Shown here piece by piece: positions 1 through 64,000 of a stretch of DNA of 64,000 nucleotides; within the stretch, counting starts at the first letter, position 1; each line of letters opens with the position of its first letter. Both the position numbers and the translations under genes were made by a program. The notes beneath the pieces are model-generated. The model was not told the DNA's origin. It saw only the letters and a program-made list of their open reading frames with translations, and made no database searches. Source of the stretch: Limonium bicolor (lineage: Eukaryota; Streptophyta; Magnoliopsida; Caryophyllales; Plumbaginaceae); the NCBI GenBank assembly GCA_023374045.1, contig CM041776.1:137023296-137087295 (forward strand), in the 5' to 3' direction.

Positions 1-1274
1 CAAATTGCGACATAGGACAAATTTAACATATAATAGGGATAAATGAGATATCGTATGGTTAGTCGGGATTAGTATTAATAAAGGCTCAGGGAAGTTCCTT
101 CTTAAAATAATTATAATTGTTACCATCCTCTCATTCATTCTTATCGATATTATTTATATAATTATTGCAAACCCCTTTTAGCATTACAACGTCCTTTTAA
201 ATCCTAACAGTTCAAACTAGATTTTGCTACCTATAATAAATTATTGTTATTAATTAATAAAATCCAATTCTAACTTTATTTCTTTCTAAATCATTATAAT
301 TTCCAACGTGAATTCTCACATCCTCTTTCCTAAAATTATATTTAATAACAAATACATTTCCCACTCTTCACGATCTCCACTGATCTCCTAATTTATTTAT
401 TAAGTAACTATTAAATTGTTTTAAACAATCTCTCTCATAAAAGATATTTATTCATCCTTATCATCTATCAACGATCAACTATTCTTTCTCTTAATTATTT
501 TAATTCTAATTAGTAATATCTCCTTGTTTTTCTAACTCGTTGAATCTCGATCCTTCTCAAGAGGATTACAATGTTAATTATTTATTCAACTTTCAAATTA
601 CTATTATTTTATTTCTTATTAAATTCACCTTTCAAATTATTTTACAACACTAATTATTTCTTCCTTCTCTAAATCAATTGCATTTATTAATTAGTTATTA
701 TAATTCCGTACTTTATTTTAATTATTTCCTCTTTATAATAACGTACTGCCTCTCGATCATCTTCACCTTCACCGTATTGTTATTACGCTCCTCTCTCTCC
801 TCAAACTCCCAAATTCTCAAACTCACGCTCTTTCAATTTTGCTGCTGTCAAGTTGCTTCTCTGGTGCCGGATTAGGTAGAAGGGTAAGGGTAATGGTCAG
901 GTAATGTTCTACAATTATTTCAATGGTGCTTTGGTAGTCTCTGATTGAATCTTTGTTCACAATTCTAGACCCCGAGTTCTCTGACGGGCGCTTCTAGTGA
1001 TCTAGCTGGGTGATCGTCATAGTGGTGAGCCTATCCAGGTAAACGTTGTGCTCATCATCTTCTATCTCGTGTGTTTTGTAAAATATCAGTGGGTTGAATT
1101 CAACGTTGTTTTGGTGTTGGTGGAATTTGGAAATTATTTTCCCTTGTGTGTTCTGAATGCAACGATTTCGCAATTGGTGTGGATAAATATTTTTGGGAGA
1201 CTTTCACTGAAATAATTGTTGGCTTGATGGTACCTTATGGTACTCCGTGTATATTGTTGGTACCCTTATGGTGC
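1..1274 (+). mobile_element. Element F, left part of a 5' LTR (outermost layer)
   Basis: AT-rich, non-coding sequence with no gene that I can support. It is assigned to the LTR of element F because element B sits between 1274 and 30179 with a perfect TSD, and the sequence resuming at 30179 runs to a GGTGTTACA LTR end followed by a PBS. The junction halves read through naturally (repeated GGTAC-type words on both sides). The start of this LTR is outside the window or not recognisable, so the extent to the left is uncertain. Confidence 0.5.
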
Positions 1275-1909
1275 TGTTATACCCAAATTTTAACCCCCCA
1301 AAAGAGGGTCTCTTAAGGCGCAGGTACTAATAGGGCAGTCTGGTCAAGTAGCAAGGATTCCCAATTCGATCGGCACATTCTGGAGTGGCAGGGACAGCTT
1401 AGTAGTACATCTTCAAAATGTTTTTGTAATTTTTTCATAAGTTCCCAAGGCTTTCTCTCTCCTCCAACGAGCTTTCTCTCTCCTCCGAAAATGGCTCAGA
1501 TCAACTTGAAATGATTTCAAATTTTAAACCATGATTGAGGATGACATTTTGGGCACAATGGCTTTGGAAGTTTGATTTTTCGAATTTCCAATAATTTTCT
1601 AGTAATTTCTGATTGAATCTGACGAGAAATTGAATTTAAAAATATTCCAATATCCAAAAAATTATATTTCATCTTGGAAAAATCAGAAATTTCATCCTTT
1701 ACCCATGTTTAAAATTTCATAGTCAAATTCATTTTAGAAACCATTGAACTAGAACGTCGCTAAATCTCGGTTTTTAGCGGATTTTTTCTAATCTTTAAGG
1801 AAGCCTATATAAGGAACCTTATCTCTTGATCAAACCAGAGCTCCAAGAACCCTAGACAGTCCAGAGAACCCAGCCGTCACAAGTCTCCCACGTTTTTACA
1901 CACCCGAGC

Positions 1910-4900
1910 TGTAACACCCCTAATCCTAAACCTGTAATAACGTCGCAAGTCGTAGCATAATAAATAATAATTCGCAGCGGAAAATAAAACTATCTATCTT
2001 TGGTGTTACACCGTTACTCACCCTCGTGAGTAACAAGGCATCCTTACTCCATCCAACAACTTCAACTCCTCACACTGTGATGAACAAGATACTGAGCGCC
2101 CTTAATATTACAAACCAAATCCAAACTAAATGAGCAACTAACTGCATACAACAATCTCCTTAATACGATACATAATAAAACTTAAAGAGTTCTTTATTAA
2201 AACCCATCAGCTACCCTGTGCCCTGCACTCCGGCTTGTGTCTTCTCCAGTAACCTGAAATGTTTTGCCCACTGAAGGGCTCAACAATTGAAATGCTGGTA
2301 TGCTAAATGTAGTCCTAAGTCATCTAGATTTCTTAAGTCATTTTAGCCATCTTGATATTAGATTCTTTACATGAAATACCGGTTTACAACAATAACAGTA
2401 ATAACTGTAAATGCTAAACAAACACATAACAATTCACCTGCAAATCACATCACATAATAGTAAACAACAACCAGATAATCAATCACCAATAATCCATAAC
2501 AATAACCAAACAAGATACGCGTATTAATTAATTGTACTTATTAGTTGGCCACCTGGCCCTTATCCTTTAAACCAACCACTTAAAATTTTCTAATTAAATT
2601 CCACCTCAGGCCTCATGTTAAGACAACCCTTAATAACTTAATAATGGACAGTACGTCCCCTGGGTTCCAAAGGAACCGTTACCAGCTGACCTTATGGCCC
2701 TGGATAATGACCGATCCGGTCGAACCTGTGCACCAACGGTAGCGCCCTCCGCCATCGTTGAATGTGGACAATGGATTCCCTTGAGTGACTCCCCATTGAA
2801 TTCTCTCGTAGTGATCACGATGCGCAACCAGAAAGTCGAAACAGTCTGGATTCCTCTCTTTATAAGTTAGCCCTTTAGTCAATGATACAATATCCAATCC
2901 TTGAGTTAAGACTATAACAGTTGACCATCAGTTAGGTTTAATAATACCTAAAGGTCAGTTAGTCTTGTTCCAGTTTAGATGTATAAACTTCCAGTCATAA
3001 GACGTTCACGTCAAAATAAAACGCAACAGTGTTGAGCAATACAGAGCACAATATCATATACATAAATCATAGATATCGCTCTTAAACAATTAAACACAAA
3101 ACGTCTGGACCTTAGGAAAATCCTTAGGACATTCAGACCACACAATTAACATACCGTTCACCGGGATAACTGCTAGCTTGACAATTCACGCTCTAGTAAT
3201 TCCTTCCCGTACGCTGTTATATATACATGCAATACCAGGTAATATTAATACAACCATTCACTAAATATTATAGTAATGTCACTGTAGAGTTTATACTCGT
3301 AGTATACTAACTCTGTATGTTCTTTATTTCCCCCTGTTATTTTACAGTGGCTCTAGGTAGTTCAACAGTTCGTTATTTTATGTGATATCCACATGTGATA
3401 ATGAATTTCTACCTTATAGTATATTTCTATTTCTTTAATCATATACTTATAATTGTTTCCACTTATTCTTTATATTATATCCTTTGGTTATTTTTATCAT
3501 AACCACAATTATTTTATAAACTTTACATTATACTCCATAATATACCATATTACTTAGTTTTAATTCCTTTCTTTATTAAATTACAAAACCAACATTATTA
3601 ATTTCGGTAATTATAAATTGGACACAATAACTTTTATAAATTACTAAATAACCATATAACTTTTATAATTTATTATTTATCCATGTTAACTTTCGGAAAT
3701 TACAATCTTATTATACCAACTTTAATAAATTACAAATAAACCCCTTATCTTTCGATTTTCACTTATATTTTCCTTTATTCACATTTTGACCCCAAAACTT
3801 TATATAAGTTACATATTAACTTATAAACTATAGTTTTAATATTTAATTTCCTAAAGTAACCAAGTGAACACTTATATTTTCATAAATTACCATTTCGCCC
3901 CTTTTTAATTCGATTTCACATATATCTTTTATAAATTACATATTCACCCCAAAACTTATATGAACTTAATATTTTATGTCATAAATCATTTTAACCCAAA
4001 GTTTTTGGTCAACACTTTGACCACGACTTAATTTCATAATTAATACTTTAATATACCCATAAATTCATATGTACTCTCAGTTTTATTTCCAAACTTTCCA
4101 ATAATTACCAAATAGCCCCAAAACTTTATAAAATGTTATTTTAACACTTAAACACTTATTTAAATTCACCAAAATTCATAATATTAATTCCTACCTTATA
4201 TTATAATATAAATATACCAAACAAACCCTTTAGTTCTCGGCAATCACTACTAGTACACCAAACTTTTCAAAATTTATATTTTAGCCACATAACTTATTAA
4301 ACTAGCCATTTAAATACTTGTAGCTATTTTTAATACTCTCAAAATTTATAATATAAGTTAATATACTTATATATTTCAAAAATCACCAAATGATACATTT
4401 AACTCTCGGCTTTAATAAATATTTACTATATAGTTTTAGAACTTGATTTAAACCTTATAATAAATACATATAAATGTATATAAGCCATGTAACACTTCTA
4501 AAATTATTCTAATGACTTAGAATGATTATAAACTAAAAATAGAACATTTAACTCTTAGATATTTCGGCTTGACCATTTATGTATCCTAATTAATTTTTGT
4601 GACACACTTTTATACCTTAAGGTAATAATCTTACCTTATATGTTATAATTTATTTTCTTGACAATATAACCCAAAGTATTTCGGCCTTAATTTATTTAGA
4701 GGTTATACATAATTTTTATACCAAAGTTTGAAGCTTAAATCAAGCTTAAACTTAATAAACCTTAATTATAGAAACTTACTCCTTAAATCAAGACAATTCT
4801 TGTACTTGATTTCTCCTTGAATTCCAAGCTCTCAAAATGTATTTTGATGAAAAGAATTCGGCCTCCTTGAATATATTTAGGAGTTCCATTTGTTAGACTT

Positions 4901-7264
4901 CTAACAAGGATTTATAAATAAGATTTGGAGTAGTTTTACAAGGGTTTACCTTAGGAATTTAACAAGGTATTTTTGGTACACCTTGGGATGATTGTAGATC
5001 CAAGTTTCCTTCATGAAATAATGAAGAGAATATAGATTTAGAAGCTCTAAATTTTCACAGATGCTTAAGGTATTTTCTTAGGATTTTTCAACGTGAAAAT
5101 ATACCTTAACTTGATCTTGTTGTTCCTTGTGTTGTTGTTGAATCAAGACAACTCCTTGGAGTATCTAAGCTTGGTGAAATCTTGGGTAGTTGCTAGGATG
5201 ATTCTTGCTTCAAGACTTAGTAGATTTAACTAGGAAATTACATAAAATGCTATTAGAACTTAGAACACCATTAATGGAGCTTTGAAGCTCTAAGGAATTA
5301 ACTAACAAATGAAGAAGAAAAGAGAGAGTTAAGAGGCTTACCAATTCGGTGGGTGAAGGCAAGGAAAGAATGAGCTAAACTCACGTTGGAAATAAGACTT
5401 GGCAAGAACAAAATTATTTGACACAATAATTGTCAAATTGATTAATCTTTCCTTTGTTTACTAATTAATTGTTTGGCTCAAGAAAATGTCCTCATTATTG
5501 TAGACCTTCGGCTGTGACATGGGGGTAGGAAGTCTTTGTTGACAACTTGAAAGAAAAAGACAATACAAGAGTGCTAGGAATTTAGGTAAGGTATTTCTTT
5601 AGCATTTTTCTAAGTTGTTTTGTCTTTGTTCTCCCTTGATTGCTCACGGTAATGGGACTGAATGGAGCATTTGATTTTGATGATTGAAGACATTAGAACA
5701 TGGCTAGGTAGGTAGGTATTCTACTTTGATTTTTATAAGACAATAAAGTCTCATTTTTTTCTTGTTGAAATCGGCACCAAGTGCTGTATGGGGTCATTTG
5801 ATTCCTGTCATTTTAGACATGAGAAACTAGCTTAGGTAGGTATATGTCTTATTTGATTATTGTAAGGCAATCAGCCTCCTTTCTCCATGTGAAATCGGCA
5901 GCTCCATGTGCCATAGGACAACTTGATTTCTCTTGTTTATTTGCACATGTATAAAGCTAGATCTAGGAATTTACTTTTGGTATTTTGATTTCATTGTCTT
6001 TATATAAGCTAATCTTCTTGTTTTTCTCTTGTAGGTATACGGTAATGGGGCTCTCCTTGACTGATTTTATTTGACCCATTATCACATGGTACATGATAAG
6101 GTGAGTCACCATTCCATAAGTTAATTTTTAAACCAAAACCAAGCTTAACCCACCCAAAATGGCGCATGCAATAGGGAGTAAATGGGACTGATTTTTAATT
6201 TTATTCCTGTCACACTATATTGTATTAAGACCATATTATAACATGTAATAGGTTCCAGCATTTATTTGGTACATTTATATCAGGGTAAAAGATGAAAGTT
6301 CTAAGGTAAAAATGCTGATTTTAGGTACCTTTTTTATCATGATTTCGGCCCTGTTTATGCTATGAGTTAAGCACTGGAATTAATTGATTTAGATGATCAA
6401 TATATCCCCTTTTAAGATTATCAACTCGTGGCTCCTCAAAAACTTCAAGGTAATTGCGTAAAACACGTTTTTATGACACCCGAAGGTGCATTTTTGTGCT
6501 TTAAGGATTTTCTGGAAATAAGTAGTCCCTACTAGTTCAAAGTGTTTAAAAACATTTTTTTATTGTCAATAATAATATGTTAAGGTGTTACATTGATTTA
6601 CATGGGGTTATATCAACTCATAACTCAATTTCCGAGCTACCGGGACACTGCCGGGGCAAAAATGAGCGTTAAGAAATTCTCCCGAGCACTTTGTTTATTT
6701 TTGAAAAAGTAGCTAGAGCATTCTCTTTATAATGTTGAATATTTATGATAGGAACTCTAAGAATGAATTATATAGGAGTTCGTGCCACCATGGCACCTCT
6801 CCTGGGCATTCCCGGGGGTTTATGGGGCCCCCATCGGGAACTTCCGAGCACTTAGCATTTAACTGAGAATTTATCTTGAGGACTTCATCTTATATGTTTA
6901 CTAAAGTGTTATGGTTCATTTAAAATGAAGTGTAATGCTTTACTTTATTTCATAAAGTATTTCCAGGACTTTCGGGCCTTAAGGGCCCTTAAGGGAACTC
7001 CCGGGCATATTGTATTTTTACTCAGTTCTAACTGAGGACTTGTGTTTTAAGGTCATAAAATGATCCTTGATTAACTTCATATGAGTTTTATAGCTTATAT
7101 AACTTGATTTGCTTAAGGTCCGGCTTAACGCTCGTTTATGACCTTAAAGAGTCCAGGTGCGTTTTTAACGCCTAAGTGTTTATATACTTTTCTCAGGGTT
7201 TAATAATCCCCTAGATAATATTTATTTACCATTATTTAATTATTTAAAGGTTAGGGGTATTTCA
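1910..7264 (-). mobile_element. S1: 5.4-kb solo LTR of a Tekay/Del-like element
   Basis: A perfect TSD CGAGC flanks it (1905-1909 and 7265-7269), and it interrupts element B's LTR mid-sequence. On the minus strand it begins TGAAATACCCCTAACC and ends GGGGTGTTACA, the same termini as the LTRs of D and C. It has no PBS, polypurine tract or coding region, so it is best explained as a solo LTR left by LTR-LTR recombination. The 5.36-kb length is long for an LTR but close to the 5-kb LTR of C. The interior is AT-rich and non-coding, apart from the hairpin at 2013-2034. Confidence 0.88.
2013..2034 (-). other. Conserved LTR-end hairpin in S1
   Basis: A perfect 9-bp stem (GTTACTCAC with GTGAGTAAC) encloses a 4-nt loop, 103 bases from the LTR 3' end. 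On the sense strand it is followed by GGTGTAACACC and TTCCGCTGCGA. D and C have hairpins of identical dimensions but different stem sequence at the same place. Confidence 0.85.
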
Positions 7265-8432
7265 CGAGCACCGAAATTACATCAAAAACCTTCCAAAATC
7301 ATCATCTAAACACATTCTTCAACTCCCACAACATCAACAAGCATCAAACCTTCACCAAAACACCACCAAAGTGTAAAGAACATCAAGAACAGCAAGGGGT
7401 CAGAAGCTCGGGTCGACCTCAATCCAGAACCGGCATCCACGAGGCCTCCGAAGAATCCCGATGTGAAGAGGCACCTCAAATTCGAAGGTAAAACAGGTAG
7501 GTATCTTAGTTTTCTAACTCCCCGCGACCTTTTTGACTTTCCATTAAAATTTGGGTTCGAACTGACTCTTTCCGGCTTCAGTATAGTTGTTCGTTTTCGT
7601 TTCTGCCCTTTAACTTGTTTGCTATGTTTCGTCATTATTCCGACTTCAATTTTGATTACTAACATCTTGTAAATCTTTCAAGGAACACGCCCATAAATTT
7701 TGAGCTGAATACACCATCGGGAACCACCAAAAACCCACCGTCCGTGGGTGGTCCGTGACCTTGGACATGTGATCCGGGACCACAGACGGGTTTTCCGTGG
7801 CCACGGACACCCACGGACCGCAGCGGGATTAAAACTTTTGAATTTTCTAGGTTTTCTCAACTTATGTTCGGGCCCACGGACAGCCTGTCCGTGGCCCCGG
7901 ACTTTTCAAAATTGTGTTTTCTATTTAATTTGACTTTATTGTTCACATAGGTTAACTAGGGTCTGTGGGTTCGGACATTAGGTCCGTAGCCACGGACGGA
8001 AACAAAATTTGACCTAATTCTGCCTCTGAAACCCTACTATAGGTAATTTTAATGTCCACAGTTATTTTCAGTCAAAAAATGCTAAAAAACATAAAAAAAC
8101 AGAAGCTCACATACTTAGGATAAAATGACTTTGTAATAAGCCGAAAATAAACTAAGTAGAGGAAAAACGACTTCGAGGGGTAATTAAAGTAGTTTGAACC
8201 CTAAATAAGTCGAATACCAAGCCCCCGAACCCGAACTCTCCTTTCCTAATTTACCTTTGGTCAAAATTAGGTGGTGACTCTAATTAGGTTCCAGTGAGCT
8301 TGCTTAGGTTTTAATAATTAATGTCTTAGGACATAGTTATTAAACTTAAGTTATAAATGGACCAGAACCTGACCAGATCCTAGTCAACCTGAATCAACAT
8401 AGGATAGATTTCAAAAATCGAGGCTCACAGAA

Positions 8433-8451
8433 TGGTGACTCTGCTGGGGAC
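8433..8451 (+). promoter_or_regulatory. Element B primer binding site
   Basis: TGGTGACTCTGCTGGGGAC starts 3 bases after the LTR end (CTCACA then GAA). It differs by one base from the PBS of A (38908) and from that of E (62280, minus strand), which read TGGCGACTCTGCTGGGGA. The form matches the tRNA-Arg-type PBS that I recall for Ogre elements; the exact tRNA was not checked. Confidence 0.85.
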
Positions 8452-9585
8452 AAATTCATAATTTTAACTTGTTTAATTTTAAGAAAGAGAGCTTAACTCG
8501 AAAATTGTTTATTTATGGCTTTATTACATTGTTTGTTTACCTTAGTGCGCAATTTAAATTTTTGCACCCTTGCATCATATGAGAGCGAGGGTCCATGCAA
8601 ACCGATTTCACCCAGGGATTCATTTGAGGGTCCCCTGTCAGGGACTCACACCTTTTAGGTGATATGAATAAGTGAGAGAAAATAGGAGGATGTCGTCTAA
8701 CCACATCCCCTTAATACCTGGGCTTTAGCCCCAAGCATTTTCCTGGCAGTGCCCTTACCTAACCTTGTTTGGTCATTCAAAGACCCGACCTTAGGCGCAC
8801 ACCTCATGGTGATGTGAGAAATGTGGGGGAGCCCAAAGAGAATAGCGTGCAAGCCCTATACCTTTGTTGTGTCCTGGGCCCATGCCCCAAGCACCTCACC
8901 GGATCAATCCATACCTAATTTGGTTAAAGCGTCTAGTGAGGACATGTTGAACTTGTGTGGGCCTTGTTTGCTTGTATGACCAGCCCACTGCCAGCTCAGA
9001 AATTGATAGGAACTCTTCCTATATCAACGCAGCCCACCCTGTAATTCGCGGCTTAATTATTTATGGCCCAAAGGCCCTGTTTGATTTGAATGAGTGAATT
9101 GCTTGTTTGGGCTTTGGCCCATAACCTTAGATCTAGGTGATTTCTCTTTCGACCCAATTTGAATTATCCATTTTGTTCTAGGCCCACGAAAAAAAAGAAA
9201 TCCACCCAAACTCGGAGTAGTTGACAAGACTTGAAAATCAATAGCCTTTCATTGAAAACTTTTTCGGTCCAAAGCCCATTCCAGTCTAAATGAACTTTTC
9301 ATTCGGGCTTTGGCCCAAGATTCTACGTCTAGGTGACATATCTTTAGGCCCAATTAGAACCACTTGTTTAGGTTTTGGCCCATTCGAATCCCAGATAGTT
9401 TGCGTAACCCATTCATTCTAGTTTCTGGCCTCAAGGCCCAACAGGATCATCAAACAAATCTTAGACTTCAGAGCTTCTCTCTCAACCCGGCGGCCCATTC
9501 ACAGTCCATATAGCTCCCTTCAGCCCATTTCCTTTTGTTCACTAACAATGGAAATCTTGGAAACAGGTAATCCCAAATCTCAAGT
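8452..9585 (+). other. Element B leader, rich in GGCCCA/TGGGCY motifs
   Basis: Non-coding leader between PBS and gag. From about 8878 to 9545 it holds more than a dozen GGCCCA, AGCCCA or reverse-complement copies, the core of plant site-II elements bound by TCP factors. The corresponding leader of A (39350-40620) is richer still. No open frame of note. Confidence 0.6.
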
Positions 9586-10797
9586 ATGGCAGAGGGAGGG
9601 AACCCAATCAGCATGGAGACCCAGCTCGCAGCCATGGAACAAAATTACGTTACCATCATCGAAGAGCTGAAAAGAAAAATCAATTCCCTTGAGGTTGGTC
9701 ATCAAGAAAACATTTCGGGGAATATTGCCGGCACCGGGAAAGAGCGTGACTACATCGAAGTTAACTCCGTCGGAACCCATGGCTCACAAGGACAGGTAGA
9801 GGAAGCAACGCTTGACAATCAGCTAGCTGCAGAACTTAAAAGAGTCTTGAAAAGGATCAAGTGCATGGAAAAAGCTAACAAACCAGCTGGCCTCGATTAC
9901 CTTTCCATGGCATCATACCCTGAGGTTGATCTCCCTTTAAAGTTGAGGCTGCTCACACTCGCTCTATACAAGGGCTCCTCAGACCCGTAGGTTCACCTGG
10001 CGATGTTCGATAGAGAGATGTCCATCCTCAGGCTGAATGACTTGTAGAAGGCCAACATTTTTGCCCGTTACCTCAACGAAATACCCCAGCGTTGGTACTT
10101 AACCCAGAGGATGAACAACAAAACCTATGAGGAGGTTTGCGAGGCTTTCTTGCACCACTTCGAATATTCTAAGAATCTCAAAGTCACCAGGTCCGACCTT
10201 GCCAGTACTCGTCAGAAAGACAATGGAACAATGTCTGACTTCATCAAAAGGTGTAGGATGAAGGCCGCTGCTATGCCCACGAAGATGGATGAGCAAGAAC
10301 AGATTCGAATGATTGTGGACAATATGCTGAAGCAATACAACAACGAGCTAAGCTGCACGTACTTTCCCAATTTGACATGCTGATGGGGCAGGTGATAATC
10401 ATGGAAGAAAATATTCACAAAGGTGAGCTAAAGCTAGGGCAACCCAAAGCTCAGGGCGTAGGTGCCGATAACTTTAAGTTTGAGCCAGTAAAAATAGCCC
10501 TAGTTTCACGACAGGTAAATAATGTGCGCCAAGACCTCATCCCGACCTAGGCAATTCCCTGCACCAAGACAATTTACCGACATTGGCCGACCTCTTAGTC
10601 AAAATCTCGTGAAGCTACAAGAGTTGAACCTGCTACAGCCTCTCACGCCTTCTCCCAGGGTTACCCAATCCGAAGAGCATCTCAATCAATTTTGCCAATT
10701 CCATCAGCTACTAGGGCACGGTAATGATGATTGTAGGACACTAAAGCATAAGATTGAAGATCTCATCGAACAAGGGCTCCAGTTTGTCGAGTAAGCT
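9586..10797 (+). pseudogene. gag: Broken gag of element B (Ogre/Tat type)
   Basis: The capsid/nucleocapsid precursor that would package the element's RNA. It begins MAEGGNPIS. The N-terminal part has a coiled-coil-like stretch (EELKRKINSLE). The capsid region includes YPEVDLPLKLRLLTLALYKG and, after 10111, RQKDNGTMSDFIKRCRMKAA, typical of Ty3/gypsy Gag. Near the C-terminus is a C-x2-H-x4-H-x4-C finger (CQFHQLLGHGNDDC) followed by LKHKIEDLIEQG, as in Ogre/Tat Gag. The frame is the same at 9586, 10111 and 10522. It is interrupted by two in-frame TAG codons (9988 and near 10045) and a local frame excursion around 10370-10520. Roughly 400 codons are represented. No pol follows, so the protein would act with pol supplied in trans or is dead. 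Confidence 0.85.
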
Positions 10798-13190
10798 AGC
10801 GTCTAGTAGTATTTTTCCTTCTTAATTTTTCTTTTCAATTTTGTAAGGAGTTTATGATATTTCCATTTTAATAAGGTTTAGATGTTTGCATTTCAGTCTT
10901 TTGTCTTTTGAATTTGTAATCTCAAAAATACAAAAATGTTTGTTCATCTTGCATCTTAAACAAAATCGTCTTGCTCATCGGCAAACATCTTTCAAAACTA
11001 ATGTTCATGAAACGGTCATTTTCTGGCAATTGAACAAAACGACTTGTCTTTTGTTTCTAAAAGGATGAACATGTCCAACTAAACACCACAGCTCACCCCT
11101 AAGCATCCAAACAAACCACATAATGGTTCAAAGTCTACATTTGTCAAATTGTTGTCATAAGCCCTGGATTAATACTGGGGGCAATCTGAGTTTAAAGACC
11201 AACCACGATTATTTCTTTTGTTTAATTGTGTGAACAAGTCTCTGAGTGAAAAATTTTGCGAGAGTGCCTTGAGCGGAAAAACCATGAGCGAACAAGCGTG
11301 TCATTTTTACACGACTTCAGTGAGTCCACATTCAAAGGTGAGGTAAACGGCATAACTCCGACCGAAGGAGACAATTTGTAAATTTACTCTTAGAACTGTG
11401 AAAAGTAATAAAGAGCGGATACATAACTATCAGGAATGACGAAGCACCTACGTACAGCACCACATAGCCAAAAGCTTGTGAACCCTGACATTAAACCCTA
11501 GGCACCCCCACTGAGCCTTTCATTTATCCCTTTTCGACATTATGAACTCCACAAAATAACCAAGCCAATGATGAATGTCTGACACGGTGACCAAAGGAAG
11601 CGAGGAGTCCGACTCTTAGATAACGTTCTCATCAGTCCAAAGAAGCAATGCCGCTATCAGCATGACAAAGCGATCCGCAAATGGTCCCAGAGTGACATAG
11701 GATCCAAAGAGCTCACATCAAAACAACTCTCGAAACTCGAAAACCGGGAGATACAAGAACCCCGAAGGCGAAGTCAAGAAAGATAAAACAAAAAATGGTA
11801 AACCCAAAGTGCCTTAAAGAAATCCAAATGACAAAAAGGGAGAAATGGGGCAAAGGACGACTTCAAAAGTCCAAGTCCAGAAGTTCGAAAATAACGTCAA
11901 CACGAAGCAGCTAGACGACTTCAAAACAAGGAAGATGAATCCGAAAGAAGAGGTAGGGCACAGCTTTGGTCACCTCTTTTAGCTCCACATACCTCAAATA
12001 TCTCTCCATGATCCCGTTGTCTTTCATCACACCCCATCGCCACGTTATAAGCTTTAAAGACTTCCGACTTGGTAGTTGTGTATCTAATCACGTGAATGTA
12101 ACAGATCGAATGAGTAAATCCATCAAATGTCAAATTTAATGGTCTAGAAGTTGTGACCATAAGCAGAAAACAAGTGCAAACACCAAACACACTGAGTGTA
12201 GGTTAGGAAGCACCACATCTAAACATAAGCCTTGACCCTGTGAGGACGAGACTCATCCGCACATTTAATTAAAGAAAATACTGGGGGCAATCGATCGTTC
12301 CGATTGATTGCCATGAACTCTAGCTCAGATTGTTCTAAAGAAAAAATACTAGGGGCAATTTTTGGTTCCAACAATTGCCATGACAACACCAATTGAAACC
12401 CAAAGCTTGAGCACCACCATCCCACCATAGGCACACATAAGCCCTTACCTCCACACACACACTCTCAAGCCCGTCATTAGCCTTACCTCCACAAAAACAT
12501 CAGGCCCGTCATAACCCTGACCACCATCCAAAATCACAACCCAATCCCAGGTCTATCACAAATCCTGAACACCAACAAAAGCCTTTAGCACCACAAAAAA
12601 CAACACACACTTCCACCAACGGCATGTTCATCTTCGAAGAAACAAATTGCAGATATGAAATTCTTAGTCAGGAATGATCATTTCACTTTCCTTTTTCAGT
12701 AAAGTTTTTCTCAAGCATTGTCATGTTTGGCACCTTTTTCAACAGTTTCTTATTTTGGAAAAGTTTCCAACAAACACTTTAGTTGCATTTTACGACTTTT
12801 GCATAACATCTCAAGCATTGTCATGTTAGCACCTTTTTCAACAGTTTCTTGTTTTGGACAAGTTTCCAACAAACACTTTAGTTGCATTTTACAACTTCCG
12901 CATAACATCTCAAGCATTGTCATGTTTGGCACATTTTCCAACAGTTTCTTGTTTTGAACAAGTTTTCTTACGAACACTTTGATTTCATCTCTGCATAACA
13001 CCTCAGCACAGCCACGCTTGGCACATTTTTCGATGATTTCTTTCTTTGGACAATTTTTTATTCTTACTAGCGCTTTGGTCATAGTCACGTTTGGCATTTT
13101 CACCATTAGTTTACATCACAATCAATTGCATAAAATCAACATCATTGCATCTTTCAATACGAAACTCCTCAAGATAGAACCGAGGATTCA
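10798..13190 (+). other. Element B non-coding region with polypurine-like motifs and hairpins
   Basis: No coding frame. It aligns by eye with 40790-43000 of element A, so it is a conserved non-coding part of the family. Three CTGGGGGCAAT-like motifs (11175, 12281, 12349) resemble the true polypurine tract at 28379. The last two form the left arms of inverted repeats. At 12710-13090 short repeats of the type CATGTTTGGCAC...TTTCAACAGTTTCTTGTTTTGG recur every 80-120 bases. Confidence 0.6.
12281..12384 (+). other. Paired inverted repeats containing polypurine-like motifs
   Basis: Two adjacent inverted repeats, each with a GGGGCAAT left arm: GGCAATCGATCG facing CGATTGATTGCC, and GGCAATTTTTGG facing CCAACAATTGCC. 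Element A has the same pair at 42226-42255 and 42297-42320 with better pairing, so the structure is conserved between copies. Confidence 0.6.
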
Positions 13191-13281
13191 TGTAACACCC
13201 CTAATACGCACATGATACTAAATGAAATCGCAGCGGAATTAAATGACTAAACAGTAACTAACGCTTCGGTGCTACAACGCC

Positions 13282-13303
13282 GTCAACCACCCACGTGGTT
13301 GAC
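13282..13303 (-). other. Conserved LTR-end hairpin, D 3' LTR
   Basis: 9-bp perfect stem GTCAACCAC with GTGGTTGAC and a 4-nt loop, 91 bases from the LTR 3' end. The same structure occurs in the other LTR (23791-23812), and with different stem sequences in S1 and C. It is followed in the sense direction by TTCCGCTGCGA. Confidence 0.88.
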
Positions 13304-16300
13304 AAGGCAGAATAAATACAAGTGTACCGGTCTGATGATCAGACTCCCGAGCATAAACTAAACCATAAATACATTATATACAATACCGAGTAATACATAC
13401 ATCCTTCACTGTCAAACATCACTGTAAACTGTCACAACCAAATATAAACACGCCACGGGAGCACAGGCGATCCCGGGCCAATATCCCAAAAGTATACAAA
13501 AGTAAATCACATCCTAGGATCTAGAGCCACTCCGCTTCTTCGATCCTCATCCTGCAGTATAAGAAATATGGATCCCCCGAGGGGGTCAGCAACCCTTGGC
13601 TGGTATGGCTAACGCGCAGCCCATCGGCTACCGGGATACGCGCAGCTAATTGTCATGATAACATGGCATTATTTACATACATAACATAACATAACATGGA
13701 GCATAGCATCAATGGTGCATAGCTCATCATCACATACACGGTGGATCTTCGTTCCACAATAACAAACCACAAGGGTCAAATAACATAAGAGCCTAGAGAG
13801 TGATTCACCCTCATGTTAAGCTCGTTAAACACACTCATTACCGTTCTGTTAGACGAACGAGTAACTTAAGTCACAGATGGTTCGGATTTAGTGACCCGAA
13901 CACACCACACAAACACAGGTTCCCACTAAACCGATCATAAGTCAGAATAGGTAAGCTTTGGAAGAAGCTAGCGGGAGATCGAACGCCAAATTAAGGTGAA
14001 CAATCTTAACAACATAAGAGTCGAATCTGATTCAGATATCTACTCTTAACTTACATGCATGACCGGACAACCGGATTCCTCACTTCCCAGTTAACACTTG
14101 TTAGAAGTTCATAGTGGAACTTAACAACCATCACACAATAGGTGGTAAGTCATGTTAGACACACACAAGGGAAAATGAGTCACAACAACACAACACAATA
14201 ATATGAACAACTGTAAACTCATTACATGTTTAAATCTTATAACGTTGTAAACACACAGAAAAACATACAACACACAAACCGGTGTAAACCGCTAGACAAC
14301 AGACTGCAAGAAAACCATACCTCGGTCCTTGCCTCGACTGGTTTCCACCTTGAGAGAATCCTAAACACATTAGTAACGTCGGTTAATTAACGCACTAGTC
14401 CATTATTAACATTATCTACTCAACATTACTAGTTTATTTTTATTTTACACTTGTTACAACCTTTCATCCTTTTAATTGCCTTTAAAACCCACCTAACATG
14501 TCTTATATAACCTTATTATATCATTACTAACCAACTACTATTTTTAGATAACAATTCCCATCTTAAAACAATAATTTTTGGTCCATACAGTGGCCTGTCC
14601 GAACTTGTGTCCGAGCTTCCAAGTTCGGACACAAGCCGTGACTTTAGACAGAAATCAGACACATGTCCGAACTTGTGTCCGGACTTCGGAAGTTCGGACA
14701 TGAGTCGAGGAAAATCCTAACCAGAAGTCCATACGTCCGAACATGTGTCCGGACTTCCCAAGTTCGGACACAGTTCGAGGATAATCCCTAAGAAATAACA
14801 GGTGCGTCCGAACTTCCAAATTCGGACGGTAGTTCGGACACTACCTAAAATCCAGAAAACGTAAGCGCAACAGGGCATGTCCGAGCTTCCAAGTTCGGAC
14901 GGAAGTTCGGACGTGCCATTATACTCAATTTCTAAGCCTTTAAACACTTAACCAAATTCCTCCAAAGCCTCCTAATGCTTCCTAACAACCTTTGGTACCC
15001 TTATATCCACATACAACATTCATGAAACTCATTTCTAATTCCTTAAGCCTTTACTTATTTCTTTGTGAAATTCCTTAACACTTACAACATTTTGTACTAG
15101 GTTTCTAAATGGTGTTTCTCACCTATATAACTACTATCCCAAAATGCTTTCTCCTCATCTTAACATCATCTCTTAAGCATTATTTCTCACAACCAACTCC
15201 TTATGTCACTCTTGAAGTTCTTTTCCAAGTTTACACTTTCTTCTTATTTACCAAAGTTTGCCTAAGTCTTTACCTAAGTCCCAAAATGACTTTGGTACAT
15301 ACTAAAATCTCAAGCTCATGCCTAAGTCCTTGTTACATCCTAAATCACCTTAATGCATGTTTCCTACACAAGAACAACACTTAACCATTTTAAATACTCC
15401 TTAACTTATCAAACTCATTTTAACACTTAGAACTTCACATTTGTTACCCAAATTTTGACATAGGTTCTCCTAGAACATTACTAAACCAAAACACATTGTT
15501 TTTACCAACAAACAACCAAGAACACTAAAAATCCATCAAGTACTTTTATACACAACTTCACTCACAAAGCACTACATCACAATATAGTGCATAATTTGAA
15601 TTGCATGGCACTTAGGCCCTTAAATGACATGGCTCTTAGGCCCTTAAGATGCACAAATCATAAACACTGAATTTCCACAATATATTTGCCTTTAACCTGC
15701 AAATACACTCAACAACACATATGCCTTTTACTAAGCTCTTGGGAACACTTTACTAAGTCATTCACCATTGGCTCTTTAGGTAGTTTTAATAAGCATTTAT
15801 AAGCTCATTTCTCCTAAGGCATTAAAACAACATTAGGTTAGTAGATTTACCTCTTTTGCAAAATAACTTCTTTCTTGTTTCCTTTAGAAAACCGATAGAG
15901 TACTTGATTCTTTGACAAGTTCTAAACATATACAAACATTATAATGAGTATTCAAGCTATAAGCTCCATCTCATTGTAAACCCTAGTTTTACATTGTTTC
16001 AAAAACATTAATGTAGTTGTTTTACCTTGCTCTTTGAAGAGAGTTTGAATATCTAGCAAGAGAGGACTCCACCTAGTCCATGAAGGTTGGAATGAAGCTA
16101 GAACAAAGTCACATAAAAAGCTCCTTCAATGTGTATTTTCGGACATGACAAAAACAAGGAGGAAATGAAGTTTTTATTTGAGATTCCTTACCTAGAAGCC
16201 AAGGAGAGTAACAATATGTAAAAATACAAGCTCAAGCTCCTTCAATGAGAAACTCCATGGCACCGAAATGGTTGTCTTGGACTTTTGAAAAGATAGGAAT

Positions 16301-16843
16301 GAAGAGCTTGATGAGAGGAAGAGATTGGTGGTGTTTGTTTTTGATTTGGACAAGTGAGCAAGGTTTTACAAGAGATCAAAGTGGGAGTTTCAATGGAGGT
16401 AGTAGTATTACCGTGAGAGAGCAGCAAGAAGAAGGAAGAAGAGAGGTGGGAAACCGTGTGAGCAAGGAAAGAAATGAGAGAATGAAGATTGGTTTAACTT
16501 TAGAAGATATTTGTAGTTTAAAAGCAAATAGTACATTCTTAGTCATCATTATTTACTTAACAATTAACAAGAGGGTGGTGAGTCACCAAACCTTAGAAAA
16601 CCGGCCCCCAAATATAATGAGGGTAGTATAGTCTTTGTTTGTCAATTTAATTACTTATACAAACATATGTTACAAAATAGCTTATAAAAGTTACTATTCA
16701 TAAAACAAGGCACATAGAAGTGAAATTTTTGATTTCCCACTAATATAGACACCCAAATGTGATATTATATAGTACACATATATATTTAAGAGTAATGATG
16801 GACATTTAGCCATTCAAAACTCATTTACAAGACAATTTTTCAA

Positions 16844-16875
16844 AAATGTGCTTTAAGACTCCTTAAAGCACATTT
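16844..16875 (-). other. 14-bp hairpin near the D LTR 5' border
   Basis: AAATGTGCTTTAAG and CTTAAAGCACATTT form a perfect 14-bp stem around ACTC. The copy in the other LTR is at 27357-27388. C's LTR has a weaker version at about 32195-32230 and S1 has one arm-like word. Confidence 0.75.
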
Positions 16876-17137
16876 TGTGTTTAAACTTGTTTTCAAGCTT
16901 GGTTTTCTTTGGTAATTGGTTTAACATGTTCATTAGTGTATAAATGAGGTCTTGGTAAGTTCATTAGGTCTTAACCAAGTTTATCCCAAGCTTAGAGCAC
17001 ATTTTGGCTCTTATTGACTTTAAAGCACATTTTGTTTTCTTTTGTTTAAACTTTTTCTAATGTTTCTAAGACTCTTTTTAGTCTTAATACACCATATTTA
17101 AGTGTTTAAACAATATATTAAGGTTTGGGGTATTTCA

Positions 17138-17150
17138 ATCTACCCCCCTT
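17138..17150 (-). other. Element D polypurine tract
   Basis: On the minus strand AAGGGGGGTAGAT abuts the LTR start TGAAATACC. This is the expected plus-strand DNA primer site. Confidence 0.9.
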
Positions 17151-17258
17151 AAAAGAACTTTGTCCTCAAAGTTCATACTTCCACATATCCTAAATATTAG
17201 CACACGGGAATACTTATAAACAATACTTCCATACATTACTAACAACACACTTACATAA

Positions 17259-17448
17259 CATTGGACTCCAGGTCCATACAACATAACATAACATTGGACA
17301 CAAGGTCCATACAACATAACATAACATTGGACACAAGGTCCATACAACATAACATAACATTGGACACAAGGTCCATACAACATAACATAACATTGGACAC
17401 AAGGTCCATACAACATAACATAACATTGGACACAAGGTCCATACAACA
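17259..17448 (-). repeat. 33-bp tandem repeat in D 3' untranslated region
   Basis: Nearly six copies of a 33-bp unit (ATTGGACACAAGGTCC plus ATACAACATAACATAAC). The unit length is a multiple of three, so every frame stays open and gives repetitive pseudo-proteins; I do not regard these as genes. It lies between the integrase stop and the polypurine tract, the hypervariable zone known to seed satellites. Confidence 0.92.
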
Positions 17449-17543
17449 TTATCCACATCATTCAGACACAACGGTCTGTAACATAACAACATAACATAGA
17501 CGATGTATTCAAATACACGTCGTACACACATAACCGAAACGGC

Positions 17544-17558
17544 TCTACCCCCCTTAAA
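17544..17558 (-). other. Second polypurine-tract-like motif in D
   Basis: The minus strand reads TTTTAAGGGGGGTAG, matching the terminal tract (TTTTAAGGGGGGTAGAT) over 15 bases. It sits about 35 bases past the integrase stop, 400 bases before the true tract. Confidence 0.7.
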
Positions 17559-17592
17559 AAGGGGTACGCCCCGTACCCTATACACATAAGTA

Positions 17593-18850
17593 CTAAGAAG
17601 TAAACAATGACGGGTACTTCGCCTTCATCTTGTCTTCCAGCTCCCAAGTGGCCTCCTCAACGTCCTGGTTAGACCAAAGAACTTTCACCAGTCTCACGGA
17701 CTTATGGCGAGTGTCTCGAGTCTTAGCATCCAGAATCCGTACCGGAGTCTCCACTGATCGCATGGTCGGCTCTAAGGTTAGCCTTTCAGGCTGAAGCACA
17801 TGAGACGGATGAGACATATACTTCTTCAACTGGGACACATGAAATACATCATGTACCTTGCCCAGCTCGGCGGGTAGGTCTAGTCTATAGGCTACCGGGC
17901 CGATCCGCTCCGTCACAACATAAGGCCCCACATACTTTGGGCTCAACTTGCCCTTCTGGCCAAAACGAAATACTCCCTTCATGGGGGATACTCTCAAAAA
18001 TACCTGATCGCCCACGGCGAACTCCAGGTCACGTCGGCGCACATCTGCGTATGACTTCTGTCTATCCTGAGCTGCTTTCATATTAGCCCTGATCTGGCGA
18101 ACTTCTGCCTGAACTTGCTCAAGATACTCTGGTCCTATAATGACCGTCTCACTCGACTCATCCCAGCATAATGGCGTGCGGCATGGTCTACCGTACAAGG
18201 CCTGGAAGGGAGACATCTTGATCGAAGCATGATAACTGTTTGTTGTAACTAAACTCGATCAGATGTAACTTATCAATCCAGCTGGTCTGAAAGTCAAGTG
18301 CACAAGCACGTAGCATATCCTCAAGTGTCTGAATAGTGGCTCTCACTCTGACCATCGGTCTGTGGGTGAAACGCTGACTCAACTTCAATTCAGTACCCAA
18401 TGCCTCTCGTGTGACTTCCAATATCTGGATAAGAACTGGTATCTCTGTCAGATACAATCGTTTTGGTACACCATGATGTCTTACAATCTCTTTATCAAAC
18501 AGTTCTGCCAATCTTGCCACTTTCCAAGTGTCCTTCATCGAATGAATCGGGCCACCTTGGTCAGTCGGTCAACTATCACCCATATCATATTCAGACCTCC
18601 CCTTGTAGGCGGAAGCCCTACTACAAAGTCCATGGAGATATCATGGAACTTCCACTCAGGCACTGGCATTGGCTGTACCATACCACCAGGCCGTCGGTGC
18701 TCAAACTTGACCTTCTGGCAAGTGAGACCCTCAACACATACTCACTTACATCTTCTTCATTCCAGTCCACCAAAAATACCTTTTCATACTCTTATACATC
18801 TTTGAAGCTCCGGGGTGAATCGAAGTAGTAGAACAATGGGATTCACTCAT
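17593..18850 (-). pseudogene. int: Element D integrase with C-terminal chromodomain (frameshifted)
   Basis: Integrase inserts the cDNA; the chromodomain can steer it to marked chromatin. The sequence shows HPGASKMY and [13 protein letters not shown] of the zinc-binding region (about 18715-18830), MDFVVGLPP with the first catalytic Asp (about 18625), SDRDTS with the second Asp (about 18440), and ERTIQTLEDML in the third-acid region (about 18320). From 18216 to 17593 an unbroken 207-codon frame holds KLSPKYVGPYVVTERIGP (GPY/F module) and a chromodomain ending VKVLWSNQDVEEATWELE (about 17600-17700). The chromodomain form is that of Tekay/Del. Upstream parts are split between frames by short indels. 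Confidence 0.92.
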
Positions 18851-18908
18851 ATGCGCTCCTTCAACTCAGCGCTACTCCTAGGTATACACAAGCGGCCATT
18901 CAGCCTAA

Positions 18909-19569
18909 TCAGGTCATCATCATGGAGTCTGAAGTCGTACTTCTGACCCTCGAATGTGCCCAATAAGCTCTTCTGCCGGATCTCCAGCAGTACTGATCCG
19001 TCATCTGAGCACTCCGCACCTCTTCAACCAAGCCAGTATGAGAGACTAGCGAATGGAGAGAGTGTGCTCGGTGACTCAGTGCGTCAGCTACCACATTTGC
19101 CTTACCCTCTTTGTATTGCAGATTAATATCGTAGTCATTCAGAAACTCAACCCACCTTCTTTGCCTCATGTTCAACTCTTTCTGAGTGAACAAGTACTTT
19201 AAGCTTTTATGATCAGAATAGATTGTCACACTTACCCCATACAAATAATGTCGCCATATCTTCAATGCGAAGACAATGGCACCCAATTCTAAGTCGTGGG
19301 TAGGGTAGTTCTCCTCATGCTTCTTCAGCTGACGGGAGGCGTATGCTACGACCTTCCCGTGTTGCATCAACACAACCCATACCTCTGCCTGATGCGTCGC
19401 AGTAGACCTCAAAACCATCTGGACCGTCTGGTATAGTCAGGACTGGTGCAGATGTCAGAGCATCCTTGAGACTCGCGAAAGAACTCTCACAGTCAACTGT
19501 CCACTCGAATGGTGCATCCTTCTTCATTAAGGAAGTCATCGGCTTCGAGATACTGGAGAAGTCCTTCAC
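18909..19569 (-). pseudogene. Element D RNase H domain (frameshifted)
   Basis: Degrades RNA in RNA-DNA hybrids during cDNA synthesis. Visible in order: KPMTSLMKKDAPFEW (RT-RNase H connection), [11 protein letters not shown] (catalytic Asp), [38 protein letters not shown] (catalytic Glu), [19 protein letters not shown] (catalytic Asp) and ADALSHRA (last Asp). There is one frame change near 19380-19400. All key acidic residues are present. Confidence 0.93.
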
Positions 19570-20290
19570 AAACCTCCTATAGTAACCTGCCAGACCGAGG
19601 AAGCTCCTGATATCAGTGACTGTCTTCGGCTAGGCCAGGTGCGCACTGCATCTATCTTTGCCGGATCAACAGCGATCCCGGCCTCAGAAATCACATGTCC
19701 AAGGAAAGATACTTGGTTCAACCAAAATTCACATTTCGAAAACTTTGCATACAACTGGTTTCCTCCTCAGAGTTTGTAACACATTCTCAGGTGGCTTTCG
19801 TGCTCACCTCTAGATTTAGAATACACAAGAATGTCATCGATGAAGACTACCACACTTGTCCAACTGATCTTGGAATAAGCGGTTCATCAGTCCATGAACT
19901 TAGCTGGTGCATTCGATAAGCCAAACGGCATACTGTGAACTCATAATGCCCATACCTCGTTCTGAAAGCTGTCTTTTCCGATATCACTGTCACGGATGGC
20001 AATCTGATGGTATCCGGAACGTAAGTCTATCTTGGAGAATACTGATGCACCCCTCAGCTGATCAAATAGATCGTCGATGCGTGGTAAAGGGTAACGGTTT
20101 TTCACCGTAACAGCATTCAGCTCCCGATAATCAATACACAGGCGGAGGCTACCGTCCTTCTTCTTCACGAAGAGGACCGGCGCTCCCCATGGTGAAACAC
20201 TAGGGCGGATAAAGCCCTTGTCGAGTAGGTCTCTCAGCTGCTCCTTGAGCTCTGTCATCTCTGCTGGAGCCATACGATAAGGTGCCTTCG
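19570..20290 (-). pseudogene. Element D reverse transcriptase domain (frameshifted)
   Basis: Copies element RNA into DNA. The first 110 codons from 20273 include [40 protein letters not shown] and [13 protein letters not shown], with the first catalytic Asp in IDLRSG. The catalytic F-I-D-D box of the palm is encoded at about 19833-19844, followed by ILVYSK in a shifted frame. [25 protein letters not shown] (thumb) lies at about 19600-19700. Breaks are single-base-type changes, so the polymerase core is complete in content. Confidence 0.93.
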
Positions 20291-20426
20291 CAATGGGTCC
20301 GTGCCCGGAACTAAGTCGATCTCAAACTCAACATCCGTGCTGGCGGCATGCCCGGCAGTTCCTTAGGAAATACATCAGGAAACTCCGACACTACCGGCAC
20401 ATCTGGGCTAAACTCAGGGTCTCTCT

Positions 20427-20956
20427 CTATGTCCTGGACATAGCAGAGGTATACATCACTCCCTCGCGTAACTCACGATACATGGCCATGGCGGTGATGA
20501 TCTGTGTCGAAGGCTCCCTGGGCCTCTGGCGGTATGATATGGTAACCCCAGATGGACTCCGAAGAAGCAGTCGATGCTCGGCACACAGGATTCTGCCCTT
20601 GTACCGCTCCAACCAGTTCATCCCGACAATCACATCAAATCCAAGTCCGTCGAACTCTATCAGGTCGATCGGGAACTCTTCACCTCTGATTCGTACAATG
20701 ACATCTCGGTGGTAGCGGGTACACCTGATCCGCTCTTTCGATGGGAGAGTGACCAAGAAGTCTGGCATCTCCTCTCCATCTAACCCCAGCCTCTTCGCAA
20801 AAGATAGCGAAACAAATGTGTGTGAGGCTCCAGAGTCGAACAAGATCGATGCATCCACGCCATTCACTGGAAAGGTACCGGTGAGGATTGTGCCGCTCTT
20901 GCCGGCTTCTGCCTCATTGCAGACACTCAATGTACCTCCCGTTCCGAGTGCACAGC
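20427..20956 (-). pseudogene. Element D protease, start of the pol exon
   Basis: Aspartic protease that would cleave the polyproteins. The active-site motif is LFDSGASHTFVS with the Asp codon at 20835-20837; the region continues through FDVIVGMNWLERY. The frame is open from 20956 down to 20427. Upstream of the usual start the frame runs to AG at 20957-20958, a candidate splice acceptor, and no ATG suits the beginning. A spliced or frameshifted Gag-Pol is therefore more likely than independent initiation. After 20427 the frame breaks before RT. Confidence 0.92.
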
Positions 20957-21140
20957 CTAATTCATTGGCAAACTAATAAGTACTGGGTAACAACACGGTT
21001 GATATACTTCAATAACTCCACTTTATTCATTAACACTTCCTCTTTACAACATTGTTGGTTTACATGGTTGATATAACTTAACACATACATAACTCCCTTA
21101 ACATATACTACTGCTTAACACATTACAAAGTATACAAGGC

Positions 21141-21895
21141 TTAGAATTGTCTGAAGGTCAAATTCAAACGTCCGGGTTTCATGTGTGTGGCATTGATCAC
21201 TGCCGACGGTGCGGTATTCAGTTTGATCTTTCTGATGCCATGATATAGCATCCTTGACTGCCCACCCATGATTAGTACATCTCTGACTTTAACATTAACT
21301 TCCTTGCGAGATCAGCACGCTTCTGCTCGCCATACACAAATACTGCGGTATCACCAATGGACCAAGACACCACGGGTACTCCCTTACTTAGAGACTCGGG
21401 TGACTCGTCCTTATCTTGGTGTAAACCTAACCGTCCACCTTTCTGGTAGAAGTTCACAATACACAAATCTGCTTCTACATTTGGAATTGAATCCGTTTCA
21501 ACTTGTTGAGCAATTCCCCGGCGTGATTAACGACCGCACGGAACTCCTCTGGTATACTTGGTACCGTTGCTCCATCTTCAGCTCGCACTTCTTGATATGA
21601 CTGGGTGTAAGGGTTCCAGTCCTTACCCATGCACATCATCTTCAATTGCATTCTTGATCCGTTCGGATATTCAGGTGTGTAGAAACCTCCAGGTTTAGCT
21701 CCAAGTTCGTCGCATCGTCTGATGATATGGACTTGTGCTTCCGGTGTCAGGTATCCACTTAAAGTATCATACCTGGCTGGATAACCTGACATTGCTCCAT
21801 TGGAAAGTCGGTGATGTTGATGGTGGTCTCTTCAGGGTTTGGTGTGGGTGGGATTGGATAACATATATTGAAGGTTCCTTCCAGTTTAGAATTAT
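21141..21895 (-). pseudogene. AlkB-type Fe(II)/2-oxoglutarate dioxygenase domain captured by element D
   Basis: AlkB enzymes oxidatively remove methyl groups from nucleic acids using Fe(II), O2 and 2-oxoglutarate. In order: FNIC (about 21868), GYLTPEAQVHIIRRCDELG (about 21750), KPGGFYTPEYPNGSRMQLKM, LGLHQDKDES with Fe ligands His 21419-21421 and Asp 21413-21415, GVPVVSWSIGDTAVFVYG, VLIMGGQSRMLYHGI with the distal His at 21240-21242, and RLNLTFR with 2-oxoglutarate-binding Arg at 21168-21170 and 21150-21152. It ends with a stop at 21141-21143. The pattern, including the GGFY...MMCMGKDWNP segment, is that of plant ALKBH1-like proteins rather than the m6A eraser ALKBH9/10 group, judged from memory. 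Three single-base deletions in short homopolymers split the frame (near 21741, 21480 and 21283). It lies between Gag and protease of D and in the same direction, so it is part of the element. Substrate unknown: RNA m1A/m6A, DNA 6mA or tRNA are possibilities. Confidence 0.93.
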
Positions 21896-22024
21896 CTAAT
21901 TAGGTGTCTTCCACACTATACTTTAACTCCTTACTCACATGATAGTACACTTGAACTCACTAACACACACAAGCATGAAATGCGGTATGCAATCACTTAT
22001 TACATTCAACAGTTTAGGCGGTAC
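21896..22024 (-). other. Candidate intron between gag and AlkB
   Basis: 129 bases from GTACCG after CCAG to TAATTAG. Gag's only open frame ends in phase 1 at this donor, and the AlkB exon enters in the matching phase at 21895. Unspliced, Gag stops 2 codons into the intron (TAA at 22017-22019). The same donor is phase-compatible with the acceptor before protease (20957), which would give a 1068-base intron containing AlkB. Confidence 0.6.
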
Positions 22025-22365
22025 CTGGTCTAGAAGAAGGCCCTGGCGCCTCAGACCGGTCCACCACATTCAGGGTGGCCTTGCTAGGTCCCGACCCCTT
22101 CCCCTTCTGGGAATCAGTATGCCTCTGATCAGTGGGTGGCTGGTTAGCCGTCTTCGGCCATCAATAGCTGCTGTGGCCTTACCCTTCCACTGCCCCTTGG
22201 GCTTGTTGACTCTGCTGTTGGGGTTCCGGTAACACTCATGGTCACGGTGACCCCACTTCTCGCAGTATCGACACTGCACCTCATTTCCCTTGCAGTCCTT
22301 GCCGGGGTGGTCTCCATTGCACCACTTACAGTAATAGTGGCGCTCCGGTCCAGAGCCCGTGCTAG

Positions 22366-22444
22366 CTGTTAACACGATACACACTCAGTACTTGTTTCAC
22401 AACTTATCAATACACATCAACTTATGACACATGATTAAACTTAC
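22366..22444 (-). other. Candidate gag intron 2 (79 nt)
   Basis: GTAAGTTT to TTAACAG on the minus strand. The upstream exon ends in a YPPK-coding stretch and the downstream exon begins just before the first zinc knuckle. A phase-1 junction restores one frame. The donor matches the plant consensus well and the interior is AT-rich, as is usual for plant introns. Confidence 0.75.
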
Positions 22445-22705
22445 CCTTTGGTGGGTATGAGCGTAGGGGCTTCGCCGCATAAGCATATGTGAGCTTCAGT
22501 GGCTCCTCAGCGTGGTGGTTTGGGCTTGGCCCTTGTCACCCTGGTGCTGACTCTTCTGGGGCTGGGGATAAGGTTTCTTCTTCTTCTTTCCTCCCCCGTA
22601 CCCCTGCGAACTCTGGCCCTCGCTCGTGGCCTTGCGCTTGTGCGCATTTTCCTCGTCCCTCAGACGGACGGTGATCTCCACCTTAGCAGCGGCATGATAG
22701 CACTC

Positions 22706-22810
22706 CTGTATTTAGGATGATCAGTCATGCCCCGCAATACATACTCACAAACTCACATTAATACTCACTTGTAGACTATACATATTCACATCACTCTTTA
22801 CTTAAATTAC
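22706..22810 (-). other. Candidate gag intron 1 (105 nt)
   Basis: CAG then GTAATTTAAG to AAATACAG then GAG. It joins ...EYTTLQ to ECYHAAAKVE in phase 0, reconstituting a Gag helix. Unspliced, the frame stops 3 codons into the intron. The interior is AT-rich with several stops in all frames. Confidence 0.75.
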
Positions 22811-23666
22811 CTGCAAGGTAGTATACTCAGCTGGCCCCATCCCATAGCGAAGACGGTGGCTGAGACCGTTATAGAAACGGTTTACCAGCACCCGGTTCGA
22901 GTATCCCAGGTCCGGTAACAGGTGGACAAGGCCGGTGAAGGCGGTGTAATACTCATCAACCGTCACCTTGTCCCCCTGCCTCAGGCTATCCAGCTCCAGG
23001 CGCTTGGCCTCTTGAACGTGCACGGGGTAGTATTTGGCTCGCAGCAGAGCCGTGTACTCCCTCCAGCCAAACTGAGGATCCGCCATCCGGTCCTCTCTCA
23101 CTAGCTTCCACCAGTTTTGTGCCGAACCCTTCAGGTAGTAAGCGGCAAGACGGACCTTAGCCTCTGCGGGCAGCCAAGGTCTCGTAGGCGGTCTCCAACT
23201 CGGAGATGTACGCCTCCAGCTTACGTGGGTCGGTCTCCCCATGAAATGAAGGGGGTCTCAGATCTGCCAATGCCTTGACCCAGTTGGTCTCTCGTGGCGG
23301 TGGCGGTGGTGGCTGAACTCCGGGCATCTGCCCCTGCTGGATCGCAGCTACAAGCTGGGGTACCATCTGGGCCACAGCGGCTGCTACAGCCTCAGCCATA
23401 CCTGAGCCATAGTGTTCTCGCCCTGGTCACCCCCAGTACTAGAACCACTTCCGCGACCTCTACCGCGTGGTCTACCTGCCATCTGTATTCACATGAATAT
23501 TCATTAGCAATATGCTTGCACACTTATCGGTCCAACGGTCGTAACGCTTCCCGACAATAAGGTATTTCCACACTTAGTTAGTGGTTAACCTTTCCATAAC
23601 TGATCACTTAGGTAACTGTAGTTAGGTTTCCTAACTCGGTATATTCCTAAGCTCGGTATTCTAGTC

Positions 23667-23690
23667 ATCAGAGCGATACTTCGCTCTGAT
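23667..23690 (-). other. PBS-embedding hairpin of element D
   Basis: Perfect 10-bp inverted repeat (ATCAGAGCGA and TCGCTCTGAT) with a 4-nt loop. One arm is most of the PBS. This would put the primer site in a stem-loop in the genomic RNA. Confidence 0.8.
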
Positions 23691-23694
23691 ACCA
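23683..23694 (-). promoter_or_regulatory. Element D primer binding site (initiator tRNA-Met)
   Basis: The minus strand reads TGGTATCAGAGC, the classical plant iMet PBS, five bases from the LTR end. Confidence 0.95.
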
Positions 23695-23699
23695 CTTTT

Positions 23700-26600
23700 T
23701 GTAACACCCCTAATACGCACATGATACTAAATGAAATCGCAGCGGAATTAAATGACTAAACAGTAACTAACGCTTCGGTGCTACAACGCCGTCAACCACC
23801 CACGTGGTTGACAAGGCAGAATAAATACAAGTGTACCGGTCTGATGATCAGACTCCCGAGCATAAACTAAACCATAAATACATTATATACAATACCGAGT
23901 AATACATACATCCTTCACTGTCAAACATCACTGTAAACTGTCACAACCAAATATAAACACGCCACGGGAGCACAGGCGCATCCCGGGCCAACATCCCAAA
24001 AGTATACAAAAGTAAATCACATCCTAGGATCTAGAGCCACTCCGCTTCTTCGATCCTCATCCTGCAGTATAAGAAATATGGATCCCCCGAGGGGGTCAGC
24101 AACCCTTGGCTGGTATGGCTAACGCGCAGCCCATCGGCTACCGGGATACGCGCAGCTAATTGTCATGATAACATGGCATTTATTTACATACATAACATAA
24201 CATAACATGGAGCATAGCATCAATGGTGCATAGCTCATCATCACATACACGGTGGATCTTCGTTCCACAATAACAAACCACAAGGGTCAAATAACATAAG
24301 AGCCTAGAGAGTGATTCACCCTCATGTTAAGCTCGTTAAACACACTCATTACCGTTCTGTTAGACGAACGAGTAACTTAAGTCACAGATGGTTCGGATTT
24401 AGTGACCCGAACACACCACACAAACACAGGTTCCCACTAAACCGATCATAAGTCAGAATAGGTAAGCTTTGGAAGAAGCTAGCGGGAGATCGAACGCCAA
24501 ATTAAGGTGAACAATCTTAACAACATAAGAGTCGAATCTGATTCAGATATCTACTCTTAACTTACATGCATGACCGGACAACCGGATTCCTCACTTCCCA
24601 GTTAACACTTGTTAGAAGTTCATAGTGGAACTTAACAACCATCACACAATAGGTGGTAAGTCATGTTAGACACACACAAGGGAAAGTGGTCACAACAACA
24701 CGTCACAATAATATGAACAACTGTAAACTCATTACATGTTTAAATCTTATAACGTTGTAAACACACAGAAAACATACAACACACAAACCGGTGTAAACCG
24801 CTAGACAACAGACTGCAAGAAAACCATACCTCGGTCCTTGCCTCGACTGGTTTCCACCTTGAGAGAATCCTAACACATTAGTAACGTCGGTTAATTAACG
24901 CACTAGTCCATTATTAACATTATCTACTCAACATTACTAGTTTATTTTTTTTTACACTTGTTACAACCTTTCATCCTTTTAATTGCCTTTAAAACCCACC
25001 TAACATGTCTTATATAACCTTATTATATCATTACTAACCAACTACTATTTTTAGATAACAATTCCCATCTTAAAACAATAATTTTTGGTCCATACAGTGG
25101 CCTGTCCGAACTTGTGTCCGAGCTTCCAAGTTCGGACACAAGCCGTGACTTTAGACAGAAATCAGACACATGTCCGAACTTGTGTCCGGACTTCGGAAGT
25201 TCGGACATGAGTCGAGGAAAATTCTAACCAGAAGTCCATACGTCCGAACATGTGTCCGGACTTCCCAAGTTCGGACACAGTTCGAGGATAATCCCTAAGA
25301 AATAACAGGTGCGTCCGAACTTCCAAATTCGGACGGTAGTTCGGACACTACCTAAAATCCAGAAAACCGTAAGCGCAACAGGGCATGTCCGAGCTTCCAA
25401 GTTCGGACGGAAGTTCGGACGTGCCATTATACTCAATTTCTAAGCCTTTAAACACTTAACCAAATTCCTCCAAAGCCTCCTAATGCTTCCTAACAACCTT
25501 TGGTACCCTTATATCCACATACAACATTCATGAAACTCATTTTCTGATTCCTTAAGCCTTTACTTATTTCTTTGTGAAATTCCTTAACACTTACAACATT
25601 TTGTACTAGGTTTCTAAATGTGTTTCTCACCTATTATAACTACTATCCCAAAATGCTTTCTCCTCATCTTAACATCATCTCTTAAGCATTATTTCTCACA
25701 ACCAACTCCTTATGTCACTCTTGAAGTTCTTTTCCAAGTTTACACTTTCTTCTTATTTACCAAAGTTTGCCTAAGTCTTTACCTAAGTCCCAAAAGCCTT
25801 TGGTACATACTAAAATCTCAAGCTCATGCCTAAGTCCTTGTTACATCCTAAATCACCTTAATGCATGTTTCCTACACAAGAACAACACTTAACCATTTTA
25901 AATACTCCTTAACTTATCAAACTCATTTTAACACTTAGAACTTCACATTTGTTACCCAAATTTTGACATAGGTTCTCCCTAGAACATTACTAAACCAAAA
26001 CACATTGTTTTTTACCAATAAACAACCAAGAACACTAAAAATCCATCAAGTACTTTTATACACAACTTCACTCACAAAGCACTACATCACAATATAGTGC
26101 ATAATTTGAATTGCATGGCACTTAGGCCCTTAAATGACATGGCTCTTAGGCCCTTAAGATGCACAAATCATAAACACTGAATTTCCACAATATATTTGCC
26201 TTTAACCTGCAAATACACTCAACAACACATATGCCTTTTACTAAGCTCTTGGAACACTTTACTAAGTCATTCACCATTGGCTCTTTAGGTAGTTTTAATA
26301 AGCATTTATAAGCTCATTTCTCCTAAGGCATTAAAACAACATTAGGTTAGTAGATTTACCTCTTTTGCAAAATAACTTCTTTCTTGTTTCCTTTAGAAAA
26401 CCGATAGAGTACTTGATTCTTTGACAAGTTCTAAACAATATACAAACATTATAATGAGTATTCAAGCTATAAGCTCCATCTCATTGTAAACCCTAGTTTT
26501 ACATTGTTTCAAAAACATTAATGTAGTTGTTTTACCTTGCTCTTTGAAGAGAGTTTGAATATCTAGCAAGAGAGGACTCCACCTAGTCCATGAAGGGTTG

Positions 26601-27652
26601 GAATGAAGCTAGAACAAAGTCACATAAAAAGCTCCTTCAATGTGTATTTTCGGACATGACAAAAACAAGGAGGAAATGAAGTTTTTATTTGAGATTCCTT
26701 ACCTAGAAGCCAAGGAGAGTAACAATATGTAAAAATACAAGCTCAAGCTCCTTCAATGGAGAAACTCCATGGCACCGAAATGGTTGTCTTGGACTTTTGA
26801 AAGGATAGGAATGAAGAGCTTGATGAGAGGAAGAGATTGGTGGTGTTTGTTTTTGATTTGGACAAGTGAGCAAGGTTTTACAAGAGATCAAAGTGGGAGT
26901 TTCAATGGAGGTAGTAGTATTACCGTGAGAGAGCAGCAAGAAGAAGGAAGAAGAAGGTGGGAAACCGTGTGAGCAAGGAAAGAAAATGAGAGAATGAAGA
27001 TTGGTTTAACTTTAGAAGATATTTGTAGTTTAAAAGCAAATAGTACATTCTTAGTCATCATTATTTACTTAACAAATTAACAAGGGTGGTGAGTCACCAA
27101 ACCTTAGAAAACCGGCCCCCTAAATATAATGAGGGTAGTATAGTCTTTGTTTGTCAATTTTAATTACTTATACAAACATATGTTACAAAATAGCTTATAA
27201 AAGTTACTATTCATAAAACAAGGCACATAGAAGTGAAATTTTTGATTTCCCACTAATATAGACACCCAAATGTGATATTATATAGTACACATATATATTT
27301 AAGAGTAATGATGGACATTTAGCCATTCAAAACTCATTTACAAGACAATTTTTCAAAAATGTGCTTTAAGACTCCTTAAAGCACATTTTGTGTTTAAACT
27401 TGTTTTCAAGCTTGGTTTTCTTTGGTAATTGGTTTAACATGTTCATTAGTGTATAAATGAGGTCTTGGTAAGTTCATTAGGTCTTAACCAAGTTTATCCC
27501 AAGCTTAGAGCACATTTTGGCTCTTATTGACTTTAAAGCACATTTGTGTTTTCTTTTGTTTAAACTTGTTTTCTAATGTTTCTAAGACTCTTTTAGTCTT
27601 AATACACCATATTTAAGTGTTTAAACAATATATTAAGGTTTGGGGTATTTCA
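23700..27652 (-). repeat. Element D 5' LTR
   Basis: 3953 bp and nearly identical to the 3' LTR. It supplies the promoter on the minus strand. It holds the same GTCCG/CGGAC block (25100-25432) and hairpins (23791-23812 and 27357-27388). No gene was recognised. Confidence 0.96.
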
Positions 27653-27657
27653 ATTCA

Positions 27658-28378
27658 GATTCTTCAGAGATACAGATTCTCATCCGAGTAGAAGAACTCA
27701 CCAGAGTAGAAGAACTCACCAGAGTAGAAGAACTCGCCAGAGTAGAAGAACTCACCCTAGTAGAAGAACTCACCCGAGTAGACAAACTCAACCTCAGGCT
27801 CGTCATGAGCCTAATTTCCTACCATTCCACTTAGGCACCCATAAGTCCTACATTACATTCGTCCATTTAGGCACACATCACATCAATCTCATTACACCTC
27901 TTTTCATTTTTAGTATCCCGACACCTTAGATGCTTTGTCTAGTTTTACACTTTTCACATTTTAGGTAGTCAACGCCTTAGAATAGCTTAGCATCATTTCA
28001 TTCATTATAGGTAGTCAACGCCTTAGAATAGCTTGACATCTTTTCATTCATTATAGGTAGTCAACGCCCTAGAATAGCTTGAAATCATCTCATTCATTAT
28101 AGGTAGTCAACGCCTTAGAATAGCTTGGCATCGTATCATCCTTATAGGTAGTCGACGCCTTAGAATAGTTCGACATTACTTCACTTTTACCTTTAGGTGG
28201 TCGATGCCTTATAATCGCTCGACATCCTTTCACTTTACTCATAGGTAGTCAGTGCCTTAGAACAGCTCGACAAAATTTGTCGGTTTTCAACTGGATGCGG
28301 GGTCTTTTAAGATCCAAAATTTTGGGGTATCACTCAAGCATCAACTAGCCTTTTCATTTCCATTACAAAGCCTAGTTG
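27658..28378 (+). repeat. Element B 3' region: two tandem-repeat blocks
   Basis: 27676-27800 has about seven copies of an 18-bp unit like AGAGTAGAAGAACTCACC. 27960-28275 has about seven units of 45-60 bp sharing GGTAGTCAACGCCTTAGAAT...GCTTGAC, each a small inverted repeat. Element A has related arrays at 43015-43900. No coding capacity. Confidence 0.88.
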
Positions 28379-28391
28379 ACGGGGGGCAATC
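28379..28391 (+). other. Element B polypurine tract
   Basis: ACGGGGGGCAATC lies immediately before the 3' LTR start TGTTATACCC. Element A has the same sequence before its 3' LTR. Confidence 0.85.
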
Positions 28392-30173
28392 TGTTATACC
28401 CAAAATTTTAACCCCCCAAAAGAGGGTTTCTTAAGGCGCAGGTACTAATAGGGCAGTCTGGTCAAGTAGCAAGGATTCCCAATTCGATCGGCACATTCTG
28501 GAGTGCTAGGGACAACTTAGTCAGCTTTAGGGGCGTTTTCGTAATTTTTCAAGGCTTCTAAGCCCCCTACGAGCTTTCTCTCTCCTCTGAAAATGGCTCA
28601 GATCAACTCAAAATGCTTTCAAATTTTAAACATGATTGAGAATGACATTTTGGGCACAATGGCTATGGAATTTAGATTTTTCGAATTTCCAATAACTTTC
28701 TAGTAATTTCTAATTGAATCTGACGAAAAATTGAATTTAAAAATATTCCAATATCCAAAAACTTCGATTCCACCTTGGACAAATCAGAAATATCATCTTT
28801 TACCCATGTTTAAAATTTCATAGTCAAATTCCTTTCAGAAACCATTGAACTAGAACGTCGGTAAATCTCTGTTTTTACCGGATTTTTTTGATCTTTAAGG
28901 ATGCCTATATAAGGAACCTTATCTCTTGATCAAACAAGAGCTCCAAGAACCCTAGAAAGTCAGAGAACCTAGCCGTCACAAGTATCCCACGTTTTTACAC
29001 ACCCGAGCACCGAAATCACATCAAAAACCATCCAAAATCATCATCTAAACACATTCTTCAACTCCCACAACATCAACAATCATCAAACCTTCACCAAAAC
29101 ACCACCAAAGTGTAAAGAACATCAAGAACAGGAAGGGTTCAAAAGCTCGGGTCGACCTCAATCCAGAAATGGCATCCACGAGGCCTCCGAAGAATCCCGA
29201 CGTGAAGAGGCACCTCAAATCCGAAGGTAAAACAGGTAGGAATCTTAGTTGTCTAACTCCCCACAACCTTACTGACTTTCCATTAAAATATGGGTTCGAA
29301 CCGACTCTTTCCGGCTCCTGTATAGTTGTTCGTTTTCATTTCTGCCCTTTAACTTGTTTGCTAAGTTTCGTCATTACTTCAAATTGAAATCTTTTGATTA
29401 CTGACATCTTGTAAATCTTTCAGGGAACACGCCCATAAATTTTGAGCCAAAAACACCGTCGGGAACCACCCAAAACCCACAGTCCGTGGGTGGTCCATGA
29501 CCTCAGACATGTGGTCCGGGACAACGGACGGGTTGTCCGTGGCCACGGACACCCACAGACAGCGGCGGGATTTAAAATTTTGAATTTTCTAGGTTTTTTC
29601 AACTTATGTCCGGGCCCACGGACAGCCTGTCCGTGGCCCCGGACTTTTCAAAATTGTGTTTTCTGTTTAATTCGACTTTTATGTTCACATAGGTTAATTA
29701 GGGTCCACGGGTTCGGACATTAGGTCAGTAGCCACGGACGGTAACAAAATTTGACCTAATTCTGCCTCCGAAACCCTAGTTTAGGTAATTTTAATGTCCA
29801 CATTTATTTTTCTGTCAAAAAATGCTAAAAAAATAAAAAAAATTGAAGCTCACGCACTTTGGTTATAACTACTTTGTAATAAGCCGTAAATAAACTAAGT
29901 AGAGGAAAAACGACTTCAAGGGGTAATGAAAGTAATTTGAACCCTAAATAAGTCGAATACCAAGCCCCTAACCCCGAACTCTCCTTTCCTAATTTACCCT
30001 AGGTCAAAATTAGGTGGCGACTCTAAGTAGGTTCCATTGACCTAGCATAGGTTTTAATAATTAATGTCTTAAGACATAGTTATTAAACTTAGGTTATAAG
30101 TGGACCTAGAACCCGACCAGATCCCAGTCAACCTGAATCAACATAGGATAGGGTTCACAAATCGAGGCTCACA
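28392..30173 (+). repeat. Element B 3' LTR
   Basis: 1782 bp, TGTTATACCC to CTCACA, followed by TSD GGTGC. It contains TATATAAGG at about 28916, a GTCCG-rich block (29478-29745) and a conserved palindrome at 29608-29644. It differs from the 5' copy at many more substitutions than D's LTRs do, so B is the older insertion, as nesting requires. Confidence 0.93.
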
Positions 30174-30178
30174 GGTGC

Positions 30179-31534
30179 TCTGTGAAATTATTGGTACTTT
30201 GTACCCCGTGAATATTTATACAATTTTGCCTGTAGAAATTACTTGCAGTTAAGCTCTATTGATCTACTCCTTTGGGTCATAAGTTACCTTCTAGGGGTGT
30301 GCACACTTAAGGATGTAGAGTGAGGTGGGATATTATTGTTGCGACCCCAATCTGGGATTCGTCCGCGTATACTGATAATTGGATTCTTTGAAAGTTCTCC
30401 CCCGAAATGTTATTATATGATGGTTTGGAAATGGTTCAATTGAATAACATTAGTGTGTGAATTATTATTTTGCAGATGTAAAATGAGGTTCAAAATGTAT
30501 TTTACAAGTTGAGGCAATGTTTACTCAGTTTTGCTGATTTGCGAGGCCCTTTCGCGTTTTCTGTATGTTGTTTTCTGGTCGCAAGTATCGATGGATAAAT
30601 TGGGGATGGGGAATGCGCTATCATCTTACTTAGGAAGGACGGGTAAATTTATGGGTCATTGAGTTAAGTTTTAGAACAGTTCAAATTGAGTTATGGTATT
30701 TGGAAAACATTTTTGGAATTGTTAGTGGATTGATTTAAGCCTGAGCACTCATTGGTTAATGAGTGTGGCGGTAACGCCCTGATAGTTTGCATTTCCGCTG
30801 ATGTTGATTCAATCATATGTTTGATATGTTTAAGAGGCTGTTTTGGATAATTATGATTTATGTTGAAGTTTTCATGTGGTGATTAAAAGATCTTTTCATG
30901 GTATTTATCATTATCTAAAGTGATATAAGTTCACTAGAATATGTCTCTGTCAATTGACAATGTATTCATGGTTATTTTGATGATGTTCTGACTTTGCTTT
31001 TGTATTTAAAACTGCACTTCCGGACCTATCCGAACGTCCGTCTGGACATCCATGTTCGGACAGGCCCCGAGAGTCTTGTTTGATTTTGTAGGAATGGGTG
31101 TGTTCGAACATCTGTCCGAACATCAAAGTTCAGACACCGTGTGAGGAGGATTCCAACTTGCAAGTTTCGACTTATGTCCGAACTTGCAAGTTCAGACCAA
31201 TGTTCGGACCACGTAAGGAATTTTTCGGACTTTTGAAACTCGACTTGTGTCCGAACTTCAATGACCGGACACAAGTTTGGACGCCTTTGTTTTCCGGTTT
31301 TTCAACTCTCTACTTGTGTCCAAACATCAATGTCCGGACACAAGTTCGGACATTTGGATTTTCTCAACGTTTTTCTTCTCGGCTTGTGTCCGAACTTAGA
31401 CGTCCGGACATAAGTTCGGACCAGACTTAATTTGCACTCTTATGACTCATTTGGGGTCCGTTTTTGGAGCCGTTTTCACCGTTAGATTCGTAATTTCATA
31501 AGCTATTATTTAAGGTAAAGTCCAGGGTGTTACA
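30179..31534 (+). repeat. Element F 5' LTR, right part
   Basis: Resumes after element B and ends CCAGGGTGTTACA just before a PBS. It contains a dense GTCCGAAC/GTTCGGAC cluster (31016-31440) like that in D's LTR. There is no 9-bp hairpin near this end, so F is a distinct family from D, S1 and C. Non-coding. Confidence 0.75.
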
Positions 31535-31537
31535 AGG

Positions 31538-31549
31538 TGGTTTCAGAGC
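31538..31549 (+). promoter_or_regulatory. Element F primer binding site
   Basis: TGGTTTCAGAGC lies three bases past the LTR end. It differs from the iMet PBS TGGTATCAGAGC at one position. Confidence 0.75.
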
Positions 31550-31852
31550 TAAGTTTTCCAATTAATATAAAATTTGGATTAAAAAGGAATTAAAATGTGG
31601 GGTAAGCCGTCTCGTGGATTACAGTTGCTTAATGATGTTATTGTTATTATTTTACCATATGTGGATATGTGAGTTTGTTATACCAACCGTGTACTACCCT
31701 ATCGGAGGTGGTGTTGATATATTGGATGGCATTATGTGCACCTTGATCTTATTATTATCTGGTGTTAACTTCTACTGTGGGGTAGGAAGCCAATTTTGGG
31801 GTATGTGGGTGAATATTACTTACTCAAGTTAGTACTCATAATCAGGAGTTCG
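31550..31852 (+). other. Element F leader, cut by element C
   Basis: Leader sequence with no gag recognisable before C begins at 31853. The 5 bases before C are GTTCG; the matching TSD lies outside the window. Confidence 0.55.
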
Positions 31853-34839
31853 TGAAATACCCCAAACTAATAAAACATGGATTAAACCTCTAATAAAATT
31901 AATTAAGGCCTAAACATGCCTTAAAAGTCAAATGAACTCCTTAGGACCTAAAATTTTTCCTAAGCATATTAATACTTAAAGAAACGTACTAAAATTATTG
32001 GACAACACTCCAACACAAAGAACAAGCATTAACATGCTTAAAGGTCAAGTAGGGCAAAAATATGCTCTAAGAAACCTTAAACGTCTTATGAACTCTATTT
32101 GATATAAAATTGGATTCCCAAGTTCAATTATTATGTAAGGAATGTAATACAACCGTTCTCAAAGAAAACCAAGCTCAGAAACACCTTGTGACACAAAATG
32201 TGCACTAAAACACCTTAAAGCACGTTTTTGTGTATGAGCTCTAAGATATTGACTTTTTGTCACTTTAAAGACTAGATTACATTCTTTATAACATTAATGT
32301 GACATGATAGACTATATTATAAAGTCTAAATCATAGTTTAAAAATAAAATCAAAATGGGTGATATTGAGTGTTTAGTACCCAAAAATAACATTTAATTAC
32401 TTAACTTAACCATGGTCAATGGTCATATTTTGGTTTTACCATCCATTGCTGCCCACTTAATGAGTCATCCTCATCCATTAGCCAACAACAAATATCTCCT
32501 AATGAGTCATCTATTACTATGCACTAAAGTAACATTAAATGACATAAAAAGCAAAACTAGCTTTCTTCTCTCATTACCTTTCTTCCAAGCCGACTCCAGC
32601 CAGCTCCATTCTCTCTTTTGCTCCTCCATAACCGTGGGAACACACCAAACTCAGAGGATAACACCAATTGATCTAGGTAAGCTTATTAAGCCATTTTATG
32701 TTCATTCTCTTCACTTTTCTTTCCTCTTTCCATGGAGCTAAACATCAACCATTTCCATCCATGGTTCTAGGTTGTTTTGGAGGTTAAAATAAGAGTGATT
32801 CTCAGCTGTAACAAGGGAAGAAGGAGGGAAGTTCTAATCTTGATCTTTTAAGGTAAAAATGTGCTTTGAGCACTTATCACTTCATTTCTTTCATTTCCGG
32901 TTGGAAAACCTGATGTCTTAGGCTTATAATCTTCTTCTTAACATGCTTATTCAGTTGGTATATCAAGAGCTTCAAGGAATAGCCAAATCCATGCCAAAAA
33001 CACCATTTTTGGCATCTTAATCATGGTGAAAATTAGCCATCTTCTAATCTGAGTTATACCGGTTTTAAACCTGGTTTTAGAAGACCTTTTGATGCTCTTT
33101 TTCTTCTGTAAATTTAGGCTGAAGATCATCCTTGGTTGCTTTGGTATTCTAAGGTAAATTTAACCTTGAAATAATACCTTAAAACACTTCTTATGGTTAG
33201 CTCTTGCTTGGAGACTAATCATGTCTTGTTTGCTGTTTAAAAATATTTTAGTCAAGCTGTGGAAAAATTTATCCTAAGGAGCCGTGGCCAAACAAGGCCT
33301 TATCTCGACTAAAATAAGGTATAAATCACTTAAACCTTCACTTGGTATATTAATATGTGTTTAAACATAAGTTTATATATATGCCATGAGTGAACATGGT
33401 ATAAAAGGTCATATTTTGACCTTAGGTGGTTAAGGAATGATTTATTAAATTTATATAAGTAATTAAGTAACATAAAGGTCAAACTAAGACTTTATGTGGA
33501 AAATTGGTAATTAATGAAAAATACTAGGTGAGGCCGAGAGTTTAATGCATTTTTAGGCATTTATGTGTAAATTATTATATAAGCTAATGTTTGTAATAAG
33601 GCCTTGTATTTTAGGCCATTTTATTTATGTATTTATAAGGTTTTAATTAAGTTTAGGTAATAAATAAATATTACCGCAATGTATAGGGGTTTAAACTGTA
33701 GTTAAATTAAATTTGGGGGCTATATATTAATAAAGCCGAAAATTAGAGGTAAAAAGGATTTAAAATAAAAATTATAAGATTTTATAAAGTTTTGGGGTTA
33801 AATGGTAATTTCTGGAAAATATGGGTACAAACCGTAATCAATGGTAAGTGATGGTCAAGGTAATATTAAGGAGGTCAACCTTGACCATATGGTAGGCTTT
33901 GACCAAATTAGATAAGTTAAATAATTTATTTAAGGTTTAATAATAAGATAAGTATTTAATTGTAACATTTTTATAACATATGGGGTATATATGTTATTAA
34001 CAAAAGTTAAGGGTGTAAAATGGTATTATAAACACCCATGGGCTATTAGGAATTTTTAGGAATTTATTGGGTTGATTTTGGAATTAAAATAAACTATATA
34101 TGTATAATATATATAGTTATTATGTCATTGTTACACTTTGGATAAGTATATGGGGTGGAAATGTAAATACTGAGAATATATATGTGGTCAAATTATAAAT
34201 TTGGAAAGTTAAAGGGGTTGGAAATTAATTTAAAACAGAATGAGGTCTGTTCGGTTATTTCTAATTAAAATAACCATAGGTTATACATTTTGTAAGTTAA
34301 AAATGTTATATTATATGGTATATATAACATGGTATAAATTATGGGATGATATATGTAATAAACATAAATATATGGTAAGGTAATAATATTGGATTAAATG
34401 GATGTGCCCATGCGGCAATATAAAATAGTTTTGTATAAAAACTATAGGTTATAAGTTCAAGGAAATAAAAATATCATATTATATGATATTAGTATATGGT
34501 ATAACATTACATAATGTTATGGGGTTAAAATGAAATTAAAAGAAAATATAGTGCTGTACCGAATTATTAAAGATGAGAATATGAATTTTAGACTATGGTC
34601 TACAATGTTATACATGTTATAACAATTATATGGTGTTAATGGGATTTAGATGGAATTAATATATGAAAGGATATTCACATTAAGTAATGTGACAAACTAT
34701 AAATAAATGGGATTTATAAACTAAGGTATATATTGAATAAATCTTAGGAGTTGTAATTATACAACATAAAATGTTACATAATATTAGGATAATAATCTTA
34801 ATATAAGTTGAATAATATAATACAATTAATGGGGTTGAT

Positions 34840-36538
34840 TGTTGGAGAAATATGTGACTACTTCTACAACTTAGGCAGTGTACCTATCGTTTTGCGGAAT
34901 AGTGGATTTGTGGGTTGTCGTACTCTTGGGGACGTCGCTGTGGATAACTGATAGTGTAGTAAATTGACTGAGATTTCTAGTAAACAGGGTTTATCATTTT
35001 TTTAGGGAAAGATGCGATTGAAAACATAATCTAAACAAAACAGTAATAAAAACAATTAATCAAAACAGAATAAAAATAGAAATTGTAAATCTTTTTGTGT
35101 TTTTAAGAAGCATCCCGGTTGTTTGCTCACCTATTTTATCTAATTATATTGATAAAACTTTCCCACTTTAGCAATAAACTCAGGAATCTTAATGTTCATT
35201 GACCGGTCCTTGTCAATAACCCTGACTAACTTAAACAACAAGCCGCAATCCTTGCCCAAGTCATTTTAAATTAAATCGCTTTATTACCATTCCTATTGGA
35301 GACAGATTACCTAGGCGAGTCACGCTTCTAGTCGTTAACACCCCGTTTTGACTTCCTTTTGTCTAGAACCTTGTCTCAGCATCGCATTTTACAAGAAACT
35401 ACAAATATCACTTTAATAATTGTACAGAAGATTAAAGCGCATTAAGGACAAATCAAAATATTGCTTAACAGATTATAGTGGAAAGTTGCGTAACATAATT
35501 ATATAAATAGGCTCGCTTCCTAACCCGGGAGGCTAGGTTATTAATCACACATAATTATAAAAAAAACATAACAAAGAAGATAGTCGAACAGAACGAAGAA
35601 GAACGAACAGATGGGCAATCGACTTCTTCGTTGGTTTTCTGGAAAATAACAGTGTAAGGCTATAGTGGTTGATTCTGTTGTGAATGATGGTTGTGGTCGT
35701 GGTGAAATTTGATGAACTTTGGATTTAGGAAGGGATGATATTTTTGAGCAGAAGGAGCGTGGGTTTTATAGAAGAAAAGAAAAGGAAGAAGACAGGTTGG
35801 AACACGCGTGAGGAATTTAAGGTGTGCGCCGGCGCCTGATATTGCTGATGGGGTAGATAGATATGTTTGCAGGCGCCGCAAGAAAAATGGAGAAGACGGT
35901 CGGCGATGTCAATTTTCTGGATCTGGGTTGCACCTCTATTTGTTGTCCGGTCTTTTTTCCACGGAAAGCTTGTGACTTGTCCGCCCTTATTTCCACGGAC
36001 AGACCACGGACGTGACTCAGTCTTGTCCGCCCTTTTCTCCTCGGACAACACACAGACACAACTTCATGTCCGGCCTTTTATCCACGGACAGGATTGTGTC
36101 CTGTCTTATATCCACGGACAGCACACACACATGGCCGGCCTTATTTCCACGGACAGGATTATCTCCTTGTGTCACGTCCGGCCTTTTTCCCACGGACGTG
36201 ACTCGGACGTCTCTAACACATCGATCCGTGTCACGTCCGGCCTTTTATCCCCGGACGTGACCCGGACGTGTGTATTTGACTCGTTTTCTTTTGCGAACTT
36301 TGACCGGCTCTAAATTCTTCGTTTGGACTCCATTTTTCGACCCGTTTGCGCCTACGCGTTCGTCTCTTCGTCTACTTTGCTCCTATCTTGGTTTTCCTCA
36401 TGTTTAACCAATAAATCTGTGAGATAACCAATAATCATAAACTAAGGAAAACTAACCAAAGTGGAGAAATGAGCAAGAAAAGTGCTAATATAATATATGA
36501 AATACACCCATAAAACATGCTCATTTGGACACTTATCA
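34840..36538 (-). mobile_element. G: probable solo LTR or LTR fragment
   Basis: A 1.7-kb segment of different composition inside C's AT-rich LTR. On the minus strand it starts TGATAAGTGTCCAAATGAGC, a common plant LTR opening, and ends near TTGTTGGAGAAATATG reversed. The flanking words TTGAT and ATGAT match at 4 of 5 bases and may be a decayed TSD. From 35950 to 36262 there are repeated CCACGGACAGG/GTCCGGCC words, which create spurious open frames. No PBS or coding region was recognised. Confidence 0.5.
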
Positions 36539-37156
36539 ATGATCATCTAATATAAGATGATAAAAATGTAACATATATATAGAGTTTTACAACTCATGGA
36601 ACTTACCTATATTGGTAATATATACATATGCGAGAATATGATATAAGGATGGGATATATTATGGTTGGAAACCATATAATATAAAGGTGGAGGTTAATTA
36701 CATGAATATAGTTTATAAACTATAAGTTATAAGTTTTTGGATTCAAATATAGTTTACTAAAAGATTAATGGATTACAATACAATGTATTATAATGGATGG
36801 TGGAAAAATAATACAAAATAATAAATAATGCATACATACATGCAACTATAGGTTATATACCTAAATTCAATAATGGATTAGATTAAAGAAATATAATGGA
36901 CTAAACTCAACAGTCGAAATATTACGACCTACGAGTCTAAGTAACAAAGCCGACTAGTTTAGCGAAACCGGTAACAATTAACTGTAGGAATCCGGGGATG
37001 AACTGTCGGGGTTACTTGTTATTCGGAAATACCGGATTTAGTTAGTCATGGAGACTGACTTATAGTTTTATTACAGTCTAGATCGTACTTCAGACAAAGG
37101 TGCCTGACGAGCTAGTGGACTACACTGCGCATCCTAGTCTGAGGTGGTACGGTATG

Positions 37157-38904
37157 TGTTATACCCAAAATTTCAACCCCCCGGAGGAAAGTCTCTACTA
37201 ATAGGCTAGTAGCAAGGGTTCCCAGTTCGATCGGCACGTTTCAGAGTACTAGGGACAGCTTAGTCATCTCCAGGGGCATTTTCGTAATTTTTCAAGGCTC
37301 CTAAGCCCCCTATAGGCTTTCTCTCTCCTCCAAATAAGGGTCAAATCAATTCAAAATGCTTTGAAATTTTAACCCATGATAAAGGATGACATTTGAAGCA
37401 TAATGGCGTTGGAATTTTGATTTTTCGAATTTCCAATAATTTTCTAGCAATTTCTGATTGAATCTGACGGGAAATTGAATTTAAAAATATCCCAATATCC
37501 AAAAAATTCGATTCCACTTTAGAAAAATCAGAAATATCATCCTTTACCCATGTGTAAAATTTTATAATCAAATTCCTTTTGGAAGCCCTTGAGCTAAAAC
37601 GTCGGTAAATCTCGGTTTTTACCGGATTTTTCTATCTTTAAGGAAGCCTATATAAGGAACCTTATCCCATGATCAAATCAGAACCTCAAGAACCCTAAGC
37701 AACCAGAAAACCTAGCCGTCTCATTCTCCCACGTTTTTACACATCCAAGCACCAAAATCACATCAAAAATCTCTCGAAATCACCACCTAAACACACTTTT
37801 CAACTCCTAACACATCAACAATCATCAAACATCAACCAAACCACCTCCAAATCGTGAAGAACATCATCAACAATCAACAACCAGAAGCCCGGGTCGAACT
37901 CAATCCGGAACCGGCATCATCGGAGCCTCCGAAGAATCCCAACGTGAAGAATCATCTTGAATTCGAAGGTAAAACAGGTTACAATCCCACTTTTCTGATT
38001 CCCCACGACCTTGTTAACTCTCTGTCAAAGTTTGGGTTCAAACCAACCTGTTTACGCTTCTGTATTGACGTTTGTTTAAGCTTCTGTCCAATAACTTGTT
38101 TACAAAGTTTCGTGCTTAATTCGAGTTCAAATTGAAAACAATCACTAACGACTTGTAAATCTTTCAGGCTACACACCCATAAAATTTGAGCTCAAAACAC
38201 CCTCGGGAACCTTCTGAAAACCCCTGTCCGTGGGGGTCCGTGACCTCGGACCTATGGTCCGGGACCTCGGACGCGTTGTCCGAGACCACGGACACCCACG
38301 GACGGCGGCGGGATTTTAAAAATTCAAAACTTAGGTTTTTCTAACGATGTCCGGGCCCACGGACAGCCTGTCCGTGGCCCCGGACTTTGCAAATTTTTGT
38401 TTTCCTTCAATTTCGACTTTTCTGCATATTTAGGTTAACTGGGGTCCGTGGTCTCGGACTTTTGGTCCGTGGCTACGGACGTAAGCAAAATTTGACCTAA
38501 TTCTGCCTCCGAAACCCTAGTTTAGGTAGCTTTCAATTTCACTTTAATTTTGTCAAAAAATAAAAAAACACAAAAAAAACAGAAGCTTGCGCACTTAGGT
38601 TAAAACGACTCGTAAGCCGTAAATAAACTAAGTAGAGGAAAAACGACTCTTGAGGGTAATGAAAGTAATTGAACCCTAAATAAGTCGAATACCAAGCCCC
38701 CGAACCCGAACTTTTCCTTTCCTAATTTATCCTAGGTTAAAATTAGGTGGCGACTCATAATAGGTTCCAGTGAGCTAGCTTAGGTTTTAATAATTATTGT
38801 TATATGACATAGTTATTAATCTTAGGTTATAAGTGGACCTAAAACCCGGTTAGATCCTAATCAATTTAATCAACATAGGATAGGGTTTAAAATCGAGGCT
38901 CACA
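37157..38904 (+). repeat. Element A 5' LTR
   Basis: Same termini as B's LTR (TGTTATACCC to CTCACA). It has TATATAAGG at about 37649, a GTCCG block (38221-38480) and a palindrome at 38349-38385. Confidence 0.92.
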
Positions 38905-38907
38905 GAC

Positions 38908-38926
38908 TGGCGACTCTGCTGGGGAC
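38908..38926 (+). promoter_or_regulatory. Element A primer binding site
   Basis: TGGCGACTCTGCTGGGGAC, three bases past the LTR end. It shares its first 18 bases with the PBS of element E. Confidence 0.88.
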
Positions 38927-40239
38927 AAACTTCTTAATATTAACTTGTTTAATTTTAAGAAAGAGGGCTTAACTCGAAAATGTTTATTTATGGCTTTTAT
39001 ACTTTGTTTTTTACCTTTGTGCGCAATTTAAATTCCTGCACCTCTGCATCATATGAGAGCGAGGGTCCACACAAACCGATTTCACCCCGGGACCCATCTG
39101 GGTCCCCTGTCAGGGACTCACACCTTTTAGGTGATGTGAATAAGCGGGGGAAAAGAGGAGGATGTCGTCTAACCACATCCCCTTAATACCTGGGCCTTAG
39201 CCCCAAGCGTTTTCCTGACAGTGCCCTTACCTAGCCCCCATTGTTTGGTCAGTCAAAGACCCGACCGTAGACGCACACCTTTAGGTGATGTGAAAAGAGT
39301 GGGGAAGCCCAAAGAGAATAGCGCGCAAGCCCTATTCCTTTGTGGTGACCTGGGCCCATGCCCCAAGCATCTCTCCGGATCGATCCATACCCGAATTGGA
39401 TAAGCGTCAAGTGAGGACATGTTGAACTTGCGTGGGCTTTGTCTGCTTGTATGATCGGCCCACTACCCGGCCTAGGAACTGATAGGAACTTTTCCTATAT
39501 CAACTCAGCCCATCCCGAACTTACGGTTTTATTGTTGGCGGCCCCAAAGGCCCTGTTTGGTTTGAATGAATGAATTGTTTGTTCGGGCTTCGGCCCAAAA
39601 GTTTAGACTTAGGTGATTTCTCTCTTTCTCGGCCCAATTCGAATTATCAATTTAGTTCTTGGCCCAGGAAAAACAAATCCACCTAAAGCAGTTCATGAAA
39701 ATCCGTCGGGCCTTTCCATTTCAAGGTTTATTCTAGTCTAGGAAGACTTTCCACTTGGGCTTTGGCCCAAAATCCTAGATATAGGTACCATCTTTTAGGC
39801 CCAATCAGAATTACTCGGCCCAAATTCCAATTCACATCTAGGACATGGTTTAAAAATCATTTCGGCCCATGCGCCCTATTTCTAGCCCAAACACATTCTA
39901 GCGATCAGGTACCAAATTCTCAAAACATTCCGGGTAGTACCACACTCACAACTCATTTCATCTGGGCCCACAGGCCAATTCATAGTTTTGGCCCACGGAT
40001 TTCACTTTCATTCCAGAATTTCGGCCCATAGCATAAAACATTTGAATTCAAGATAGTTTGTATAATTCATTCCAGCTTCTGGCCTTAGGGCCCCAACAAG
40101 AACGTCAAACGAATCTTAGGCTTCAAGATTTCTCCCTCAGCCCAGTGGCCCATCCATAGTCCATGAGGCTTCCTTCGGCCTGTTTGCTTCGCTACCAGAT
40201 TAAGCGCATTCAGGCCCGTACATCCATTCTAGTGAAGAA
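38927..40239 (+). other. Element A leader
   Basis: Non-coding and colinear with B's leader (for example GCATCATATGAGAGCGAGGG and the TCAGGGACTCACACC block). Many GGCCCA/TGGGCC motifs. No gene seen. Confidence 0.6.
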
Positions 40240-40560
40240 GTCCCTCTGGCCCATATGTCTTACTTCAACCCCAAATCATTTTGGCCCAAGAGCCACATTC
40301 CCAAATCATTCCGACCCAAGTGCCACCTTCCCAAGCACATTCTGGCCCAAGCGCCACATCCTCAAACACTTTTTGGCCCAAGCGCCACGCTTTCAAATAC
40401 TTTCTGGCCCAAGTGCCACATATTCTAAACATTCCGGCCCAAGTGCCACAGTCTCGCAACATGTTCTGGCCCCAGTGCCGCATCCTCATTCCGGCCCGAG
40501 TGCCTATCCACATCCATAAAAATCCAGGCCCGAGTGCCTAATCCACATTCATGAAACCGT
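40240..40560 (+). repeat. GGCCCAAGTGCCAC degenerate tandem repeat in A
   Basis: About ten units of roughly 30 bp with core GGCCCAAG(T/C)GCCAC. It lies where gag is found in element B, so expansion of this leader repeat accompanied or followed gag loss. Reading frames through it are repetitive and not credible. Confidence 0.8.
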
Positions 40561-43014
40561 TTCAACCCATGCACCTCACATCCAGGCCCAAGTGTCTCAT
40601 GCGTCATTCATAGGCATTCCTAGGAGCCTACTAAGAGTCCAAGAAGAAGACGATCACAGTCATCTTAGCGACATCCCAGCGGTCAAGAGCTCGAGTCTTC
40701 AGCATGCCGCACTTCGACGGTCAGGATTTCGATTCAACAAAAATTTTAGGGTTCCTATGCATTCTACTGCATAACCTGCCATAACACTCATCTTTCAAAT
40801 GCACCTCTCATGTTTTTCAAAGAATGATCGTTTTCAAACCACTAATAAGAAGCATCGATCTTGTTAAATCATCTCTCCCCCTCATGTTCGCAAATGGATG
40901 ACTTTTTCAAGTCTAAATGATAACACAAAAAAAAGAGAAGGTTTTGTTGAAAATGGTTCATGAATTAATTATCTCCCGACAATGGAATACAAAGACTTGT
41001 ATTTTGTTTCTGAAGTTTTGAGCATGCCTTACCAAACCCCACAGCTTATCCCAAAACATCCAAATAACCCCCAAAGAGGTTCAAGGTCCACATCTATTGA
41101 ATTGTTGTCACAAACCCCAAAATCAATACTAGGGGCAATCTAAGTTTAAGTTCGTCATCATTTATCTTTTGTTTAAATGTGCGAACGAGTTTCGGAGTGA
41201 AAATCTCACGAGAATGTCTTGAGCGGAAAAACCATGAGCGAACGAGCGTGTCATTTTTACACGACTCCGGTGAGACCACATTCAAAGGTGAGGTAAACGG
41301 CGTAACTCCGACCGAAGGAGATAATTTGTAGATTTACACTTAGACCTGCGAAAAGTAACAAAGAAAGGATACACAACTATTAGGGATGACGAAGCACCTA
41401 GGTACATCACCACACATCCAAAAGCTTGTGAACCCTGACATCACACCCTAGGCACCCCCGCTGAGCTTTTGATATGACCTCTTTTACAACACTTCAAACT
41501 CCACAGAATAGGCCAGCCAATGATGAATACCCGACCCGGTGACCAAAGGATGCAAGGAGCCCGACTTCCGAACAGCAACTTCACAAGTCCAAAGAAGCAG
41601 AACTGCTACCAGCGTGACGGAGTGATCCGCAAATGGCCCCAAAGTGGCACAGGATCCAAATGAGCTAACATCAAAACAGCTCTCAAAGTTCAAAACCGGG
41701 AAACACAAGAACCCCGAAGGAAAAGAGATTCAAAGAAAGGCAAACCTGGAAAGCCTCGAAGTAATCCAAAATCAGAAGAAAGAGAGGAGGTGCAAGGAAC
41801 AATTCAAAGGTCCAAAATTCCAAGCTCACAAGCGAAGTCATCACGAAGTAGCCAAACGACTTCAAGACAAAAAAAGCAAGTCCGGGAGAAGGTGCAAGTT
41901 GCAGCTTTGGTCACCCTTATAGCTCCACATATCCTAAACATTCCTCCGTCGTCCTGTTGTCATTCATCACACCCCATAGCCACATTATAAGCTTTAAAGA
42001 CTTCCGACTTGATAGTTGTGTGTCCAATTACGTGAAAGTAACAGATCGAATGCGTAAATTCATCAAATATCGAATTCAATGGTCTAGAAGTTGTGACCGT
42101 AGGTGAGGAACGAGTGCAAACGCCAAACACGCCGAGTGTAGGTTAGGAAGCACCACATAAAAACATAAGCCTTGACCCTGTGAGGACGAGACTCGTTTGC
42201 ACGTTTAATAAAAGAAAATACTGGGGGCAATCGATCGTCGTTCCGATCGATTGCCATGAACTCTAGCTCAGATTGTCTTAAGGGAAAATACTGGGGGCAA
42301 TTGTTGGTTCCAACAATTGCTATGACAACACCAATTGGAACCCAGAGCTCAAACATCACCACCACCATTCCACCGCAGGCACATATAAGCCCTTACCTCC
42401 ACGTCAAACACCTCAGGCCCACATAAGCCCTTACCTCCACACCATCACTACACAGGCCCACAAAAGCCCTTACTTGCACATCAAACACCACAGGCCCACA
42501 TAAGCCCTTACTTTCACACCATACACCACACAAAGCCCAAACCGCTACACAGGCCCACATAAGTCCTTACCTTTACATCATACACCATACCCCCACCGAT
42601 GGCATGTTCATCTCCTAGGAGATAAATTACAAGTCTGAAATCTATGGTCAGGAAATGATAATTTCACTTTCCTTTTCAGTAAACGAATTTTCTTCAAACA
42701 CTGCCACGTTTGGCACCTCTTTCAACAAATTTCTTGTCTTGAACAACTTTCCTCTAAACACTTCGGTTTCATAAACCTCATCATGGCCACATTTGGCACA
42801 CTTTCTAGAAATGTCTTGCTTTGGACAATTTTTGATCCTTAACATTGCCATGTTTGGCACATTTTCCAACGGTTTCTTGTTTTGGACAAATTTCCTACAT
42901 ACACCTTGATCGTATTTTGACATGCACATCCTCATTGCCACGTTTGGCACTTTCATAATCAACTTTCATCATGACCATTGCATCTATTCGTATGAGACTC
43001 CTCGTCACAATTCA
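40561..43014 (+). other. Element A conserved non-coding region
   Basis: Aligns by eye with 10798-13190 of B, including GAGCGGAAAAACCATGAGCG and the paired inverted repeats at 42226-42255 and 42297-42320 with GGGGGCAAT left arms. No coding frame. Confidence 0.65.
42226..42320 (+). other. Two perfect inverted repeats with polypurine-like arms
   Basis: 42226-42237 (GGCAATCGATCG) pairs perfectly with 42244-42255 over 12 bp. 42297-42307 (GCAATTGTTGG) pairs perfectly with 42310-42320 over 11 bp. Each follows CTGGG. Confidence 0.8.
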
Positions 43015-43260
43015 GAGATACAGATTCTCGCCCCGAAGATACAGATTCTTCAGAGATACAGATTCTCGCCCCGAAGATACAGATTCTTCAGAGATACAGA
43101 TTCTCGCCCCGAAGATACAGATTCTTCAGAGATACAGATTCTCGCCCTGAAGATACAGATTCTTCAGAGATACAGATTCTCGCCCCGAAGATACAGATTC
43201 CTCAGAGATACAGATTCTCACCCGATCAGGGATACAGATTCTCAGCCGAAGGTTCAGATC
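43015..43260 (+). repeat. 38-bp tandem repeat (GATACAGATTC unit) in A
   Basis: About six copies of a 38-bp unit made of two half-units, each starting AGATACAGATTCT. Related single copies flank D's insertion in B near 27655. Confidence 0.9.
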
Positions 43261-43394
43261 CACCAGAATAGATGAACTCAACCTCAGGCTCGTCATAAAC
43301 CCAGTTTCCTACCATTCCACTTGGGCACCCATAGGTCCTACCCTACATCCGTCAATTTAGGCACACATCACATCGATCTCATTACGTCTCTTTT

Positions 43395-43900
43395 CCAGGT
43401 TCCCGACACCTTATAATGCTCGGTGTATCCCATTCAATTTCAGGTTCCCGACACCTTATAATGCTCGGCGTATTCCAGGTTCCCGACACCTTATAATGCT
43501 CGGCGTATCCGTTCAACTTATGGTTCCCGACACCTTATAATGCTCGGCGTATTCCAGGTTTCCCGACACCTTATAATGCTCGGTATTTCCATTCACTTTC
43601 AGGTTCCCGACACCTTATAATGCTCGGCGTATTACCGGTTCCCGACACCTTATAATGCTCGTGTATTCCATTCACTTTCAGGTTCCCCGACACCTTAGAA
43701 TGCTCAGCGTACTTCATTCCTTTAAGGTAGTCAACGCCTTAGAATCGCTTGACATTACTTCATCTTTCAGGTAGTCGACGCCTTAGAATCGCTTGGCATT
43801 ACTCACATTTTCATTTTCATCATTTTAGGTAGTCAACGCCTTAGAAAACTTGACATCATTTTCATCACCTTAGGTAGTCAGCGCCTTAGAATAGCTCGAC
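43395..43900 (+). repeat. Tandem mini-hairpin array in A
   Basis: About eight units with CCCGACACCTTATAATGCTCGG, then about four with GTCAACGCCTTAGAATCGCTTGAC-like cores. The unit arms pair: CCGA with TCGG, GTCAA with TTGAC. Homologous to 27960-28275 in B. Confidence 0.85.
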
Positions 43901-44008
43901 ACAACTTGCTAGATTTCAAATGGCATACGAGGTCTTTTAGGATCCAGAATTTTGGGGTATCACTCAAGCATCACTAGTCTTTTCATCTCTTCATTCAAAG
44001 CCTAGTTA

Positions 44009-44020
44009 CGGGGGGCAATC
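44009..44020 (+). other. Element A polypurine tract
   Basis: CGGGGGGCAATC immediately precedes the 3' LTR start TGTTATCCC. Confidence 0.85.
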
Positions 44021-45708
44021 TGTTATCCCAAAATTTCAACCCCCCGGAGGAAAGTCTCTACTAATAGGCTAGTAGCAAGGGTTCCCAGTTCGATCGGCAC
44101 GTTTCAGAGTACTAGGACAGCTTAGTCATCTCCAGGGGCATTTTTGTAATTTTTCAAGGCTCCTAAGCCCCCTATAGGCTTTCTCTCTCCTCCAAAAAGG
44201 TCAAATCAATTCAAAATGCTTTGAAATTTTAACCCATGATAAAGGATGACATTTGAAGCATAATGGCGTTGGAATTTTGATTTTTCGAATTTCCAATAAT
44301 TTTCTAGCAATTTCTGATTGAATCTGACGGGAAATTGAATTTAAAAATATCCCAATATCCAAAAATTCGATTCCACTTTAGAAAAATCAGAAATATCATC
44401 CTTTACCCATGTGTAAATTTTATAATCAAATTCCTTTTGGAAGCCCTTGAGCTAAAATGTCGGTAAATCTCGGTTTTTACCGGATTTTTCTATCTTTAAG
44501 GAAGCCTATATAAGGAACCTTATCCCATGATCAAATCAGAACCTCAAGAACCCTAAGCAACCAGAAAACCTAGCCGTCTCATTCTCCTCACGTTTTTACA
44601 CATCCAAGCACCAAATCACATCAAAATCTCTCGAAATCACCACCTAAACACACTTTTCAACTCCTAACACATCAACAATCATCAAACATCAACCAAACCA
44701 CCTCCAAATCGTGAAGAACATCATCAACAATCACAACCAGAAGCCCGGGTCGAACTCAATCCGGAACCGGCATCATCGGAGCCTCCGAAGAATCCCAACG
44801 TGAAGATCATCTTGAATTCGAAGGTAAAACAGGTTACAATCCCACTTTTCTGATTCCCCACGACCTTGTTAACTCTCTGTCAAAGTTTGGGTTCAAACCA
44901 CCTGGTTACGCTTCTGTATTGACGTTTGTTGCTTCTGTCCAATAACTTGTTTACCAAGTTTCGTGCTTAATCCGAATTCAAATTGAGAACTTTCAATCAC
45001 TAACGTCTTGTAATATCTTTCAGGCTACACACCCATAAAATTTGAGCCAAAAACACCTTGGGAACAGCCTCAACGCCGCCGTCCGAGGGCGGTCCGCCCC
45101 ACGGACGTCATGTCCGGGCCCGGACTCCCTGTCCGAAAGCCCGGACGCCCACGGACGGCGGCGGGATTTTTAAATTTTAAAAACTTAGGTTTTTCTAATA
45201 ATGTCCGGCCCACGGACAGCCTGTCCGTGGCCCCGGACTTTGCAATTTTCTGTGGGTTCGGACATTAGTCCGTAGCCACGGACGGAAACAAAATTTGACC
45301 TAATTCTGCCTCCGAAACCCTAGTTTAGGTATTTTAATTTCCACTTTAATTTTCTGTCAAAAAATACTAAAAAACACAAAAAAAAGAAGCGCGCACCTAG
45401 GCTAAAAACAACTTTGTAGAAAGCCGTGATTAAACCAAGTAGAGGAAAACGACCTAGAGGGGTAATGAAAGTAATTGAACCCTAATTAAGTCGAATATCA
45501 AGCCCCCGAACCCGAACTCTCCTTTCCTAATTTGATCTAGGTTAAAATTAGGTGGCGACTCATAATGGGTTCCAGTGAGCTAGCTTAGGTTTTAATAATT
45601 ATTGTTTTATGACATAGTTTATTAATCTTAGGTTATAAGTGGACCTAAAACCCGTTTAGATCCTAATCAACAAATCACATAGGATAGGGTTTAAAATCGA
45701 GGCTCACA
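44021..45708 (+). repeat. Element A 3' LTR
   Basis: Starts TGTTATCCC, one base short of the 5' LTR's TGTTATACCC, and ends CTCACA. Close to the 5' copy but with a diverged stretch at 45068-45150 and a roughly 60-base deletion near 45240. Confidence 0.92.
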
Positions 45709-47043
45709 GTATTAAAGGGGTTTGATCCGGGTTGTCCTGAGGAATTCCTTGGGCTCGGATTTGGTTGATATAACTTGTGTGTTATGTGTGTGGATACGTG
45801 TATGTGATTATGTGTGTTACTGCATTAATTATTTATGCACGAGTGTCCTACGGGACTAACACTACATCGATTATAGATCGACTTATATAAACATACATAT
45901 GCGTTTAATGTGATGACATGGTGATTACTTAATATAATACCCTTAGTACTAATATTAAGTATACGGTAACCTAAGTAAAACACTTAGGTACGAGTCACGA
46001 CATTGTTGGTCTCTAGAGCATGGATCTCGAACATGAATATAACCTAGATTACTTCTAGATATGCGTGAGACCCATTGGGCAGCTAATTAATAAGTTGTAT
46101 TCTCCATAAAACTAAGAGTTTATCTTAAACATTATGAGAGAGTTGGTATGAGTTAAGGGGAGGAATCCCGGTAGTTTACGAACTACTTGGTTGCGCATTT
46201 GTGATCACTGAGGGGTACCCGATCGGGTTCCGCTCTAGGTATTTACCCAACGAGCCCTATTTGGATCATGGGTTAGGTGGCTACGACCTTTATGTGGACG
46301 CCTTACGAGGCAAAGTGAACGGTCATGGGCCTCCGGATCTCTGGCGAAATGAGCACCTTCATGTGTACGGGGGGACTACTGTCCATTAGTGAGGTTATCG
46401 GGTTGTCCCAACATGACGCCCAACCGGTAATTAATTGACATGGTTTGGATGGATGAGGCCTTGAAGGCCAAATTAAATTAATTAAGGAAGACGTTCGCTA
46501 CGGTGATTACACAGTACTATAATTCGATACGCTCGTTTATACAACTGTTGTTGGTGATATTTAATGGATGATTGGATTGGATGGATGGTTATATATGTAA
46601 TGATTGTTTGAATTGGATGGATGGTTATGTATTTATGCATGTATATTACAGTATTGATTATATCTGTAAAATGGTAGCATGAAACCAATCTAATAATAAG
46701 ATGGTTAAAATGACTAAGTGACCAATAGGGTCCAGGCCCGGCATACTCAGCGTTTATCGCTGAGACTACACTCATTGTGCAGGTTGTTGATCATTGTCGA
46801 AGCCGAAGTGCGGGAACAGGGTCGTCAGGGATTATTTTAATTACCGCACATGGAGTTTATTTGTATAATAGTGTTAGAATGTGGATTGTATTATGGTACG
46901 GTTATTTATGTATTCGGGATTGGGTAGACACTCACTTGTCGTCGTTTACGGTTTATGGACTTAGTATGATGTATAGGAGTTATCTCGTTATCACAGCGGT
47001 TAGTAGTGTTATTTATTTTGGTTGTTGGTTATAATTATGCTTC

Positions 47044-47065
47044 ATTACTCGCATGGGCGAGTAAT
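47044..47065 (+). other. Conserved LTR-end hairpin in C
   Basis: 9-bp perfect stem ATTACTCGC with GCGAGTAAT and a 4-nt loop, 111 bases before the LTR end. Same geometry as in S1 and D. Confidence 0.88.
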
Positions 47066-47176
47066 GGCAGGTGACACCCGAGTGAGTATTAATGTTGTTA
47101 TTTATCTTCCGCTGTAAGACGTTTTATTTATTGCTATGTGAGGGATTATTACGTGATTATCGAGAGGGGTGTTACA

Positions 47177-47202
47177 AAAGTGGTACTCCGCTCTGATGAC
47201 GA
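47177..47202 (+). promoter_or_regulatory. Degenerate primer binding site of element C
   Basis: After the LTR end comes AAAGTGGTACTCCGCTCTGATGA. Aligned to D, whose PBS continues TGGTATCAGAGC, C has lost about 14 bases between two GTA words. Only TGGTA of the primer match remains. Confidence 0.65.
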
Positions 47203-47397
47203 GACACTAGGTTAAGACAGTGAGCTTAGGACTTGGGAAATTACGGGAAACGTTTGTGAGGTACGAGACGACTCTTCTTAAAAGATATTGTGTTTAGTAA
47301 CGCAAATTGCGTGATATATTAGCCTTAAAGGCAATTCAATATTCACTGGTTGTGTACGGTAAATTACCTAGTATTTATCCGACATTCGGTACTACAG

Positions 47398-47815
47398 ATG
47401 TCTGGGGGAACTAGAGGGCATGGTACTGGTAGAGGTGGAGGCGGTGACCCCGTGATTCCAGGAGTTGCAGAGATGATTGCTGCCGTTCTCGCACAGCTTG
47501 GTACTCAAATTGGAGGAACACCAGCCCACCCGCCACAGCCCAGGGAGACGAACTGGCTGAAGTCAGTTACAGAGACCCGACCACCTACTTATTCAGGGGA
47601 GCCAGACCCCGTAGCCTTGGAGCGTTTTATAGTTGAACATGAGAAGGCCTACGAAGCTCTACAAGTACCTACCGACAAGAAGGTCGTCATTGCTGCATTC
47701 CATCTGAAGGATGCAGCCAGCACTTGGTGGAGGTTGGTCAAGGACCATCACCTGGCTGCGCCCGACTTTACGTGGGCTGCCTTTGTCGAGTTGCTGAGGG
47801 GGAAGTACTACCCGG
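47398..47815 (+). pseudogene. gag: Element C gag, N-terminal 139 codons, cut by element E
   Basis: Begins MSGGTRGHGTGRGGGGD. It carries PRETNWLKSVTETRPPTYSG, AAFHLKDAASTWWRLVKD and ELLRGKYYPV, matching block by block the Gag of D (RETNW, YYLKGSAQNWW, LLRAKYYPV). The open frame is intact up to the CCGG at the E junction, then reads into E's LTR. The upstream in-frame ATG at 47350 is unlikely because homology starts at the MSGG methionine, as in D's MAGRPRGRGRG. The remainder should lie beyond E. Confidence 0.92.
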
Positions 47816-48789
47816 TGTGGAGGGTGATTTTTCGGTATGAGGGGGGGTCTATCTAGATATGGTCTGACTGGGAAGCCTAGATCCTAGAAAATGCCATTCT
47901 GTGAAGGATGAAAACCCGTTATTCTTGGCATCCCTCAAATACCTACTCTATCGTCCGTCTTTCCCAGAAAGCGCAAGGGGAATGCTAGTGAGCACTACAC
48001 CCGCTCTCGATGAGTTGACTAGAGTCGCCACCTAGTTTGACCTATGATAACTAGGAAGGAAGATCGGGTTCTAAGAACCGTTAATTGACTCTGAGATTGT
48101 TGCCTATGGATAGGACTTATTTGGTCATTTCAGAGATTCTGTGTGGGTTCGCACTGGGTTACACCCCTTGGAAGTGGCAACGACCACGACTTCGGATTGG
48201 TGCCCGAGGAAACCTCGGTCTCCAATTGTCGGGATTACCTTCTTTTAAAACCTTTTTAGAGAGATTCATTTAAAAGCCAAGAATAGGATTAGGACAGGAG
48301 GAGAGAAAAACGAGTGGATGAGGCGAGCTTTTCTGCCAAGCTAGCGTCAAGAAGAAGAATTGATGAATTCGAATGAGTATAGAATGAAAGATTAGGAGTC
48401 TGATTTTGAGAGTTGAAGAAGTCAAGAGTTTGTGGGAGTTAGAAGGGATTTGAATGTTTGACAGTCATAAATGTCGCCTTAGAGTTGGGAAAGGGGTTTT
48501 TTGGATTGGAATGGGGTCGCACCCTATGTGGGCTGCTACTACAACTCCCTGTTGAGATCAGACCTTACGTAGTTCAGGTTTGGGGGTTTTTTGGAGATTT
48601 TTGAGGAGTTTGGAGAAGTTTTTGGTTTAAGGTGTTAGTCTGTGAGACGCTCGGGTCTATAGGATGATCAAGGCTTGAAAGGGTTATAAGTTTTGAAGGT
48701 GTTCGGGTGTGAAAAGCTGAGGGTTCTTGAGGTTTTTGAGTTTGCTGAGTCTATGGAGATATTGGAGTTCGTTGGAGGTTGAGACAGTC

Positions 48790-49085
48790 GAGGGAGTGCT
48801 GGGTTGAGGTTGATGCTGAGACGGTCGAGTCTATTAAGCTGTTGAGACGTTCGAGTCTGTTGAGCTGCTGAGACGTTCGAGTCTGTTGAGCTGTTTAGAT
48901 GTTTGAGTCTGTTGAGCTGTTTAGACGTTCGAGTCTGTTGAGCTGCTGAGACGTTCGAGTCTGTTGAGCTGTTTAGACGTTCGAGTCTGTTGAGCTGGAG
49001 ACGTTCGAGTCTGTTGACTGTTTAGACGTTCGAGTCTGTTGAGCTGTTTAGACATTCGAGTCTGTTGAGCTGCTGAGACGTTTAG
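48790..49085 (-). repeat. 26-bp tandem repeat in the E LTR
   Basis: About 11 copies of GTTGAGCTG(CTG or TTT)AGACGTTCGAGTCT. The unit contains the small inverted repeat AGAC/GTCT. The copy in the 5' LTR is longer (63296-63625). Confidence 0.92.
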
Positions 49086-49318
49086 AGATTTGAGATGCTT
49101 GAGTTCTAAGGAGTTTGGAGTTTCAAGGAGTTTGAGATTAATGATGTTTGGGATTATTTGGGAATGAAATGAAGTTGAATTGAATTGGGTTTGAATTGGA
49201 TTCAAGTTCGATTTGGATTAAGAACGAGTTTGAATTGGATTGAGGTCGAGTTCGGTTTCAATTGAGGTCGAGTTTGAATTGGGTTGAGGTTCAGGCTTGA
49301 ACTGGATTGAAGTTCGGG

Positions 49319-49693
49319 TTGGGTCAAAGTTCGGGTTGGGTCAAAGTTGAGTCAAAGTCAACATTCAAATTGGTCAAGGTCAATGTTTTTGGTCAAGGTC
49401 AACGTTGGATTGGTCAAAGTTCAGGTTGGTCAAATTTTTGATTGGTCAAAGTTGGACCGGATCAAAACTAGGTCAAGGTCAAAGTTCAGATTGGTCAAAG
49501 TTTGGATTGGGTCAAAGTGCGGTCAAAGTCAACATTTTTTGGTCAAGGTCAATGTTTTTGGTCAAGGTTTGGTCAAAGTTTGACATTCGGGTCAAGGTTT
49601 GATTCTTGTGGACTTGCTTGGTTTTGTGGACTTTGGTCAAAGTCAAAGGTTCGGTCAACTCGAGTTTGGTCAAAGGTTCGGGTCAAGGTCAAA
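49319..49693 (-). promoter_or_regulatory. Cluster of W-box cores (TTGACC) in the E LTR
   Basis: About 24 copies of GGTCAA on the plus strand in 375 bases, that is TTGACC in the sense direction, the core bound by plant WRKY factors. It also occurs at 63859-64000. It may be only a degenerate minisatellite; function is not shown. Confidence 0.5.
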
Positions 49694-52600
49694 TCGTTAG
49701 ACTTTTGTGGGCTTGGGCTGGTCTAGGCTTAATGGGCCGAATCGGATTTGGACCCGGAATGGGTTTGGGTCAAACTGGGCTTGAATCGGGCTTGATGAGC
49801 CAATTGTGTTTTGAAATGGGCTTTGATTTTATTTACAGGGTTGGGCCACACATGGATTGGGCCCGATGGCCTTATTGGGCTGAATGGGTCCAGCTAGAAG
49901 TGGGTCAGGCAAGAAGTGGGCCAGGTTGAATGATTTGGGCCCGATTTATTATTTGGGCTTGTTGGAGAAAATTTGATTGGGAATATTGGTCTATATACAT
50001 ATATACATATTTTAGGTGTATGTTTTAGGGTTTAGGGGTGTCACCACCACGAGATTGGTCAATGACCTATCAGGCCAGGGGGACCCCTCTATCCTAATGG
50101 CTTGGACCTAAGGACATAGTAGCTAAGGCTTATGGCATTAATAAGCAACAAGCAAAGGGCATAAATCACAAAACAACAAAGCAAATATCTCACATAGGGT
50201 ACAAACATTGGAGAAGCAAAATAAAGTGTAAACATTATGTACAAAAAATTGGTGATTGAACACTAGCGAAAATCCTACAAGATTTCAAATTAATTTCCAA
50301 GCTCTAATCAATATGTAGGAAGGGGCAAGATAAGCGCTAGGACAATATAACCCAAAACCAGCTAGAGATAACATTCTAAAATTGTTCACATGCAGAGAAT
50401 GAATTAAATTAAAGAATAAGTCCTAAGACTACAACCGGAAGTAAGAACAATAAACAAATTACAGATTAATACAAAATGTAGATAAAAATCTTAAATAGGG
50501 AGCTGCTATGGGGGGTCGCATTCGACGCCGCCTCACTTGAGCTGATAGGACCAGCAAGAAGTGCACCAACCGTTACATTTGTTTGAAGCGGAGACCCCGG
50601 TAGTGCAAGCCATGATCCCGTTGCTTAGTCTTAGAGTAGTTTCCCGTTCCACGAGCATTAGGTACATGTCAAAGAAACAAACCAACAGAGGCACAATACA
50701 TCAGTCAAGAGAACAGAGGGAGGTTGCGATGTGTGCAATGGGATCATACGGCCCCTCTCAATGGGAGGAAAGGGGGCAATCTAATCATCTCCCACACCCC
50801 AACCGAGAACATAGGAAAGAGTTTCAAGCTGCCAACGAAATGCTAAAATTGTAAGATAAATCAAACATTGGGGCTGCTACTCAGATTGATTCAACATCTT
50901 AGATTATGACTCAAACCAAAGTGTAGTATCAAAAGATGGGTTGTGAGTCATGTGGATCATGTGTGGAAGGGTTTTTAATCATTTCCCTCTAAAATGAATA
51001 ATTAATAAGGACCAGCCAGCCAAATGAGTGATTTATCTTAACAATTATTGCACAGGGCAACTATAACCCAATTCATGTTCTTATCTAAGCGCGGGACAAA
51101 TTATTTGCGGATCTTAAACCGATTTCCAAACCATATCAATGCGCAAGGGACTAGTTCAAAGCTGAAACGATTCAATTTCCAAACCAAAATTAGAGCGTGA
51201 GGAAAGAAATAAACAATATTGCTCGAGATGAGATAGCTGACCAGTAGGGCTTTCAAACCCATGAAGTACCAGACCCAAACGCATCAGCATAAACGTAAAG
51301 TCCAAGTCAAACACAGCGCCGCCCAGCTAAATCACGGCGCAGCCCAAGCAAAGCAAGGAGCACCCGTATTCAGTTGAACATATGTACGCAGATACAACGG
51401 GTCGGACAGAAATCAGCCCACAAACCAGGATGGCCCAGAGGAGTTATATCAAGGCAACATTGGGGCCTCAAACTCGACAACGAAAAGGCTGGACAAACGA
51501 GGAGCGAGGCCCAAACGTCCACAATCTCAACCGGCGATTAAAGATCCAGCCCAAGTATCAAAGTGGGTGTACCTCAGTCAAAGTCATGAAACACAAATGG
51601 GTGAAATGAGCATAATGCGTAATGAGCAATCAAAGATCGGACCTAGCTCGAAACGTATCCCGGCTCAAGATTTCAACAATTCAAGATCAATAACCAAGAG
51701 CAACTCGAGCGATCGAAACCGATAGATAGGATGCCAAATTAGAACTTAAACAGACAGTTCCTGCCTCATGCAGAAATCCAACGCGAAGTAGATTGATGTG
51801 GGTCAGCAAAACGTGTAACGAATTATGTCTAGAAGCCACATATTACAGTAAAGTAGTCAACAAACAAAATAAATCCAGATTATTTCGACAATCACCAAAA
51901 CCAAACCGCAGAAATTCGTCAACGATTAGATTCCCGAATCCAGTTCAAAGCCAGCAACGAGCACCAAAAGTTAAATTCAGGGATGGGACAAGAGGATGAA
52001 ACATAGGCACCGGAAAGAAATTTGTCAGCAACAGGATTACAACCTGAGAGGGTTCAACAGAAATTACCGAAGAGGCTACCAAGTCCAGAACGGAGAACAT
52101 TCAAACAACTCAACATTAGCGCAGGAACGGTAAATGCCACATAAACGAAACACATAAACCCCGATATCGGTGTGAGGCTCGCCATCTAAAAATGAGGTAG
52201 TCAACAGAGAATTTAAGCTTATAAAAGCTCAAATATAGATGATGAATCATGGCGGAAACAGGTTGAATTTAATCGGCAAGTCCCAACTGAAATCAAATCA
52301 AATGAAGCGAGATAGTATATTCAAGCAGAGGAGGAGGAATATAATGTTTCCTGATATCAGGGTGGAAATCACGGACTCCCGAGAGAGTATAATTGGGTTT
52401 GCCTTGGCCGAAGACATCACCTATCACTGGTGCACTCCGATTTTTGAGTAAGCTTCAACTGATTGCATTTGAGACTTGGAGTGCGTCATGAAAAACTGAT
52501 CCAAGGTTCAGCGGTGAAGGTAGAATCGGCCGAGAGTAACCTCCGGCAGATGATAGCGGGTGAGGAAATGACGATTTGGCGGTGGAATTGTCGCCTCTGA

Positions 52601-54017
52601 GTCACCTTGATTAGGGGATGTTCTTAGTTTTCCTCAAGGTCCTAGAGTTTGAGTTCGGGGAGGGAAAAGAAATGAATACCCTCTTGTGCGGAAAATTTGC
52701 TAAGGATGACGGTCGAAAGTAGAGAGGTGATGCGGGAGAAATGATAGGGATGGGCTAGATGTAAGATTGACTGGATTTGAGTTGGTTATTGCTTCTGGTT
52801 GTAGATTTCGGTGGCTTGGAGAAGGAGATGATTCTCTAGCTTTCGATTTTGATGATAGTTGCTAGCGGAAGTTCAACGGATGGGTGGTCACGAGATTGGC
52901 GTTGATTTTCTGGTCAAAACGAAGAAGATCGGTGAGATTGAGGGTGGGAGTTCGAGAGATGAGGGATGGTCAGAATCGAGAGAAACTCAGTCTTCAAAGA
53001 GATAGTATGGTTTTCTCTTCTTTCGGGTTCGAATGTTTGGAGGTGGTGAGGGATTGATGAGGAGGCGGTTGATGGAGAAGGTGATGGTGATCCGTTTCAA
53101 GTTCACCAGTTGGGTTGCAAGAGTTCCAGCGACGAAGAGGATGAGCCGGGGCGAAGCTTCGCTAGTGTTTGTGGTGATTTCCGGTAGGAAAGGCATTCAG
53201 GCCTGGCGTACATTTTTGGATTCTTCAGTTTGAAGATGGAGGAAGGGGAAGAAAATGGTCGGTTTCGAAGATGAACAAGATAGAGGGGGAGGAAGTGAAG
53301 AAACGATCGGGAAGAAAAAACCTATCAGACGCGGCTACTATTCCTTATGAAGAGAATAGTAGGGTTTTACGATGTCAAAAGGGCTGGTAAAATCAGAAGT
53401 GTTGGGCTTGGCAAACTGGATCCAATATTCGAAGGTGGCCTGCATTCATCTGGTCCTGAAAATGGGCTTGGGTTTGGGCTGCTGAGTTTGATTGAATACT
53501 GGGCTAAGCCCAAGTTTGGTCCTCTGAAAAATGAGAAAGGAAAAGGATGACCACAATAGAACTACATACAAAATTGAGGGAGAGAAAATAAAAACAATAA
53601 CTCGACATGAGTAAAATCATCAGAAACATATATGCAGGGTAAGACCAAAAGGGTATCAATAAAAATAAAATATTTTACTTACAAAATAATAACATAAAAA
53701 AGGATAAAAATAATATAAGTAAAATAAAGTAAATGAAATGCCCACGACTAAGGAAATAAAAATGAAAGAAAGAAAAAGAAAAAAAACAAATAGATAAATA
53801 AATAAAAGGGTAAGTCTAAAACAATAATTTTGAAAATTTCTGGAAAATTGGGTTTTTCTAAAATGTTTGAAAATTGGTTTAAAATTTTGTCGTAAAACGA
53901 TTGTTTCATTTTGACACGCACAGCAGTACGTTTTTTGAAAAGAAAGGCGACGACCCCTCTTATTTTATTTTCTATTTCAGACTTTGCTTTATGGGGTGAG
54001 AATTTTTGGTGTCTACA

Positions 54018-54030
54018 GATGGCTCCCCTT
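54018..54030 (-). other. Element E polypurine tract
   Basis: The minus strand reads AAGGGGAGCCATC directly before the LTR start TGTAGACACC. Confidence 0.8.
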
Positions 54031-54155
54031 GATTCAATTCTGCAATAGAAGGCTTGCAGAATTGGATCAAGGTTGACGGGGCGCCAAAAATTCTCACTGC
54101 GGTTTAGTGGCGCATTGGGATGCGATCGTGAGTGTATGAATGTGATTGAAAGTAC

Positions 54156-54411
54156 GAGGACTTATGACGAGCCTCAGTTAGACCTCTTGACATCTAACCC
54201 TAGGACTCATGACAAGCCTATAATGCAATTGAAAGTACGAGGACTTATGACGAGCCTCAACTAGACCTCTTGATATCTAGCCATAGGACTTATGACGAGC
54301 CTATGATACTAACAATGTTTTGGTTTAGAGTGCACGAGGACTTAGGAGTGCCTCAACTGGACCTCTTGATATCCAGCCCTAGGGCTTATGACGAGCCTAG
54401 AATGCAAGTTC
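54156..54411 (-). repeat. Three tandem copies of an 83-97-bp unit in E
   Basis: Units start at 54156, 54239 and 54336, each with GAGGACTTATGACGAGCCTC-like starts and GACCTCTTGATATC in the middle. They directly precede the 49-bp array. Confidence 0.88.
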
Positions 54412-56600
54412 GGTACCATACTAGTAGCGCAATAGCTGTCTAGCAGGTGTAAAACGAAAGGCGACCGTACTAGTAGCGCAATAGCTGTCTAGCAGGTGTA
54501 AAATGAAAAGAAATCGACCGCGCTAGTAGCGCAATAGCTGTCTAGGGGTGTAAAACGAAAAGTCGACCGCACTAGTAGCGCAATAGCTGCCTAGCGGGTG
54601 TAAAACGAAAGGCGACCGTACTAGTAGCGCAATAGCTGTCTAGCAGGTATAAAATGAGAAGTCGACCGCACTAGTAGCGCAATAGCTGCCTAGCGGGTGT
54701 AAAACGAAAGACGACCGTACTAGTAGCGCAATAGCTGTCTAGCAGGTGTAAAACGAAAGGCGACCGTACTAGTAGCGCAATAGCTGTCTAGCAGGTGTAA
54801 AATGAAAAGAAATCGACCGCGCTAGTAGCGCAATAGCTGTCTAGCGGGTGTAAAATGAAAAGTCGACCGCACTAGTAGCGCAATAGCTGCCTAGCGGGTG
54901 TAAAACAAAAGGCGACCGTACTAGTAGCGCAATAGCTGTCTAGCAGGTGTAAAATGAGAAGTCGACCGCACTAGTAGCGCAATAGCTGTCTAGCGGGTGT
55001 AAAACGAAAGGCGACCGTACTAGTAGCGCAATAGCTGTCTAGCAGGTGTAAAATGAAAAGAAATCGACCGCGCTAGTAGCGCAATAGCTGTCTAGCGGGT
55101 GTAAAATGAAAAGTCGACCGCACTAGTAACGCAATAGCTGCCTAGCGGGTGTAAAACGAAAGGCGACCGTACTAGTAGCGCAATAGCTGTCTAGCAGGTA
55201 TAAAATGAGAAGTCGACCGCACTAGTAGCGCAATAGCTGCCTAGCGGGTGTAAAACGAAAGGCGACCGTACTAGTAGCGCAATAGCTGTCTAGCAGGTGT
55301 AAAACGAAAGGCGACCGTACTAGTAGCGCAATAGCTGTCTAGCAGGTATAAAATGAGAAGTCGACCGCACTAGTAGCGCAATAGCTGCCTAGTGGGTGTA
55401 AAACGAAAGGCGACCGTACTAGTAGCGCAATAGCTGTCTAGCAGGTGTAAAACGAAAGGCGACCGTACTAGTAGCGCAATAGCTGTCTAGCAGGTGTAAA
55501 ATGAAAAGAAATCGACCGCGCTAGTAGCGCAATAGCTGTCTAGCGGGTGTAAAACGAAAAGTCGACCGCACTAGTAGCGCAATAGCTGCCTAGCGGGTGT
55601 AAAACAAAAGGCGACCGTACTAGTAGCGCAATAGCTGTCTAGCAGGTGTAAAATGAGAAGTCGACCGCACTAGTAGCGCAATAGCTGCCTAGCGGGTGTA
55701 AAACGAAAGGCGACCGTACTAGTAGCGCAATAGCTGTCTAGCAGGTGTAAAATGAAAAGAAATCGACCGCGCTAGTAGCGCAATAGCTGTCTAGGGGTGT
55801 AAAACGAAAAGTCGACCGCACTAGTAGCGCAATAGCTGCCTAGCGGGTGTAAAACGAAAGGCGACCGTACTAGTAGCGCAATAGCTGTCTAGCCGGTATA
55901 AAATGAGAAGTCGACCGCACTAGTAGCGCAATAGCTGCCTAGCGGGTGTAAAACGAAAGGCGACCGTACTAGTAGCGCAATAGCTGTCTAGCAGGTGTAA
56001 AACGAAAGGCGACCGTACTAGTAGCGCAATAGCTGTCTAGCAGGTGTAAAATGAAAAGAAATCGACCGCGCTAGTAGCGCAATAGCTGTCTAGCGGGTGT
56101 AAAACGAAAAGTCGACCGCACTAGTAGCGCAATAGCTGCCTAGCGGGTGTAAAACAAAAGGCGACCGTACTAGTAGCGCAATAGCTGTCTAGCAGGTGTA
56201 AAATGAGAAGTCGACCGCACTAGTAGCGCAATAGCTGCCTAGCGGGTGTAAAACGAAAGGCGACCGTACTAGTAGCGCAATAGCTGTCTAGCAGGTGTAA
56301 AATGAAAAGTCGACCGCACTAGTAGCGCAATAGCTGTCTAGCAGGTGTAAAATGAAAATTTGACCGCACTAGTAGCGCAATAGCTGTCTAGCGGGTGTAA
56401 AATGAAAGGCGACCGTACGAGTAGCGCAATAGCTGTCTAGCAGGTGTAAAACGAAAAATTCGACCGCACTAGTAGCACAATAGCTGTCTAGCGGGTGTAA
56501 AACGAAAGGCGACCGTACTAGTAGCGCAATAGCTGTCTAGCAGGTGTAAAACGAAAAATTCGACCGCACTAGTAGCGCAATAGCTGTCTAGCGGGTGTGA
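54412..56600 (-). repeat. 44-copy satellite-like array, 49-53-bp unit, with higher-order structure
   Basis: Unit core CTAGTAGCGCAATAGCTG followed by (T/C)CTAGC(A/G)GGTGTAAAA and a variable A/G-rich spacer of three main types (CGAAAGGCGACCGTA; TGAAAAGAAATCGACCGCG; GAGAAGTCGACCGCA). I count 44 units. Spacer types recur in blocks of 5 or 6 units, often alternating 6+5, giving an 11-unit period of about 545 bp. It lies in the element's 3' region next to the polypurine tract. Confidence 0.93.
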
Positions 56601-59600
56601 AGATGCATTAGATAGTGAACAAATTTTGTGGGTATATGCAGATGATATGTGATGTGAGGTGATTAACCGATGTATTAATTGAATCAAACTCCCTATTTGT
56701 GGATGTAGATTTTCTTGTGAGCTGATGGTTCCACAGTTGCTTCAAAACATTGAGATGACTTTGGCATGTATTGGTGGCTCTAGCATGCATTGGTTGCTCC
56801 TGTTTGCACTGATTTCTGGTATGCAATGATGGCTCCGGTGTGTGTTGATGGCTCCGGTATGCAGTGGTCGCTCCGGGTTACGCCAATGGCTCTGGTATGC
56901 ACTGATGGCTCTGGTGTGGCCAACGGTCCGGGGTGGTTGGTGGGTTTTGATATGGCAGTGAACTTGAGAATGGTCGATGGTCTTGATGCGGTTGTTGAAG
57001 TTCGAGGTGACTGATCGGTTGGCTCCATCTGATGGATTTGCTGTGGGTGGACTTGTTATCATTCTGAATAACCAAACATGGTTGGATGTCTTGGGTGTAG
57101 TTCTGATCATGGCTCCGAGATGGCTCCGTCATGATTCTGGGATGCTCTGTTTGATGATAGCGAGGAGTGAAAGGGGATTGTCACCTTCGAGGTGGTTGCA
57201 CCCTTGGCGGGCTGCCTACGTACTCAATTCTGTATTGAGATCAGACCATACGTAGTTCGAAACTTTGTAGGCAAGGCCCTGGTGACGAAATGGCTCCTTT
57301 TGAGGTGGCTCTCATATTGTTCTCATACTATTGGGATGGCCACCGTGTAGCTTTAGGGATGGTCTCAAAGTTTTGAGGATGGCTCTCGCATGGCTCCAGA
57401 TTGGATTTAGAAGCGGTGTCGATAGGGATTGAGTATGGCAGTGGATGGCTCCGAGATGGTCTTCGTGTGGCTCTGGATAGCTCTTGAATGGTTCGATGTA
57501 GCTCGGTGATAGCCCGGGATGGCTCTGGTTTTGACTTTTTTGGATCGGAAGTTGTGCTTCAAAGACTACAATTAAAGTCGACTTTTAGCCAGACTAGGCA
57601 GAGTATTTACAAGTTGGATGTGGATGATGAACTGATGCATGCAAATATTAAATGTTGTATACGATGCAAAATGCATATGCGATTTTTGGAGAGAAGGTAT
57701 GGCCCTATCTCTATTAATATGAGGTTTACGAATATAAGACATCTTCAGGTCGATCTTGAGTGATTATTAAACTCGAATGCGTGAATCACTTTCCTCTCAC
57801 GGAGGGATGCGGGTCAATCTCTCGTGAGTATGGTCGTGTGTGATAATGATGTGATGATACTCTCGATGCTCGGAGCAGTATTTTCCTTAGAATTCCTTTT
57901 TGAGGTTCTGGACTTTCCAATCCTCACAAATTCCTCAATTGCAATGGGGTTAGCTGTTTATGATTTGGTGCTTCGATCAAAGAGTCACTCGCACTCGAAA
58001 GACCTTGTGGGGTAAGGTCACACTCTTCCACTCATGGTCCCTTTGGGATGAAGGGACATGTTGATAACAAGTATGAAGCTTATGATTCATGTTTCAGATC
58101 CGATACTTTTCAGTTAACGCTCATCAACTAACGAGTCAGAGGTCTTTTATTGGGTTATAACGGGGCTGAGGGGTGTGATGTGTGTCACATGGGACTGGAG
58201 GATTTATTTAGGAGTTGTGGAGCTTTTGTGCAATAGATAATATGTTTCACCTTCGCCATGGGTGGAATGATTAGACGGGCTTTGATAACCCCTTATCGGT
58301 TTCTTCGGGACATCATTGGTCCTTTTGGTTTGGATTTCTCCTTCTTGCCTCTTCTGGCGTACGATTTGAACTTTCTTCTCATTTTTGTGTTTTTGAGATT
58401 GCATTTGGCTCATCAACTTTCTCAAGCATTTTTTGCTTTGCATTTTGGCCTTCAGCTTCAAAGTTGCATTGACTTATCGATCTACTTGAACATTTTCAGC
58501 TTTCTTTTAGGTGTTTGGCCTTGGAGTTGCATTGACTCACTGATAACTTTGAACATTTCATTGTTTTTGTGGAAGATGGTGGGGAGGGACCATGGCTCCA
58601 GCTCCTTCGAGATCCTCTATTGCAAGGGCAGGTAAGTATATGTACGTGGGTTGGCATGTTGTGGAGTTTCTGAAGAAAGAGTTTTTCATGAAAGGCTCAG
58701 CGGGGCTCACTAAGGGGTTATGTAAAGGGCAGTCAAAGCTTTTTGGTTTTGTGGGGATTTTTATTCCTAAGTGCCTCGTCATCCTTATTAGTCAATGATT
58801 GTTTTCTTACTATTCTCGGATCTTTGCATGAATCACAGTTCGTATCCTGTTTATCGACATTGATCTCGCTATGAATTGTGCCTCTCCATGTGTTGAAGGA
58901 AGACACAAGTCGCTCGTGGTTTTACCTCTGTGGACTCGCTCCATCTTTCCTCATCACTCATTGGATTGTCCAAAACACTCATTTGAAATTCAAAGGAAAA
59001 TACCGCTCTTCGCACACTACTCACTTGGTTTGTGGTGCTGATTTTGGTTAGACCCTTGTATTCATTGATGGGTCGAGAGTTTAGTGGTTCACGCACTCCG
59101 TTCAATCATTCTCTCAAGATTTTTCCCAAAGATGTCATTCGATACGAGAGTATGCAAACACGACTATCTACAATGCAATCTATTGTGGTAATATGGAATT
59201 ACTACGTATAAGATGCGTGAAATGCTAAAAGTGATGAATGAAGATGGTTGACTTTGGATTTTGACTGAATGTTTTTTTTGTTGTGTGTTTTTCGTTTTGA
59301 ATGCAATGCATGAGTGATAAGGTTATGACTAGTCTCGCTTGAGCCAAATTCAGCTTGCGATTCATGAAGCTCATCCTGTCACGATTGGCCCTGAAGATGA
59401 TCTATGTGAGAGAAGTTGTTAGGTGTGATGTGAGAGAGGCTGTTTCAGAAAGACATTCGGTTGATGATTGGCTTCTGGAGTTTTTGGACTTTTAGGGAGT
59501 GACCACTCCCGCATGGTGGTCCCATGATATGACAGTGACTGCATTTTTGGGATTTTTTGAAGGCATGATTTTTTGGATTTTTGGGTGTATGATTTTTTTG

Positions 59601-61080
59601 GATTTTTTGGATGTTTTTTCTGGTATATGCTTTTTGTTGTTATTGGTCTCTATGTGCATGGTATGCCGAATGGGAAAATGTTTGAATCCCTGGTATTTCT
59701 TGCTATTATTTCGAAGATCATGTTGTCGCTCGTGGGCAAAGACGGTTAATCACCTGCAAAAACAGTCACCAAAAAAGAATCTAACAGACGCAAATGCTAG
59801 TGCGCTTGAAAAATGGGATGAATGTTTGTGTGTGATGTGTTGAGAATGCAACATGTGATCATGCAATTTCTGCGAGATGGGTGTGATTCATGCATGATTA
59901 ATGAATGTGAACTGACCGAAAACGGGAAGAAACAAGTTGTGCGTGCTAAAAGAAATCAACTTTTTTAGAAAAACAGTTTTGAAAACATGTGTTTTCGAAG
60001 TGGTGGGTTTTCTCAATATGAGTTTTGACGCTCGGTCATTCGCAAATAAGATAGGGAGTGGGGAACCCTATACACATTGATCTAAATAAATTCAACAGGA
60101 ATGTACAACCTATACACAAAGTCTATTCAGAAATTGACAAGAGAGAAAAGAATGTTAGGGGAAAACCTATACATCAATTCTAAAAAGTCATTAAATGGGG
60201 GAGTTTGAGCTTAAAAACTTCTCCCGAATTCTTCTGCTTCGTCTTCGAGCTTCTGACTGACTGCTTATTCATGTGTGGGCTCCTGATTGGCCGTTCGATC
60301 GTCTTCGGGTTCGGTCAACAAGATGACACTATGATCAAGAGAAATTGGTTGGTGCTCTTCTGACCCTCAGCAACTTCGAACTCGGATGGTTGTTTCTAGT
60401 CTTCATGTCACTGGACTCGGGTTGGTGCAGCTCTGATTTTTGGTTCAGACTGTTGTTGATCTTCATGCGCTCCACTTGCTCCGACGAGGAAGATGAGGGG
60501 CTTCTTTTTTTGAGAAAGGAAAGATGAATGATCGAGCACAAAATCTTTGTGAAAATCCACCACTTTTGTGAAAACACGAAATGACTAGTACGCTCCACAG
60601 TAATGACCACTGCTCTTGAAGGTGGGTTGAACTTCAAAAATAGCGAGTCACAACATGGGGACTAAATCATTTATTTTGAAATACGTTTGTGAAAATCAAC
60701 TTCGAAAACTGTTTTCAAAAACAAGTTTGAGATAATATTCATGAAAAAGTTGTTTGAAATTCGTTTGTAAAAAGCAGGTTTTTGAAATCCATTTTTGGAA
60801 ATAGTTTTTTTTTGAAATAACATTTGTAAGAAATACTGATCGAAAATCATTTGAAAGTAACAGTTTTTGAAATCTGGTCTTTACAAACCGTTGGACAAAG
60901 TTTATTTTCTGAAAGAATTTGATTGAAAATGATTTTGAAAACTGCTTTGGAAATAATAATTTTGAAATCATTCGAGATGAACGGCTTTGAAGATATTTCA
61001 TTAGAGCGTTCGACATGATTCGTTTTCTGATTTTTCAAGTGTTTAAATCGTGATCACATAGACATAAGAACGAAAATATA
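56601..61080 (-). other. Element E interior, non-coding
   Basis: No recognisable protein. 56760-57540 is rich in ATGGCTCC/ATGGCTCT words (GGAGCCAT in the sense direction), echoing the polypurine tract GGGGAGCCATC. 57216-57255 holds a CTACGTA...TACGTAG hairpin also present in the LTR. 60660-61030 is made of degenerate TTTGAAATC/GAAAAC words. Confidence 0.6.
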
Positions 61081-62279
61081 AATCGTGGCTGGTTTTATGT
61101 GGAGCTGAGTGCGAATGATTGGGATAATCACCTTCCAGGTCAATCAGTGCTTCCATACCACCGGGGGAACCGTCGTTCCTTCACTGTTCATCTCTCGGGA
61201 TTTATCTCTGTTATGCCTTGTGGGGCACGTCATCAAGAAAGTCCGGAGTGCTAAGTCAAAGGTCAGGAACCCGAGTGATACAGTCACATGAGCCACGGCC
61301 GGGGATTATCACAACATACTCACTTTTGGGAAACTTGGGGAAGTACTGCATGGGAACGGGTCTCTCGTCATCTGCACGGTCAGGTGTGTCTAAAGTCCAA
61401 ATTATTCACTGACTACGTTGTGCCATGTATGGGTATCCGGTAAATCGGGATCCTCTATGGACGTGTAGCGTGACATTGGGCTTTAGAGACACCCGTGGTG
61501 CAGAGGAACAATGGAGAACTGAGCCCATGCAATCTTCAGGGTAAGGCAGAAGGGTGGTCAGACAGGCGGCATACAAGGGGGTGACTACCCATAAAACCCG
61601 TCCTAGACACCGGATTAGGCAGCTGGACACTAAGGCTCATGGTTCACTATATGCTGGTCTGGACTCGGATATGGAGGATAATTTTGGATCATGAGTCTTC
61701 AGGGCGTAGGTCGGTGACCGTCTCGCCTCGCGGGCTTAACCACTCAGTGAGTGACCCGACTCATGGGAAATCAATCGTGGACCGATTGGGATGCCGTGAC
61801 TCGTGGAAAAAGGGGTGACACAGAGGAATGCATGTCCTAAGCTACCCATGCACTCACAACTTGTAAATGTAAAAGCGGTAATGGTGTAGGTCAATGACCG
61901 TCTCACCCCGCAACAAGCAACAATATATATGATAATGTAAATAAACCATAGAAGAACAAGCAACCCTATTTACTAACTGTTTTGTCTTGAAGGCGGTAAT
62001 TCCAATTGGTTGTTATTAACCTGAAGGGAAGTTAGCTTCATTCAATCCTAAGTGTCTCTTTCTAATCGTGAGCTAATGATTAAACCAATTGTTGCAATGT
62101 TTGTTGAGGATTTAACAAATCCTAGCTGTCCTCATCAGCTACACACTCTAAGTGTGGAGTAGAATAATCCTAGAGGCTTGGAATGAATCTCTTGAAGGTT
62201 TTGAAAGAAGTGGGGAAGTCCCGACAATTTTGAATGGAGTTCAGTCTTCCTTGAGTTTTGAGAAAAACTTACTCAAGTT
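61081..62279 (-). other. Element E leader next to the PBS
   Basis: Non-coding. Contains two diverged copies of GTAGGTC(G/A)(G/A)TGACCGTCTC (61708 and 61888) and several short inverted words. No open frame of interest. Confidence 0.5.
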
Positions 62280-62298
62280 TTCCCCAGCAGAGTCGCCA
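62280..62298 (-). promoter_or_regulatory. Element E primer binding site
   Basis: The minus strand reads TGGCGACTCTGCTGGGGAA, three bases from the LTR end. It is the same tRNA type as in A and B. Confidence 0.9.
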
Positions 62299-62301
62299 TT
62301 C

Positions 62302-64000
62302 TGTGGAGGGTGATTTTTCGGTATGAGGGGGGGTCTATCTAGATATGGTCTGACTGAGAAGCCTAGATCCTAGAAAATGCCATTCTGTGAAGGATGAAAA
62401 CCCGTTATTCTTGGCATCCCTCAAATACCTACTCTATCGTCCGTCTTTCCCAGAAAGCACAAGGGGAACGCTAGTGAGCACTACACCCGCTCTCGATGGG
62501 CTCCACGCGGACTTATGCCTCTATAAGGCGGAGTTGACTAGAGTCGCCACCTAGTTTGACCTATGATAACTAGGAAGGAAGATCGGGTTCTAAGAACCGT
62601 TAATTGACTCTGAGATTGTTGCCTATGGATAGGACTTATCTGGTCATTTCAGAGATTCTGTGTGGGTTCGCACTGGGTTACACCCCTTGGAAGTGGCAAC
62701 GACCACGACTTCGGATTGGTGCCCGAGGAAACCTCGGTCTCCAATTGTCGGGATTACCTTCTTTTAAAACCTTTTTAGATAGATTCATTTAAAAGCCAAG
62801 AATAGGATTAGGACAGGAGGAGAGAAAAACGAGTGGATGAGGCGAGCTTTTCTGCCAAGCTAGCGTCAAGAAGAAGAATTGATGAATTCGAATGAGTATA
62901 GAATGAAAGATTAGGAGTCTGATTTTGAGAGTTGAAGAAGTCAAGAGTTTGTGGGAGTTAGAAGGGATTTGAATGTTTGACAGTCATAAATGTCGCCCTA
63001 GAGTTGGGAAAGGGGTTTTTTGGATTGGAATGGGGTCGCACCCTATGTGGGCTGCCTACGTACTCAACTCCCTGTTGAGATCAGACCTTACGTAGTTCAG
63101 GTTTGGGGGTTTTTTGGAGATTTTTGAGGAGTTTGGAGAAGTTTTTGGTTTAAGGTGTTAGTCTGTGAGACGCTCGGGTCTATAGGATGATCAAGGCTTG
63201 AAAGGGTTATAAGTTTTGAAGGTGTTCGGGTGTGAAAAGCTGAGGGTTCTTGAGGTTTTTGAGTTTGCTGAGTCTATGGAGATATTCGAGTTCGTTGAGC
63301 TGTTGAGACAGTCGAGTCTGTTGAGCTGTTGAGACGGTTGAGTCTGTTGAGCTGCTGAGACGGTCGAGTCTATTAAGCTGTTGAGACGTTCGAGTCTGTT
63401 GAGCTGCTGAGACGTTCGAGTCTGTTGAGCTGTTTAGATGTTCGAGTCTGTTGAGCTGTTTAGACGTTCGAGTCTGTTGAGCTGCTGAGACGTTCGAGTC
63501 TGTTGAGCTGTTTAGACGTTCGAGTCTGTTGAGCTGCTGAGACGTTCGAGTCTGTTGAGCTGTTTAGACGTTCGAGTCTGTTGAGCTGTTTAGACGTTCG
63601 AGTCTGTTGAGCTGCTGAGACGTTTAGAGATTCGAGATGCTTGAGTTCTAAGGAGTTTGGAGTTTCAAGGAGTTTGAGATTTATGATGTTTGGGATTATT
63701 TGGGAATGAAATGAAGTTGAATTGAATTGGGTTTGAATTGGATTCAAGTTCGATTTGGATTAAGAACGAGTTTGAATTGGATTGAGGTCGAGTTCGGTTT
63801 CAATTGAGGTCGAGTTTGAATTGGGTTGAGGTTCAGGCTTGAACTGGATTGAAGTTCGGGTTGGGTCAAAGTTCGGGTTGGGTCAAAGTTGAGTCAAAGT
63901 CAACATTCAAATTGGTCAAGGTCAATGTTTTTGGTCAAGGTCAACGTTGGATTGGTCAAAGTTCAGGTTGGTCAAATTTTTGGTTGGTCAAAGTTGGACC
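62302..64000 (-). repeat. Element E 5' LTR, truncated by window end
   Basis: Begins TGTGGAGGGTG like the 3' LTR. Contains the intact CTACGTA hairpin (63056-63095), the 26-bp repeat (63296-63625) and the start of the GGTCAA cluster. Confidence 0.92.

What the first reader, a model, noticed from the sequence alone, without database searches (positions are those of the whole stretch)
21141..21895. A chromovirus that carries an AlkB-type dioxygenase between Gag and protease
Element D encodes a near-complete AlkB domain in the direction of its own genes. Fe ligands (HQD and the His of LYHG) and the paired Arg of RLNLTFR are all present, so selection has kept the active site. AlkB domains are known in plant RNA viruses of the Flexiviridae group, where they are thought to counter methylation of viral RNA. 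From memory, Arabidopsis ALKBH9B favours mobilisation of a heat-activated retrotransposon by removing m6A. An element carrying its own demethylase would be a counter-defence acquired from the host. I know of no description of this, but I could not search.
Basis: partly seen in the sequence, partly recalled or inferred. Interest (0 to 1): 0.95.

Follow-up and report, generated by a model that had tools for sequence, protein, structure and literature searches.

The report
Jumping gene with spliced-in demethylase
A many-copied plant retrotransposon carries, inside an intron between its coat-protein and polymerase genes, an AlkB-type gene with every known catalytic residue; splice scars in the genome show its RNA cut so that this predicted demethylase is joined in frame to the coat-protein gene, which would likely let the enzyme clean methyl marks off the element's own RNA or DNA.

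Summary
Element D is a complete, young Ty3/gypsy element (13191-27652, minus strand, TSD ATTCA, 3.95-kb LTRs) with a plant ALKBH1-type AlkB domain between zinc-knuckle Gag and protease. In D the domain is split over three frames; indels outnumber substitutions between D's LTRs 25 to 13, so assembly errors are a likely cause. The 2.92-Gb own genome gave 150 scored full-length AlkB matches, 149 without stops. In 20 of 20 fetched, protease lies beside AlkB on the same strand and the active site is complete; dN/dS is 0.11-0.16. A third subfamily (one locus) shares the slot. AlkB sits inside a real intron. From one donor, splicing to the protease acceptor gives Gag-Pol and to an AlkB acceptor gives in-frame Gag-AlkB; both predicted junctions exist as genomic copies (15 and 13 places; subfamily B Gag-AlkB 11; reversed-pattern controls 0). 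An AlkB-carrying gypsy element is already published (orchid Ogre lineage, ALKBH5-type, separate ORF, PMC9289625), so this is a new variant of a known kind: another clade, another AlkB class, another expression mode. Activity, translation and effect on transposition are untested.

The parts
23700..27652 (-). 5' LTR of element D (ends ...TGTTACA in element orientation)
13191..17137 (-). 3' LTR of element D; 13 substitutions and 25 indels (24 of one base) against the 5' LTR
13186..13190 (.). target-site duplication ATTCA (left)
27653..27657 (.). target-site duplication ATTCA (right)
23683..23694 (-). primer binding site TGGTATCAGAGC (initiator tRNA-Met type; identification recalled)
17138..17160 (-). 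polypurine tract region (AAGGGGGG)
22811..23426 (-). gag exon 1, capsid (Retrotrans_gag PF03732), frame broken where two ORFs overlap at about 23157-23257
22706..22810 (-). intron 1 (GT..AG); absent, with alignment breaks within 4 bases of the sites, from 3 of the 8 Gag-Pol-junction loci held
22445..22705 (-). gag exon 2
   Evidence: sequence
22366..22444 (-). intron 2 (GT..AG); spliced junction found in 144 genomic places
22025..22365 (-). gag exon 3, two CCHC zinc knuckles (read by eye) and linker ending ...SSRPG
20957..22024 (-). intron 3: donor CAG|GT at 22024, distal acceptor AATTAG ending at 20957; contains AlkB
21141..21877 (-). AlkB (ALKBH1-type) coding region reached by the proximal acceptor AAG ending at 21878; stop TAA 21143-21141; in this copy split over three frames
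20427..20956 (-). protease exon (RVP_2 PF08284), start of pol
19941..20321 (-). reverse transcriptase piece (RVT_1)
18909..19436 (-). RNase H (RT_RNaseH PF17917)
17593..18258 (-). integrase C-terminus: SH3_Tf2-1 (over cut-off) and Chromo (E 2.3e-4, below Pfam cut-off)

Best explanation
This is a high-copy Ty3/gypsy chromovirus-like family that carries an ALKBH1-type dioxygenase with a complete active site inside the gag-pol intron, and genomic splice scars show that one donor is joined in frame either to protease (Gag-Pol) or to AlkB (Gag-AlkB), so that the predicted demethylase would likely ride on Gag into the virus-like particle and strip N-methyl groups from the element's RNA or cDNA. Shown: slot, open reading frames in many copies, complete active site, purifying selection, the splice sites, and both junctions as genomic copies. 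Inferred: that these RNAs are translated; that unspliced RNA gives Gag alone (a stop follows the donor within four codons in subfamily A); that Gag-AlkB enters particles; the substrate; the benefit to the element.
For: Pfam PF13532 on open copies L011 and L009, E 1.4e-49 and 8e-50, full profile; best PDB sequence match rice ALKBH1 5xeg; AlphaFold model of L011 AlkB, pLDDT 87.9, best Foldseek hit OsALKBH1 5xoi, E 4.8e-28, TM 0.92 by target. Own genome: 150 of 150 scored hits full length, 149 without stops. Of 20 of these loci fetched: protease on the same strand in 20, gag found in 18, zinc knuckle in 19; HQD / YHG / R...R complete in 20. NG86 dN/dS, 18 of 20 copies used: within A 0.156, within B 0.147, between 0.107; protease 0.268 / 0.424 / 0.115. 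Third subfamily, same order, one locus (L050). Junctions: Gag-Pol 15 places, 5 exact; Gag-AlkB in A 13, 3 exact, in B 11, 4 exact; intron 2 144, 58 exact; reversed-pattern controls 0 in all four. L029, L032 and L036 lack all three introns. Both junctions read in frame: SSRPG|TFNICYPIPP and SSRPG|CALGTGG...GTFPVNGVDASILFDSGAS. In subfamily B the first ATG of the AlkB ORF lies after the GGFYTP motif in 7 of 7, so an own AUG start is unlikely there.
Against: No RNA or protein data. The window copy itself is broken. The 150 hits are the best scorers of 38325 first-look candidates, so they favour intact copies; of 150 protease-anchored places only 4 could be read: AlkB in the slot in 4 of 4, but open in 1 of 4. 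The first RT piece is more constrained than AlkB (dN/dS 0.064 within A, 0.130 within B). The stretch before the domain core is weakly constrained (15 copies, pN/pS 0.45 in A, 0.93 in B, 0.47 between). dS between subfamilies is near saturation. The AlkB acceptor is in phase in 7 of 7 B but only 7 of 13 A copies; in the others the frame breaks before it or the site is shifted. All 13 A copies have an ATG shortly before (11) or at (2) the domain start, so a separate protein from an intron-retaining RNA is not excluded there. Several junction places lie about 10-11 kb apart and may be duplicates of one event. A shifted-junction control did not complete. The Chromo match is below Pfam's cut-off. 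Substrate unknown; host ALKBH1 gene not identified.
Confidence: 0.7

Rival explanations
1. AlkB is made as a free accessory protein from intron-retaining or other RNA and acts on host chromatin or host RNA rather than in the particle.
For: In subfamily A 13 of 13 fetched copies have an ATG shortly before (11) or at (2) the start of the domain; the orchid element encodes its AlkB as a separate ORF; rice ALKBH1 is reported to bind genes with a chromatin signature and its loss raises 6mA in R-loop regions (abstract of PMC10469495).
Against: Subfamily B has no ATG before the domain core in 7 of 7; Gag-AlkB junctions exist in A and B and were read in frame in the A loci held.
Confidence: 0.3
2. AlkB repairs alkylation damage in the element's RNA or cDNA (as proposed for plant RNA virus AlkBs) rather than erasing regulatory marks.
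For: The model's closest folds are OsALKBH1 and then E. coli AlkB, a repair enzyme.
Against: No direct evidence either way; same anatomy as the best explanation.
Confidence: 0.3
3. The AlkB-less junction copies are the ancestral state and the AlkB intron was inserted later; the 'junction' is an empty site, not a splice scar.
For: L030, L031, L033, L034, L035 keep introns 1 and 2 and lack only the AlkB intron.
Against: L029, L032, L036 lack all three introns; Gag-AlkB junctions with a different acceptor exist in two subfamilies; the intron-2 junction is found at 144 places.
Confidence: 0.05
4. A passenger host-gene fragment or retrocopy without function.
For: The copy in the window is frame-broken, as are 3 of 4 protease-anchored copies.
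Against: dN/dS 0.11-0.16, 20 of 20 active sites complete, three subfamilies with AlkB in the same slot.
Confidence: 0.03

Closest known systems
Gypsy_Pa_2799 lineage of Phalaenopsis orchids (Alvarado-Marchena et al. 2022, PMC9289625)
   Same: Plant Ty3/gypsy element with an AlkB (PF13532) domain, cofactor residues kept, many copies; its protein demethylates m6A in ssRNA in vitro.
   Different: There: Tat/Ogre lineage, 25 kb, ALKBH5-like, separate 565-aa ORF2, tRNA-Arg primer. Here: chromodomain-type element, 14.5 kb, ALKBH1-type, in the gag-pol intron and spliced in frame to Gag, tRNA-Met-type primer site. In their 121-genome screen the authors found the domain only in two Phalaenopsis species.
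Plant ALKBH1-like genes (OsALKBH1, ALKBH1A-D)
   Same: Fold, active site, native C-terminus; 45-54% identity of 24 such rows to the open copy L011.
   Different: Element proteins and four unnamed public proteins form one clade (100/100) apart from the 41 other rows, 38 of them named plant proteins.
Ogre gag-pro intron; EVADE/BARE short-Gag splicing
   Same: Splicing of an LTR retrotransposon RNA sets Gag against Gag-Pol (passages of PMC12786077).
   Different: Here an alternative 3' splice site adds a captured enzyme to Gag.
AlkB domains of plant RNA viruses (Flexi- and Closteroviridae)
   Same: Mobile genetic element using an AlkB domain.
   Different: Viral matches to the model are much weaker than cellular ones (best E 3.9e-11, 18% identity, a giant virus).

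Membership tests
Ty3/gypsy LTR retrotransposon | LTRs, TSD, PBS, PPT and gag-PR-RT-RH-INT order | tested here: met
Chromovirus | chromodomain after integrase | tested here: inconclusive
   Chromo E 2.3e-4 (21.5 bits) in D and 1.4e-4 (22.1 bits) in L011, cut-off 25.1; at the expected place after SH3_Tf2-1; tRNA-Met-type PBS fits
Chromovirus clade Tekay | RT-RH-INT tree position | not tested
   no reference sequences at hand
AlkB / 2OG-Fe(II) dioxygenase PF13532 | HxD...H and RxxxxxR, full profile | tested here: met
   20 of 20 loci; PF13532 1-194
Plant ALKBH1 class | closest to ALKBH1 in sequence and fold | tested here: met
   no tree with ALKBH2-10 was made
Active nucleic acid demethylase | removes methyl from DNA or RNA | not testable with these tools
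   needs an enzyme assay
Orchid AlkB-Ogre lineage | ALKBH5-like AlkB in separate ORF2 of a Tat/Ogre element | tested here: not met
   ALKBH1-type, in the gag-pol intron, chromo-type integrase end
Alternatively spliced retrotransposon | spliced RNA forms exist | tested here: met
   junction copies in the genome; RNA itself not seen

The most novel reading that the evidence does not exclude
Plant chromoviruses have, from one old capture, turned a host ALKBH1 into a particle-borne eraser: alternative splicing sets a three-way output of Gag, Gag-AlkB and Gag-Pol, and the Gag-tethered enzyme removes adenine methylation from the packaged genome before or during reverse transcription.
Probability: 0.35. 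Interest if true: 0.93.

Novelty: new variant of a known kind. Interest (0 to 1): 0.82.

Why it matters
It would show that gypsy elements acquired AlkB enzymes at least twice, in different clades and from different AlkB classes, which argues that nucleic acid methylation is a real pressure on plant retrotransposons. It also gives a retrotransposon whose accessory enzyme is delivered by splicing onto Gag, with splice scars in the genome as a natural record of its RNA forms, and makes the question of what plant ALKBH1-type enzymes act on directly testable with a natural set of variants.

Tried and rejected
Viral contigs (IMG/VR) searched with two AlkB pieces and the protease piece: no relatives. 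Protein search with AlkB piece 1: 42 candidates, none at E 0.001; piece 2 gave 94 proteins. First guess for the AlkB acceptor (TTAG, exon from 21895): the junction pattern gave 26 places; in 22 of them GT still follows the donor motif (unspliced), and 4 read GACCAG|AAAACCC, of which the 3 fetched showed no match to the element; replaced by AG|GAACC, which gave 13. The host ALKBH1 gene was sought with P0110: 111 places scored, all at 50-57% identity; the one fetched (L050) is an element; the host gene stays unidentified. Passenger fragment: rejected by dN/dS. ALKBH5/9/10 type: no such PDB match by sequence. Intron 1 junction, a shifted-junction control and the subfamily-B Gag-Pol junction did not complete.

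Full report
What is in the window. Element D runs from 13191 to 27652 on the minus strand. Its LTRs (13191-17137 and 23700-27652) are 99% identical over 3.95 kb, it is flanked by the duplication ATTCA, and a tRNA-Met-type primer site (recalled) and a G-rich polypurine tract lie at the right places. Gag, protease, RT, RNase H and integrase-chromo matches follow in order. A PF13532 AlkB match lies between the zinc knuckles and the protease.

State of this copy. The AlkB domain lies in three frames. The two LTRs differ by 13 substitutions but 25 indels, 24 of them of one base, and D against its nearest fetched relative (L025) shows 118 gap openings beside 133 mismatches over 6.1 kb. Ordinary decay would give more substitutions than indels (general knowledge), so many of the frame breaks are likely assembly errors; I did not test this with reads. 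Substitutions alone (K 0.0033) mean an insertion within about 0.13 million years at a recalled rate of 1.3e-8.

What kind of AlkB. By sequence the two longer pieces match rice ALKBH1 first (E 7.1e-23 and 3.9e-21); the second also matches E. coli AlkB and mammalian ALKBH1. The open copy L011 models with pLDDT 87.9 and matches OsALKBH1 with E 4.8e-28. Among the best 120 listed of 2654 proteins the nearest named ones are plant ALKBH1-like proteins at up to 55% identity. In a tree of 52 rows the 7 element proteins and four unnamed public proteins (P0095-P0098) form one clade, 100/100, apart from the 41 other rows, 38 of them named plant proteins. With subfamily C and L053 added (32 rows) the same split holds, the unnamed proteins lying among the element subfamilies, so the element rows alone are not one clade. 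The unnamed proteins are therefore likely element-encoded in other sources; their context was not seen.

A family, not a passenger. The own genome (2.92 Gb) gave 150 scored PF13532 matches of 38325 first-look candidates, all full length, 149 without stops. I fetched 20, picked by hand down the list. Protease lies beside AlkB on the same strand in 20 of 20; gag was found in 18 (not in L018 and L022), the zinc knuckle in 19. They fall in two subfamilies: A with 13 copies, like D, and B with 7, about 68-71% identical in protein. All 20 keep HQD, the second His and both Arg. NG86 dN/dS for AlkB, 18 of 20 copies (2 with a stop in the match dropped): 0.156 within A, 0.147 within B, 0.107 between (dS near 2, saturated). 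Protease: 0.268, 0.424, 0.115. The first RT piece: 0.064 within A, 0.130 within B. AlkB is thus about as constrained as protease or more so, and less than RT. Bias: these are top scorers. A third subfamily, C (one locus, L050), has the same order with AlkB at 61% identity to A, pN/pS 0.28-0.30 against A and B at near-saturated pS.

The splicing. Gag is interrupted by two short GT-AG introns (22706-22810 and 22366-22444), and a third donor at 22024 ends the zinc-knuckle exon. In the A alignment (13 copies and D) the donor GT at 22024 and the protease acceptor AG are kept in 14 of 14, while L022 and L027 depart at intron 1 and L014 lacks intron 2; B has the same layout. L014 lacks intron 2 letter for letter at the splice sites, and the same junction is found at 144 genomic places (58 without mismatch; reversed control 0). 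I predicted the junction of the third donor with the protease acceptor at 20957 and searched for it: 15 places, 5 exact, control 0. Of the 8 held, L029, L032 and L036 lack all three introns (breaks within 4 bases of the sites); L030, L031, L033, L034 and L035 lack only the AlkB intron. I then found an acceptor AG|GA just before the AlkB core, in phase in 7 of 7 B and 7 of 13 A copies, and searched for Gag-AlkB: 13 places in A, 3 exact, and 11 in B, 4 exact, controls 0. In the A loci held the junctions read in frame: SSRPG|TFNICYPIPP for Gag-AlkB (L046-L049) and SSRPG|CALGTGG...GTFPVNGVDASILFDSGAS for Gag-Pol (L029, L031, L032, L036), though further downstream several of these copies have frame breaks. 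Some places lie 10-11 kb apart and may be duplicates, so the counts are of places, not of events. In A the unspliced frame meets a stop within four codons of the donor, so unspliced RNA should give Gag alone (inference).

Mechanism. From one transcript the element would make Gag (unspliced), Gag-AlkB (proximal acceptor) and Gag-Pol (distal acceptor). B lacks an ATG before the AlkB core in 7 of 7, which favours the fusion; in A 11 of 13 have one shortly before the domain and 2 at its start, so a free protein is possible there. A Gag-tethered AlkB would likely be packaged with the genome and act on RNA or cDNA; which methyl mark it removes is unknown. Rice ALKBH1 acts on adenine methylation in DNA (abstract of PMC10469495), whereas plant work on ONSEN points to m6A on RNA as a brake on mobility (passages of PMC12786077).

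What is known. PMC9289625 (abstract, introduction, methods, parts 1-2 of 3 of the results, discussion) describes an ALKBH5-like AlkB in Phalaenopsis Ogre-related elements with m6A demethylase activity in vitro, and found the domain in no other of 121 plant genomes than two Phalaenopsis. The ten paper searches over the held open-access library, of which I saw the listed titles and abstract starts, showed no other AlkB-bearing LTR retrotransposon and no Gag-AlkB fusion; subscription papers and preprints were not searched. PMC12786077 (passages) says plant LTR elements generally lack introns, with Ogre and EVADE as exceptions. So: a new variant of a known kind.

Limits. No RNA, protein or activity data; host unnamed; host ALKBH1 gene not identified; Tekay membership not tested; the Chromo match is sub-threshold.

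Noticed in passing
window 47461-47817 +: Piece of a second chromovirus-like gag (45-47% to D's gag), cut off by other sequence; the AlkB pieces matched nowhere else in the window.
   Followed up: partly
window 48012-49317 and 62531-63859: 99% identical direct repeats about 14.5 kb apart with 26-base tandem repeats inside, like the LTRs of another large element.
   Followed up: no
window 54415-56598: Satellite array, unit 49 bases (about 44 copies), higher-order 300 bases.
   Followed up: no
window 17253-17449: 33-base tandem repeat (6 copies) between the chromo end and the 3' LTR of element D.
   Followed up: no
window 27655-27680 and 43011-43223: The flank of D's insertion site resembles the 38-base tandem repeat at 43 kb (TTCAGAGATACAGATTCT).
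   Followed up: no
window 25103-25420, 31167-31421: Repeats with GTCCGAACTT motifs inside D's LTR, also present inverted at 31 kb.
   Followed up: no
L030, L031, L033, L034, L035: Copies that keep introns 1-2 but lack the AlkB intron; they might be an AlkB-free lineage that still amplifies.
   Followed up: partly
P0095, P0096, P0097, P0098: Unnamed public proteins inside the element AlkB clade: probably relatives of this family in other plants.
   Followed up: partly
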